64,000 bases of DNA, taken from assembly GCA_930367215.1 (NCBI GenBank), contig OV884059.1:63831393-63895392 (forward strand), read 5' to 3'. Position 1 is the stretch's first letter. The number at the start of each line of letters is the position of its first letter. Origin of the DNA: Pollenia angustigena. Its lineage: Eukaryota; Arthropoda; Insecta; Diptera; Polleniidae. The position numbers and the translations under genes are program-made. The notes under the pieces are model-generated. The model worked only from the letters and a program-made list of their open reading frames with translations. It did no database searches and had not been told where the DNA came from. Shown one piece after another: positions 1-64,000 of the stretch.

Positions 1-2026
1 AGGGTGGTTTTTAACGATTTATAGCTAAATTTACCTATTATTTAAAAAATTTAGCTATTTTAGCTTATTTGTTTTATAATATTTCAATATTTTTATTTCA
101 AAAAGGGTGGTGTTTTTCAGCGATTTTTAGCTAAATTTACCTATTATTAAAAAAATGTAGCTATTTTTGCTTGTTTGTTTTATAATATTTCAATAATTTT
201 ATTTCAAAAAGGGTGGTTTTTAAAGATTTATAGCTAAATTTACCTATTATTTAAAAAATTTAGCTATTTTAGCTTATTTGTTTTAGATTATTTCAATATT
301 TTTATTTCAAAAAGGGTGGTGTTTTTCAGCGATTTTTAGCTAAATTTACCTATTATTAAAAAAATGTAGCTATTTTTGCTTGTTTGTTTTATAATATTTC
401 AATAATTTTATTTCAAAAAGGGTGGTTTTCAGCGATTTATAGCTAATTTACCTATTATTAAAAAATTTTTGCTATTTTTACTTGTTTGTTTTATAATATT
501 TCAATAATTTTATTTCAAAAAGGGTGGTTTTTAACGATTTATAGCTAAATTTACCAATTATTTAAAAAATTTAGCTATTTTTGCTTGTTTGTTTTATAAT
601 ATTTCAATAATTTTATTTCAAAAAGGGGGGTTTTCAGCGATTTATAGCTAAATTTACCAATTATTTTAAAAATTTAGCTATTTTTGCTTGTTTGTTTTAT
701 AATATTTCAATATTTTTATTTCAAAAAGGGTGGTTTTTAACGATTTATAGCTAAATTTACCAATTATTTAAAAAATTTAGCTATTTTTGCTTGTTTGTTT
801 TATAATATTTCAATAATTTTATTTCAAAAAGGGTGGTTTTCAGCGATTTATAGCCAAATTTACCTATTTTTAAAAAAATTTAGCTATTTTTACTTGTTTG
901 GTTTTTAATATTTCAATAATTTTATTTCAAAAAGGGTGGTTTTCAGCGATTTATAGCTAAATTTACCTATTATTAAAAAAATTTAGCTATTTTTTCTTGT
1001 TTGTTTTATAATATTTCAATAATTTTATTTCAAAAAGGGTGGTTTTCAGTGATTTATAGCTAAATTTACCTATTATTAAAAAAATTTAGCTATTTTTACT
1101 TGTTTGTTTTATAATATTTCAATAATTTTATTTCAAAAAGGGTGGTTTTCAGCGATTTATAGCTAAATTTACGTATTATTAAAAAAATTTAGCTATTTTT
1201 TCTTGTTTGTTTTATAATATTTCAATAATTTTATTTCAAAAAGGGTGGTTTTCAGCGATTTATAGCTAAATTTACCTATTATTATAAAAATTTAGCTATT
1301 TTTGTTTGTTTGTTTTATAATATTTCAATAATTTTATTTCAAAAAGGGTGGTTTTCAGCGATTTATAGCTAAATTTACCTATTGTTAAAAAAATTTAGCT
1401 ATTTTTGCTTGTTTGCTTTATAATATTTTAATAATTTTATTTCAAAAAGGGTGGTTTTCAGCGATTTATAGCTAAATTTACCTATTGTTAAAAAAATTTA
1501 GCTATTTTTGCTGTTTGTTTTATAATATTTCAATAATTTTATTTCAAAAAGGGTGGTTTCCAGCGATTTATAACTAAATTTAACTATTATTTAAAAAATT
1601 TAACTATTTTTTCTTGTTTGTTTTATAATATTTCAATAATTTTATTTCAAAATGGGTGGTTTTTTGCGATTAATACCTAAATTTACCTGTTATTAAAAAA
1701 ATTTAGCTATTTTTGCTTGTTTGTTTTATAATCATTCAATAGTTTTATTTCAAAAAGGGTGGTTTTCAGCGATTTATAGCTAAATTTACCTATAATTTAA
1801 AAAATTTAGCTATTTGTGCTTGTTTGTTTTATAATATTTCAATAATTTTATTTAAGAAAGCGTGGTTTTTATCGATTGATGGCTAAATTTAACTATTATT
1901 TAAACAATTTTGCTATTTTTTTTTGTTTGTTTTATAATATTTCAATATTTTTATTTAGAAAAGGGTGGTTTTTATCGATTGATAGCTAAATTTAACTATT
2001 ATTTAAAATAATTGAGCTATTTTATA
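1..2026 (+). repeat. ~104-bp AT-rich satellite array, monomeric arm (copy A)
   Basis: About twenty head-to-tail monomers with a ~103-105 bp period. Each carries the landmarks CAAAAAGGGTGG, GCGATTTATAGCTAAATTT and TTGTTTGTTTTATAATATTT. Variants differ by single bases and short indels. The array runs off the left window edge. It reads in the opposite direction to the array that follows at 2,027. Confidence 0.95.
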
Positions 2027-2659
2027 TTTAGTTATAAACCAATTAAAACCAACCTTTTTGAAAAGAAATAATTGAAATATTATAACACAAACACAAAATT
2101 TGTGTTATACACAATATAAAATAGCTCAATATTTTAAATAGAAAGTATATTAGGACATAAATCGCTAAAATCGCTCTTTTTAAAAAGAAATTATTGAAAT
2201 ATTATAACACAAACACAATATAAAATAGCACAATATTTTAAATATAAAGTATATTTAGTCATAAATCGTTAAAAACCACCCTTTTTGAAAAGAAATTATT
2301 GAATTATTATTAATGAAACACAATAAAAAATAGCTCAAAATTTTAAATGGAAAGTATATTTAGACATAAATCGCTAAAATCGACCTTTTTAAAAAGAAAT
2401 TATTGAAATATTATAACACAAACACAATATAAAATAGCACAATATTTTAAATAGAAAGTATATTTAGTCATAAATCGCTAAAAACCACCCTTTTTGAAAA
2501 TAAATTATTGAATTATTATTAATGAAACACAATAAAAAATAGCTCAAAATTTTAAATAGAAAGTATATTTAGACATAAATCGCTAAAATCGCCCTTTTTA
2601 AAAAGTAATTATTGAAATACTATAACACAAACACAATATAAAATAGCACAATATTTTAA

Positions 2660-3101
2660 CCCTTCTGCACTCCTTGGGTCAATTTGACCCAATTTTGGTT
2701 TTCAAGCGCAAAATTTGTCCCTTTTAATATAAGATATGGACGTGAAACTTCAATTTATCCATTACAGGGACAAAAATTATACATTTAAATGAAAATAATA
2801 AAATTTTAGTTTTTCCTTCCCCCTCCAAAAAACACGATTTACACACATTTAATATCCTTTGGGTCAATATGACCCAACATGCGATATTGCAAGTTTAATT
2901 CCACTTTAAAATTTGTTTTCTATTGAATTGAGTTCATCTTCATTCAGAATCATCGATCAATAATTTTTTCGGTCAAGTAATGAATAGAATCGCTTTTGTT
3001 TTTATTACACTTAAATATGAAATGCTGTTAACATTTTATTGTTGGGTCATATTGACCCAAAGGATCATAGGAAGGGCACATATCCAAGGGATGCAGAAGG
3101 G
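2660..3101. mobile_element. piggyBac-like MITE inserted in satellite (copy A only)
   Basis: A 442-bp insertion flanked on both sides by TTAA (2,656-2,659 and 3,102-3,105). Its terminal inverted repeats start CCCTTCTGCA. The equivalent place in copy B (near 22,464) is an uninterrupted TATTTTAAATAG with a single TTAA, so the empty site is visible. TTAA target duplication and CCCT ends are diagnostic of the piggyBac superfamily. There is no coding capacity, so it would depend on a transposase supplied elsewhere. Confidence 0.93.
2674..3060. other. Three GGGTCA-n3-TGACCC palindromes inside the MITE
   Basis: The palindrome TTGGGTCAnnnTGACCCAA occurs at 2,674-2,692, 2,859-2,877 and 3,042-3,060: near each end and in the middle of the piggyBac-like MITE. 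The half-site GGGTCA arranged as an inverted repeat with a 3-base spacer matches the geometry bound by some nuclear receptors. It could equally be a transposase-binding site. No function is shown by the sequence. Confidence 0.7.
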
Positions 3102-6100
3102 TTAATTAGAAAGTATATTTAGTCATAAATCGCTAAAAAACCACCCTTTTTGAAAATAAATTATTGAATTATTATTAATGAAACACAATAAAAAATAGCT
3201 CAAAATTTTAAATGGAAAGTATATTTAGACATAAATCGCTAAAATCGACCTTTTTAAAAAGAAATTATTGAAATATTATAACACAAACACAATATAAAAT
3301 AGCACAATATTTTAAATAGAAAGTATATGTAGTCATAAATCGCTAAAAACCACCCTTTTTGAAAATAAATTATTGAATTATTATTAATAAAACACAATAA
3401 AAAATAGCTCAAAATTTTAAATGGAAAGTATATTTAGACATAAATCGCTAAAATCTCTCTTTTTAGAAAGAAATTATTGAAATATTATAACACAATATAA
3501 AATGGCACAATATTTTAAATAGAAAGTATATTTAGACATAAATCGCTAAAATCGCCCTTTTTTAAAAGTAATTATTGAAATATTATAACACAAACACAAT
3601 ATAAAATAGCACAATATTTTAAATAGAAAGTATATTTAGTCATAAATCGCTAAAAACCACCCTATTTGAAAAGAAATTATTGAATTATTATTAATGAAAC
3701 ACAATAAAAAATAGCTCAAAATTTTAAATGGAAAGTATATTTAGACATAAATCGCTAAAATCGACCTTTTTAAAAAGAAATTATTGAAATATTATAACAC
3801 AAACACAATATAAAATAGCACAATATTTTAAATAGAAAGTATATTTAGTCATAAATCGCTAAAAACCACCCTTTTTGAAAAGAAATTATTGAATTATTAT
3901 TAATGAAACACAAAAAAAAATAGCTCAAAATTTTAAATGGAAAGTATATTTAGACATAAATCGCTAAAATCGACCTTTTTAAAAAGAAATTATTGAAATA
4001 TTATAACACAAACACAATATAAAATAGCACAATATTTTAAATAGAAAGTATATTTAGTCATAAATCGCTAAAAACCACCCTTTTTGAAAAGAAATTATTG
4101 AATTATTATTAATGAAACACAATAAAAAATAGCTCAAAATTTTAAATGGAAAGTATATTTAGACATAAATCGCTAAAATCTACCTTTTTAAAAAGAAATT
4201 ATTGAAATATTATAACACAAACACAATATAAAATAGCACAATATTTTAAATAGAAAGTATATTTAGTCATAAATCGCTAAAAACCACCCTTTTTGAAAAG
4301 AAATTATTGAATTATTATTAATGAAACACAATAAAAAATGGCTCAAAATTTTTAAAAGGAAAGTATATTTAGACATAAATCGCTAAAATCGCTCTTTTTA
4401 AAAAGAAATTATTGAAATATTATAACACAAACACAATATAAAATAGCACAATATTTTAAATAGAAAGTATATTTAGTCATAAATCGCTAAAAACCACCCT
4501 TTTTGAAAACAAATTATTGAATTATTATTAATGAAACACAATAAAAAATAGCTCAAAATTTTAAATGGAAAGTATATTTAGTCATAAATCGCTAAAAACC
4601 ACCCTTTTTGAAAAGAAATTATTGAATTATTATTAATGAATCACAATAAAAAATAGCTCAAAATTTTAAATGGAAAGTATATTTAGACATAAATCGCTAA
4701 AATCTACCTTTTTAAAAAGAAATTATTGAAATATTATAACACAAACACAATATAAAATAGCACAATATTTTAAATAGAAAGTATATTTAGTCATAAATCG
4801 CTAAAAACCACCCTTTTTGAAAAGAAATTATTGAATTATTATTAATGAAACACAATAAAAAATAGCTCAAAATTTTAAATGGAAAGTATATTTAGACATA
4901 AATCGCTAAAATCGCTCTTTTTAAAAAGAAATTATTGAAATATTATAACACAAACACAATATAATATAGCACAATATTTTAAATAGAAAGTATATTTAGT
5001 CATAAATCGCTAAAAACCACCCTTTTTGAAAAGAAATTATTGAATTATTATTAATGAAACACAATAAAAAATAGCTCAAAATTTTAAATGGAAAGTATAT
5101 TTACACATAAATCGCTAAAATCGACCTTTTTAGAAAGAAATTATTGAAATATTATAACACAAACACAATATAAAATAGCACAATATTTTAAATAGAAAGT
5201 ATATTTAGTCATAAATCGCTAAAAACCACCCTTTTTGAAAAGAAATTATTGAATTATTATTAATGAAACACAATAAAAAATAGCTCAAAATTTTAAATGG
5301 AAAGTATATTTAGTTATAAACCAATAAAAACCGCCCTTTTTGAAAAGAAATAATTGAAATATTATAACACAAACACTATATAAAATAGCTCAATATTTTA
5401 AATAGAAAGTATATTTAGTCATAAATCCCTAAAATCGCCCTTTTTGAAAAGAAATTATTGAAATATGGTAAAACAAACACAATAAAAAATAGCTCAATAT
5501 TTTAAATAGAAAGTATATTTTGTTATAAACCAATAAATACCACCCTTTTTGAAAAAATGATTGAAATAATATAACAGAAACGCAATAAAAAATAGCTCAA
5601 TATTTTAAATAGAAATTATATTTAGTTATAAATCGCTAAAAACCACCCTTTTTGAAAAGAAATTATTGAAATTTTATATAATTTAGCGATAAAACGCCAA
5701 AAAGTTTTACTAATAAATTTTATTTAAATTCGCTGGTTTTGACAAGAAAATTGCTACATTAGCAGCAGTGTAGAAATAAACACACAGAGTTGCACTTGAA
5801 CAGCGTTGCCATTTGTCATATTTTCCCTTTTTTTTAAATATTGTTAGACGTGCACATGTTTAAAATTTGTATAAAGATATTTGTCAATATATAATCTAAT
5901 CTTTGCAGTATATTAGATGAAAACGTTAAGTGAAGTTAAGTGCAACAAAGCTATCTTAGATTCTATCTGCTTTATTACTGTAACGTTGTTTAATTTTGTT
6001 TACTCCTTCAATACTTCATACCTTAACGATCACAAATGTATTCTTTAAGGTGCTGAAGTATCTAAAAATGATGAAATCGACTTTAGTGTTCACTGTTCAA

Positions 6101-6239
6101 AGTCTTATATTGAATTATGCAATGTTCTGTTCAAAAGTTAAATTTTAATAATGACCGTCTGTAACAAGTTGTAGTTTTACTTTTTATTACTTTAAGCTCT
6201 AAAAAAAATTTATTGTATATTATTATTAATAAAAATGTA

Positions 6240-7140
6240 CCAAGGTTTTTTTATGCACCCGTTCCATGCTCTTTATCTCGGAAACCATTTAGCATTTTGT
6301 TTTCTTGTCTTCACCATAATCTTAGCTATAAAGCTAAAACAAAATAAGCGTAAAAACAGTATTTAGTGAATTAAAATTGCTAAAATATTAAACTTTTAAA
6401 TATTTTGCACTATTTTTGGCCCATAGTCCAATTTTTCAAACTCTTTCTCGTGTGGAATTTCTCGAAGTACTTTTCGTAACCAACGAAACTTTTGCGTTTT
6501 GCTAGTTTTTATTTTATTTTTCTCATATCTAAATCTCGGAAAGCAATTATTTTCGCCATAATTGTAGCTATAGACTCTTAGAAAATAAGTAGAACAAAAT
6601 AATCCGAAAAAATTTATCTAAAGCCTCAAAAACATTTTTGGCCCGTAGCTGCCAAACGGTAATCTTCAGAAAAAATACTCCTTTTACTCTAATTCATAAT
6701 TCCTCATATATAGTTACTGAAAAATGCATTTTTTCACATTTTTCAGTTGTATTTTTTATCGGAAATTCGTGAAATTTATGAAATACATTGCAAAAGGTAA
6801 AAACGTAAATTATCCAATAATAATTTTTTACACATATTTCGAATTTTCGATATAAATACAGCTGAAAAATGTAAAAAAAGAATTATGATGTTCTAAAGAA
6901 TTTTGAATTATATTATAAGAATAATTTTTTTGAATAGAACTTTACTAAAGTATCCACAGTTTGGCCGCGGCGGGCCATGAATGTTAAAAAAATAAATTAA
7001 AATTTGTCGACATTTTAGCAATTCTATGGCGCTAGCTGCAGTTTTTTTGCGTTAGTTCGTTATACAATTTTTGTCTCCTAGTGTAAAGCTGCAATTATTA
7101 AAACAAAATCATAATTGGTTTCTGAAAAATATGCATGTTA
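6240..7140. repeat. Diverged ~250-bp internal repeats of element E
   Basis: Blocks beginning near TATCTCGGAAA / AAATCTCGGAAA and carrying TTTTGGCCC(A/G)TAG followed by CTTTCTCGTG or CTTCAG-type motifs recur at about 6,270-6,480 and 6,530-6,730. A weaker third copy lies near 6,990-7,130. They look like old tandem repeats now well diverged. The copy B equivalent is about 25,380-26,280. Confidence 0.5.
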
Positions 7141-7275
7141 AAAAAATAAAAAATCAAGGGTTAGCCAAAATTTTCAAAAAGTACAAATTTGTAACAGCTT
7201 TCTCTTCAGATGTACTATATTTGTTTGCTGTCTCTATGATAAGGAACACAATTGCACCGTATGAACGTAGTAGTC

Positions 7276-7369
7276 TACGACGTAGATACGATGTCAAATT
7301 AATATGTATACTATTGTATACAAAGGCACACAATAGCTGGCGCAAATCTAAAAGCGTATCTACGTCGTA
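7276..7369. repeat. CpG-rich 15-bp inverted repeat
   Basis: TACGACGTAGATACG at 7,276-7,290 is perfectly inverted at 7,355-7,369. It is rich in CpG within very AT-rich surroundings. It may be the ends of a very short foldback or MITE of about 100-130 bp. It is identical in copy B at 26,417-26,431 and 26,496-26,510. Confidence 0.75.
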
Positions 7370-7552
7370 CGTCGCCTTACAGAAAATTCAGACGGGGGCT
7401 TTTACAACTTCTCTTTTGGTTTGGTGGCTAACGGTTAAGTGAAGATAGAGGGGTAAACAAAAATACTTGGTTTGTGTTTTTCATGACTTTTTCTCAGATT
7501 TATCTTTCAACTTATTTATTTTCTTATCGTTACGTTTTATAAATTGAAAATA

Positions 7553-7677
7553 CAGTAAGTCCTCGATCATCCATAGCAACAATTTTGAGTAGTTTTTTGT
7601 GTGTTTCTAATTAAGTTACAAACGAATAGTGTTGCATCTGCCGGTTAATCGAATGACAGATAATCGAGGCGCTTCTG
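7553..7677. mobile_element. Short pogo/Tigger-like MITE remnant (copy A)
   Basis: The left end CAGTAAGTCCTCGATCATCC is mirrored by the right end, which in reverse complement reads CAGAAGCGCCTCGATTATC. The CAGT..CTCGAT(T/C)ATC pattern resembles Tc1/mariner-pogo terminal repeats. The left flank is TA; the right flank is CA, so the target duplication is imperfect. Confidence 0.5.
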
Positions 7678-7950
7678 CAAATAAAAAATACGTAACTTTA
7701 AATCATCGTATAAACACAAAGGATTTTTGAAAGTTGCTGGAGAAGGGAAATAAAAATTGAAAATTTAAATTAAATTATTTTTGTGTTCTCAAATTGAATA
7801 TTTGATAACAACATAAACCAAGGAAAAAATTAACAAAAATTTAGATTTTTTTAAGATTATTTTCAAAAGAAAACTCGATTTGTGTACGACGGAATTGTAA
7901 GTAAATAGATCGTGTTTTAAAAAATGTACGACCGTTAACTTACGTTCTTA

Positions 7951-8284
7951 AGTGGCTCATACACTTGCAATAAAATTGTTAAATTTTAAGTATTGTACAA
8001 TTATATCGATGTGTATGTGATATTCGAAGGTAACACATTATATTGGCAACAATCAAAAGACATTTGATTTGTATTGCACAACGAAAAGAAACTGAAATTT
8101 GTTGCTAACATTGTACAATGCTGTTGATGTTATTCATAAAGGTTATGTATGTACACCTTTTTTTAATGAAAGTTGAGCAATATTTAAATTTAAACCATTG
8201 TGCGACTTATTGCATAATTTACGACAAAATGGAAATAATATGGCGAATATCATATACAATAATATTGCAAGTGTATGGGCCGCT
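7951..8284. mobile_element. 334-bp MITE with TTA target duplication (copy A)
   Basis: Inverted ends of about 23 bp: the left reads AGTGGCTCATACACTTGCAA and the right in reverse complement reads AGCGGCCCATACACTTGCAA. They are flanked by TTA at 7,948-7,950 and 8,285-8,287. A 3-bp TTA/TAA duplication is typical of PIF/Harbinger-type elements, though the family is an inference. The open frame at 8,118-8,345 overlaps it and is not a gene. Confidence 0.7.
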
Positions 8285-8560
8285 TTACAACGTTCTTATG
8301 TGTTTTTGCTGCCTTTATCGTAAAGAACATAGGTTTCAATTTTAAGCAAATTTGTTAAAAACAAGTGTTTACAAAAAGTACCCAAAAGTAGGACTTTTTA
8401 CACCTGTTTTATCTTCTTGTCTTTTTTCCTAAACCTTTGCGTAGCAATTACAAATAAACACACAGAGGGAAGTCAAAAAAACCACATAAAAAGATGTAAG
8501 ATAATTAAATAAAAAAAATATATTTTTATTTTAAAAAAATTGATAACAAGAAACTATTTA

Positions 8561-9064
8561 CAGTCAAATCCCGATAAGTCGTACCCCGGTAAATCGTTAT
8601 TCCCGATAACTGTCGGTCCTTTGAAAAAATCTCGTTATTTCGTAAAATTTCCATACATTTTGGTCCCCTCGCTAATTATAAATTTTTTTTCAAATAAAAT
8701 CTTCTTTATCTCTTATAAATCGTAATTGTTTGCTAACTACCACTTATCATTCATAATAAAACAACAGAAACATGGAAAGAATAATTTTTTGTTTACCGCT
8801 TTGTTTTTTGTGGGTTTTTGCTTGTGTGTGTGTTTATTTTCTTAATATCAGTTTGTTACATGTATAATTTTTATATATTTTATTTTCAACAATTGTTTTT
8901 TATGTTTTTTTTTATCGTTTTAGTAAATAAATTGAAAACACCCTTTAATTCGTATTTTTTTTTATTTTAACCCCGTTAAATCGAAAGCCCGCTAAATCAA
9001 AAGCCCCTATAATTCGTAGGAAATTGCTGGTCCCTTGCGATTACGAATTATCGGGATTCTACTG
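8561..9064. mobile_element. pogo/Tigger-like nonautonomous element (copy A)
   Basis: A 504-bp element with inverted ends CAGTCAAATCCCGATAAGTC and, on the other strand, CAGTAGAATCCCGATAATTC. It is flanked by TA (8,559-8,560 and 9,065-9,066). TA duplication and CAGT(A/C)nAATCCCGATAA termini fit the pogo/Tigger branch of Tc1/mariner. Subterminal copies of CCCG(A/G)TAA(A/G)TCG recur inside each end. No transposase is present; the frame at 8,540-8,725 is incidental. Confidence 0.85.
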
Positions 9065-9414
9065 TATTTCAAAAATAAAAACATAATGCATATAAGCAGA
9101 TCTTTAAAATGACACATATCGCTTTTGTTCAACAATAGTGTATTAATCCAACATTTCTGTTTAAATTCATATTTGGTACAGATTTGGTAACGACAAAATA
9201 TATATTATGGAAAAAATTCAGACTCATCGTAATATCTTACTTTGGAGACGCAAAAATTTCCAGTATTTTGCTCTTTCCATTAAATATGTTCCTTAAAGTT
9301 TAAACGTAGTAGGTCAATCCACTCACTAAGTGTGAGTTAATTGGTAAAAAAGTGCGAGTGTATTAAAACTTGATCGCGCAACCCTTAATTAAGGCATTAA
9401 GGGGTACACATTAA

Positions 9415-9562
9415 GTCCCAATTCACACGTTGCAAGTCTTATTGATCAGCTTGCTACTTTTTAACGAGAGTGAAGAGAGGAAAATAAACGTTTCTCTCTC
9501 ACTCTCTCTCGCCTATAAGGTAGCAAGCTGGTCAATAAGACTTGCAACGTGTGAATTGGCAC
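9415..9562. mobile_element. 148-bp hairpin MITE with TAA target duplication (copy A)
   Basis: Arms of about 40 bp form a near-perfect foldback: the left starts GTCCCAATTCACACGTTGCA and the right in reverse complement starts GTGCCAATTCACACGTTGCA. The loop is TC-rich (CTCTCTCTC). It is flanked by TAA at 9,412-9,414 and 9,563-9,565. The phrase TAAGGGGTACACA occurs on both sides, so an older, wider repeat may surround it. Confidence 0.8.
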
Positions 9563-9916
9563 TAAGGGGTACACAAAACTCAAAAACCTTGCACTAATAA
9601 AGGACAGATAAAATATAAGATCGGTCAAAAGCAAAAAATCATCATATAATAGTCATCCAATATACAGCAAATTTAATTGTATCAGCCGTTTAAAAAAATA
9701 AAATAAGTTTAAAATAGGTTTTAAGGCAGAATGTTCATGCGCTGTAATTCACAGTAATTTTTTATGAATACGGCAGGATATTTTTAAAAACCTTCTTTAC
9801 CTTTAAAACTTCGTAAATAAAAAAAGAGGGACAATTTTTCACAATGGCAACGCTGATGTAATGCAACTCTGTGTGCAATTTTGTACACTAACACATTCTT
9901 ACATTAATATGTATTA

Positions 9917-10496
9917 CAGTGTTACCAGTGAAATTTCGAGAAAGATACATTTTAGTTTCCAAAATGATACCCTTTTTCCCAAATAGATACATTTTGAAAA
10001 AAATTTGAATATCCATTTCTAACGTTTAACTTTTATTAACATAACATTTTTTTTTTATATTTAATGACTATTTTTAAGATAATGATATCATATAAATTCA
10101 TTTTTATATCTATTTAAGTCATAAATATAGGGTACCTATGTAATTTTTAAGCAAACATTAAAATAATTTAAATGTAACTATCTTTGGATGTTAATAAAAC
10201 AAATTGGATGTTATTAATTTATAAAAATTAACATATACACAAGAATAAGCAGACGACAGAAGAACTTAGAAAACTTAACAGCAACATAAAACATTTTAGT
10301 TGTCACTGTTTTTTAGTATTCATAACAAAATATCTTTGAAAAACTTTGCCAGAAACAGAAAGTTAAATATTTTATTTCTGTACATTTTGCGTGCTGATTA
10401 AAAAAAAAAAAACATAAAATCTTAGGATTATACATGGTACCTGAAGTCATCAAAAGATACGAAAAATGTATCTTTCGTATCCTAATGGCATCACTG
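9917..10496. mobile_element. hAT-like nonautonomous element (copy A)
   Basis: The left end CAGTGTTACCAGTGAAATTT followed by GAAAGATACATTTT is mirrored by the right end, which in reverse complement reads CAGTGATGCCATTAGG followed by GAAAGATACATTTT. CAGTG(T/A)(T/G)(A/G)CC resembles hAT termini. GATAC motifs repeat just inside both ends. No 8-bp target duplication is visible, and the right end abuts the 330-bp satellite block. Confidence 0.6.
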
Positions 10497-10499
10497 ACG

Positions 10500-13170
10500 A
10501 AGCCATTATCCCTAGGGGGTTAAAATGTATGAGCGACCTCTATTAGTTTTTTGGCCCAATATTCTCTATAAATATACTTGCACCTTATCTGCACCCCGTA
10601 GGAAGGCACCCATACAAATATGGTGGTTTAGTGAAATTCTTAAAGTGGCCCTTGCAGAGCGTAGGGTGCTCCTAGACGGGTAAAATCTATGACCAACCTT
10701 ACTTTATTTTAAATCTCCATTATTTATTTCTAACATACCTAACCGCTATCTCCTTTCCTTAAGGGGGCTCCCATATAAAATTTTCAATACAGTCTAGAAA
10801 TATATTGAAGAAAAAGACCCATAACTGGCCAGGAATCGTCCCTAGGTGGATAACATGTATGACCGACTTCTATTAGTTTTTTGGCCCCAACATTTTCTTT
10901 AAATATACTTGCACCTTATCTGCACCCCGTAGGTAGGCTCCCATACAAATATGGTGGTGGTTCAGTGAAATTTTAAAAGTGGCCTCTGCAGAGCGTAGGG
11001 TGCTCCTAGACGGGTAAAATCTATGACCAACCTTACCTTATTTTTCATCTCTATCATTTATTTCTTACATACCTAACCGCTATCTCCATTCCTTAAGGGG
11101 GCTCCCATATAAAATTTGCATTACAGTCTAGAAATATATTGAAGAAAAATATCCATAACTGCCCAGGAATCGCCCTTAGGGGGATAAAATATACGACCGA
11201 CCTATATTAGTTTTTCGGTTCCAACCTTTTCTTTAAATATACTTGCAACTATCTCAACCCCTTAGGGAGGCTCTCATACAAATATGGCGGTTTAATAAAA
11301 TTCTTAAAGTTGGCCCCTGCAGAGCGTGGGGTGCTCCTAAACGGGTCAAATCTATGACGGACCTTACTTTATTTTTCATCTCCATCACTTATTTCTAACA
11401 TACGTAACCCCTATCTCCATTCCTTAAGGGGGCTCCCATACAAAATGTGCAATACAGCCTAGAAATTTATTGAAGTAAACGTCCCATAACTGCCCAGGAA
11501 TCGCCACTAGGGGGATAAAATGTATGACCGACCGCTATTAGTTTTTTATCCTCAACATTTTCTTTAAACATACTTGCAACTTTTCTGTACCCCGTAGGGA
11601 GGCTCCCATACAAATATGGCGGTTTAATGAAATTCTTAAAGTTGGCCCCTGCAGAGCGTAGGGTGCTCCTAGATGAGTCAAATCTATGACCAACCTCACT
11701 TTATTTTTCATCTCCATTATTTATTTCTAACATACCTAACCGCTCTCTCCATTCCTTAAGGGGGCTCTTATATAAAATTTTCAATACATTCTAGAAATAT
11801 ATTGAAGAAAAAGACCCATAACTGACCAGGAATCGTCCCTAGGGGGTAAAAATGTATGACCGACTTCTATTAGTTTTTCGGCCCTAACATTTTTTTAAAT
11901 ATACTTGCACCTTATCTGCACCCCGTAGGTAGGCTCCCATACAAACATGGTGGTTTTTTGAAATTCTTAAAGTGGCATCTGCAGAGCGTAGGGTGCTCCT
12001 AGACGGTTCAAATCTATGACGAACCTCACTTTATTTTTCATCTCCATCATTTATTTTTTACATACCTAGCCGCTATCTCCATTCCTTAAGGGGGCTTCCC
12101 TATACAATTTTCAATACAGTCTAGAAATATATTGAAGAAAAATATCCATAACTGCCCAGGAATCGCCCCCAGGGGGATAACATGTATGACCGACCCCTAT
12201 TAGTTTTTTGGCTCCAACATTTTCTTTAAATATACTTGCACCTTATCTTAACCCCTTAGGGAGGTTCTCATACAAATATGGCGGTTTAATAAAATTATTA
12301 AAGTTGGCCCCTGCAGAGCGTATGGTGCTCCTAGACGGGTCAAATCTATGACGAGCCTTACTTTATTTTTCATCTCCATCATTTATTTCTAACATACATA
12401 ACCCCTATCTCCATTCCTTAAGGGGGCTCCCATACAAAATGTTCAATACAGCCTAGAAATCTATTGAAGTAAACGTCCCATAACTGCCCAGGAATCGCCC
12501 CTAGGGGGATAAAATGTATGACCGACCGCTATAAGTTTTTTATCCTCTACATTTTCTTTAAACATACTTGCAACTTTTCTGTACCCCGTAGGGAGACTCC
12601 CATACAAATATGGCGGTTTAATGAAATTCTTAAAGTTGGCCCCTGCAGATCGTAGGGTGCTCCTAGATGAGTCAAATCTATGACCAACCTCACTTTATTT
12701 TTCATCTCCATCATTTATTTCTAACATACCTTACTGTTATCTCCATTCCTTAATGGGGCTCCCATATAAAATTTTCAATACAGTCTAGAAATATATTGAA
12801 GAAATAGACCCAAAACTGCCCATGAATCGCCCCTAGAGAGATAAAATGTATGACCGGCCTCTATTAGTTTTTTGGCCCCAACATTTTCTTTAAATATACT
12901 TGCACCTCATCTCTACCCCTTATGGAGGCTCCTATACAAATATGGCGGTTTAATGAAATTCTTAAAGTTGGCCCCTGCAGCGCGTAGGATGCTCCTAGAC
13001 GGGTCAAATGTATGACCAACCCCACTTCATTTTTTATCCCCACAATATGTTTCTAAGATATCTACCCGCTTTCTACATTCCTTAAGGGGGCTACCATACA
13101 GACTAGAAAAATGTTGCAGAAAAGTCCCATAGCTGCCCAGGACGCGCCCTTTGGGTGATAAAATATATGG
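10500..13170 (+). repeat. ~330-bp satellite, eight monomers (copy A)
   Basis: Head-to-tail units of about 325-335 bp. Landmarks are CCTAGGGGGATAAAATGTAT, TTAGTTTTTTGGCC, CCCATACAAATATGG, CCCCTGCAGAGCGTAGGGTG and CCTTAAGGGGGCTCCCAT. The GTGCTCC(T/C)A landmark falls near 10,668, 10,998, 11,333, 11,670, 11,990, 12,330, 12,660 and 12,990. It is more GC-rich than its surroundings. A lone reversed monomer occurs at about 45,000-45,420. Confidence 0.93.
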
Positions 13171-13326
13171 CAAACAAATGTATGACAAACAAACAAATTT
13201 ATTAAAAACAAACAAACAGATTAATTATTGGTTGTTTTTGTTTGGCTGCAGGTCCAAGTAAAGAAATAAAAATTAAAAACTTGTGATTTTTGTTTTTAAG
13301 TTTTTATTTTTAATTCCCAATATTTC

Positions 13327-13343
13327 GGTTAGCGTCGCTAACC
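13327..13343. other. Short perfect hairpin GGTTAGCG-T-CGCTAACC
   Basis: An 8-bp perfect stem with a single-base loop, just after AATATTTC. On the minus strand it reads GATGGTTAGCGACGCTAACC followed by GAAATATT, the style of hairpin near the 3' end of several retroelements. In copy B (32,596-32,612) one base differs (GGTTGGCG). Confidence 0.6.
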
Positions 13344-13435
13344 ATCTTTAGGGGTATGTAAACAATTAAAAAATAATAACAAAACTTCACAAAAGCAACT
13401 GTTTAACTTGCTATAAGATTTTCTTAACTGAATGA

Positions 13436-13612
13436 AACAATCAAATAAACAAGCAAACAAACAAACAAACAAACATCCGAACAAACAAACTAACAAACTA
13501 CAAACAAGCATACGAACAGACTTACAGACATTCAAATAAATAAACATTACAATATCATTACAACCAACAAACATACGAACAGACAGACAGACATACATAC
13601 ATACAAAAAAAA
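13436..13612. repeat. AAAC, GACA and ATAC microsatellites (copy A)
   Basis: Tetranucleotide tracts: (AAAC)n-rich sequence at 13,436-13,510, then GACAGACAGACA and ATACATACATAC near 13,576-13,605. The long minus-strand reading frame here (13,338-13,718) is rich in Leu, Phe, Cys and Val because of the repeat and is not a gene. The rest of 13,171-14,178 is AT-rich and without recognisable features. Confidence 0.85.
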
Positions 13613-14173
13613 AATAACATTCCAATATCTTTATATGTACACATGTATATCTAAAAAAAACGATAATGATTTTCAGTGGTAACACGTTTTGTTTATGCTT
13701 TTTGTAAGAAATGCACATGTGTACTTAAAAGGTGGTCTAAGTATTACAACCAATACAACAACAAGCATAGACAAATGGGATTAAAAAGTAAACAGCTGTT
13801 TCTTACTACCCACCTTGGATATAATGCTTAATCTCTAAAAACAAAGAAAAAACGCAAAAGCACAGAATTAATGGCGTCAAATGTATTAATTTAAAATTGA
13901 AAATATGGCAGCACACGAATGGAAAATTTTAAATAAAAATTAAAAATGTAGGCATTTATTTAGAGTCTATAAATTAATGGATACGTTATTTTTAAAAAGA
14001 ATTAAAAGTAAATTAACAATCAAAAAAAAAAAAATTTTTTAAAAAATAGTACTCAAAGTGTTATGTGCCCAAAATCTACTGGTGGTATACGATTTTTTTG
14101 GGCACCGTCCTCAAAGAATGCAAATGTTCCCAAAAAATACGGTAGCTCGAAAAAAAGTGCCGAAAAAGCACGC

Positions 14174-14178
<5 letters not shown>

Positions 14179-14208
<30 letters not shown>
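14179..14208. repeat. (AT)n tract at the copy A/B junction
   Basis: A 30-bp AT dinucleotide run flanked by inverted sequence (GCACGCTGTGC on the left, GCACAGAGTGT on the right), so the tract lies in an imperfect palindrome. It is the last sequence shared by copies A and B. Confidence 0.9.
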
Positions 14209-14211
<3 letters not shown>

Positions 14212-14569
14212 CACAGAGTGTATTTCGGGCACGTGAAATTTTTTCACTTTTTTTAACGGAATCTACAAAATTTTTGAAAATCGGGCATATAGATTCAAAT
14301 ATTTTGCCCTTATTCTTAGAAAAATCGGAGGAAAATCGTTTTTAGCATAAAGCGTATTTTTAGGGTACATTGCTCTACATTGTGTACATTTAAAGGACGA
14401 GTGCCGAATCTGTACACTATGCATATGAAAATTTTTGTTGCCACATATTTCATAAAAAACTGCGTTTTTTATTCCGCCATCATGTTTTTCATTATTGAAA
14501 AACAGTGCTACCGCTGTGATTATTGGAAAACAATGTTACCGTTGTGATACTAAAGTATCGATTTTTGTT
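14209..14569. other. AT-rich noncoding spacer between (AT)n and minisatellite
   Basis: No gene seen. It contains a short diverged tandem pair near 14,490-14,550: GATTATTGAAAAACAGTGCT-type and GATTATTGGAAAACAATGTT-type units. The partner in the preceding unit would be outside the window. Confidence 0.6.
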
Positions 14570-15774
14570 TTTTTGTTAATTTCTTAATATGTTAATTTGT
14601 TTATTGGTTTTTTTGTTTATTTGTTGATTTGTTTATTTATTTGTTTTTTTGCCTATTTATTTGTTTTTTTGTTAATTTGTTTGTTTGTTTATTTGTTAAT
14701 TTCTTTATTTGGGTATTTGTTTATTTGTTTATTTGTTTGTTTGTTTATTTGTTAATTTCTTTATTTGGGTATTTGTTTATTTGTTAATTTGTTTATTTGT
14801 TAATTTGTTTATTTGTTAATTTGTTTATTTGGGTATTTGTTTATTTGTTTATTTAGTAATTTGTTAATTTGTTTATTTTTTTATTTGTTAATTTGTTATT
14901 TTTTTATTTGTTAATTTGTTTATTTGTTAATTTGTTATTTTTTTTATTTGCTTTTTTGTTTATTTGTTAGTTTGTTTGTTTGTTAATTTGTTTATTTGTA
15001 AATTTGTAAATTTGTTTATTTGTTTATTTTTTAATTTGTTTATTCGTTTATTTGTTTATTTGTTAATTTGCTTATTTGTTTATTTGTTAATTTGTTTATT
15101 CGTTTATTAGTTTGTTCGTTTATATGTTAATTGGTTAATTTGTTTATTTGTTTGTTTGTTTATATGTTTTTTTGTTTATTGGTTTATTTGTTAATTTGTT
15201 TATTTGGGTATTTGTTTATTTGTGTATTTGTTAATTTGTTTATTTGGGTATTTGTTTATTTGTTAGTTTGTTTATTTGTTAATTTGTTTATTTTTAAATT
15301 TGTTTATTTGGGTATTTGTTTATTAAGTAATTTGTTAATTTGCTTATTTGTTTATTTTTTTATTTGTTAATTTGTTTGTTCGTGTATTTGTTAATTTGTT
15401 AATTTGTTTGTTTGTTAATTTGTTTATTCGTTTGTTCGTTTATTTGTTAATTTGCTTTTTTGTTTATTTGTTTATTTGTTAATTTTTTAAATTTTTAATT
15501 TGTTTATTTGTTAATTTGTTTATTTGCTTATTTTTTAATTTGTTTATTCGTTTGTTCGTGTATTTGTTAATTGGTTTATTTGTTGATTTGTTAATTTGTT
15601 AATTTGTTAATTTGCTTATTTGTTTATTTGTTTATTTGCTTAGTTATTTATCTGTTTATTTGTTTTTTTGTTAGTTTGTTTATTTGTTTATTTGCTTGTT
15701 TGTTTTTTTGTTTATTTGTTTATTTGCTTATTTGTTGATTTGTTTATTTGCTTATTTGCTTATTTGTTTGTTTG
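14570..15774. repeat. 1.2-kb TTTGTTTATTTGTTAA-type minisatellite
   Basis: An almost pure mixture of TTTGTTTA and TTTGTTAA 4- to 8-base modules with occasional GGTA, CGTT or GCTT variants, running to GTTTGCAACATATG. Open frames at 15,131-15,370 and 15,684-15,869 (Leu/Phe/Val/Cys repeats) arise from the repeat. Confidence 0.95.
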
Positions 15775-16861
15775 CAACATATGTTTTTCATAAATTTCAC
15801 GAATTTCCGATAAAAAATACAACTGAAAAATGTGAAAAAATGCATTTTCTAGGAATGATATACATATGAGGAATTATGCATTAGAGACTATTTTTTTCTG
15901 AAGATTACCGTGTGGCAGCTACAGGCCAAAAATGGTGCAAAAAAATATATAAATTAAAATTTTTCTACATTTTAGCATTTTTGAGGCATTAGATGCAATT
16001 TTTCGGATTATTTTGTTCTACTTTTTTCTCCTTATATTCTGTAGGCTACAATTGTAGCAAAAATAATTTCTAGCCAAGATTTTGACATGAGAAAAAAAAC
16101 GCAAAAACTAGCAAAACGCAAAAGGGTTTCGTTGGTTGCGATAAGTGCTTCGAGAAATTCCACACGAGAAAGAGTTTGAAGTCGATATCCTTAAATATTT
16201 GGACAATTGACCAAAAATTGTGAAATATTTGTAAAAATTTTATATTTTAGCAATTTTAATGCACTAACTACAGTTTTTCATTGCCATTTTTTTTTTAAAG
16301 CTTTCCTTCTCCTAGTTTATAGCTAAGATTATGGCGAAGACAAGAAAACAAAGTTTCTAATTGGTTTTCGAGGTGAAGGGTATATTATATAAAATATAAT
16401 AAAAAAATTGTTAGAACCAAAATTTATTATTGAATAAAAAGTGCTTAAAGTAGTTAAAAGTAAAACTATAACGTGTTTCATAAGGGCGTTATCAAAATCG
16501 AACATTTGAACAGAACATTACATTATTCAACATAAGACTTTGAAGAGTTAACTCTAAAATCGATTTCATCATCTTTAGATACTTTAGCACCTAAAAAAAT
16601 ATAAGTAATTGGGATCTTTAAGGTATGAAGTATATATGGAGTAAACAAAATTAAACAACTTAACAGTAATAAAGGACAGATACTATCTAAGATTGCATCC
16701 TTTCATCTAATATACTGCAAATTTTAGTTTATTATTATATATGAAAATCTTAATAAAAATTTTAAACATTTTTACGTCTAAAAATACTTATAAAAAAAAT
16801 AACATGACAAATGGTAACGCTGGTAATATGCAACTCTGTGTGTTCTTTCTACACTGCTGCT
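15775..16861 (-). mobile_element. Element E, copy 2: truncated and inverted
   Basis: This is the reverse complement of the first ~1.1 kb of element E (matches about 24,876-25,935). It includes the terminal AACGCTG/TGCAACTCTGTGTG motif at 16,817-16,840 and AGCAGCAGTGTAG-type sequence on the minus strand. By eye it is only about 75-80% identical to copy 3. The truncation point is the junction with the TTTG minisatellite, at TTTGCAACATATG. Confidence 0.8.
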
Positions 16862-16920
16862 AATTTAGCTATTTTCTCGTCAAATCCAGCGATTTTTAAT
16901 AAAATTTTACTGGAATAAAT

Positions 16921-19900
16921 AATTTAATTTAAAAAATATGGTTTTTAGCAATTTATAGCTTAATTAACTTATTATTTAAAAAATGTTGCTATTTTAATTG
17001 TCTTTGTTTTATAATATTTCAATAATTTTATTTAAAAAAGGGTGGTTTTTAGAGATTTATAGCTAAATTTAACTTTTATTTAAAAAATTTAGCTATTTTT
17101 GCTTGTTTGTTTTATAATATTCTAATAATTTTATTTCAAAAAGGTTGGTTTTCAGCTATTCATGGCTAAATTTACCTATTATTTAAAAAAAATTAGCTAT
17201 TTTAGCTTATTTGTTTTATAATATTTCAATATTTTTATTTCAAAAAGGGTGGTGTTTTTCAGTGATTTTTAGCTAAATTTACCTATTATTAAAAAAATGT
17301 AGCTATTTTTGCTTGTTTGTTTTATAATATTTCAATAATTTTATTTCAAAAAGGGTGGTTTTTAAAGATTTATAGCTAAATTTATCTATTATTTAAAAAA
17401 TTTAGCTATTTTAGCTTATTTGTTTTAGATTATTTCAATATTTTTATTTCAAAAAGGGTGGTGTTTTTCAGCGATTTTTAGCTAAATTTACCTATTAAAA
17501 AAATGTAGCTATTTTTGCTTGTTTGTTTTATAATATTTCAATAATTTTATTTCAAAAAGGGTGGTTTTCAGCGATTTATAGCCAAATTTACCTATTTTTA
17601 AAAAAATTTAGCTATTTTTACTTGTTTGGTTTTAAATATTTCAATAATTTTATTTCAAAAAGGGTGGTTTCAGCGATTTATAGCTAAATTTACCTATTTT
17701 TAAAAAAATTTAGCTATTTTTACTTGTTTGTTTTATAATATTTCAATAATTTTATTTCAAAAAGGGTGGTTTTCAGCGATTTATAGCTAAATTTACCTAT
17801 TATTAAAAAATTTTTGCTATTTTTACTTGTTTGTTTTATAATATTTCAATAACTTTATTTCAAAAAGGGTGCTTTTTAACGATTTATAGCTAAATTTACC
17901 AATTATTTAAAAAATTTAGCTATTTTTGCTTGTTTGTTTTATAATATTTCAATAATTTTATTTCAAAAAGGGTGGTTTTCAGCGATTTATAGCTAAATTT
18001 ACCAATTATTTTAAAAATTTAGCTATTTTTGCTTGTTTGTTTTATAATATTTCAATATTTTTATTTCAAAAAGGGTGGTTTTTAAAGATTTATAGCTAAA
18101 TTTACCAATTATTTAAAAAATTTAGCTATTTTTGCTTGTTTGTTTTATAATATTTCAATAATTTTATTTCAAAAAGGGTGGTTTTCAGCGATTTATAGCC
18201 AAATTTACCTATTTTTAAAAAAATTTTGCTATTTTTACTTGTTTGGTTTTTAATATTTCAATAATTTTATTTCAAAAAGGGTGGTTTTCAGCGATTTATA
18301 GCTAAATTTACCTATTATTAAAAAAATTTAGCTATTTTTTCTTGTTTGTTTTATAATATTTCAATAATTTTATTTCAAAAAGGGTGGTTTTCAGCGATTT
18401 ATAGCTAAATTTACCTATTATTAAAAAAATTTAGCTATTTTTATTTGTTTGTTTTATAATATTTCAATAATTTTATTTCAAAAAGGGTGGTTTTCAGCGA
18501 TTTATAGCTAAATTTACGTATTATTAAAAAAATTTAGCTATTTTTTCTTGTTTGTTTTATAATATTTCAATAATTTTATTTCAAAAAGGTTGGTTTTCAG
18601 CGATTTATAGCTAAATTTACCTATTGTTAAAAAAATTTAGCTATTTTTGCTGTTTGTTTTATAATATTTCAATAATTTTATTTCAAAAAGGGTGGTTTCC
18701 AGCGATTTATAGCTAAATTTACCTATTATTTAAAAAATTTAGCTATTTTTGCTTGTTTGTTTTACAATATTTCAATAATTTTATTTCAAAAAGGGTGGTT
18801 TTCAGCGATTTATAGCTAAATTTACCTATTATTATAAAAATTTAGCTATTTTTGTTTGTTTGTTTTATAATATTTCAATAATTTTATTTCAAAAAGGGTG
18901 GTTTTCAGCGATTTATAGCTAAATTTACCTATTATTATAAAAATTTAGCTATTTTTGCTTGTTTGTTTTATAATATTTCAATAATTTTATTTCAAAAAGG
19001 GAGGTTTTCAGCGATTTATAGCTAAATTTACCAATTATTTTAAAAATTTAGCTATTTTTGCTTGTTTGTTTTATAATATTTCAATATTTTTATTTCAAAA
19101 AGGGTGGTTTTTAACGATTTATAGCTAAATTTACCAATTATTTAAAAAATTTAGCTATTTTTGCTTGTTTGTTTTATAATATTTCAATAATTTTATTTCA
19201 AAAAGGGTGGTTTTCAGCGATTTATAGCCAAATTTACCTATTTTTAAAAAAATTTAGCTATTTTTACTTGTTTGGTTTTTAATATTTCAATAATTTTATT
19301 TCAAAAAGGGTGGTTTTCAGCGATTTATAGCTAAATTTACCTATTATTAAAAAAATTTAGCTATTTTTTCTTGTTTGTTTTATAATATTTCAATAATTTT
19401 ATTTCAAAAAGGGTGGTTTTCAGCGATTTATAGCTAAATTTACCTATTGTTAAAAAAATTTAGCTATTTTTGCTTGTTTGCTTTATAATATTTTAATAAT
19501 TTTATTTCAAAAAGGGTGGTTTTCAGCGATTTATAGCTAAATTTACCAATTATTTTAAAAATTTAGCTATTTTTGCTTGTTTGTTTTATAATATTTCAAT
19601 AATTTTATTTCAAAAAGGGTGGTTTTCAGCGATTTATAGCTAAATTTACCTATTATTATAAAAATTTAGCTATTTTTGTTTGTTTGTTTTATAATATTTC
19701 AATAATTTTATTTCAAAAAGGGTGGTTTTCAGCGATTTATAGCTAAATTTACCTATTGTTAAAAAAATTTAGCTATTTTTGCTTGTTTGTTTTATAATAT
19801 TTCAATATTTTTATTTCAAAAAGGGTGGTTTTTAAAGATTTATAGCTAAATTTACCAATTATTTAAAAAATTTAGCTATTTTTGCTTGTTTGTTTTATAA

Positions 19901-21835
19901 TATTTCAATAATTTTATTTCAAAAAGGGTGGTTTTCAGCGATTTATAGCCAAATTTACCTATTTTTAAAAAAATTTAGCTATTTTTACTTGTTTGGTTTT
20001 TAATATTTCAATAATTTTATTTCAAAAAGGGTGGTTTTCAGCGATTTATAGCTAAATTTACCTATTATTAAAAAAATTTAGCTATTTTTTCTTGTTTGTT
20101 TTATAATATTTCAATAATTTTATTTCAAAAAGGGTGGTTTTCAGCGATTTATAGCTAAATTTACCTATTATTAAAAAAATTTAGCTATTTTTACTTGTTT
20201 GTTTTATAATATTTCAATAATTTTATTTCAAAAAGGGTGGTTTTCAGCGATTTATAGCTAAATTTACGTATTATTAAAAAAATTTAGCTATTTTTTCTTG
20301 TTTGTTTTATAATATTTCAATAATTTTATTTCAAAAAGGTTGGTTTTCAGCGATTTATAGCTAAATTTACCTATTGTTAAAAAAATTTAGCTATTTTTGC
20401 TGTTTGTTTTATAATATTTCAATAATTTTATTTCAAAAAGGGTGGTTTCCAGCGATTTATAGCTAAATTTACCTATTATTTAAAAAATTTAGCTATTTTT
20501 GCTTGTTTGTTTTACAATATTTCAATAATTTTATTTCAAAAAGGGTGGTTTTCAGCGATTTATAGCTAAATTTACCTATTATTATAAAAATTTAGCTATT
20601 TTTGCTTGTTTGTTTTATAATATTTCAATAATTTTATTTCAAAAAGGGTGGTTTTCAGCGATTTATAGCTAAATTTACCAATTATTTTAAAAATTTAGCT
20701 ATTTTTGCTTGTTTGTTTTATAATATTTCAATATTTTTATTTCAAAAAGGGTGGTTTTTAACGATTTATAGCTAAATTTACCAATTATTTAAAAAATTTA
20801 GCTATTTTTGCTTGTTTGTTTTATAATATTTCAATAATTTTATTTCAAAAAGGGTGGTTTTCAGCGATTTATAGCCAAATTTACCTATTTTTAAAAAAAT
20901 TTAGCTATTTTTACTTGTTTGGTTTTTAATATTTCAATAATTTTATTTCAAAAAGGGTGGTTTTCAGCGATTTATAGCTAAATTTACCTATTATTAAAAA
21001 AATTTAGCTATTTTTTCTTGTTTGTTTTATAATATTTCAATAATTTTATTTCAAAAAGGGTGGTTTTCAGCGATTTATAGCTAAATTTACGTATTATTAA
21101 AAAAATTTAGCTATTTTTTCTTGTTTGTTTTATAATATTTCAATAATTTTATTTCAAAAAGGGTGGTTTTCAGCGATTTATAGCTAAATTTACCTATTGT
21201 TAAAAAAATTTAGCTATTTTTGCTGTTTGTTTTATAATATTTCAATAATTTTATTTCAAAAAGGGTGGTTTCCAGCGATTTATAGCTAAATTTACCTACT
21301 ATTTAAAAAATTTAGCTATTTTTGCTTGTTTGTTTTATAATATTTCAATAATTTTATTTAAGAAAGGGCGGTTTTTATCGATTGATAACTAAATTTAACT
21401 ATTATTTAAAAAATTTTGCTATTTTTTCTTGTTTGTTTTATAATATTTCAATAATTTTATTTCAAAATGGGTGGTTTTTTGCGATTAATACCTAAATTTA
21501 CCTGTTTTAAATTTAGCTATTTTTGCTTGTTTGTTTTATAATCATTCAATAATTTTATTTCAAAAAGGGTGGTTTTCAGCGATTTATAGCTAAATTTACC
21601 TATAATTTAAAAAATTTTGCTATTTGTGCTTGTTTGTTTTATAATATTTCAATAATTTTATTTAAGAAAGCGTGGTTTTTATCGATTGATGGCTAAATTT
21701 AACTATTATTTAAACAATTTTGCTATTTTTTTTTGTTTGTTTTAAAATATTTCAATATTTTTATTTAGAAAAGGGTGGTTTTTATCGATTGATAGCTAAA
21801 TTTAACTATTATTTAAAATAATTGAGCTATTTTAT
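16921..21835 (+). repeat. ~104-bp satellite array, monomeric arm (copy B)
   Basis: About 47 head-to-tail monomers of the same family as 1-2,026. Some multi-monomer blocks recur inside it: the series around 18,100-18,700 closely matches the series around 19,800-20,450, indicating block duplication. The first units (16,921-17,140) are more diverged, as expected at an array edge. Confidence 0.95.
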
Positions 21836-24795
21836 ATTTAGTTATAAACCAATTAAAACCAACCTTTTTGAAAAGAAATAATTGAAATATTATAACACAA
21901 ACACAAAATTTGTGTTATACACAATATAAAATAGCTCAATATTTTAAATAGAAAGTATATTAGGACATAAATCGCTAAAATCGCTCTTTTTAAAAAGAAA
22001 TTATTGAAATATTATAACACAAACACAATATAAAATAGCACAATATTTTAAATATAAAGTATATTTAGTCATAAATCGTTAAAAACCACCCTTTTTGAAA
22101 AGAAATTATTGAATTATTATTAATGAAACACAATAAAAAATAGCTCAAAATTTTAAATGGAAAGTATATTTAGACATAAATCGCTAAAATCGACCTTTTT
22201 AAAAAGAAATTATTGAAATATTATAACACAAACACAATATAAAATAGCACAATATTTTAAATAGAAAGTATATTTAGTCATAAATCGCTAAAAACCACCC
22301 TTTTTGAAAATAAATTATTGAATTATTATTAATGAAACACAATAAAAAATAGCTCAAAATTTTAAATAGAAAGTATATTTAGACATAAATCGCTAAAATC
22401 GCCCTTTTTAAAAAGTAATTATTGAAATACTATAACACAAACACAATATAAAATAGCACAATATTTTAAATAGAAAGTATATTTAGTCATAAATCGCTAA
22501 AAACCACCCTTTTTGAAAATAAATTATTGAATTATTATTAATGAAACACAATAAAAAATAGCTCAAAATTTTAAATGGAAAGTATATTTAGACATAAATC
22601 GCTAAAATCGCTCTTTTTAGAAAGAAATTATTGAAATATTATAACACAATATAAAATGGAACAATATTTTAAATAGAAAGTATATTTAGACATAAATCGC
22701 TAAAATCGCCCTTTTTAAAAAGTAATTATTGAAATATTATAACACAAACACAATATAAAATAGCACAATATTTTAAATAGAAAGTATATTTAGTCATAAA
22801 TCGCTAAAAACCACCCTATTTGAAAAGAAATTATTGAATTATTATTAATGAAACACAATAAAAAATAGCTCAAAATTTTAAATGGAAAGTATATTTAGAC
22901 ATAAATCGCTAATATCGACCTTTTTAAAAAGAAATTATTGAAATATTATAACACAAACACAATATAAAATAGCACAATATTTTAAATAGAAAGTATATTT
23001 AGTCATAAATCGCTAAAAACCACCCTTTTTGAAAAGAAATTATTGAATTATTATTAATGAAACACAATAAAAAATAGCTCAAAATTTTAAATGGAAAGTA
23101 TATTTAGACATAAATCGCTAAAATCGACCTTTTTAAAAAGAAATTATTGAAACATTATTACACAAACACAATATAAAATAGCACAATATTTTAAATAGAA
23201 AGTATATTTAGTCATAAATCGCTAAAAACCACCCTTTTTGAAAAGAAATTATTGAATTATTATTAATGAAACACAATTAAAAATAGCTCAAAATTTTTAA
23301 AAGGAAAGTATATTTAGACATAAATCGCTAAAATCGCTCTTTTTAAAAAGAAATTATTGAAATATTATAACACAAACACAATATAAAATAGCACAATATT
23401 TTAAATAGAAAGTATATTTAGTCATAAATCGCTAAAAACCACCCTTTTTGAAAAGAAATTATTGAATTATTATTAATGAAACACAATAAAAAATAGCTCA
23501 AAATTTTAAATGGAAAGTATATTTAGTCATAAATCGCTAAAAACCACCCTTTTTGAAAAGAAATTATTGAATTATTATTAATGAAACACAATATAAAATA
23601 GCACAATATTTTAAATAGAAAGTATATTTAGTCATAAATCGCTAAAAACCACCCTTTTTGAAAAGAAATTATTGAATTATTATTAATGAAACACAATAAA
23701 AAATAGCTCAAAATTTTTAAAAGGAAAGTATATTTAGACATAAATCGCTAAAATCGCTCTTTTTAAAAAGATATCATTGAAATATTATAACACAAACACA
23801 ATATAAAATAGCACAATATTTTAAATAGAAAGTATATTTAGTCATAAATCGCTAAAAACCACCCTTTTTGAAAAGAAATTATTGAATTATTATTAATGAA
23901 ACACAATAAAAAATAGCTCAAAATTTTAAATGGAAAGTATATTTAGACATAAATCGCTAAAATCGACCTTTTTAAAAAGAAATTATTGAAATATTATAAC
24001 ACAAACGCAATATAAAATAGCACAATATTTTAAATAGAAAGTATATTTAGTCATAAATCGCTAAAAACCACCCTTTTTGAAGAGAAATTATTGAATTATT
24101 ATTAATGAAACACAATAAAAAATAGCTCAAAATTTTAAATGGAAAGTATATTTAGACATAAATCGCTAAAATCGACCTTTTTAAAAAGAAATTATTGAAA
24201 TATTATAACACAAACACAATATAAAATAGCACAATATTTTAAATAGAAAGTATATTTAGTCATAAATCCCTAAAATCGCCCTTTTTGAAAAGAAATTATT
24301 GAAATATGGTAAAACAAACACAAAAAAAAAAAATAGCTCAATATTTTAAATAGAAAGTATTTATAGTCATAAATCGCTAAAAAGCACCCTTTTTGAAATA
24401 AAATTATTGAATTATTATTAATGAAACACAATAAAAAATAGCTCAAAATTTTTAATAGAAAGTATATTTAGTTATAAACCAATAAAAACCGCCCTTTTTG
24501 AAAAGAAATAATTGAAATATTATAACACAAACACTATAAATCCCTAAAATCGCCCTTTTTGAAAAGAAATTATTGAAATATGGTAAAACAAACACAATAA
24601 AAAATAGCTCAATATTTTAAATAGAAAGTATATTTTGTTATAAACCAATAAATACCACCCTTTTTGAAAAAATGATTGAAATAATATAACAGAAACGCAA
24701 TAAAAAATAGCTCAATATTTTAAATAGAAATTATATTTAGTTATAAATCGCTAAAAACCACCCTTTTTGAAAAGAAATTATTGAAATTTTATATA
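21836..24795 (-). repeat. Inverted ~208-bp dimeric satellite array (copy B)
   Basis: Same organisation as 2,027-5,690 without the MITE. Diverged units occur at the right edge near 24,300-24,795. Some dimers are missing or added relative to copy A. Confidence 0.93.
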
Positions 24796-26693
24796 ATTTA
24801 GCGATAAAACGCCAAAAAGTTTAACTAATAAATTTTATTTAAATTCGCTGGTTTTGACAAGAAAATTGCTACATTAGCAGCAGTGTAGAAATAAACACAC
24901 AGAGTTGCACTTGAACAGCGTTGCCATTTGTCATATTTTCCCTTTTTTTTAAATATTGTTAGACGTGCACATGTTTAAAATTTGTATAAAGATTTTTGTC
25001 AATATATAATCTAATCTTTGCAGTATATTAGATGAAAACGTTAAGTGAAGTTAAGTGCAACAAAGCTATCTTAGATTCTATCTGCTTTATTACTGTTACG
25101 TTGTTTAATTTTGTTTACTCCTTCAATACTTCATACCTTAACGATCACAAATGTATTCTTTAAGGTGCTGAAGTATCTAAAAATGATGAAATCGACTTTA
25201 GTGTTCACTGTTCAAAGTCTTATATTGAATTATGCAATGTTCTGTTCAAAAGTTAAATTTTAATAATGACCGTCTGTAACAAGTTGTAGTTTTACTTTTT
25301 ATTACTTTAAGCACTTTTTATTCTATAATGAATTGGCTCTAAAAAAATTTTATTGTATTTTATTATTAATAAAAATGTACCAAGGTTTTTTTATGCACCC
25401 GTTCCATGCTCTTTATCTCGGAAACCATTTAGCATTTTGTTTTCTTGTCTTCACCATAATCTTAGCTATAAAGCTAAAACAAAATAAGCGTAAAAACAGT
25501 ATTTAGTGAATTAAAATTGCTAAAATATTAAACTTTTAAATATTTTGCACTATTTTTGGCCCATAGTCCAATTTTTCAAACTCTTTCTCGTGTGGAATTT
25601 CTCGAAGTACTTTTCGTAACCAACGAAGCTTTTGCGTTTTGCTAGTTTTTATTTTATTTTTCTCATATCTAAATCTCGGAAAGCAATTATTTTCGCCATA
25701 ATTGTAGCTATAGACTCTTAGAAAATAAGTAGAACAAAATAATCCGAAAAAATTTATCTAAAGCCTCAAAAACATTTTTGGCCCGTAGCTGCCAAACGGT
25801 AATCTTCAGAAAAAATACTCCTTTTACTCTAATTCATAATTCCTCATATATAGTTACTGAAAAATGCATTTTTTCACATTTTTCAGTTGTATTTTTTATC
25901 GGAAATTCGTGAAATTTATGAAATACATTGCAAAAGGTAAAAACGTAAATTATCCAATAATAATTTTTTACACATATTTCGAATTTTCGATATAAATACA
26001 GCTGAAAAATGTAAAAAAAGAATTATGATGTTCTAAAGAATTTTGAATTATATTATAAGAATAATTTTTTTGAATAGAACTTTACTAAAGTATCCACAGT
26101 TTGGCCGCGGCGGGCCATGAATGTTAAAAAAATAAATTAAAATTTGTCGACATTTTAGCAATTCTATGGCGCTAGCTGCAGTTTTTTTGCGTTAGTTCGT
26201 TATACAATTTTTGTCTCCTAGTGTAAAGCTGCAATTATTAAAACAAAATCATAATTGGTTTCTGAAAAATATGCATGTTTAAAAAATAAAAAAATCAAGG
26301 GTTAGCCAAAATTTTCAAAAAGTACAAATTTGTAACAGCTTTCTCTTCAGATGTACTATATTTGTTTGCTGTCTCTATGATAAGGAACACAATTGCACCG
26401 TATGAACGTAGTAGTCTACGACGTAGATACGATGTCAAATTAATATGTATACTATTGTATACAAAGGCACACAATAGCTGGCGCAAATCTAAAAGCGTAT
26501 CTACGTCGTACGTCGCCTTACAGAAAATTCAGACGGGGGCTTTTACAACTTCTCTTTTGGTTTGGTGGCTAACGGTTAAGTGAAGATAGAGGGGTAAACA
26601 AAAATACTTGGTTTGTGTTTTTCATGACTTTTTCTCAGATTTATCTTTCAACTTATTTATTTTCTTATCGTTACGTTTTATAAATTGAAAATA

Positions 26694-26818
26694 CAGTAAG
26701 TCCTCGATCATCCATAGCAACAATTTTGAGTAGTTTTTTGTGTGTTTCTAATTAAGTTACAAACGAATAGTGTTGCATCTGCCGGTTAATCGAATGACAG
26801 ATAATCGAGGCGCTTCTG
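26694..26818. mobile_element. Short pogo/Tigger-like MITE remnant (copy B)
   Basis: Duplicate of 7,553-7,677 with the same ends, carried along by the segmental duplication rather than inserted independently. Confidence 0.5.
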
Positions 26819-27092
26819 CAAATAAAAAATACGTAACTTTAAATCATCGTATAAACACAAAGGATTTTTGAAAGTTGCTGGAGAAGGGAAATAAAAATTG
26901 AAAATTTAAATTAAATTATTTTTGTGTTCTCAAATTGAATATTTGATAACAACATAAACCAAGTAAAAAATTAACAAAAATTTAGATTTTTTTAAGATTA
27001 TTTTCAAAAGAAAACTCGATTTGTGTACGACGGAATTGTAAGTAAATAGATCGTGTTTTAAAAAATGTACGACCGTTAACTTACGTTCTTAA

Positions 27093-27218
27093 GGGCCATT
27101 ATTATAACTTGGCGTTAGCTGTTATCCGACAGTTAACAGACGCTTTTTGGCAGATAACACATTATTATCTGTCAATTTAATCTTAACTTTAGCTAACTTT
27201 AAGTTGTAATAATGGCCC
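27093..27218. mobile_element. 126-bp MITE, copy B only, TAA target duplication
   Basis: Inverted ends GGGCCATTATTATAACTT and, on the other strand, GGGCCATTATTACAACTT, continuing into GTTAGCT. They are flanked by TAA (27,090-27,092 and 27,219-27,221). Copy A (7,945-7,955) shows the uninterrupted site TTCTTAAGTGG. The 3-bp TAA duplication suggests a PIF/Harbinger-type element. Confidence 0.93.
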
Positions 27219-27220
27219 TA

Positions 27221-27555
27221 AGTGGCTCATACACTTGCAATAAAATTGTTAAATTTTAAGTATTGTACAATTATATCGATGTGTATGTGATATTCGAAGG
27301 TAACACATTATATTGGCAACAATCAAAAGACATTTGATTTGTATTGCACAACGAAAAGAAACTGAAATTTGTTGCTAACATTGTACAATGCTGTTGATGT
27401 TATTCATAAAGGTTATGTATGTACACCTTTTTTTTAATGAAAGTTGAGCAATATTTAAATTTAAACCATTGTGCGACTTATTGCATAATTTACGACAAAA
27501 TGGAAATAATATGGAGAATATCATATACAATAATATTGCAAGTGTATGGGCCGCT
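27221..27555. mobile_element. MITE with TTA target duplication (copy B)
   Basis: Duplicate of 7,951-8,284. Its left edge was hit by a second, later MITE (27,093-27,218) whose TAA duplication overlaps the first base of this element. Confidence 0.7.
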
Positions 27556-27831
27556 TTACAACGTTCTTATGTGTTTTTGCTGCCTTTATCGTAAAGAACA
27601 TAGGTTTCAATTTTAAGCAAAATTGTTAAAAACAAGTGTTTACAAAAAGTACCCAAAAGTAGGACTTTTTACACCTGTTTTATCTTCTTGTCTTTTTTCC
27701 TAAACCTTTGCGTAGCAATTACAAATAAACACACAGAGGGAAGTAAAAAAAACCACATAAAAAGATGTAAGAAAATTAAATAAAAAAAATATATTTTTAT
27801 TTAAAAAAAAATGATAACAAGAAACTATTTA

Positions 27832-28337
27832 CAGTCAAATCCCGATAAGTCGTACCCCGGTAAATCGTTATTCCCGATAACTGTCGGTCCTTTGAAAAAA
27901 TCTCGTTATTTCGTAAAATTTCCATACATTTTGCTCCCCTCGCTAATTATAAATTTTTTTTCAAATAAAATCTTCTTTATCTCTTATAAATCGTAATTGT
28001 TTGCTAACTACCACTTATCATTCATAATAAAAACAACAGAAACATGGAAAGAATAATTTTTTGTTTACCGCTTTGTTTTTTGTGGGTTTTTGCTTGTGTG
28101 TGTGTTTATTTTCTTAATATCAGTTTGTTACATGTATAATTTTTATATATTTTATTTTCAACAATTGTTTTTTATGTTTTTTTTTTTATCGTTTAAGTAA
28201 ATAAATTGAAAACCCCCTTTAATTCGTATTTTTTTTATTTTAACCCCGTTAAATCGAAAGCCCGCTAAATCAAAAGCCCCTATAATTCGTAGGAAATTGC
28301 TGGTCCCTTTCGATTACGAATTATCGGGATTCTACTG
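27832..28337. mobile_element. pogo/Tigger-like nonautonomous element (copy B)
   Basis: A 506-bp duplicate of 8,561-9,064 with the same TA-flanked ends. It differs by a few bases and homopolymer lengths. Confidence 0.85.
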
Positions 28338-28687
28338 TATTTCAAAAATAAAAACATAATTCATATAAGCAGATCTTTAAAATGACACATATCGCTTTTG
28401 TTCAACAATAGTGTATTAATCCAACATTTCTGTTTAAATTCATATTTGGTATAGATTTGGTAACGACAAAATATATATTATGGAAAAAATTCAGACTCAT
28501 CGTAATATCTTACTTTGGAGACGCAAAAATTTCCAATATTTTGCTCTTTCCATTAAATATGTTCCTTAAAGTTTAAATGTAGTAGGTCAATCCACTCACT
28601 AAGTGTGAGTTAATTGGTAAAAAAGTGCGAGTGTATTAAAACTTGATCGCGCAACCCTTAATTAAGGCATTAAGGGGTACACATTAA

Positions 28688-28835
28688 GTCCCAATTCACA
28701 CGTTGCAAGTCTTATTGATCAGCTTGCTACTTTTTAACGAGAGTGAAGAGAGGAAAATAAACGTTTCTCTCTCACTCTCTCTCGCCTATAAGGTAGCAAG
28801 CTGGTCAATAAGACTTGCAACGTGTGAATTGGCAC
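28688..28835. mobile_element. 148-bp hairpin MITE with TAA target duplication (copy B)
   Basis: Duplicate of 9,415-9,562 with the same arms and the same TAA flanks. Confidence 0.8.
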
Positions 28836-29189
28836 TAAGGGGTACACAAAACTCAAAAACGTTGCACTAATAAAGGACAGATAAAATATAAGATCGGTCA
28901 AAAGCAAAAAATCATCATATAATAGTCATCCAATATACAGCAAATTTAATTGTATCAGCCGTTTAAAAAAATAAAATAAGTTTAAAATAGGTTTTAAGGC
29001 AGAATGTTCATGCGCTGTAATTCACAGTAATTTTTTATGAATACGGCAGGATATTTTTAAAAACCTTCTTTAACTTTAAAACTTCGTAAATAAAAAAAGA
29101 GGGACAATTTTTCACAATGGCAACGCTGATGTAATGCAACTCTGTGTGCAATTTTGTACACTAATACATTCTTACATTAATATATATTA

Positions 29190-29769
29190 CAGTGTTACCA
29201 GTGAAATTTCGAGAAAGATACATTTTAGTTTCCAAAATGATACCCTTTTTCCCAAATAGATACATTTTGAAAAAAATTTGAATATCCATTTCTAACGTTT
29301 AACTTTTATTAACATAACATTTTTTTTTTTATATTTAATGACTATTTTTAAGATAATGATATCATATAAATTCATTTTTATATCTATTTAAGTCATAAAT
29401 ATAGGGTACCTATGTAATTTTTAAGCAAACATTAAAATAATTTAAATGTAACTATCTTTGGATGTTAATAAAACAAATTGGATGTTATTAATTTATAAAA
29501 ATTAACATATACACAAGAATAAGCAGACGACAGAAGAACTTAGAAAACTTAACAGCAACATAAAACATTTTAGTTGTCACTGTTTTTTAGTATTCATAAC
29601 AAAATATCTTTGAAAAACTTTGCCAGAAACAGAAAGTTAAATATTTTATTTCTGTACATTTTGCGTGCTGATTAAAAAAAAAAAACATAAAATCTTAGGA
29701 TTATACATGGTACCTGAAGTCATCAAAAGATACGAAAAATGTATCTTTCGTATCCTAATGGCATCACTG
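29190..29769. mobile_element. hAT-like nonautonomous element (copy B)
   Basis: Duplicate of 9,917-10,496 with the same ends and position relative to the satellite block. Confidence 0.6.
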
Positions 29770-29772
29770 ACG

Positions 29773-32440
29773 AAGCCATTATCCCTAGGGGGTTAAAATG
29801 TATGAGCGACCTCTATTAGTTTTTTGGCCCAATATTCTCTATAAATATACTTGCACCTTATCTGCACCCCGTAGGAAGGCACCCATACAAATATGGTGGT
29901 TTAGTGAAATTCTTAAAGTGGCCCTTGCAGAGCGTAGGGTGCTCCTAGACGGGTAAAATCTATGACCAACCCTACTTTATTTTTAATCTCCATTATTTAT
30001 TTCTAACATACCTAACCGCTATCTCCTTTCCTTAAGGGGGCTCCCATATAAAATTTTCAATACAGCCTAGAAATATATTGAAGAAAAAGACCCATAACTG
30101 GCCAGGAATCGTCCCTAGGTGGATAACATGTATGACCGACTTCTATTAGTTTTTTGGCCCCAACATTTTCTTTAAATATACTTGCACCTTATCTGCACCC
30201 CGTAGGTAGGCTCCCATACAAATATGGTGGTTAAGTGAAATTCTAAAAGTGGCCTCTGCAGAGCGTAGGGTGCTCCTAGACGGGTAAAATCTATGACCAA
30301 CCTTACCTTATTTTTCATCTCTATCATTTATTTCTTACATACCTAACCGCTATCTCCATTCCTTAAGGGGGCTCCCATATAAAATTTGCATTACAGTCTA
30401 GAAATATATTGAAGAAAAATATCCATAACTGCCCAGGAATCGCCCTTAGGGGGATAAAATATACGACCGACCTATATTAGTTTTTCGGTTCCAACCTTTT
30501 CTTTAAATATACTTGCACCTATCTCAACCCCTTAGGGAGGCTCTCATACAAATATGGCGGTTTAATAAAATTCTTAAAGTTGGCCCCTGCAGAGCGTGGG
30601 GTGCTCCTAAACGGGTCAAATCTATGACGGACCTTACTTTATTTTTCATCTCCATCACTTATTTCTAACATACGTAACCCCTATCTCCATTCCTTAAGGG
30701 GGCTCCCATACAAAATGTGCAATACAGCCTAGAAATTTATTGAAGTAAACGTCCCATAACTGCCCAGGAATCGCCACTAGGGGGATAAAATGTATGACCG
30801 ACCGCTATTAGTTTTTTATCCTCAACATTTTCTTTAAACATACTTGCAACTTTTCTGTACCCCGTAGGGAGGCTCCCATACAAATATGGCGGTTTAATGA
30901 AATTCTTAAAGTTGGCCCCTGCAGAGCGTAGGGTGCTCCTAGATGAGTCAAATCTATGACCAACCTCACTTTATTTTTCATCTCCATTATTTATTTCTAA
31001 CATACCTAACCGCTATCTCCATTCCTTAAGGGGGCTCTTATATAAAATTTTCAATACATTCTAGAAATATATTGAAGAAAAAGACCCATAACTGACCAGG
31101 AATCGTCCCTAGGGGGTAAAAATGTATGACCGACTTCTATTAGTTTTTCGGCCCTAACATTTTTTTAAATATACTTGCACCTTATCTGCACCCCGTAGGT
31201 AGGCTCCCATACAAACATGGTGGTTTTTTGAAATTCTTAAAGTGGCATCTGCAGAGCGTAGGGTGCTCCTAGACGGTTCAAATCTATGACGAACCTCAAT
31301 TTATTTTTCATCTCCATCATTTATTTCTTACATACCTAGCCGCTATCTCCATTCCTTAAGGGGGCTTCCCTATACAATTTTCAATACAGTCTAGAAATAT
31401 ATTGAAGAAAAATATCCATAACTGCCCAGGAATCGCCCCCAGGGGGATAACATGTATGACCGACCCCTATTAGTTTTTTGGCTCCAACATTTTCTTTAAA
31501 TATACTTGCACCTTATCTCAACCCCTTAGGGAGGTTCTCATACAAATATGGCGGTTTAATAAAATTATTAAAGTTGGCCCCTGCAGAGCGTATGGTGCTC
31601 CTAGACGGGTCAAATCTATGACGAGCCTTACTTTATTTTTCATCTCCATCATTTATTTCTAACATACATAACCCCTATCTCCATTCCTTAAGGGGGCTCC
31701 CATACAAAATGTTCAATACAGCCTAGAAATCTATTGAAGTAAACGTCCCATAACTGCCCAGGAATCGCCCCTAGGGGGATAAAATGTATGACCGACCGCT
31801 ATAAGTTTTTTATCCTCTACATTTTCTTTAAACATACTTGCAACTTTTCTGTACCCCGTAGGGAGACTCCCATACAAATATGGCGGTTTAATGAAATTCT
31901 TAAAGTTGGCCCCTGCAGATCGTAGGGTGCTCCTAGATGAGTCAAATCTATGACCAACCTCACTTTATTTTTCATCTCCATCATTTATTTCTAACATACC
32001 TTACCGTTATCTCCATTCCTTAATGGGGCTCCCATATAAAATTTTCAATACAGTCTAGAAATATATTGAAGAAATAGACCCATAACTGCCCATGAATCGC
32101 CCCTAGAGAGATAAAATGTATGACCGGCCTCTATTAGTTTTTTGGCCCCAACATTTTCTTTAAATATACTTGCACCTCATCTCCACCCCTTATGGAGGCT
32201 CCTATACAAATATGGCGGTTTAATGAAATTCTTAAAGTTGGCCCCTGCAGCGCGTAGGATGCTCCTAGACGGGTCAAATGTATGACCAACCCCACTTTAT
32301 TTTTTATCCCCACAATATGTTTCTAAGATATCTACCCGCTTTCTCCATTCCTTAAGGGGGCTACCATACAGACTAGAAAAATGTTGCAGAAAAGTCCCAT
32401 AGCTGCCCAGGACGCGCCCTTGGGTGATAAAATATATGGC
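29773..32440 (+). repeat. ~330-bp satellite, eight monomers (copy B)
   Basis: Duplicate of 10,500-13,170 with the same eight monomers in the same order. Unlike the 104-bp arrays, the monomer number has not changed since duplication. Confidence 0.93.
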
Positions 32441-32704
32441 AAACAAATGTATGACAAACAAACAAATTTATTAAAAACAAACAAACAGATTAATTATTGG
32501 TTGTTTTTGTTTGGCTGCAGGTCCAAGTAAAGAAATAAAAATTAAAAACTTGTGATTTTTGTTTTTAAGTTTTTATTTTTAATTCCCAATATTTCGGTTG
32601 GCGTCGCTAACCATCTTTAGGGGTATGTAAACAATTAAAAAATAATAACAAAACTTCACAAAAGCAACTGTTTAACTTGCTAAAAGATTTTCTTAACTGA
32701 ATGA

Positions 32705-32900
32705 AACAATCAAATAAACAAGCAAACAAACAAACAAACAAACAAACAAACAAACAAACATCCGAACAAACAAACTAACAAACTACAAACAAGCATACGG
32801 ACAGACTTACAGACATTCAAATAAATAAACATTACAATATCATTACAACCAACAAACATACGAACAGACAGACAGACATACATACATACAAAAAAAAAAA
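32705..32900. repeat. AAAC, GACA and ATAC microsatellites (copy B)
   Basis: Duplicate of 13,436-13,612 with a longer AAAC tract, showing slippage since duplication. The remaining 32,441-33,464 is AT-rich noncoding sequence like copy A. Confidence 0.85.
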
Positions 32901-33464
32901 ATAACATTCCAATATCTTTATATGTACACATGTATATCTAAAAAAAACGATAATGATTTTCAGTGGTAACACGTTTTGTTTATGCTTTTTGTAAGAAATG
33001 CACATGTGTACTTAAAAGGTGGCCTAAGTATTACAACCAATACAACAACAAGCATAGACAAATGGGATTAAAAAGTAAACAGCTGTTTCTTACTAACCAC
33101 CTTGGATATAATGCTTAATCTCTAAAAACAAAGAAAAAACGCAAAAGCACAGAATTAATGGCGTCAAATGTATTAATTTAAAATTGAAAATATGGCAGCA
33201 CACGAATGGAAAATTTTAAATAAAAATTAAAAATGTAGGCATTTATTTAGAGTCTATAAATTAATGGATACGTTATTTATAAAAAGAATTAAAAGTAAAT
33301 TAACAATCAAAAAAAAAAAAATTTTTTAAAAAATAGTACTCAAAGTGTTATGTGCCCAAAATCTACTGGTGGTATACGATTTTTTTGGGCACCGTCCTCA
33401 AAGAATGCAAATGTTCCCAAAAAATACGGTAGCTCGAAAAAAAGTGCCGAAAAAGCACGCTGTG

Positions 33465-33495
33465 CATATATATATATATATAATATATATATATA
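33465..33495. repeat. (AT)n tract at the right end of copy B
   Basis: AT run interrupted once (TATAATAT). Similarity to copy A ends here. The sequence after it (ACATATATACTACTTATG) is unrelated to 14,209 onward. Confidence 0.9.
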
Positions 33496-34570
33496 TACAT
33501 ATATACTACTTATGATGATAACATATTGCTGCTTTATTAAAAAAAAATATTTGCAAAAAGAAAAACATAAAAAATTTATTTAAATGAGATTAATATTAGT
33601 CAACGTTAAGTAAATAACCAAGAATAACATTAAACACAAAAAAAAAATAAAATCAAAATCTAAAAAGAATTAATTCTTCGTTCACATTTCTATGCATATA
33701 TCTAGGGAAGTTCAAATGCCGACTTCCGTTCCTTTGTACATCTTTTTAAGAAATTGAATTTCTTTAATTAGTTTTACAAATTTTAACTGTCCTAAGCAAA
33801 AATAATATAAAAATTGATTTTATTTTGGCATATTAAAAATATACTTTTTCAATTTTTTTTTTTAGTTTGCATACCTTTTTCCAAAATAACCTTCAGGCTA
33901 TTATTCACTTAGTATCTTATATTTAGCGCAGTCTAAGATTCTATGCTTTGACTTTTGTTGAGACCTTTCAGTTTTTCGGTTAAATAATACATTAGTGATA
34001 TTAAATTTATCACTGAAATGAAATCATTATATTATAATTTACTTTATACGAACAAATTTAGTTAGCACCTGATCTACACCTAAAAGGAATTACTACCTTC
34101 CACAAAGTATCTCATAGATTTACGATTGTAGACAACAAGATGTTTTCTTAAGGTACACATCTACCATTGAGTACTTTATTGCTGTTATTATTTTCGATTT
34201 GCTCCACACTGTTTAATAAGTTGCGCAATAATAAATAAGCCCGACCATATGATACCCTACACCACAGTATATAAGAACACATTTTTGTATGTGTACTCTA
34301 TTTGGAACCCTTGGGCAATCATGGACCCGTCAGAACTAAATCATGTTGGGAGGTTAAGATTCAAGTAAAAGTTCTTTGTGCCGATAAAATTTGGTTAGAT
34401 GTCTTCGTCTCTATTAAATTTGGTTGTCTTTAAGTGATTTTAGGATTTAGAAAATTTTTGTCATGTCATAGAAGCTATCGTAAGACACTGTTGCCAATTT
34501 GTATGTAAATACTAACATTTATATGGAAATTATGGCATTAAAATATGGATCCATTCCAATAAAATTTGGT
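33496..34570. other. AT-rich intergenic sequence, no gene seen
   Basis: No convincing coding frame. Phrases such as GATACCCTACACCACAGTAT near 34,251 and ACACTGTTGCCAATTT near 34,485 resemble transposon termini, but I could not find partners for them. Confidence 0.5.
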
Positions 34571-34572
34571 TA

Positions 34573-35323
34573 CACAGAAAAAAATAACTAAAGTTAATAA
34601 GTAATTGAAGAAAATTTATTAAAACTTTTCTAATATTTTTAACAATTTTCTTAATTAATATGTTTGTAAATTGTCATATTTACAATTTGTATTTTTTTTT
34701 TTGGTAAAAAATGAATTTGTATATCATAGTAAATAATTATTTTGTATCAAAAATATTAAAATATAAAATAAATAAAAATATCTTTGGATCAAAATCTTAA
34801 AAGGAATAGAGGATATTCGATTGCTGAGAAGCTGCATCAATCTAGAGGGTAAGTAAAACTATTATTTAATGATTCATATAGAATTTTTAACGGGTATTTT
34901 ATGTATACATATATTCTAGTATTTCAAATATTAACAACAATGGGGCCAAAAAATTCGATTTGTGGTGATGTCGGAACTTCCTAGTGCATCCGGGATTAGT
35001 CTGTTGGTAAAACAGCTTATAATTTTACTTGTAATGTGACTTTTAATGTATTTTACTATAAAATTAATATAAAATAACTCTTAAATGACATTTGTTGTTC
35101 AAATCAATAAGCAATAATATATTTTGTTAAAATGACAAACAATTGATGTTTAAATGTTAACAAATATTTTATTCAATATAACAACCTCATTGTTAAAAAT
35201 ATTTGTTGAGTTTTAACAATTCTAAGTAACAAAATTATTTTTTATATTTACAAATTCGGTTGTTGGTGCCTTTTCAATTAAAAAGTTAATTGGACAATTG
35301 ATTTGTCGTAATTTTTTTCTGTG
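34573..35323. mobile_element. 751-bp MITE with CACAGAAAAAAAT ends
   Basis: The left end CACAGAAAAAAATAAC is mirrored on the right (CACAGAAAAAAATTAC in reverse complement). TA flanks both sides (34,571-34,572 and 35,324-35,325). The interior is AT-rich with ATTGTTAAAA-like phrases and no coding. The TA duplication suggests a Tc1/mariner-type element; the superfamily is an inference. Confidence 0.7.
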
Positions 35324-36232
35324 TAGATTTATTAATGGAAATAAAATTACTTTGGAACAAATATTATCTTAATACCAGCATAATATAATGGTTTCAGGAA
35401 ACAAAGAGCCTATTACGAAAACTAAAGAATAAATAACATGTGATAAAATTTTTTAAATAGAAAATTTATAAAGGTGGGACTCAAACATTTAAAGTATAAT
35501 AATTGTATAACTAACTTAACTTAACTAACCAGCCTAAATAAACACTTGCCTAAAATCATAATTTGCATAACTTTATAAACTTATGAAGATCACATAATTT
35601 AAGTATTACAATAAAATAAGTACGCCGCAGGCTTATTTCGCTAAAATAAAATTAAAAAATTAGCTCGAAGTTAGAAAAAAAGGTATCCTGATTATCTGGC
35701 CTAAGCAACCAGTGAAATGCGCATAGAAACTACCTTTCCCTCAACAATAAATTTCATTGTATATATCAAAAATAAAAATTGGTCATTTCCGGTTTGGCAA
35801 ATGAAGCATTTTTTTGTTTTCAAATTAATTTCTTTTGATTTGAAGATCAATCGATTTTCTACAAGACTCACTTGAAATATTTTTTTGTTTGATTAATTTT
35901 TTGTTCGAAAAAAAAATATTTTTGAAACCGACAAGACTTTACCACCCCGTAACTCGACTAATAAACATCATAGAAAAACATCGTAAAACATATTTCGCAC
36001 ACTTACTCATATCTACTAAAACTATAGTTATGCCAAATTTAAAGGAATTCCAACTAAATTTTTTTATTGACAAACCAAATAATGCCAACGCACAATTACA
36101 AAGTATTAATTTTCGCTAAGTATATGTAAATCAAAAGGCTTTTATTTTGTGCAATATATTGTGCCACCTACTAATATTATATACAGACAGGCACTTTAAA
36201 TCAGCAATATCAATTATTGAACTTTGTATTAT
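35324..36232. other. AT-rich intergenic sequence with one dispersed repeat
   Basis: No gene recognised. The reading frame at 35,889-36,119 has no family resemblance and looks incidental. A dispersed repeat lies at 35,698-35,775. Confidence 0.5.
35698..35775 (+). repeat. Dispersed repeat: CAACAATAAATTTCA family
   Basis: CCTAAGCAACCAGTGAAATG, then TGCGCATAGAAACTACC and CCCTCAACAATAAATTTCA, is shared with 53,740-53,835 (reverse), 56,160-56,225 and 57,820-57,890. It looks like one end of a MITE family. Confidence 0.7.
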
Positions 36233-36240
36233 ATTGCAAA

Positions 36241-37200
36241 CAGTGTTGCCATGACCAAACAAAATTTGTAACCAAAATGTAAAAATAAAGTAACCAAATG
36301 CCATAAAAAGTAACCAAAATCGGTATGTATGTTTTTTATGGTTGTATTTGGTATAAATATACTTTGTATGTATGTATTTAAAACACTGTTTTATTTACAC
36401 TTAAGTTAAAAAGTATGTTTGTATATAGACACCTTAACCTCTAGATCGATTTTTATAAAATTTTAACAGTATGTAACTGATGGTCTGGAAGGTACAATAG
36501 GACTCATAATTTTTCGAAGTTTTTTGTGGAATATGCACCTCCCAAACAAAGCTTACACTTATTTTCGTCTATTTAAAAAACTGTATGCGTTATTTCCTTC
36601 AAATTTTTGAAGAATCGACAGACTATAAATCTATGTACATTATCAGGTTCCGTATGCCTCGGTAGGCGTAGAGAAAATGCTTTCCCATAGCCCTTCAAAA
36701 TGCACAGTTTTCCTTAAGAGCTCAAAAAATTGTCCCAACAAAAATCCCTACAACTTTGAAAAAGTCCCTACATTTTTAAGATTTCAAAACATTTCCTTCT
36801 TTTCCCTATGGCCAATTTTTTTTAGAAAAAATCCATACGGATAGGGATTTTCCCTACGTATAACGTCACTGTCCCAGACGGTGGTTATTATTTATAGCTT
36901 ATTTGATAATCGGTTACATAAAAAAAGCTAATTTCTTGAACGTGAACTAGAACACTCAACTTAAAAGAGAAACTGAAAGCAAATTAGATTTAATTTTAAA
37001 AAATATGAGTGAATTGTTAAAAAAAGTTTGGGGGTTTAAAAACTGGGAGTGCAAATCTTGACCGTCTCACACCCAAGTAAGAAAAAAAATTGGTTATTTT
37101 TCAGTTGAAAAAAGTAACCAAAATGGAAAAAAGTACACAAGTACACATTGAGAAAAAAAGTAACCAATTTTGTTTAAAAGTAACCAAAACGGTAACGCTG
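36241..37200. mobile_element. 960-bp hAT nonautonomous element with exact 8-bp TSD
   Basis: The ends CAGTGTTGCCATGACC and, on the other strand, CAGCGTTACCGTTTTGG are flanked by a perfect 8-bp duplication ATTGCAAA (36,233-36,240 and 37,201-37,208). TAACCAAA repeats several times just inside both ends, always pointing consistently toward the termini, as hAT transposase-binding subterminal repeats do. No transposase frame remains. The 72-residue frame at 37,090-37,308 runs across the end and is incidental. Confidence 0.95.
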
Positions 37201-37208
37201 ATTGCAAA

Positions 37209-38810
37209 CTTAAGGTATCTTAGGGCTAAAAAATCAGAGCAAGTTAAACTCTCTTTTTGGTTTAAAATGTGTTTAAACCAACAAATCTATAAATCACTAA
37301 ACATATAAACCATCTTTAAACGCATAAAATTGCGCGTTTAAACTACTAATACAGACCATATGAATTTGATAAGATTTATCGTAGTGCTGCCACATGTTAT
37401 TTTTTTTAACCACATATAATACATGGGACACTGATTTACAGTTGTTGAGTTTAAACTATATATAAATTCAAGTTTAGTTCAACTAAACCAGCTTTAAAAC
37501 CATCAGTGATTTATTAGCCATTAGTCAATTAATGATAAGATAACTTCAACTAAAAAACTACAAATCCATAAATAAGACACGAATTTTTCGTACATTTCTT
37601 TAGACTCTTTCTTATTATGTATTGAAGAAATAACAATTTATTTCAGAATTCGGTTTGATTCGGAAAATCTAAATTTTTTAGCATTGTTATAATACATCTA
37701 CTGTTTTTTTTTTTTTTTTCTTCATAAAAATACATAAACATAAACAAATAAACAAATACAACATAGATGCTATAATATTAACGCATTCTTTATATTTTAG
37801 TTTATTGTTTCTTTTTTGTTTGAAATAATCACGGTTTTAAACAAATATTTACCTTATTGCTAGTGTATTGGAGTTAATTTTTTTTTAAAATAAATATGTG
37901 AATTTAACAAAACTAAAATCAAAACATCTATTTAAAGCGCATAAGTACATATCTATGAATAAACTTGACATAATGACCTAAATGTTGTATAATTCTTTTA
38001 TGCTCCATTTCGTTATAACAAACTGATGAATAAGAAATGCCAAAGAAAACAAAAGTCAAAAAAAAAATTATAGGCTTTAAGCAAACAATGCTAAATAATC
38101 ATATATACACTGAGAGAAAAATTATATTAGCTCCGTTTTATGTTTATAAAAGTACAAACTTTTATCCTGTTTAGCTCTTGAAGGCCGGGTTTTTGAGACG
38201 TGGATTAACCTTAAACTTAGTTTAACATGTGATGTTTTTTGCAAAACATAGCTGTTCCGTCAAAATTTTGTATACAAAACTTATATGAAAACTAGGAAAA
38301 ATCTTAAATTTTCAGTTAAAATTTTATATTAAAATTTTAATTTAATCCCGAACTTTATATGGACCTTGTTATCCTTAGAAAAAAGAACAAAAATTAGTTA
38401 ATATTGTTTCTGTAGTCTTTGGTACTTATTTATCTAAGTCTCTTAAGCCAAAATCGGAAGACAATCTTTATGCAAAAACTCGAATTATCAGACAAGATCG
38501 ATAGAGAAATTGATTCTAAATAAATAAAAAGAGTAAATAAATAATTCGAACACTATTTTAAAATTACAACTTATTTTTTTTAAGTGTATATCTAAAAAAA
38601 AAATCTCACCCCATCTAGCATGACGTTATAATACATTATGCATTTACATTACATTATTTATACATTATTTTCGCTAGCTTATTTTAATTTTTATTAAGTT
38701 AAGTTCGTAATAAAATTACAAAAAATAGAGTAAAACGAAATATAGAAAAATCTTTTAATGCAGTAAAATAAGAAGACCGTATGAATATCAAAACAGCATT
38801 TATTTACTCA
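37209..38810. other. AT-rich intergenic sequence, no gene seen
   Basis: No coding frame of note. A possible weak MITE may lie between TATACACTGAGAGAAAAATT near 38,105 and the inverted-looking AAAAAAAATAAGTT counterpart near 38,580, but the ends match poorly. Confidence 0.4.
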
Positions 38811-38819
38811 TTTATTTAC

Positions 38820-40277
38820 TTGAAAAACGTATTTACACCAAATATATTTCACAATATTGCGGTCGAGTTACCACCTGTTGCTGCTAGAGCAGCTATTCCC
38901 CTCAGATTTGAGTTTAGAGAAATCGAAACGGCTATTTGTGACTTAAACACTAAGAAGGCACCTGGTATTGATAAAATCAGTAATAAAATGCTTTTGGAGC
39001 TACCTCGCATAGCAAAGAAAATTATTCTTTTAATTTTTAATGCTATTTTACGCCTTGAATACTATCCTCAAAAATGGAAGGTTTCCTTAGTTACCATGAT
39101 ACCAAAGCCAGGTAAAGATCATACAAAAGTTGAGTCTTATAGGCCTATTAGCTTTTTACCAAATATGTCAAAGCTGTTTGAGAAATTATTAGTTTCACAA
39201 TTAACACCGATTTTAAGTGAAAATAGATGTATTCCAAACCATCAGTTCGGATTTAGAAGAAAACACAGCACAATCGAACAGACTCATCGAATAGTTAATG
39301 TCATAAGAAAAGCATTTGAAGAAAAGAAATATTGCTCAGCACTCTTCATCGATGTTTCGCAAGCTTTTGACAAAGTCTGGCATGAAGGCTTATTACATAA
39401 ATTGAAGCAAAATTTACCAGCAAACACACACAAGCTGCTAGAAAGCTACTTAGTCGGTCGTAAATTTATTATTAAAGAAGGAAATTTCTTAAGTTCACCT
39501 CAGCCCATTGCCGCTGGAGTCACACAAGGCAGCATCCTGGGCCCCCTATTATACTTAATTTATACTTCGGACATGCCAACAAGCAACTATACACAAACTT
39601 CAACATTTGCAGACGATACAGCTTTTCTAAGCGTCCACGAAAATCGTTATGAAGCATCGCGTTACTTACAGCATCATATATTTCAACTAGAAATATGGTT
39701 ACGACAATGGAGGATAATGATCAATGAGCAAAAATGCGTACATATAACATTCACTTTGCGCCGGGAATCCTGCCCCCTTATTACAATCAATAATCAAATA
39801 ATTCCTCAACATTCGCATGTAAAATATCTCGGTATACATCTGGATCGGCGATTAACGTGGAAATGCCATATAGAGGCAAAATTAACTCAAATGAAACTAA
39901 AAGCCATTAAAATTCATTGGCTTATTGGAAGAAATTCTGTCCTTAGTCTCGATTGCAAGCTTCTACTTTACAACTCTATATTAAAGCCTATCTGGTGCTA
40001 CGGTATTCAACTATGGGGCACTGCCTCGGCCTCTAATATCGACAAAATTCAAAGGCGCCAAAATAAACTTCTTCGAATAATCACAGCAGCTCCCTGGTAT
40101 GTTAAAAACTCAAACATTCATAAGGATCTCAATGTGCCATAAGTTAAAACTATGATTACAAAATATGCAATAAAATATTTAAAAAGGCTTGAACAACACC
40201 CAAATCCACTAGCTCGAAATATTTTAAATCACTCGCTTAAGAAGAAGAGACACTGCAGCACTTACCCAATTAGATGA
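38820..40277 (+). pseudogene. Jockey-like reverse transcriptase fragment (ORF2)
   Basis: An open frame of 453 codons (38,781-40,142) covers most of the RT domain. Using numbering of that frame, it has KKAPGID (58-64), YRPISFL (120-126), FGFRRKHST (156-164), FIDVSQAFDKVWH (189-201, catalytic Asp 191), QGSILGPLLY (249-258), FADD (276-279, catalytic Asps), KYLGIHLD (348-355) and the C-terminal KPIWCYGIQLWG (402-413). The family copies its own RNA at a nicked target. The first 13-14 residues lie in flanking target DNA, so the ATG at 38,781 is not native. A TAA at 40,140-40,142 interrupts the frame, which then continues 44 codons (VKTMITKYAIKYL...) to TGA at 40,275-40,277, as Jockey proteins do. 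The apurinic endonuclease domain is absent, so the copy is dead. Confidence 0.93.
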
Positions 40278-40411
40278 GCGATAAACACCTATATAAGTGA
40301 ACAGAACCCGTGATGAAGAAAATTTTGTCTGGCACTGGCAGGACATAAAATAACGTATTAGGTTAAGATTTGATTAATTATTGTTAGTTCATATTTAATA
40401 TATGAAGATTC

Positions 40412-40417
40412 AATAAA
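40412..40417 (+). terminator. AATAAA polyadenylation signal of the LINE
   Basis: AATAAA lies about 12-17 bases before the A tract at 40,429-40,440, which matches the LINE's 3' end. Confidence 0.8.
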
Positions 40418-40449
40418 AAGCAATAATGAAAAAAAAAAAATTTATTTAC

Positions 40450-41684
40450 CCATTAATTGACTTCAGGGATGGAAAATAGCTTTTATAATTATGTACCAAC
40501 TATGAAAACAAAATGTACTTTTCAGGCCAAAAGGGTACCTTTTTTAATTATAACCGTTTTTTTTCTTACCCTGTAAACAACCAAAAAAATCGAGTTGGGA
40601 CTTTTTTATATTAAGCCATCGATATGTTCTTTGTTAATAAATAAAATTCCATTCTTTTGCCTTTAATTTAATTTTATCTTCGTTTGGTCTCCTCTTTAAG
40701 GTTTATTATTTTCCTTATGATTTTAGAACCATATTTATACCCACACCACAATGTTACGCGTTTGAGCTGATGTTTGTAACACATTAAAGTATTGGTTTTT
40801 GGCTCTCCATTATATATACCGATCCATAATTAAATACATATTAAAAATAGTGAGAATCAGTTCATAATTTCACATATCCCCTTTTATTAAGTTGGTATTA
40901 AGAGTAAATTTGGTCCAAACTTGTTTAATTGACATCAAATTCATCTTACCATACATATACAACTCCCGAAAATACAAATATTGGGACATGTTGACTTCGG
41001 AGACAGATTTTTCAGTTTTTTTGAAGAACCGGTTTTCGAATATTCCGAATAGTTGCTAATTTCAAAAAAAAGAGGGTTTCGGTAAAGCATTTAACAAATA
41101 ATCGGTTAACCGGTTTTAATTCGAATACCCGCACATAAAAACAGATAAGTCAAATTAGTTTTAAAAATAAAAAGTTTATTTGAATAACAACAAAAAGAAA
41201 TCAATCAATCAAATAAAATTTAATTTGTTGGTGGTTAAACATGTCTATATGAATCAGTAGGCTTCAACCACAATTTTTAAAAGTTACCAACAAAACCTGA
41301 AATATCTGCCCATCGACCACAATTTTTAAGCATGTTCACACGGACAGCAATATTCTTGTTTCGCTCTGCCATTCCATGCTGCGAAACAGGAAAAATTTAG
41401 TATAATCTCCAACTTTGATAACAATTATCGTTAGTTTATCTGAACTAGCTCCCAAAATATATCATAGCCAGTTAAAAAGTCAATTTCATTTTGTTTTGTT
41501 ATTTAAAGTAATAATTATAAAATAATAATATGTATAAAAGTATCAAATAATATATTTTTTAATTTTAACAGACGTTTTAATGTATTTTAAATAAAATAAC
41601 ACAAATAACACAAACAAATATCAAAATGAAACAAGAATGAATCGTATGAACAGCATGTTTGGGGTGGGGTGTCACAAGGCCATA
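40450..41684. other. AT-rich intergenic sequence with degenerate Helentron-like piece
   Basis: No gene. Around 40,735-40,985, phrases such as CCGATCCATAATT, AGTTCATAATTTCACATA and TTTGGTCCAAACTTGTTTAA resemble 58,430-58,620 and, more weakly, the Helentron-like elements at 48.5-51.2 kb. This is probably an old relic. Confidence 0.45.
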
Positions 41685-41811
41685 GGACATAACGCCATAA
41701 TGGCTTTATGTCTCAATTCAAACGGACATAAAGCCATAATTTTGATATGGCCTAAAGTCTCATATCAATTTTATTAGAATGGGACATAAAGCCATTATGG
41801 TTTTATGTCCC
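41685..41811. repeat. Cluster of GGACATAAAGCCATAATGGC palindromes
   Basis: At 41,685-41,714 and 41,781-41,811 the sequence is a near-perfect 30-base palindrome (GACATAA(C/A)GCCATAATGGC and its inverse). A half-unit, GGACATAAAGCCATAATTTT, lies between them near 41,724. Nothing suggests coding. Confidence 0.85.
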
Positions 41812-41836
41812 AGTTGATGTTTTGCGTTACAAATGC

Positions 41837-42165
41837 TTATATGGTATAACAAAGACTGGCTTCGCTAACTAAAGCTTTTCTGTATAGCAGGCCTTCGGCC
41901 GAGCGCAAGAATTTTCTCCTTTATGGTATAACAAGGCCGAATACGCAGAGAAGCTTTAGTTAGCGAAGCCGGTAATTGTTATACCATGGAGGAGAAAATC
42001 CTTGCGCCCGGCCCAAGGCCGGCTATAAATAGAAGCTTTAGTTAGCGAAGCCGGTCTTTGTTATACCATAGAGGAGAAATTCCTCTCGTCCGGCCGAAGG
42101 CTGGCTATGCAGAGAAGCTTTAGTTAGCGAAGCCGGTTTTTTTATACCATAGAGGAGAAAAGTTC
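41837..42165. repeat. GC-rich ~82-bp repeat cluster, left (one forward, three reversed)
   Basis: The unit carries GGCTTCGCTAACTAAAGC, a GGCCTTCGGCC hairpin, GGCGCAAGGATTTTCTCC and TCTATGGTATAACAAA. One forward copy at 41,850-41,935 is followed by three reversed copies with GCTTTAGTTAGCGAAGCC near 41,952, 42,035 and 42,115. It is far more GC-rich than its neighbourhood. Confidence 0.9.
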
Positions 42166-42174
42166 ATTGGGGAC

Positions 42175-42430
42175 TTAGTTCATACCGCCATTTTTGACAT
42201 AGAACAGGGCGACATGAAACAACAGGCTGTAGGAAAAATCGCCCAAAGAAAAATGGCCCAAAGAAAAATGGCCCAAAAAAATAAATGAAAAATCGCCCAA
42301 AAAAATTCCATGTAAAATTGGGCCTGAATTCATATGAAAAGTGACCCAAAATTGTTGGGCTATTTTTCGTTACTATTGGGTGATTTTTCGTTTTTTAAAT
42401 TTTACAAAAAATATTACATGAAAAATAGCC
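42175..42430. repeat. Short GCCCAAA(G)AAAAAT-type tandem repeat
   Basis: AAAAATGGCCCAAAG and AAAAATCGCCCAA units of about 13-16 bp recur between 42,230 and 42,430 on both strands. The minus-strand frame at 42,164-42,349 (Phe/Gly-rich) is a product of this repeat. Confidence 0.75.
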
Positions 42431-42589
42431 AATTTTTTCGGGCATACTATTTGTCTAAATCATTCATTATTACTATACGACGAATTCCTAAGTGTTATTT
42501 ATATAAATAACGGGACATATTGCAAAAAGGTGGCATGTCATAACGTCCACTTCATAGTGTCCGTGGACAAACTCGAAAGCATAGCTTAC

Positions 42590-42918
42590 AAACTCGAAAG
42601 CATAGCCGGCCTAAGGCCGGGTGCGAGGATTTTCTCCTCTTTGATCAAAACAAGTACCGGCTTCGCTAACTAAAGCTTCTCTGCACAGCCGGCCTTCGGC
42701 CGGGGGCAAGGATTTTCTACTCTATGGTATAACAAAAACCGGCTTCGCTAACTAAAGCTTCTCTGCCCAGTCGGCCTTCGGCCGGGCGCAAGGATTTGCT
42801 CCTCTATGGTATAACAAACACCGGCTTCGCTAACTAAAGCGTCTCGGCATAGCCGGCCTTCGGCCGGGCGCAAGGATTTTCTGCTCTATGGTATAACAAA
42901 ACCGGCTTCGCTTTCAGA
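42590..42918 (+). repeat. GC-rich ~82-bp repeat cluster, right (forward tandem)
   Basis: Three full units and partial edge units of the same ~82-bp repeat run head to tail, with GGCTTCGCTAACTAAAGC near 42,659, 42,741 and 42,823. The last unit breaks off at GGCTTCGCTTTCAG near 42,904. With the reversed left cluster this makes an inverted pair with a spacer of about 430 bp. Confidence 0.9.
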
Positions 42919-43206
42919 CCACCTTGTAAATAAATCCATATTTTTATATATTTTTTTTTGTATTTAGTAGTGCTACCATACTTTTATCTTAATTAAATAA
43001 GACTTTTCAAATAAAACTCAAAAAACCAATCTGTTTTAAATACGATTTAAGTTTGTTATGAACATTAACTTAATATTGATTTAAATACTATCCTGAAAAT
43101 TGGGCATTAATTTTACAGAAGTAAATGAAATTTGGCACGCATTATTTTCATATGACGTGAATTTGTGGTGTCAGAATTAATTAAGGATGGTTTATGAATT
43201 TCACTC

Positions 43207-43401
43207 TCAAAAAATTTTAATTCTTGGTGGAGCATAGCGAAAATTCGACACCACCGAATTTAATTCTTTCACTCGTTGGCCAAAGTTATTTTCTCCATTG
43301 CCTTCCCATTGTGCCAGGTACCCAAATATCAAACCAACTTGTGAAACTTTTGTACCTTGACTAGTTAAGGCGTTGCAGAAATCCAATATTTTATTAGGCA
43401 T
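43207..43401 (-). CDS. Possible short coding fragment, unknown
   Basis: A 64-residue minus-strand frame from ATG to TGA. Its composition is less biased than other frames nearby (Trp, Cys, Asn, Gln and Gly present, few Lys/Ile runs). I recognise no family, and there is an in-frame TAA a few codons upstream of the ATG. No flanking exon, repeat origin or promoter is evident. It could be an isolated exon of a small gene, a relic, or chance. Confidence 0.2.
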   Translation of the reverse strand: MPNKILDFCNALTSQGTKVSQVGLIFGYLAQWEGNGENNFGQRVKELNSVVSNFRYAPPRIKIF

Positions 43402-44689
43402 GTATCTTACTCGTACTTATGTATCCATTTATAAACAAAATTATCCAACACACGAAGTACGAGGTATTACATATAAAAGTGTATGTGTGATTGGGGAGTG
43501 GCTATAACTGTACAAGGCGTAAGTATCTATCTTAATACTTGCTATGCCTTACTTTGTTGTTATAATGACAAACACTGCAATCCATTCTACAACAAGCACT
43601 AATACCAAAATACATTAGGGACCCTGTCTACGAATCGTTGAAACTTCCGACGATAGACGGGTTACTTTATTTTCTTTTTTCACTCTTAACTTTATCTATA
43701 TCTATTTTTTGTAGTTTATGTTAGAAAATTTTTTTTGTAACCATGTTGACGTGTTTGTTTGAATGAAGTAAATGTAAAAAATAAGTTTGTCATATCGTTT
43801 CATTCTTCTATTTTATTTGTGTTTTTAGTGCAAACTGCCTTCTTCCTTCTTTTGGTGTCTTATATTTTCGCCATACTTATAATAAAAGTAATATTTTTTC
43901 CATTTTTCTTTTCAGCTTGTATTTTGTTTACTTAAAATGTAGGCCATACAATTTGTGGTTTAGTTATGAATAGTTAATTCCAATGAAAGTTGCATTAAAT
44001 AGACATAGTCGATATTCGTGTTTCCAATATTTATTCATAAATGATAACAAAGTATTTAATTTGTGATAAAAAAAAATAATAAAAAATATGATGTCTGCAT
44101 AATAAATTTGTTGCTAATAAGAAGTTTGGAATCATATTTTATTATATTGAATTATAAAATTTCCTTCCTACTTTATTATACTAGAAATGAATAAATTTAA
44201 AACTAAGCAACACACAATGTGGCATTACTATATTGCCGTGCTTGGCAAAAAGGCAGTAAAATTCACTTACTGCCTAAAATAATTTGCTACTAATTAATTA
44301 TAAAGTAAATCCTTAAACATTTTATGTCAAAGTAAGAGCAATCTTTCAAGTTTGCCAAACTTTAAAAAAATAGATAACAAAATTTCTGTTTTCACTGATT
44401 TTCATTTTTATACTTTACTGCCTTTTTCCTGAGTACGAGATACTTGAACATTTCTACAGATTCCGAAGACATTCTCCGTCTCTTGTTTACTGAGAATTAT
44501 ACAACTGTGAGGGTCCTCCAATGTTGCAGGCATAACCATCAAATTAATGTTATTTAATAGCATTAATGATTTGAAATCAATCAAAAAATTTTCCTAGCCC
44601 ATAGCTGATCATATGAGATGAGTAAGGAGAACGAAATAAGACCTAATAAATATCTAATTTATTACAAAGCTTTTTCCGGATTTAATTCC
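43402..44689. other. AT-rich intergenic sequence, no gene seen
   Basis: No coding frame of note and no clear transposon ends. Confidence 0.5.
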
Positions 44690-45490
44690 GATCGTAATTT
44701 CGAAAATGGAGGAGGTTGCACAACATATGTTCGCGTAAATCAAAAACGCTTTAACTAATTCCTTTAAGAAAAGTAATATTTCTTTCTAATATGCACAGTG
44801 GTTTTGGAAACATATTTTCTTTATCAAAATTTCGAAATTTTTGTTTTTTAAAAGTTCATAAAAAACTGGAAAATGCAGCTATGCTTGCAGACATATAAAA
44901 AAGCTACTAACAAAACAAGACATAAATGATTAAAATCTGTTAGCAACTTTTGATTTTATTCACAAAAGTCGAATTTAAATTAATTTAAGAATTTCATACA
45001 ACGCAATGTATGTATGGGAGCCCCCTAAAAAGTGAAGATAAATAGCAAGTATGTTTTAAGAGAATGTTAAGAACAAAAAACTAATGGAGGTCGTCCACAC
45101 ATTTAATCCACCTAGGGGCGACTACTTGGAATTTATGGGACTTTTTCTTCAATATATTTCTAGTCTGCATTGAACATTTTGTATGGGAACCCCCTAAAGG
45201 AATGAAGTTATCGGGTGGGTATGTTAGAAGTAAATGATTGAGATGAAAAATAAAGTGGGGTTGGCAGGGGCCAAATTTAAGAATTTTATTAAACCGACAT
45301 ATTTGTTTGGTTGAAATTCTTAAATTTGGCTCCTGCAGTGCCGATGATGCCCCTAGATGGTTAAAATGTGTGACCAACCAACCCCACTTTATTTTTTATC
45401 TTGGAATTTAGTTTTTATAGTTTTGAGTTTTGAGTTACGCGAACATATGTTGTGCAACCTCCTTCCTCCATTTTCGAAATAACGGTATAT
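44690..45490. mobile_element. ~0.8-kb inverted-repeat element carrying a 330-bp satellite monomer
   Basis: The left end CGTAATTTCGAAAATGGAGG with GGTTGCACAACATATGTTCG and CGTAA (44,694-44,742) is mirrored at 45,432-45,485, where the reverse complement reads CGTTATTTCGAAAATGGAGG and then the same motif. Between them, about 45,001-45,420 is a reversed, diverged monomer (plus some extra) of the satellite amplified at 10.5-13.2 kb and 29.8-32.4 kb. The minus frame at 45,081-45,377 is satellite, not a gene. Confidence 0.75.
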
Positions 45491-46096
45491 CTTGAAAACC
45501 ATAAAAAAACGTCGGGCACCACTGGATTCAGCGTACCCGAATTATGTTAAAACGCCATGTGCCCGGCTTGTCTGGTCGTTCAACTAGCAAAGTGTTATTA
45601 TTCAACACGTCGGTATACAACGATCACAGATACCAATTTGACATGAACTTGTTATCGAAAAAAGACACACTTGCCTACCTATCCCGTCGGCTATAATTCA
45701 TATTTTCAATATTATCAAAATAGAATATAATCATAATCAAAAGAATTTAGCTGTGTTCCAACACCTAATATACATTTAAAGTCATTGCGTTTTCTTGTTA
45801 AGAAAATGAAGGAATTTAAATACAGTTCCTATTTTTATGAACGATTTAAGACTCTTACAACGGCACAGACTCTCTGAATACAAATATTTAGAACAGTCAA
45901 GGATTTTATAAATTTCCACTGCAAAATTCACCTAAAATAAAACCAATATAAAGTCGATATGAAAAGGTCATCATAGAAATTTTACTTAGTCCATATGAAA
46001 GGGTCCTCATAGAATAAGAAATTTGTTACGATAGTTCCCTTTCGAGATGAGCCCTCATGCGACAAGAATATAGGAATTATATTAATAAGTTTTACG
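45491..46096. other. Intergenic sequence, no gene seen
   Basis: No open frame or repeat of note. Nearly duplicated phrases (GAAAAGGTCATCATAGAAAT, GAAAGGGTCCTCATAGAATA) occur near 45,960-46,020. Confidence 0.5.
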
Positions 46097-46310
46097 CAGA
46101 GAAAAAACATTTTTCAATATGGCCACCTCTAACAAAACTATTTTTAACATGTTCGGAGGCAACTTTAATAAGGTTTTTTCTTCGGACATATTTAACCATA
46201 ATATGCTTGCCGGGGACAATAATATTGTTAGATTAACCAAAAAACATTTAAAAATTTCCTATAAAAATAATTTTGTTGGAGGTGACCATATTGAAAAATT
46301 TTTTTCTCTG
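46097..46310. mobile_element. 214-bp MITE with ~48-bp inverted ends
   Basis: The left end CAGAGAAAAAACATTTTTCA then ATATGGCCACCTC is mirrored by the right end (CAGAGAAAAAAATTTTTCAA then TATGGTCACCTCC in reverse complement). The arms extend through AACAAAA(C/T)TATTTTTA. No target duplication is clear. It contains the ATG and first two-thirds of an apparently good frame (46,119-46,442), which is therefore not a host gene. Confidence 0.8.
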
Positions 46311-47628
46311 AGTGTTGTCATTGAATTGGAACAAATCGGTTTTCACAAAAATTTTTTCACATATTCAAAAGATATTCTTAGTAAACCTTGGCCAAATTAT
46401 ATTTACATAACCTGTTGTTCTTTGGCAAGCTTGGATATATAAGGTTTAAGTTTTATGTATTACGATTCAACTGAATCTAAATGTTTTTCAAATTCAGACA
46501 AACTTTGGCTACCATGCGCCCAACTCTTTCCAAACTTGTTTTAAATATGAATTGAATTTTTTTTTTTTAGTAAGAGAGACGGGACATAAAAGTTTTTCAC
46601 ATTCGAAGGCAACAAATCTTGCAAATATTCTTTTGAAATTTAAAATATAAAACTTTATCAAAACATTTACACACATGTTGCTTATTTATATTTAAATAAG
46701 TATTTTTACGACGTTTTCCATTCATTACCCTTTTATGTTTCTACATTTTTTTATACCATGAGGTTACATTAGTTTTTATATCATCTCCTTGATAAAAAGA
46801 CCCAACAACGAGAAAAACAGTCCCATGACTGTGTGTGACATTTTCGAAAAAAAAAAACAACTGCCTTAAAAATGTCAGATAAATATGTCTAAATAAGAAT
46901 TACAAGTTAAATATAAAAGTTTTATAATTTTCTATTTTTACCAAACACACATAACATTTGTTTGTGTATTGCACACACTCTAACTCAAACATGCTCTTCT
47001 GTGTTTTTAGTTAAAAAATACTTTTACATTCTTAAACGAGAAACAAAATCAGTTTCTAAATTTTACGAAAAGTATAAAGAGAAAAAATACTGAAAAATTG
47101 TTTATCATTTTTTTTATTCAGAAAAAATTGAGATGATAAAAATGATGATGATGAAAATGATGATGTTAAAGAAATAGTTTTTAAACATTATTTCCTCACA
47201 TACTTTGTGAACATTTGTACATTGGTTAAGAAAAAAGGTTTTGTCTTTAAAAGGGCCAAGGAATTCCTCAAGAAAATTTAATTCAATAGTAGGAGTTCTA
47301 TTAAAAAAAATCCTTCAATCCTGAATAAATAATTGTGAAATTTCCGGAAATTTTTTGCAAAAGTCCTTAAGTTTAGGTTTTTGTAACATAATTTTTTTAT
47401 TTATTTCGACTGATAAAAGTTCTCAATATCATATGAATAATTCTCAAGGTTGTATCCATAGACAATTTTGTTTACTCTCATTTTACCAAAAGTGTACTTT
47501 TTGTAAATATTTATAAACAAAATTTTCACAGCACTCTAGACAAACAAACAATACTAGATCAATAAAATCTTCGTCTGGCGTTGTATTTCATCATGATTCG
47601 AAATTATTTTGCTGTTTCCAAGTGACAG
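46311..47628. other. AT-rich intergenic sequence, no gene seen
   Basis: No gene recognised. A GATGATGATG-type trinucleotide patch lies near 47,132-47,165. Confidence 0.5.
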
Positions 47629-48002
47629 CCCTGCAAATAATATTGGACTACCCTATCCCGTTTGATCAAATGGACTAATTCCAGGACTGGTCCGATGCAA
47701 TGCAAGCATGGACCATGTCATTGTTAAAAAGTGTTTGTAGTGAGACGACATGTCTTCGTTTTTTAACGACATGATTTCGTTATTAAATTACTTCAAAACT
47801 AATCCTCTTTTGTATACCATGGAGTGGTTTTAAGACTTCTCCTTTGTTATCCAAAGCTGGGTAATGTGGTCCTGCCCTAGGACATCGTAATGTTAAATAG
47901 ACCATGTTTTTTCCATACGTTTGGGTTACTTTTGGGCTAGTCCTAGTATCTTGTGGGCTACATTTTACACGCGTGTTTGGACCAGTGCTATTATTTGCAG
48001 GA
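47629..48002. mobile_element. Possible ~375-bp MITE with CTGCAAATAATA ends
   Basis: CCTGCAAATAATATTGGACT at the left is mirrored by AGTGCTATTATTTGCAGG at the right. Inner TGGAC(T/C)A phrases are also inverted. The minus frame at 47,783-48,019 is inside it and is not recognisable. No target duplication was found. Confidence 0.5.
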
Positions 48003-48486
48003 AGGTGATGGTTGCGCAATAAAATTTATAAACTAACAATTGTTGGTTGTGTAGTACTGCACAATCAATCGCCTTTCATTTGGAAATCCCGGGAATAAAA
48101 GGAAAGTTTTATGCGCTCCCAAGAATGGAATAGTTTGGGGATTTCGAAACGTTAAATTATAGCCTATAAAAGAGACAACAATAACACATTTTTTGAAAGA
48201 GCTATTAATCATGACGGTTGTTACGCGTTAAAAAATTTTTAAACATTGGACTTTTCGTGGCCTGGTTGATTGTAGACCAAATCTTAGGAACAATTTATCA
48301 ACGTCTGGCCTGCAAATTGTGATGTGTTATTAAAAATTTTTTTTATTACACCGTTGTAAATCTCTATTTATCATATATACATCTATTAAGCGGTTTTGTG
48401 ATACCTTAATAGGCTTAGAAGTTAAATACAAAATAATGCTGCAACAAGTGCTATGTGCTGAGTCATACATAGTAATTTTTTGTTTT
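48003..48486. other. AT-rich intergenic sequence, no gene seen
   Basis: No coding frame, repeat or structured feature recognised. Confidence 0.5.
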
Positions 48487-49626
48487 TATACCCTCTACCA
48501 AAATTAGTTATGAAGAGGTTATACTAAGTTTGTCATTCCGTGTGAAACTTTTTTATTACTCATTTCAGACACCATAAAGTATATATGTTCTGGCTCCTTT
48601 AGTTATTTTAAGTCGATTTACCCATGTCCTACTGTCTGTCCATCTGTTGAAAACACGCTCACTTTCGAAGAACTCAAAAGAAATTAACAAACTTGGTGTC
48701 AAATTGCTTGTAGTTATCCTAAACAGTTTGGGATTGAAATCCAGCCAAATCCAAAAATTATTTTGATTCGACTGGATCACACTGTAAAATTTTGAGAATA
48801 TCGGTCCATAATTTACCTTAGGAACTGCTCCGGGAAAACAGTTAAGTACGCCTAAAAACGTAATTAATATTGCCATCATAGCAAAATTTGGCACGTAACA
48901 GTTTCAAGGGACTAGAAATGGCACTGTGAAGATTGGTCCATAATTTACCCTTGGCCCCATACAAACCCTACTCGCGGAAAACAGTTTAGTAAGCCCAAAA
49001 CTATAATTAATAATGCTATCAAAATACAATTTAATACTTCACAGTTTTCTAGGGCTAGAAATCACACTTATAAATTCTGTGATGATCGGTCCCATATTGG
49101 CCCCATATAAAGCCCAATCTGGTTAATTAATTAAGTACGACTTAAACGTTACAGGTATAGATATGGAGGCAAAATTTCTTCCAACTTAACTTCATATGGC
49201 CAGAGAAAATGTCATGCAATTTTGTGATATACCTTTGATCACGTATTTAGCAGCCTTCTGAAATTCACTGCAAACGCTTAAACCAATTGCACCGCTGTAT
49301 TGAAATTTATGTTTTTTAATGCCAGAAATAACTCTGTGGAATTTTGGGGTGATTGGTTCATAGCTTACCATGGCTCCAATATAAATTCCTATCCTGAAAA
49401 TCATTTAAGTTCTGATTAAACTGATACGAATCAGGATATTTTACTCAAGCTAGTTAAAATCCCTAAAAATAAAACTTTCTGATTGTTGGTCAATAATTTA
49501 ATACAGGCTTAAATCGCAACCAATTTTAATGCTGATGCAGAGAAATAGTATGGTTGGGCATTGTAACGGCAACTACTCAACGGTTATTGTAACAATATAT
49601 TGTTGTCGTACACAAATAATTGTTAT
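48487..49626 (+). mobile_element. Helentron/DINE-1-like element, first copy (3' end lost)
   Basis: Starts TATACCCTCTACCA and soon shows the mirrored GAGGTTATA. It carries the fly-typical string ATAAAGTATATATGTTCTGG and then a CATGTCC..GTCTGTC stretch. About three diverged ~135-150-bp internal repeats follow, marked by GGTCCATAATTTACC and GGCCCCATA. The 3' portion matches that of the second copy as far as AATGCTGATGCAGAGAAAT, but the terminal hairpin is absent. Minus frames at 48,565-48,894 and 49,192-49,404 are incidental. Confidence 0.75.
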
Positions 49627-51180
49627 TATACCCTCCACCACAATTAGTTGTGAAGAGGGTATATTAAGTTTGTCATTCCGTGTGAAACTTTTTTATTATT
49701 CATCTCAGACCCTATAAAGTATATATATTCTGGGTCCTTGAGTAATTTTAAGTCGATTTAGCCATGTCCGTCTGTTGAAAACACACTCACTTTCGAAAAA
49801 CTCAAAAGAAATAAACAAACTTGGTGTCAAACTGCTTATCCTAAGCAGTTTGGGATTGAAATCCAGCAAAATCGGTTCAATAGGATCTGAGCTATGAATC
49901 AAAATGTGGAACCACCACCTACAAAAATTAATAATTTTGTTACAAAAACTAACATAAATGGTGGAAAAATGCACAGAATGATATAAGATTTCGCCACAGT
50001 TCGTTTTATTTAACTGGAAATCACGCTGTAAAATTTCTTGAAGATCCGTTTATGATTTACCCTAGGCCCCATATAAGCCCTACTCCCGGAAAACATTATA
50101 GTAAGCCTAAAACCCTAACTAACAATGCTATCATAACAAATTTTAGCACGTCACAGTTAAATAGGACTAGAAATGAAACTATTAAGTTTCGTGAAGATCG
50201 GTCCATAATTTACCATAGGCCCCATATAAAACCTACTTCCAGAAAACAGTTTAGTACGCCTAAATCCGTAAAAAAAATTGCTATCATAACGAAATTTGGT
50301 ACATCAAAATTTTTAAGAACTAAAAATAATACTGTGAAATTTCTTGAAGATCGGTTCATAATTTACCATAGGCCCCATATAAACCTTACTCCCGGAAAAC
50401 AGCTTTGTACGCCTAAAAACGTAAAAAAGAATGCTATCATAACAAAATTTGGTACATCACAGTTTTATTGAACGAGAAATAAGACTTTAAAACTTTGTGA
50501 AGAACGGTCGATCATTTACCATAGGCCCCATATAAACCTTACTGCCGGAAAACAGCTTAGTACGCCTAAAAACGTAAAAAATAACGCTATCGTAACAAAA
50601 TTTGATACATCACAGGTCTATAGAACTAGAAATGACACTGTGAAATTTGGTGAAGATCGGTGCATAACTTACCATAGGCCTCATATTAAGCCCACTCTGG
50701 TAAAATAATAAAATACGCGGTAAACTTTCTTCCAGTTTAGCTTCATATGGCCAGAAAAAATGTTATGCAATTTTGTGATATACGGTCCATAATTTTCCTC
50801 AGATGCAATTTTAGCAGCCTTCGGAAATTTACTGCAAACGCTTAAACTAATTGCACCGCTGTATTGAAATTTATGTTTTTTAATACCAGAAATCGTTCTG
50901 CAGAATTTGGGATGATTGGTTCATAGCTTACCATGGCTTTTATATAATTTGTTCTCTTGAATATCCTTTAAGTTTAACTGATATTCTACTCAAACTTTTT
51001 AAAATTGGTTCTGATTGTCGATCAATAATTTTATATAGGTCTAAACCGCAACAAATTTTAATGCAGATGTCTGTTTTTACAAAGATTATAATAATAAATA
51101 GACATCATATAGATATTACTCCTAAAAGGGAGGGTATCAAAGATTCGGCACAGCCGAATATAGCACTCTAACTTGTTTTT
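49627..51180 (+). mobile_element. Helentron/DINE-1-like element, second copy
   Basis: The 5' end TATACCCTCCACCAC with mirrored GAGGGTATA, the core ATAAAGTATATATATTCTGG, and five internal repeats of 152-154 bp (ATAGGCCCCATATAAA landmarks near 50,058, 50,211, 50,363, 50,517 and 50,669). Then come a unique 3' block, GGAGGGTATC and the terminal hairpin ATTCGGC-ACA-GCCGAAT (51,143-51,159), ending near AACTTG at 51,175. No Rep/helicase is encoded, so it is nonautonomous. The 139-residue frame at 50,052-50,471 stays open because the period is close to 51 codons. Confidence 0.8.
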
Positions 51181-51859
51181 ATTTACTATCAGCAATATTA
51201 TAGTTACTGTAAACATATCTACGTTTATCGCAGTTATAAATTTGAGTATTGTTGACTGAAAAATAATTATTTTTCTAATAACCAAATAATGATAACTTTG
51301 AATAAAAATTATATTACTCACAACCATATCATAATATTTTATAGCCATAACATGATAACTTTCTATACATTTATCATAATAACTTTAAGGTGCAATCAAA
51401 ATATCTTTACTCTAATAATATTATGTTATCTCTATTTGAAAAAAAATCAATCAGTTGTCTCGTTTGCTTTAAATATGCCTATTGAATAATTTGTTAGTGA
51501 GTAGTTCAACAATTAAAAAAAGCACTAAAAAAACTAAACTAAACTAAAAGCACAATTGTAAAAAATAAAGAAATTGTATTTAAATTAAAAAATTGTAGAG
51601 TGCCACAAAATAAAAAATTGGTGGAAAAAATAAAATTATTTTTATTGTTGTGACAGCATCACTGTATCATAATATGATAGCTTCTAAATTTGTTATGATC
51701 AACATGACAATAATATGATAACTTCTTAACTTATTATGATTAACATGACAATAATATGATTAAGGGAAACATATTATGATGTTTTATTACGATATTTTTG
51801 GTCAACATTTTTTTATTTTTCGAATTTATTATATGAGCAAAATTTCAGTTATGTATTTT
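51181..51859. other. AT-rich sequence with ATAATATGATAA-type short repeats
   Basis: Phrases such as AACATGACAATAATATGATA recur near 51,700 and 51,745, and CATAACATGATAACTTTC-type variants near 51,345. No gene is seen. Confidence 0.5.
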
Positions 51860-51946
51860 ATAAAGCTTTTTTGTAATAGTTCTATTCCTTCATATAAAGT
51901 GATTTCTGAAAAATTGAAGGAATAGAACTATTAAAAAAAGCTTTAT
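51860..51946. other. 87-nt strong hairpin with ~32-bp arms
   Basis: ATAAAGCTTTTTTGTAATAG then TTCTATTCCTTCA (51,860-51,892) is inverted at 51,915-51,946 with a single one-base irregularity; the loop is 22 nt. Size and near-perfect stem are compatible with a small-RNA precursor or a tiny foldback transposon. No target duplication is obvious. Confidence 0.85.
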
Positions 51947-53128
51947 CCACATTTTTTTAAAGCAGTATTTGAGTAAATATACCCGCAAACCATTGTGATT
52001 TTTGATGTCAATAAAGTATCATAAAAGGATTATAAAAATCTGTTCTTTTGCTCTCCGGAAAACCTGTTAAAAACATAGCACTTCTTGCAGGCTAGAAGAC
52101 GTTATACTATGATTTTTATCTTATATAAAACTGTTTTTTTCTCTTATTTTGGACAAAAGCATTTCTTGTTTCGATTTTTAACATTTAAGGATTCCGGGAG
52201 TTAGCTTAATATGAAAACTTTGCCCGATTATAAGTTCTCATTTTCATTCAAAATGCCAAATAGAATAAACGCATTTATATTCGATACAAATTCGAATAAT
52301 TATGCACACTGGGATAAGAAAAATACCTAACTACTATGCATATATTTTCGAAATTAGGTGCCGGTTTGGTTGATTCTTTTTCTTATGTTCAAAGTGTTTC
52401 GGCAATCAAAAGACTTAAAGAATATTTTACAAATCATTAGGCTAATTTATGCTATGAAAAGAAATCTTTCCTCAACCCAATTCAAGTGTGTTCTTCGAAA
52501 AGCCACAATTAAATTAAATCACATTCATACATTTTTATTTCACTTTGTCAGCATTCTGTATGATTGTTTTTTCTAGAATTTTATAAACAATAGTTCTGCT
52601 CATTTTCTATTATTTTACTCCATTTAATATTTGTCTAGTTTTCTTTCACACACTTACACACACACAAACCCTAAAGGAATCTAAAAGTATCTGTTGTGTG
52701 AACGTCCGTCCGATATAAAGTGCTTGGCAATGAGTAGCTAGTGTGTCCAAGTGTTGTTTATCTGTCTGTCTGCGTGTTCATTTATCCAATATTTCTACTA
52801 CATATACTATTTCTATGCACTTCAGTGGCAATTAAAACAAATGTTTTCCAAATGCAACTCACGTATCTGTTTTTTCGTGTTTGTTATTTTTTGTTACGTT
52901 CGTGTATGCGTTTAGTGATTGTATAGATACACTTATTAAAAAAAAAAAAATATTTAAAATATTATTTTCTTTATTTTTTCCGATTTGATGATCTGTTAAA
53001 AAATTTGTGTGATGACACAAACAAACACAAAAAAAGGCTGCAACTTATTTACGGTTAACAATAATCGTTTTGATATTAGATTCTTTTTATATTCGATAAT
53101 TAATAATATTTTCATAGTTAAACAAATT
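51947..53128. other. AT-rich intergenic sequence, no gene seen
   Basis: Only short incidental frames (52,358-52,576 and 52,741-52,926) and a small CA-rich patch near 52,650. Confidence 0.5.
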
Positions 53129-53159
53129 ATAACATTTCCTAAGTCTGAGGAAATGTTAT
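53129..53159. other. Short perfect hairpin, 12-bp stem
   Basis: ATAACATTTCCT, a 7-nt loop AAGTCTG, then AGGAAATGTTAT. There is no T-run or gene beside it, so no function is assigned. Confidence 0.7.
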
Positions 53160-54775
53160 TCTTTACATGAAGTAAAATCGGCTTCTAAAGAATTTCTTTT
53201 GAAAACCAAAAATAGTCGTCTACTAAATTTACACCATTAATAAATCATAATGAATAATAGCGTTCATGTGATTATGTTAGAGTAGGACATGGTTGATAAT
53301 CGACTCCAAGTTTCTTTTGAACCCTGATCAAAGAACAGGTAACAATTTTTAGGGAAATCTATGTAAAGCTATCGAAGTGAAATAAAATTGGCTCAAAGTG
53401 CTTTGATCTCATGTAACTTGAAGGTCTGTATTCAATCGAAAATTTGTATTATTTGGATTGGTCTTATACATGTTTTCATTTAATCGCGATTGAAATAACC
53501 ATACAAATTTAAGGAAATTATTAATTTTAGACAATTAACTAAAATGAATCAAGTGTGATATGATTTAAGTTAGAAATCTTTTGTTCTCAAAAAGTAATTG
53601 GGATTAATTAAATGTGACACATGAAAGTCTATTCGCGCAAATCTTAAGAAAATGAACTTTACAATAAGTCAAAATAATTTTTGGGAATACAAAATTTTAA
53701 TTTAAAAGTTTTTGTTTTCTTGCTTAAACCCCTATTTTTATTCTTGATAAAAACACTGAAATTTATTGTTGATGGGATAAACTATTCCTATGCGCATTTC
53801 ACTGGTTGCCTAGGCCAGATCGTCAGGAAACTTCATCCATAAAGATTTTAGAAAAACTAAAGATTTCAACCAATTATTTACAAAGAAATGCCACAAATAT
53901 CTCTAAATAAGATTTTTTTTAATTGTGTCTATTAAATTTACAGTGTTAACTGTTGCAATTCTTAAAAAGATTTTCGAAAGATTATTAAACATTTCCAAAC
54001 CAAATTAACGTAAGGAATTCAATTGCGATTAAGTTTAAAACTTTAAAATTATTTTTTTTTTTTTTTTAACATAATGTTTGATTTGGAGATCTAAAGTCGA
54101 TCGTAGGTCCAACAACCAAAAACCACTCTCTCGGAATTACTTTTGTTTTTATAAGTTAATAAATGACAACAGATTAAACTTAAAGGTCAGTGCCAACAAT
54201 AACTTAAAGCAAATGAAATAAAACTGCAGTGACCCATACTGAAAAGAAAAGTTTATTGTTCTTTCAAAGATAAACAAGGTTCGGAAAATCCGAAACCCTT
54301 TCTTTATGCTCCATTTTCTGAAATGACATTTCAAAAGAACTTGAAAAGAAAATCTATTATGCGCTATCATAATAAAGCTTTAATAGTTCTGTTTTAAATA
54401 CAAGATAAATATATGTAAATAATATTGCAGCCCCCTAATAAGTATGTGTTAGTTTGATCCAACACAAGAAAGTTATTAATACGCTATACTTCCATAGGTG
54501 AAAAGGATACTACGCGATTGTATTGTATACAAATATTGACACCTTTTATGTACCAGAATAGTTTTCTGGGCCAGTCTAAGGATGTCCGTCCGCTGGATTG
54601 GCTGTCTGTGTGTATTAAAAATGGTTTTTATCAGTCCTTAAATTTCCAGATTTTTTCATGAAGCTCATAAACTTTATAATCATATTGTTATTCTGCAAAA
54701 CAAATTTACAACATTTTTGTTACAATCGGTCTTTATAAAAGGTCTTCCAATAGGGCCTTCACAATATTGAAGCTT
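53160..54775. other. AT-rich intergenic sequence with one dispersed repeat
   Basis: No gene recognised. A reversed copy of the CAACAATAAATTTCA family lies at 53,740-53,835. The minus frame at 54,149-54,370 looks incidental. Confidence 0.5.
53740..53835 (-). repeat. Dispersed repeat: CAACAATAAATTTCA family, reversed
   Basis: CACTGAAATTTATTGTTGA, TATGCGCATTTCACTGGTTG and GCCTAGGCCAGAT match 35,690-35,775 in reverse complement. Confidence 0.75.
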
Positions 54776-54975
54776 CATCTGTCGAGTTGTGGCTCTGAAG
54801 CTGATGTTGATGGCCGCATTAACAAGGCACGTGTTGCGTTCCTCAAGTTGCACAAGGTTTGGCGCGCTCACAACTTCTCGCAGAAGACCAAATTACGTTT
54901 ATTCAACTGCAGCGTAAAATCTGTACTGCTATATGGTTGTTAACCGGTGTCTGAGACAGATATTAAAGATTTACA
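54776..54975 (+). pseudogene. LINE reverse transcriptase C-terminal remnant
   Basis: The forward frame from 54,776 reads about 55 codons containing EADVDGRINKARVAF, KVWRAHNFS, TKLRLFNCSVKSVLLYGC, then TAA at 54,941. This is the typical C-terminal flank of the RT domain in LINEs of the type ending SVLLYGCETW. In another frame, VNRCLRQILKIY (about 54,937-54,972) is the next conserved piece of such proteins, so a deletion with frameshift has joined the two. Nothing else of the element is recognisable nearby. The exact LINE clade cannot be assigned, but it is not the Jockey-type copy at 38.8 kb. Confidence 0.85.
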
Positions 54976-55739
54976 CTGAAAGAATTTTCTTCGCAATACC
55001 AATGAATTTTGACATTAATCCCATGAAAAATTGCATCAAAAAGGAACCTACGCAGCGCTTCGTTGGATCAAGGAAACCTGTTTCATTAAAAGGATTTAAT
55101 GAAACATTACATTAGATCTATGAATATTATTCATTGGCTGAATACTTTCAATAAAGTAAAAAAAAAATTTACTTTACGTATTAATGCAGATGCATATATT
55201 CATATAATATGGAAAGCAACAAATAAATTTCTTATTTGTTTGAGGAAAAATAATATAATATTTAAACGGAAGATTTTGTTTGCCCATTTTGCATTTTTCT
55301 TAATATTTTCAAAATATAAAATTTTTTGACATATTTAAGCCTTAAGCCCAGTTTAAACCAATAATTAATTTGTTCTGCAGCCACTCCAAAACTGCTGATG
55401 AGGCTATACATAAAGTGATAGGTAATGATTTTTTATACTCAATCCCAATAGTATTTCACGCGCGTTCCTATTCCTATACCCACTGAAACTTTCTAAGGTT
55501 AGTTAAACAAAAAGCAAGAATACATTTTCAATGATCATTTGACATTTTTAAGGAAGATTTTAAAGACAAACAAACAAAATCTATTAATTAAAAATTTTGT
55601 ATTCCCAAAATTACTTTGTTATTAAATTTGAAAGTACACGGCATAAAAAACTGAACTAACAAATTGCTATATTTTGATTTTCTTGCAAAAACTACAGTTC
55701 GAGTCGGAAAGAACCTAACCAATTGTAGGGGGATGTAAG
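54976..55739. other. AT-rich intergenic sequence, no gene seen
   Basis: Small frames only (54,933-55,115 and 55,099-55,329), the first partly LINE remnant. Confidence 0.5.
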
Positions 55740-56225
55740 AAAAGATAAACTCACTGTTTATTGTTGGTGTTTTGTTTAAGCTTTGATAGTGTTACAAGTA
55801 AAGGCCTAACCAGAATGTGAATAACGTGGCTTAAGCAACTGAGCGAATGCATGTAAATCATATGTGTAAAACCATGTTGAACTTAAGGGAACTTTTTGTT
55901 AAATTTTATGAAACTGTAATTTGCTTAAGCAAAGTGTGAAACTAATCGCACATTCCGTACGGAATCAAATGTTTTTTATTTTGTTTTTGTTTTTATAAAT
56001 GTATTTGAGAGGCTTTTTCCTTTATTTTTGACAGTAGCTTAAGTTTGTTTATGGATATTCTGGTTGGGCCTTAAGACTTACAGTGTTTATAATTCTTTTT
56101 CGCTTTAGGGTTTTATTTGTTTTATATTTTTGGATTTTCTAAAATCTTTGGAAAAAGTTTCCTGATGAGTGAAATGCGCATAGAAGCTAGCTTTCCCTCA
56201 ACAATAAATTTCAGTGTATTTATCA
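55740..56225 (+). mobile_element. MITE of the CAACAATAAATTTCA family, longest copy
   Basis: The left end GATAAACTCACTGTTTATTG (about 55,745) resembles the inverted right end GATAAATACACTGAAATTTA then TTGTTGAGGGAAAGC. The left segment and the right segment recur together in shorter form at 57,703-57,890. No coding. Confidence 0.6.
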
Positions 56226-57700
56226 CATACTGTAAGATATGAGTTAAGTACAATATTAAAATACTTTTTTTTTAATTTTAATTTCTATTTTATAAAATAA
56301 AATAAAAATAATTTTAGTTTAAGATGTTTTGTTAAAATATTTGTGGTATTAATTTTCATAAAATCGAATAAAATTCTGATATATTTAGATATTTTTAATT
56401 AAAATGTACTATAAAAAAAATTACTAGAACTTTTTAATATTTAATAAGTTGGATTCTCAAAAATTTTCTATAATTCTTTTTATATTCAAATATTCTAAGC
56501 TGAATATATTCAAATCAATTTAATTGAAATAAAAAAAAAATTGATTTGTAGCTTGAGAATTTTTATTCAACAAAATTGGTAGAAAATAGAAATATTCAAT
56601 CAAAACAATTTCAAATAAAAAAATTTATATTAATTTTTTTTAAATTTTTTCTTGAAAAATGAGGAAGACAATGTAATAAAATACTGGGATAAAAAAAGTT
56701 CTGCTCCATTTTAAAATACAAGCATTAAAAGTAAGACGATATCGTATTTGAAAATTTAAAAAATTAACGATATTATACAGTTACTGGTTACTTAATTACC
56801 ACAATTACTTTCCATGGCATTTAGACATAAATTCGGCGGAAAACTAACTGCCCAGAAACTTAAAGCAATATTATATTCCTTGAATTTTGGTAAAGTGCAA
56901 TTTGTGAGGTTGTTTTGAGGTTGAATTGCTCGAAGCGAATGGTTGTATGACCATTGACTGAGCTCTAATCAATTTGAAATAAAACTTCCTTGACATTGTT
57001 TTTCAAATAGAAACGTACAGTTATGTGCAAGAAATCAATTTAAATACCACTCTTGCTTATTATATAAATTTTTTTCTTAATTTTGGAATAAAAAAAAACA
57101 TAATAATTCTAATATCGAAGAACAGATTATGAGTAATTCAAAAAATTTTTGTTGAATTAAAATATTTAGGCATTTTTTTCTTAAATTATAAAATTTTTTC
57201 ATACGAAGTCTGAGATTTTTTTTATTCAATAAGTTTTTATATAAATTTATTTTATTTGTTTCTTCCAAATTAAATTTTTTTCAAACAAATTTGTCTGCTT
57301 TTCTATTGATTTGAATATATTTTTAAAATATTAATTTGAATAATATAAAATCAAATAATAGTAAATTTAACTTCCAAGAGAAGAAATAATATTTGAAAGA
57401 CAGTATCGTAAAATATTTGAAACTGATTTATATTTTAAAGAAGTACTAAAAAAATTTAACATATTTTAATTTTTGAAAAACAGTTACAAATTGTAAATAA
57501 TTCATTTTGAGCCAATATTTAGAAGAAAATTATTTACAATGAACAGCTATGATTTATCAAATATGAAAAATTGGGAATTTAGCACGTCATACGGAAATTG
57601 TATTAATAATAAAGCAATTGTTTTTGTTTTTTTTAACCCATTTACAACTGCAATTAATGTTAGGAGTATTCCATCAAATTGTAGTTGGGAATGTAAGAAA
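56226..57700. other. Very AT-rich sequence, no gene seen
   Basis: Long A/T runs and loosely inverted segments (near 56,450-56,600 versus 57,280-57,370, both with TTGATTTGAATATA-like phrases), perhaps an old inverted-repeat element. Frames at 57,077-57,268 and 57,547-57,768 look incidental. Confidence 0.4.
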
Positions 57701-57702
57701 AG

Positions 57703-57890
57703 ATAAACTGAGTGTTTATTGTTGGTATTTTGTTTAAGACTTTTTGAGTCCTTGCAATTCTCATTCACTCTGCAGTTTTGTTTGCTAACATCTTTGGCTT
57801 TTCTAAAATGATTGTGGATAATGTTTGCGTATAGGAACTAGCTTACCCTCCAACAATAAATTTCAATGTATTTATCAAGAATAACAATTG
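57703..57890 (+). mobile_element. MITE of the CAACAATAAATTTCA family, short copy
   Basis: GATAAACTGAGTGTTTATTG at the left and CCAACAATAAATTTCAATGT then ATTTATC at the right (ending about 57,879). It is an internally deleted relative of 55,740-56,225. AATTGGGAATT(T/A)AGCACG occurs on both sides (about 57,568 and 57,888). Confidence 0.6.
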
Positions 57891-58379
57891 GGAATTAAGC
57901 ACGACCAACAAAACAACATCTCATTAATTAAGAAGTTTGGTATGCCAAAAATTAATTTGATGTTAATTTAAAAAATATAAATAGTTTCCCAAATTTAAAA
58001 CTTTTATATATATGACAGCGCATAGAGAAACGGACCAGTAAGGTAAAGGGAACAGTAAAAACCAAATACACAAAACAAGAGGTAGGGACGACCTACGCGC
58101 GTTTTCAAGGTTGACCAACAAGGTTGAGATGTGTTGCTTTCAAATGAGACCAATACCAACACGCTCAGTGATGGTACACCAAAGATACAAAGATAAAATG
58201 GCTCTCCTGAACAAAACCCTTAGGTCCCTTTCTATTTTGCGCGTCATGCAAATGTATGCAAATTCTGTAAAAATGGCAGAAAAAAAAGAAAAAAAATCTT
58301 TCCAATTTTGTAATGAAGTAAACTGATAAACTGACCGACTAACTAACTATACCTTTTTGAATCGAACTTACGATATTCG
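57891..58379. other. Intergenic sequence, no gene recognised
   Basis: A 71-residue frame at 58,111-58,326 lacks any family resemblance. No repeat ends were found. Confidence 0.4.
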
Positions 58380-58750
58380 TTCGTCCGTCCGTAAGACTTG
58401 TTGGCTGCCCATATCACATAAACTAAGCATATTGAAAATCATGAGAATTGCTCCATAATTTCACATAGCACCCATACAAGATTCTTTGCGGAATAGAGTC
58501 TTTTTGCTTTCTATATTCGTACTTAGATTAAATTTGATCCAAACTTATTTTATTGCAATCTTAATTATCATATCCATCAGTCCATATTTTACGATACCTC
58601 GCATACAAATACTACTCCTGAAAAGAATAGCCGTTATATGTTATTGACATACAAAATGGCGACAATAACTTTTACGGCAGCTTCTATGTCATGATAAAAT
58701 TAACTATAGGTCCCATATAAAGCACATCCTAAAATCACTTAAAGGCAAAA
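58380..58750 (+). mobile_element. Degenerate Helentron-like relic
   Basis: CGTCCGTCCGTAAG, TTGCTCCATAATTTCACATA and TATAGGTCCCATATAAAGC resemble the Helentron-like elements at 48.5-51.2 kb and the relic near 40.8 kb. Ends are not discernible. Confidence 0.45.
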
Positions 58751-60532
58751 AAAACTCATATCAAAGACTATAAATATATATTTATGTGGTGTTTATAGAA
58801 CACGAGCGCCTTATCCGTCCGTTCAAATTACATTTAAAACAAAAATTAAATTGTTTTGTATTTGGTTCAAAAAACTTTCTGATGAATCTCAACCTTATAA
58901 TATAATTTTGTTGTGGCGGGTCACACATATTTACAAAATTTGCTGTTTTTTTAATATTTTTCATATAACTTTTATTTCCTGGCAATTTCATACATACATA
59001 CGCATACATTTTCTTAAAGTCTTAAATGACAATGAAATTCTGACATAAATTGTGCTCATATTTTTCTTTGAAATCCAAATAAAAAACGAAGAGGACTTAA
59101 ACTTAAATACAGTACAACATTTATGACTTTTTTCAATACTTTTTCAATTAATTTATTTCAAAATTACATTCAGCACCATGCCACAAGGTCAATGTCTATT
59201 ACGTTTGATGGGAAGCCAAACGTAGAAAAAAAGAAAACAAAAAAATACTACGATTTAGACCATGAATATTTATAATTTATTTTTGTTTACTTTATTTATT
59301 CATTGACATTTGCTTTCACCCTCGTAAAGAACTATCATCTCAACGATTCCAAATAAATAAATCTGTAGGTACTAAAATACTAGAATAAACAAACGTAAAA
59401 CAAATGTATCTTTCTTTGGCCCTTAACAGTTGCATAGAAACAGAAGTTGGTGAAAAAAGTAAAATCCCTTAAAACCTATAAAATTAAATAAAGTGAAGTT
59501 ATTTTGTTTATTATTATAAAAACTTAATGGCAATATTTTAGTTTTGTGTCCACATTATTTTACCAACGCCCTGTTAAAAAACACTTTTAAAAACAAACTC
59601 CCAAGCTACAGCTGGGAATTCTAGTAAACGAAAGATCCTTCATCCAATATCTAAGAGAAATTTTCCTTTCCAAATCCTGTGTCAATGTCTAGACACATTT
59701 TTTCGTTTTTTTACGGGATTGTTGCTGCCTTCTATTCTCATCAATACTCGAAATTTCATCGCAGACAAATGAGGTTGAGTAATTGAACGAACATTCTTTT
59801 TTTACTTTATATTTAAGTGGATTTCGTGTCAAGAATGATTTTTGTTTATTATTTTTTTTTGCAATATGCTGATAGGGCAGAGAATGTGACTTTTTTGAAA
59901 ATAACTGTCATAATTTAGACCCAATTCGAAGTATTTTGGCGGAGTGGCATTTTTTTCACATGGTAATGGAATATTCCAACTAAAAAAATATTTATAAAAA
60001 TTACCCATGTTTTTTAAATGTTACCCAATAAAGCGCAGTTTCATAACTTTGTGAGTAGAGAAAAAAAAATTTATCTTTAAATATTAAAGAAAATAAAAAA
60101 GGTAGGGAAAATTAAAAGTTTATATTTTTACCAAAAAATGTATATTTAAATCAAAAATTTAAATCGATTTGTACACAAGATTTTCAATGCTTTTAACACT
60201 TGGTTCTTTCAAAAGTTTTAAAGACATCACAAGAAAAATTTTGATGCAAACTTAAAATAAAAATAAGCGTAAATAAAAAAAGAAGTGAAAATATATTAAA
60301 ATTGTATAAAATCCTCAAAAAAAAAAAAAAAATCCCCAGTCCCCAACTTTGGGGATAAATCCCCAAGTCTGGCAGCCCGGTTTGTGAAATAATACCGAAC
60401 CTCCCACTAGGAATGTTCTTCCCGTCAAAAAAATTTGTTTCGCAAAAAATTAGACTGATCCCATATCGGGAAAGCGTCGCTCATCCGCCCTTAAGTTTGA
60501 GCGTGCATTTATTATTTTGTAAAAATTTGCTA
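58751..60532. other. AT-rich intergenic sequence, no gene seen
   Basis: No convincing coding. CCCCAACTTTGGGGATAAAT then CCCCAAGTCTGGCAGCCCGG near 60,342-60,380 looks like a transposon end, but no partner was found. Confidence 0.45.
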
Positions 60533-60564
60533 TTAACCCTCCGTCATGCACATATAACGGTAGT

Positions 60565-60599
60565 CACATACGTAGCGCACGTAGCTGGCCAGATACACT
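60565..60599. repeat. piggyBac left subterminal inverted repeat
   Basis: CACATACGTAGCGCA, five bases, CTGGCCAGATACACT. It lies 28 bases inside the TTAA-adjacent end. It matches the right repeat except for a 5- versus 9-base middle, and includes the palindrome CTGGCCAG. Confidence 0.9.
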
Positions 60600-60784
60600 G
60601 TGTACTTCAATACATTTATATATTAGTGATAATATTACATTGTTATATTATTATTAGCACGCCAGGCAAATGCATATTTACTATTTTTTTTGTTTTTTTT
60701 CTAAGTACATGCTAAACCACCTATCCAGAAAAAAATTAACGAGAAATAAAATTTTTTAATTTCAAACAAATAATGGTTTTAAAG

Positions 60785-60790
60785 TTTATT
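60785..60790 (-). terminator. AATAAA signal downstream of the piggyBac frame
   Basis: On the minus strand AATAAA lies about 80 bases past the stop codon at 60,869, a plausible polyadenylation signal for the transposase transcript. Confidence 0.55.
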
Positions 60791-60868
60791 TCAATTAATT
60801 TCAATTCAAAAATTAGTAGTTATAAAATAATAAAGTAAATTTCAATTAATTCTAAATTAAAAAAAGTC

Positions 60869-62601
60869 TTACAGAGCTTCAGGCAAGCAACTAAAACATG
60901 TATAATTTGATTTTGAATGTTGTAGGCATACCGGGTTCCCGCACTTGGAACAATAAAAACGAGTAAGTCTGCGAGTTTTTTCGTCTCCCAATGTGCAAAG
61001 CTGGCAACTTTTTCTCTTTTGTAGAGTATCAGCACCATATGAACTAGGAACTACTACTGGAACCTGAAAAAAAAATCCAAACGAGGAAAATGGGATGAAA
61101 TGAAAGGCAAATGTTGCATCAATCTTACTTACGCATAGTGGTCTTCCAAAATAAGATTCCATGGCCAAACGAGTGCTAAACTGCTTTCTGATTTGAACGT
61201 TGTTCATTCGGTTCTCAATATTTGGAAGAACCAATGTATCAGCTAACGTACTGAGAAAATTTTTTCTAGCATTATTTTTATTGAGACCATCAACTTCTTT
61301 GCAAATACAAAATGCAGCCAGTGCCATGATGTCCAACATGTTGCAGAAGAACGCAAGAGTTCATCGTCTTGTCGGCCTCTTTGTAGTAAAATGTGTAACC
61401 ATTTGATCCATACAATCGACGCCTGCTTTATTCTTATTGTAAAAGAGAATTGCTTCGGGTTTCATTGCTTCCCCTTCACAATATTTGGTATAGTGGACGG
61501 TCGAAAGTATGTTCACACATTTATTTCTCTTTGGCACATAACTACAAATTGAAACCAAATTTTCATGGATTCCAAATTAAGATGACAGATTGGGACGAGA
61601 ACGATCCTTCCTCATTTCGTTAGGGATACATCTTTTATTGGACCGAATGCTACCAACAAATGAAAGACCAATTCTGGCCAAACGCTTTGCTTCTTCTAAG
61701 GTGGTAAAGAAGTTGTCAGCTACAATTATACGACCAGTATTGCTGTACGGCTTTGCGAGTTGTAGCATAATATTTTCACTCGTTCTTCTCCTGCTTGTCT
61801 ACCGGTATAAAGCTTTCCTTGCAGTGGATATTTAGATCTGGAATCGAAAGCCCACCAGATTTTGATGCCGTATTTCGCTGGTTTTGATGGTATGTACTGT
61901 GTGAATTTTGTTTTTCCACGATATGGGAACAGTTGCTCATCAATTGTTATGCTGCTATGAGGACTATAATTTTTGGCAAGATTTTCATTTAAGAAATTCC
62001 AAACGTCACGAATTGGTGCAGCCTTGTCATCGCGCAATCGATGAGCGCGTGTTCTACCATCATCAAAACGGATGCATCGTGCCAGCACTGTGAATCGATT
62101 GAAAGACATGACTGCTCTGAATATGGGAAGATTATTGGGCTGCCACAAAAACTTTGTGGCTTGCATATTATTGTGGGAATAACCAGCTGCCAAAAGAATA
62201 CCGACGCATGCATCTAATTCAGTTTTGGACATATCATTCCAAACTTTTGGTATTTTACCGGGATTAGCTGCATTCCACTTCTCGACTAAAACTTTACCAT
62301 GGCGATTCGTTTCAGAAATTATAACAAATATTATATTCGGTGTAAAATATTTTTTGAATACCTCAATTGGAACACTGGTTTTTTGCTTCGGACCAGGTCG
62401 AAAACGCAAGATATTGTGTTGACGTATACGAGTTCCAATATTTGGTTCATTTTTACACCATATAGTACCATCCTTACCAAGGAAATAATCTTCGGCAGCA
62501 TTCTGTTCTTCAATTTCTTCATCGTCGTCACTATCAGACACTTCATTTGGTTCGATATCCAAATCATTTTCGATATCTGAGGCATTGTCTTCGTTTGGCA
62601 T
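60869..62601 (-). pseudogene. piggyBac transposase, broken
   Basis: The gene would cut and paste the element at TTAA sites. From ATG 62,601 an acidic N-terminal region (DSDDDEEIEEQ) leads into the transposase core. Catalytic Asp motifs are all present: SITIDEQLFPYRG (Asp about residue 221), then IIVADNFFTT, then GVDCMDQM. The C-terminus (61,020-60,890) has a zinc-binding cysteine cluster: CQLC, CSKC, CLQH and CFSC. Breaks: a frameshift near 61,766-61,772 between VKI and MLQLAKPY; an in-frame TAA at 61,577-61,579 after RPNLSS; and an in-frame TGA at 61,361-61,363 after KRPTRR, where the family usually has Trp. A 69-bp in-frame intron candidate lies at 61,064-61,132. Total length with an upstream exon would fit the usual ~600 residues. 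The copy should be unable to make active enzyme. Confidence 0.95.
61064..61132 (-). other. Candidate 69-bp intron in the piggyBac transposase
   Basis: On the minus strand the ends are GTAAGTAAG and TTTTTTTTTCAG, the consensus donor and acceptor. The interval is exactly 23 codons with no stop, sits in phase 0 between ..GRPLC and VPVVVPSS, and encodes a Phe-rich stretch not expected in the family. Confidence 0.75.
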
Positions 62602-63322
62602 ATGAGCATTTCCGTCAAAAGGTCCACCGTGACCGAAAATTTAAAAGTTATTAAAATCTGATTATTTTACGATATTTTTTTAGAGAAATATTTAGATTTT
62701 ACTTATTTTATAAATTTACTCATAAATTTGTTCACTTAGATAAACAATCAGCCTGCAAAGTTGTGCAAAAGTAATTTCTTATATGTGAGAATGTTTCATT
62801 GTACGTTTTCTTTAATATTTATCTTTCTTAAAAGAGGTGATATTTGATAAAAATTATTCCAAAAAAATTTTCTTTTCTTACATGGTCTGAAATCTAAAGA
62901 AGAGTTCAAAGAGAAAGATGGTATTCGGATTAACGGTTAATTTTTATTTTATTTTGATCATTATTCAGTTAAATTATTACGGAAAAAATTTCACGTTCGA
63001 AATGTCACGTATCGACCCATATTTTGGTTTAAAAATAAGAAAATATAGAAGACTTTGGAATCAAACCAAGACATTTTAATGTTACATTGCTACGTTAAAT
63101 TCTGAAAGTAGTTTGACTAAAAAATTGTATCAGGTTTCGCTGAATTACGCCTTTTTATACATGGCCAAGAAAACTACTTCTGTTTTTTTCACGTTCGAAC
63201 CGCTACTTCTTTTTCCATTATCTTTGGCCTAGAATCGCGCCCTCCATAAACTTTAGCATAGATAACAGTGCTTTCTTAATGCTATAATTTAGGGGTTATG
63301 AAAACGTAAAAATATTTTTTGC

Positions 63323-63583
63323 TTAAAATGTTATTGCATTTTTGATGCGTACGACTGTCACGTTCAACACTTTGGAATTACCCATATACTTTAGATCCAT
63401 GTCGTCGTCATCGTCGTCCACTCCTGGAAAGTCATCAATCTGCTCATCTGAAAACACTTCGCCATCTTCAGCGTCTCTTTTACGCTCCAACTCATTCGCC
63501 TTTGCTTCTGCTATTCGTGTATGGAAATCCAAATTACCAAGCTGAAATCGCGTACTATAAATGTTCTCTATTTCTTCATTCAT
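63323..63583 (-). CDS. Probable N-terminal exon of the piggyBac transposase
   Basis: An 86-residue frame from ATG 63,583: MNEEIENIYS..., charged helix-like NELERKRDAEDGEVF, then an Asp cluster (VDDDDDDMD). Acidic N-terminal regions precede the core in piggyBac proteins. This frame lies inside the element on the same strand about 720 bp upstream of the core, which itself starts without a full N-terminus. A possible donor is ATGG/GTAATT near 63,387. Splicing to the core at about 62,63x is an inference; an independent small frame is the alternative. Confidence 0.5.
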   Translation of the reverse strand: MNEEIENIYSTRFQLGNLDFHTRIAEAKANELERKRDAEDGEVFSDEQIDDFPGVDDDDDDMDLKYMGNSKVLNVTVVRIKNAITF

Positions 63584-63897
63584 TTTTTTTTTTCAAATAA
63601 ATAAAAATTCGCCCGCAAATAATTTCCCGTAGCTTTCAAAGTTCACTATTCAACTGAAGCTAAAAAAAAATATTCAGCTGATGTAAAACCAAAAAAGTAA
63701 CGGTTATTTTTGTTTGCCTTCGTTGCTGTGGGAGTACCCACGCAGAGAGCGAGGGGGACAGACAGAAATCTGAACTCTACAACAGCTATAACAATGCAGA
63801 GCACAAATAAAACGCAGTTTCAGTTGATTTGAGTAAACAAACGCAAAAATAAAATAAAAAATGCAAATAAATTACATTGTTCTTCATACAAAATACA

Positions 63898-63936
63898 AGT
63901 GTATCTGGCCAGATATGAACATGCGCTACGTATGTG
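63898..63936. repeat. piggyBac right subterminal inverted repeat
   Basis: Reverse complement of the left repeat with a 9-base middle. At least 64 bases separate it from the unseen right terminus, against 28 on the left. Such asymmetry is normal for piggyBac. Confidence 0.9.
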
Positions 63937-64000
63937 GTGTGTAGATGAAAAATCCACATAAATTATTTTTCTAGTTTTTTTTTAATGTTTTATTTTTTCA

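Follow-up and report, generated by a model that had tools for sequence, protein, structure and literature searches.

Transposable elements that target TA microsatellites have been described in plants, where SaTar, MuTAnT, Micron and TAFT are Mutator-like or MULE-linked (PMC5907723, PMC4486113). SaTar and MuTAnT carry (TA)n on both flanks, are largely non-autonomous and stack end to end, also with other families. They are small (about 0.4-1.9 kb for SaTar and 0.2-1.6 kb for MuTAnT, with autonomous members of 5.3 and 4.9 kb, respectively), they produce target-site duplications (TSDs) of 9-10 bp outside microsatellites, and their MULE transposase is known.

Tandem arrays inside transposons are known from Tetris and Galileo. 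Tetris of Drosophila virilis is a non-autonomous element with opposed arrays of tandem repeats and satellite-like expansion, the arrays lying in terminal inverted repeats (TIRs) of up to 1,735 bp, with an 8-10 bp TSD and three structurally complete copies (PMC4079207). Galileo, of the P superfamily, has long, internally repetitive inverted arms of variable length; these arms are TIRs, the TSD is 7-8 bp in D. willistoni, and transposase-coding P superfamily copies are known (PMC3573991, PMC4168063). Kilobase-scale opposed arrays of a ~110-bp unit with conserved inversion sites form the macro-dyad satellites of Tribolium, which occupy megabase, probably (peri)centromeric regions and whose symmetry is stated to be documented only there (PMC13081366). 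Two further groups are relevant: the ATon elements of Aedes aegypti, TIR-bearing, non-autonomous and AT-specific with many identical copies (PMC3422177), and the giant transposons, comparable in their size near or above 20 kb, for which a review sets the limit on the internal coding region and stresses excess coding capacity (PMC6431247).

The locus described here lies in a 64,000-nucleotide window of the Pollenia angustigena genome. On the descriptions above, its closest known counterparts are the plant SaTar and MuTAnT for target and stacking, Tetris and Galileo for arrays within a transposon, and the Tribolium macro-dyads for symmetry. Unlike the plant elements, it resides in an insect, measures 16.5-39 kb, yielded no transposase and has no readable TSD. 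In contrast to Tetris, its arms are internal, several kb long and present in about 100 copies, and in contrast to the macro-dyads it is a dispersed transposon of another insect. ATon-I and -II are only 112 and 144 bp long, share a terminal ATAGGCC and insert at a single AT dinucleotide (PMC3422177), whereas giant transposons differ from our element by their coding capacity, since it has no recognisable coding content. Among the literature matches listed, mostly titles and abstract openings, we found neither such an element nor a dispersed transposon with a palindromic satellite inside it. We hold, with a probability of roughly 0.86, that the palindrome forms the inner core of a TIR-type DNA transposon, large and recently amplified, that has no recognisable coding content and inserts into (TA)n.

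The palindrome and the element around it

The sequence-only reading had described two opposed satellite arrays forming a palindrome at 15,775-25,935, and alignment together with array measurements confirmed that it is real. The symmetry does extend beyond the arrays into inverted copies of a module, E (15,775-16,917, + strand) and E' (24,798-25,935, - strand), both delimited by alignment and copy comparison, and its limits fall near 15,781 and 25,928. Across 1,197 alignment columns, E and inverted E' have 891 identical positions, 138 mismatches and 168 gaps, which corresponds to 74.4% identity with gaps (86.6% of aligned bases by BLAST, 84.0% by MAFFT). The alignment scored 819 bits, against 35.6 bits for the best of 100 dinucleotide-shuffled pairs.

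The forward satellite (16,918-21,833, + strand) comprises 48 monomers of 103 bp with a mean identity of 91.7%, and the reverse satellite (21,919-24,797, - strand) 27 monomers of 105 bp with a 209-bp dimer period and a mean identity of 87.5%; the two arms are 76.6% alike. The two E/satellite junctions are homologous to each other and share their monomer phase. The axis between the two arrays (21,834-21,918) falls inside one monomer, forward positions 1-65 abutting reverse positions about 43-1. A hairpin is predicted for the 300 nt around it (z -5.99; 0 of 200 shuffles equally stable), and the surrounding 233 bp (21,767-21,999) are identical in five of seven other copies and 96.2% and 99.6% identical in the remaining two. 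Between 14,000 and 34,000, Rfam gave no match at the gathering threshold.

This palindrome is the core of one large transposable element, not a free-standing foldback. The element, copy B, spans 14,209-33,466 (+ strand), is complete at 19,258 bp from TTGCACAGAGTG to CACGCTGTGCA, and shares its ends and modules with seven other loci on C1-C5 (right end read at six of the seven). Its left end module (14,209-14,563, + strand), with the imperfect TIR TGCACAGAGTGTATTTCGGGCAC, has 41 listed genome matches at about 100% (40 of 139 candidates scored) and is followed by a TTTGTTTA-type minisatellite (14,564-15,774, + strand) matched in all eight copies. Beyond the palindrome lies E'' (25,963-29,162, + strand), in which 25,966-26,265 and 28,822-29,162 represent a third, more diverged relative of E in + orientation, located just past the symmetry and missed by the sequence-only reading. 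Array measurement and copy comparison then define a 332-bp satellite of about 8 copies (29,783-32,438, + strand), while copy comparison and pattern search define the tail and right end with its imperfect TIR (reverse complement TGCACAGCGTGCTTTTTCGGCAC; 32,440-33,466, + strand). A TA-rich flank follows at 33,467-33,505.

End and module comparison identified positions 1-14,179 (+ strand) as the right part of a second copy, A, of 25,753 bp in total, whose left end lies 11.6 kb left of the window (G000:C4:63819819). Copy A is directly upstream of copy B, and the 29 bp of (TA)n between them (14,180-14,208) are common to both.

Copies, ends and insertion sites

Searching the 1.37-Gb genome by pattern, we found TGCACAGAGTG-type left ends at 102 places and TGCACAGCGTG right ends at 103, with 0 hits for the reversed-pattern controls; the right-end pattern included the adjoining TATAT, whereas the left-end pattern allowed up to 3 mismatches and demanded no TA. 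Among 98 tested left ends, 86 have a partner right end 16.5-39.4 kb away and 12 have no listed right end. Both ends bear an inverted TGCACAG-type motif, the match between left and right being good over only about 11-20 bp. Dispersed copies carry precise inverted-repeat ends, as the TIR order of DNA transposons does. The left end is common to all eight copies read and the right end to all seven in which it was read, and the module order is the same in 8/8. The arrays of these copies hold 44-74 forward and 16-61 reverse monomers, adding up to 60 to 105 monomers in the two opposed arms of seven copies and about 137 in the one with two axes.

Divergence is very low among most copies read. Six copies differ from each other by 1-5 substitutions over 3.85 kb, and by 18-33 from copy A or c1_304. 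These counts bear on the relationship of A and B, which could be read as one tandem segmental duplication or as an assembly artefact placing two haplotypes in series, given that they lie side by side and, the arrays left aside, agree at 98.9% over 6.3 kb. However, five of six remote copies, located on C2, C3 and C5, lie nearer to B (2-5/3846) than A does (20/3713), the sixth standing at 32/3713. Moreover, a small MITE within the E'' of B (27,093-27,218; TIR GGGCC, TSD TAA) is missing from A; the same stretch is also missing in c1_304. On the substitution counts we reject a tandem or false haplotype duplication, an explanation that we find barely credible.

The arrangement E-satellite-inverted satellite-E, for which the sequence-only reading had proposed a search, occurs at other loci. 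An E-specific 33-mer has 223 genome matches, about two per element (19 above two per left end), and the first 100 of these include 37 facing E(+)/E(-) pairs and 26 unpaired matches. Beyond 33 of the 37 pairs lies the same right end, 6.0-12.1 kb away, with no right end near the other 4. The sequence-only reading had named arrays elsewhere with neither an inverted partner nor E as evidence against itself; on this point, a hand-picked sample of listed satellite loci was scored by distance to element ends alone. Of its 36 places, 35 are <=30 kb from a listed element end; the 36th (C5:51.69 Mb) is 5.2 kb from a listed left end.

These data also decide on the giant foldback-like structure that had been suggested. 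If E and the satellite formed terminal inverted repeats of the kind seen in FB, Tetris or Galileo, the palindrome would move by itself; its inverted arms do contain tandem repeats, as a foldback layout asks, and their outer unique domain and inner repeats recall the Tetris layout (PMC4079207). Yet E is terminal in 0/8 copies, its outer edges lying inside the left end by 1.57-1.71 kb (8/8 copies) and inside the right end by 7.4-7.5 kb (7/7 read), and the conserved ends farther out in all 8 copies rule out E as a foldback TIR. An independently moving palindrome should, in addition, often lack those ends. As for the 8-10 bp target duplication of foldback elements, the E edges offer a palindromic TTGCAA near both, which lies in element-internal sequence and is unconvincing. 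What stands of the suggestion is the involvement of a transposon, whose true ends are short TGCACAG-type inverted repeats in (TA)n. In the copies read, a giant foldback is refuted as the unit that now moves, and we judge it very improbable as an account of the locus.

Insertion into (TA)n appears to be the rule. In all 15 further copies both flanks consist of (TA)n, in tracts of 15-79 bp which contain the element ends, so that a target-site duplication is unreadable there; no allele lacking an insertion was encountered. The exact 23-mer is present at 46 left ends, 38 of which follow TATATT; the other 8 proved on reading to follow TA tracts. The end lists give seven own-family pairs stacked end to end within 100 bp, with one more in L064. 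Stacking also involves a related clan of elements (352 ends by pattern, control 0), which has TGCACAG ends and (TA)n flanks in common with our element: on C1, of 38 own ends, 6 have a clan end no more than 150 bp away, where 0.003 would be expected.

The related clan and the order of events

The two clan copies read through this region possess a single E arm with 2.6-2.7 monomers; one of them, L075, is 8.7 kb long with 2.6 monomers and (TA)n flanks. In these two copies the single arm, minus-strand satellite followed by E', adjoins E'' in the same order as in our element, and there is no second arm. The right ends of two further clan loci read in part (L072, L073) match E'' and not E'. E and E' diverge by 16%, and either differs from the clan's E by 26-27%. 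At 136 sites E and E' agree with each other and differ from the clan's E, which sides with E at 55 and with E' at 44.

The birth of the satellite between two inverted E copies, the other origin that had been put forward, is probably the reverse of the actual order, given the single arm and few monomers of the two clan copies and the lower divergence between E and E' than from the clan's E. A few monomers in the transposon probably came first; together with E they were probably duplicated in inverted orientation, and expansion followed. This order draws on two clan copies, and it could be mimicked if the clan had lost one arm or if gene conversion had acted on E and E' here.

Another possibility is that an old foldback-like element entered an ancestral TA-targeting transposon on a single occasion and has travelled with it ever since. 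Nested elements are common, and E-like sequence is present more than once per element, as E'' shows. Nevertheless, the clan's single arm beside E'', with no second arm, and the status of E and E' as each other's closest relatives fit inverted duplication in place better than insertion, which we regard as quite improbable.

We therefore favour duplication within the transposon, and propose the following course. A small tandem array in an older related element may have been inverted-duplicated together with E, which would have left opposed arms joined inside a monomer. Both arrays would then have grown and homogenised separately, via unequal exchange or replication slippage, and the whole unit would have been moved in trans by a transposase recognising TGCACAG ends and preferring (TA)n. 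Such a preference would explain why copies land in TA tracts beside older ones.

Coding content and movement

No transposase was found in the element modules, whose longest open frame is 128 aa in copy A and 97 aa in copy B, and none of 8 element frames and 7 clan-copy frames submitted to Pfam reached the cut-off. The clan has up to about 176 copies, of which two were read whole; in L075 the open frames do not exceed 107 aa. In L072, a transposase-like frame that adjoins clan sequence, and which we take to be mariner-like, reads by eye almost as the 219-aa frame of an insertion within E' of c3_39, and we therefore attribute it to an unrelated inserted element. The remaining frames above 128 aa in element copies lie in a 5-kb insertion of c3_163 (156-161 aa) and across the right end of c2_06 (147 aa). 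As for an autonomous partner, three TATATNTGCACAG[G/T]GTG matches turned out to be unrelated sequence. Among the named matches of the RT and piggyBac frames most come from insects, those of piggyBac also including a frog and Hydra, and none is from a close species.

Helitrons begin with 5' TC, end with 3' CTRR and have no TIR. The ends read here do not follow this rule: the same inverted TGCACAG motif stands at both, and the right end closes with CTGTGCA, not CTRR, which speaks against rolling-circle (Helitron or Helentron) machinery moving the element in place of a cut-and-paste transposase. In favour of such machinery, internal array expansion is named as common in Helitrons in one study (PMC12628747), and the Aedes ATon elements, with TIRs and AT-dinucleotide insertion, are compared with helitrons in a section of their paper (PMC3422177). 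We consider rolling-circle movement improbable.

There is also a bolder reading, which we find improbable. The clan may consist of giant, wholly non-coding insect transposons for which (TA)n is the only habitat, with a palindrome that is functional and not cargo, for example a conserved hairpin axis aiding excision, replication or heterochromatic protection. Selection on transposition would then have driven satellite birth, inversion and expansion, and an autonomous member may be absent from the genome, with the host or an unrelated element supplying the enzyme.

Since the palindrome is the core of a mobile element of about a hundred copies, the locus shows satellite DNA born in, and carried by, a transposon. 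It offers a countable case of such a birth: with a relative holding 2.6-2.7 monomers and a derived family with two opposed arms, growth, inversion and homogenisation can be traced copy by copy. Furthermore, a non-coding unit of about 20 kb can reach about a hundred sites while most of the copies read have diverged very little. Finally, the microsatellite-targeting, end-stacking habit known from plants is now seen in an insect.

The palindrome and the element that carries it

The sequence-only reading had described a palindrome at 15,775-25,935, made of two opposed arrays of one satellite with inverted E copies outside them, and alignment and array analysis recovered every part of it. The left arm, E (15,775-16,917), and its inverted partner in the right arm, E' (24,798-25,935), are 74% identical with gaps and 84-87% over aligned bases, with an alignment score of 819 bits against 35.6 bits for the best among 100 shuffled pairs. 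In copy B, the complete element in the window, the forward array holds 48 monomers of 103 bp, and the reverse array 27 of 105 bp, which also repeat as dimers at a 209-bp period; opposed arms are 76.6% alike, and likeness within arms is 91.7% (forward) and 87.5% (reverse). The E/satellite junction is homologous between the two arms, and the axis falls inside a monomer, where the surrounding sequence folds into a strong hairpin.

In the genome assembly (1.37 Gb, 31 contigs; the window is C4:63,831,393-63,895,392), a search with 601 bp of the left array gave 296 matches; 40 of the 887 candidates were scored, and the nine best of them lie on contigs C1-C5 at 99-100%. We read 30-kb stretches at six matching loci, together with the 20 kb that precede the window, and found that homology starts at a common left point in 8/8 copies (TTGCACAGAGTGTATTTCGGGCAC, window 14,209) and stops at a common right point in 7/7 copies whose right end was read (GTGCCGAAAAAGCACGCTGTGCA, window 33,466); TA tracts flank the copies with ends read. 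Since these shared ends lie outside the palindrome, the latter sits within an element, which measures 19,258 bp in copy B; copy A (25.8 kb) directly precedes copy B. Eight annotated copies have one module order: left end, TTTG minisatellite, E, forward satellite and axis, followed by reverse satellite, inverted E, E'' (a third, diverged E relative), 620 bp, a 332-bp satellite, and tail with right end. The suggestion of a giant foldback-like structure therefore did not hold: opposed tandem arrays are shared with Tetris and Galileo, but in such foldback elements the arms are, by definition, the termini, whereas in the copies read here they are internal. The symmetry of the ~100-bp satellite also resembles the macro-dyad symmetry of Tribolium satellites, described in PMC13081366 as documented exclusively in that genus.

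In 5/7 other copies the 233-bp axis region matches that of copy B exactly, and in the remaining two it is 96.2% (c3_163) and 99.6% (c1_304) identical; identity to copy B at the two E/satellite junctions is 98.7-100%. Array sizes across eight copies range from 44 to 74 forward and from 16 to 61 reverse monomers. One copy, c1_304 (C1:304563517-304588849), has two axes and forward-reverse-forward-reverse arrays, so that the palindrome core itself was duplicated once. Later insertions interrupt the forward array in c3_163 (5.1 kb), E' in c3_39 (0.9 kb) and E in c2_06 (1.3 kb), and copy A has two (0.4 and 2.7 kb).

Elsewhere in the window, opposed 82-bp GC-rich repeats (41933-42161 and 42600-42912, 85-90% alike) enclose a 440-bp middle, a small foldback-like arrangement at 41840-42912 separate from the element. 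A lone inverted unit at 44984-45264 (-), outside copies A and B, is 77-81% related to the 332-bp satellite. A reverse-transcriptase frame (RVT_1, 38772-40142, +) and a piggyBac-type transposase frame (DDE_Tnp_1_7, 61726-62640, -) belong to ordinary insect transposons; the adjoining 163-aa frame (60869-61360, -) has no Pfam match and appears to be the C-terminal part of the neighbouring transposase.

Dispersal, (TA)n target and stacking

The unit is mobile, and most of the copies read have diverged little. Of these eight, six are 1-5 substitutions apart across 3.85 kb of single-copy sequence; A and c1_304 lie 18-33 substitutions from those six and 32 from each other. Five copies on other chromosomes are nearer to copy B than the adjoining copy A is, which is evidence that the pair is neither a tandem duplication nor an artefact of haplotypes. 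Furthermore, copy B carries a 126-bp MITE (27,093-27,218; TIR GGGCCATTATTA, TSD TAA), with a presumably Harbinger-like target; copy A has the empty site and c1_304 lacks the same stretch, leaving 2/8 copies without it.

Genome-wide, a right-end pattern including TATAT had 103 exact matches (reversed control, 0) and a 32-base left-end pattern 102 at up to 3 mismatches (control, 0). Among 100 listed left ends, 45 were exact, 1 more was of the same type, 53 carried the diagnostic TGCAGAG and 1 was odd, indicating two main subfamilies, TGCACAG with 46 and TGCAGAG with 53 of the listed ends. Of the left ends tested, 86/98 had a right end in the expected orientation 16.5-39.4 kb away (TGCAGAG 52/53, TGCACAG 34/45), at a median of about 22 kb in each subfamily; 12/98 had no listed right end, which counts against our reading. 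An E-specific 33-mer had 223 matches. Recurrence at other loci, the check put forward with the sequence-only reading, was borne out: the first 100 matches include 37 facing E pairs, spaced 6.0-20.1 kb, and 26 unpaired matches, of which 11 fall into clusters around C1:130.9 Mb and C2:96 Mb. A right end lies 6.0-12.1 kb past 33/37 of these pairs, so E in its 33-mer form is nearly confined to the element. Element ends and E cluster at C2:96.06-96.34 Mb and C1:130.8-131.0 Mb, with many unpaired E matches; these clusters may be pericentromeric.

Tracts of (TA)n, 15-79 bp long, border both sides of 15/15 further copies. TATATT precedes 38/46 left ends with the exact 23-mer, and TA tracts precede the other 8 when read. 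Among listed ends, seven pairs each sit in a single tract: four are head to head, with 66-82 bp between their left ends, and three are head to tail. Locus L064 adds one further stack. Plant SaTar elements have the same stacking habit, as described in PMC5907723; the likeness to SaTar/MuTAnT concerns target and stacking and does not by itself imply membership of the Mutator superfamily. By eye, the insertions at C5:47.0 Mb and C4:47.88 Mb have a similar flank beside the TA tract, at the left end in one and the right end in the other, as if both were into copies of one dispersed repeat.

A related clan and a probable origin of the palindrome

Four stacked neighbours, beside three loci (L062, L063, L065) and copy c3_81, end in CTGTGCA(TA)n with otherwise different terminal sequence, and belong to a second clan with end types TGCACAGGGCATATTATGCGAACA and TGCACAGCGTTTATTTAGCGAACA. 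The joint clan-end pattern had 352 matches (control, 0); on C1, 84 ends include 28 left/right pairs that face each other at 7.2-23.4 kb, and 6/38 element ends there are no more than 150 bp from a clan end (expected 0.003). We read two clan copies whole, among up to about 176. The first, L075 (8.7 kb, (TA)n flanks), carries 2.6 monomers of a 105-bp satellite, one E' arm and E'' in the order sat(-)-E'(-)-E''(+), matches the element piecewise at 74.5-88% identity, and has neither a second arm nor a frame above 107 aa. The second, on C3 (11.3 kb, 2.7 monomers), has the same make-up.

E and E' differ by 16%, and the E of the clan is 26-27% different from each; sites common to two of the three number 136 for E/E', 55 for E/clan and 44 for E'/clan. 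Relative to one clan copy, E and E' thus appear as sisters in sequence, a look that gene conversion between the arms could also produce.

The simplest reading of these data is duplication of one arm. The ancestor would have been a TA-targeting non-coding transposon with two or three monomers beside a single E arm, and in one lineage this sat-E arm would have undergone an inverted duplication, the join falling inside a monomer. The direction of change, from few monomers to palindrome, is suggested by the clan; that whole sequence was read for only two of up to about 176 clan copies counts against this history, as do the failure to find a transposase among the frames tested, the fact that a target duplication cannot be discerned inside (TA)n, and the lack of an empty allele. 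After the duplication, each array would have grown and been homogenised separately, and different end sequence and a 332-bp array would have been acquired. The derived unit would then have dispersed to about a hundred sites, probably transposed by an enzyme acting in trans.
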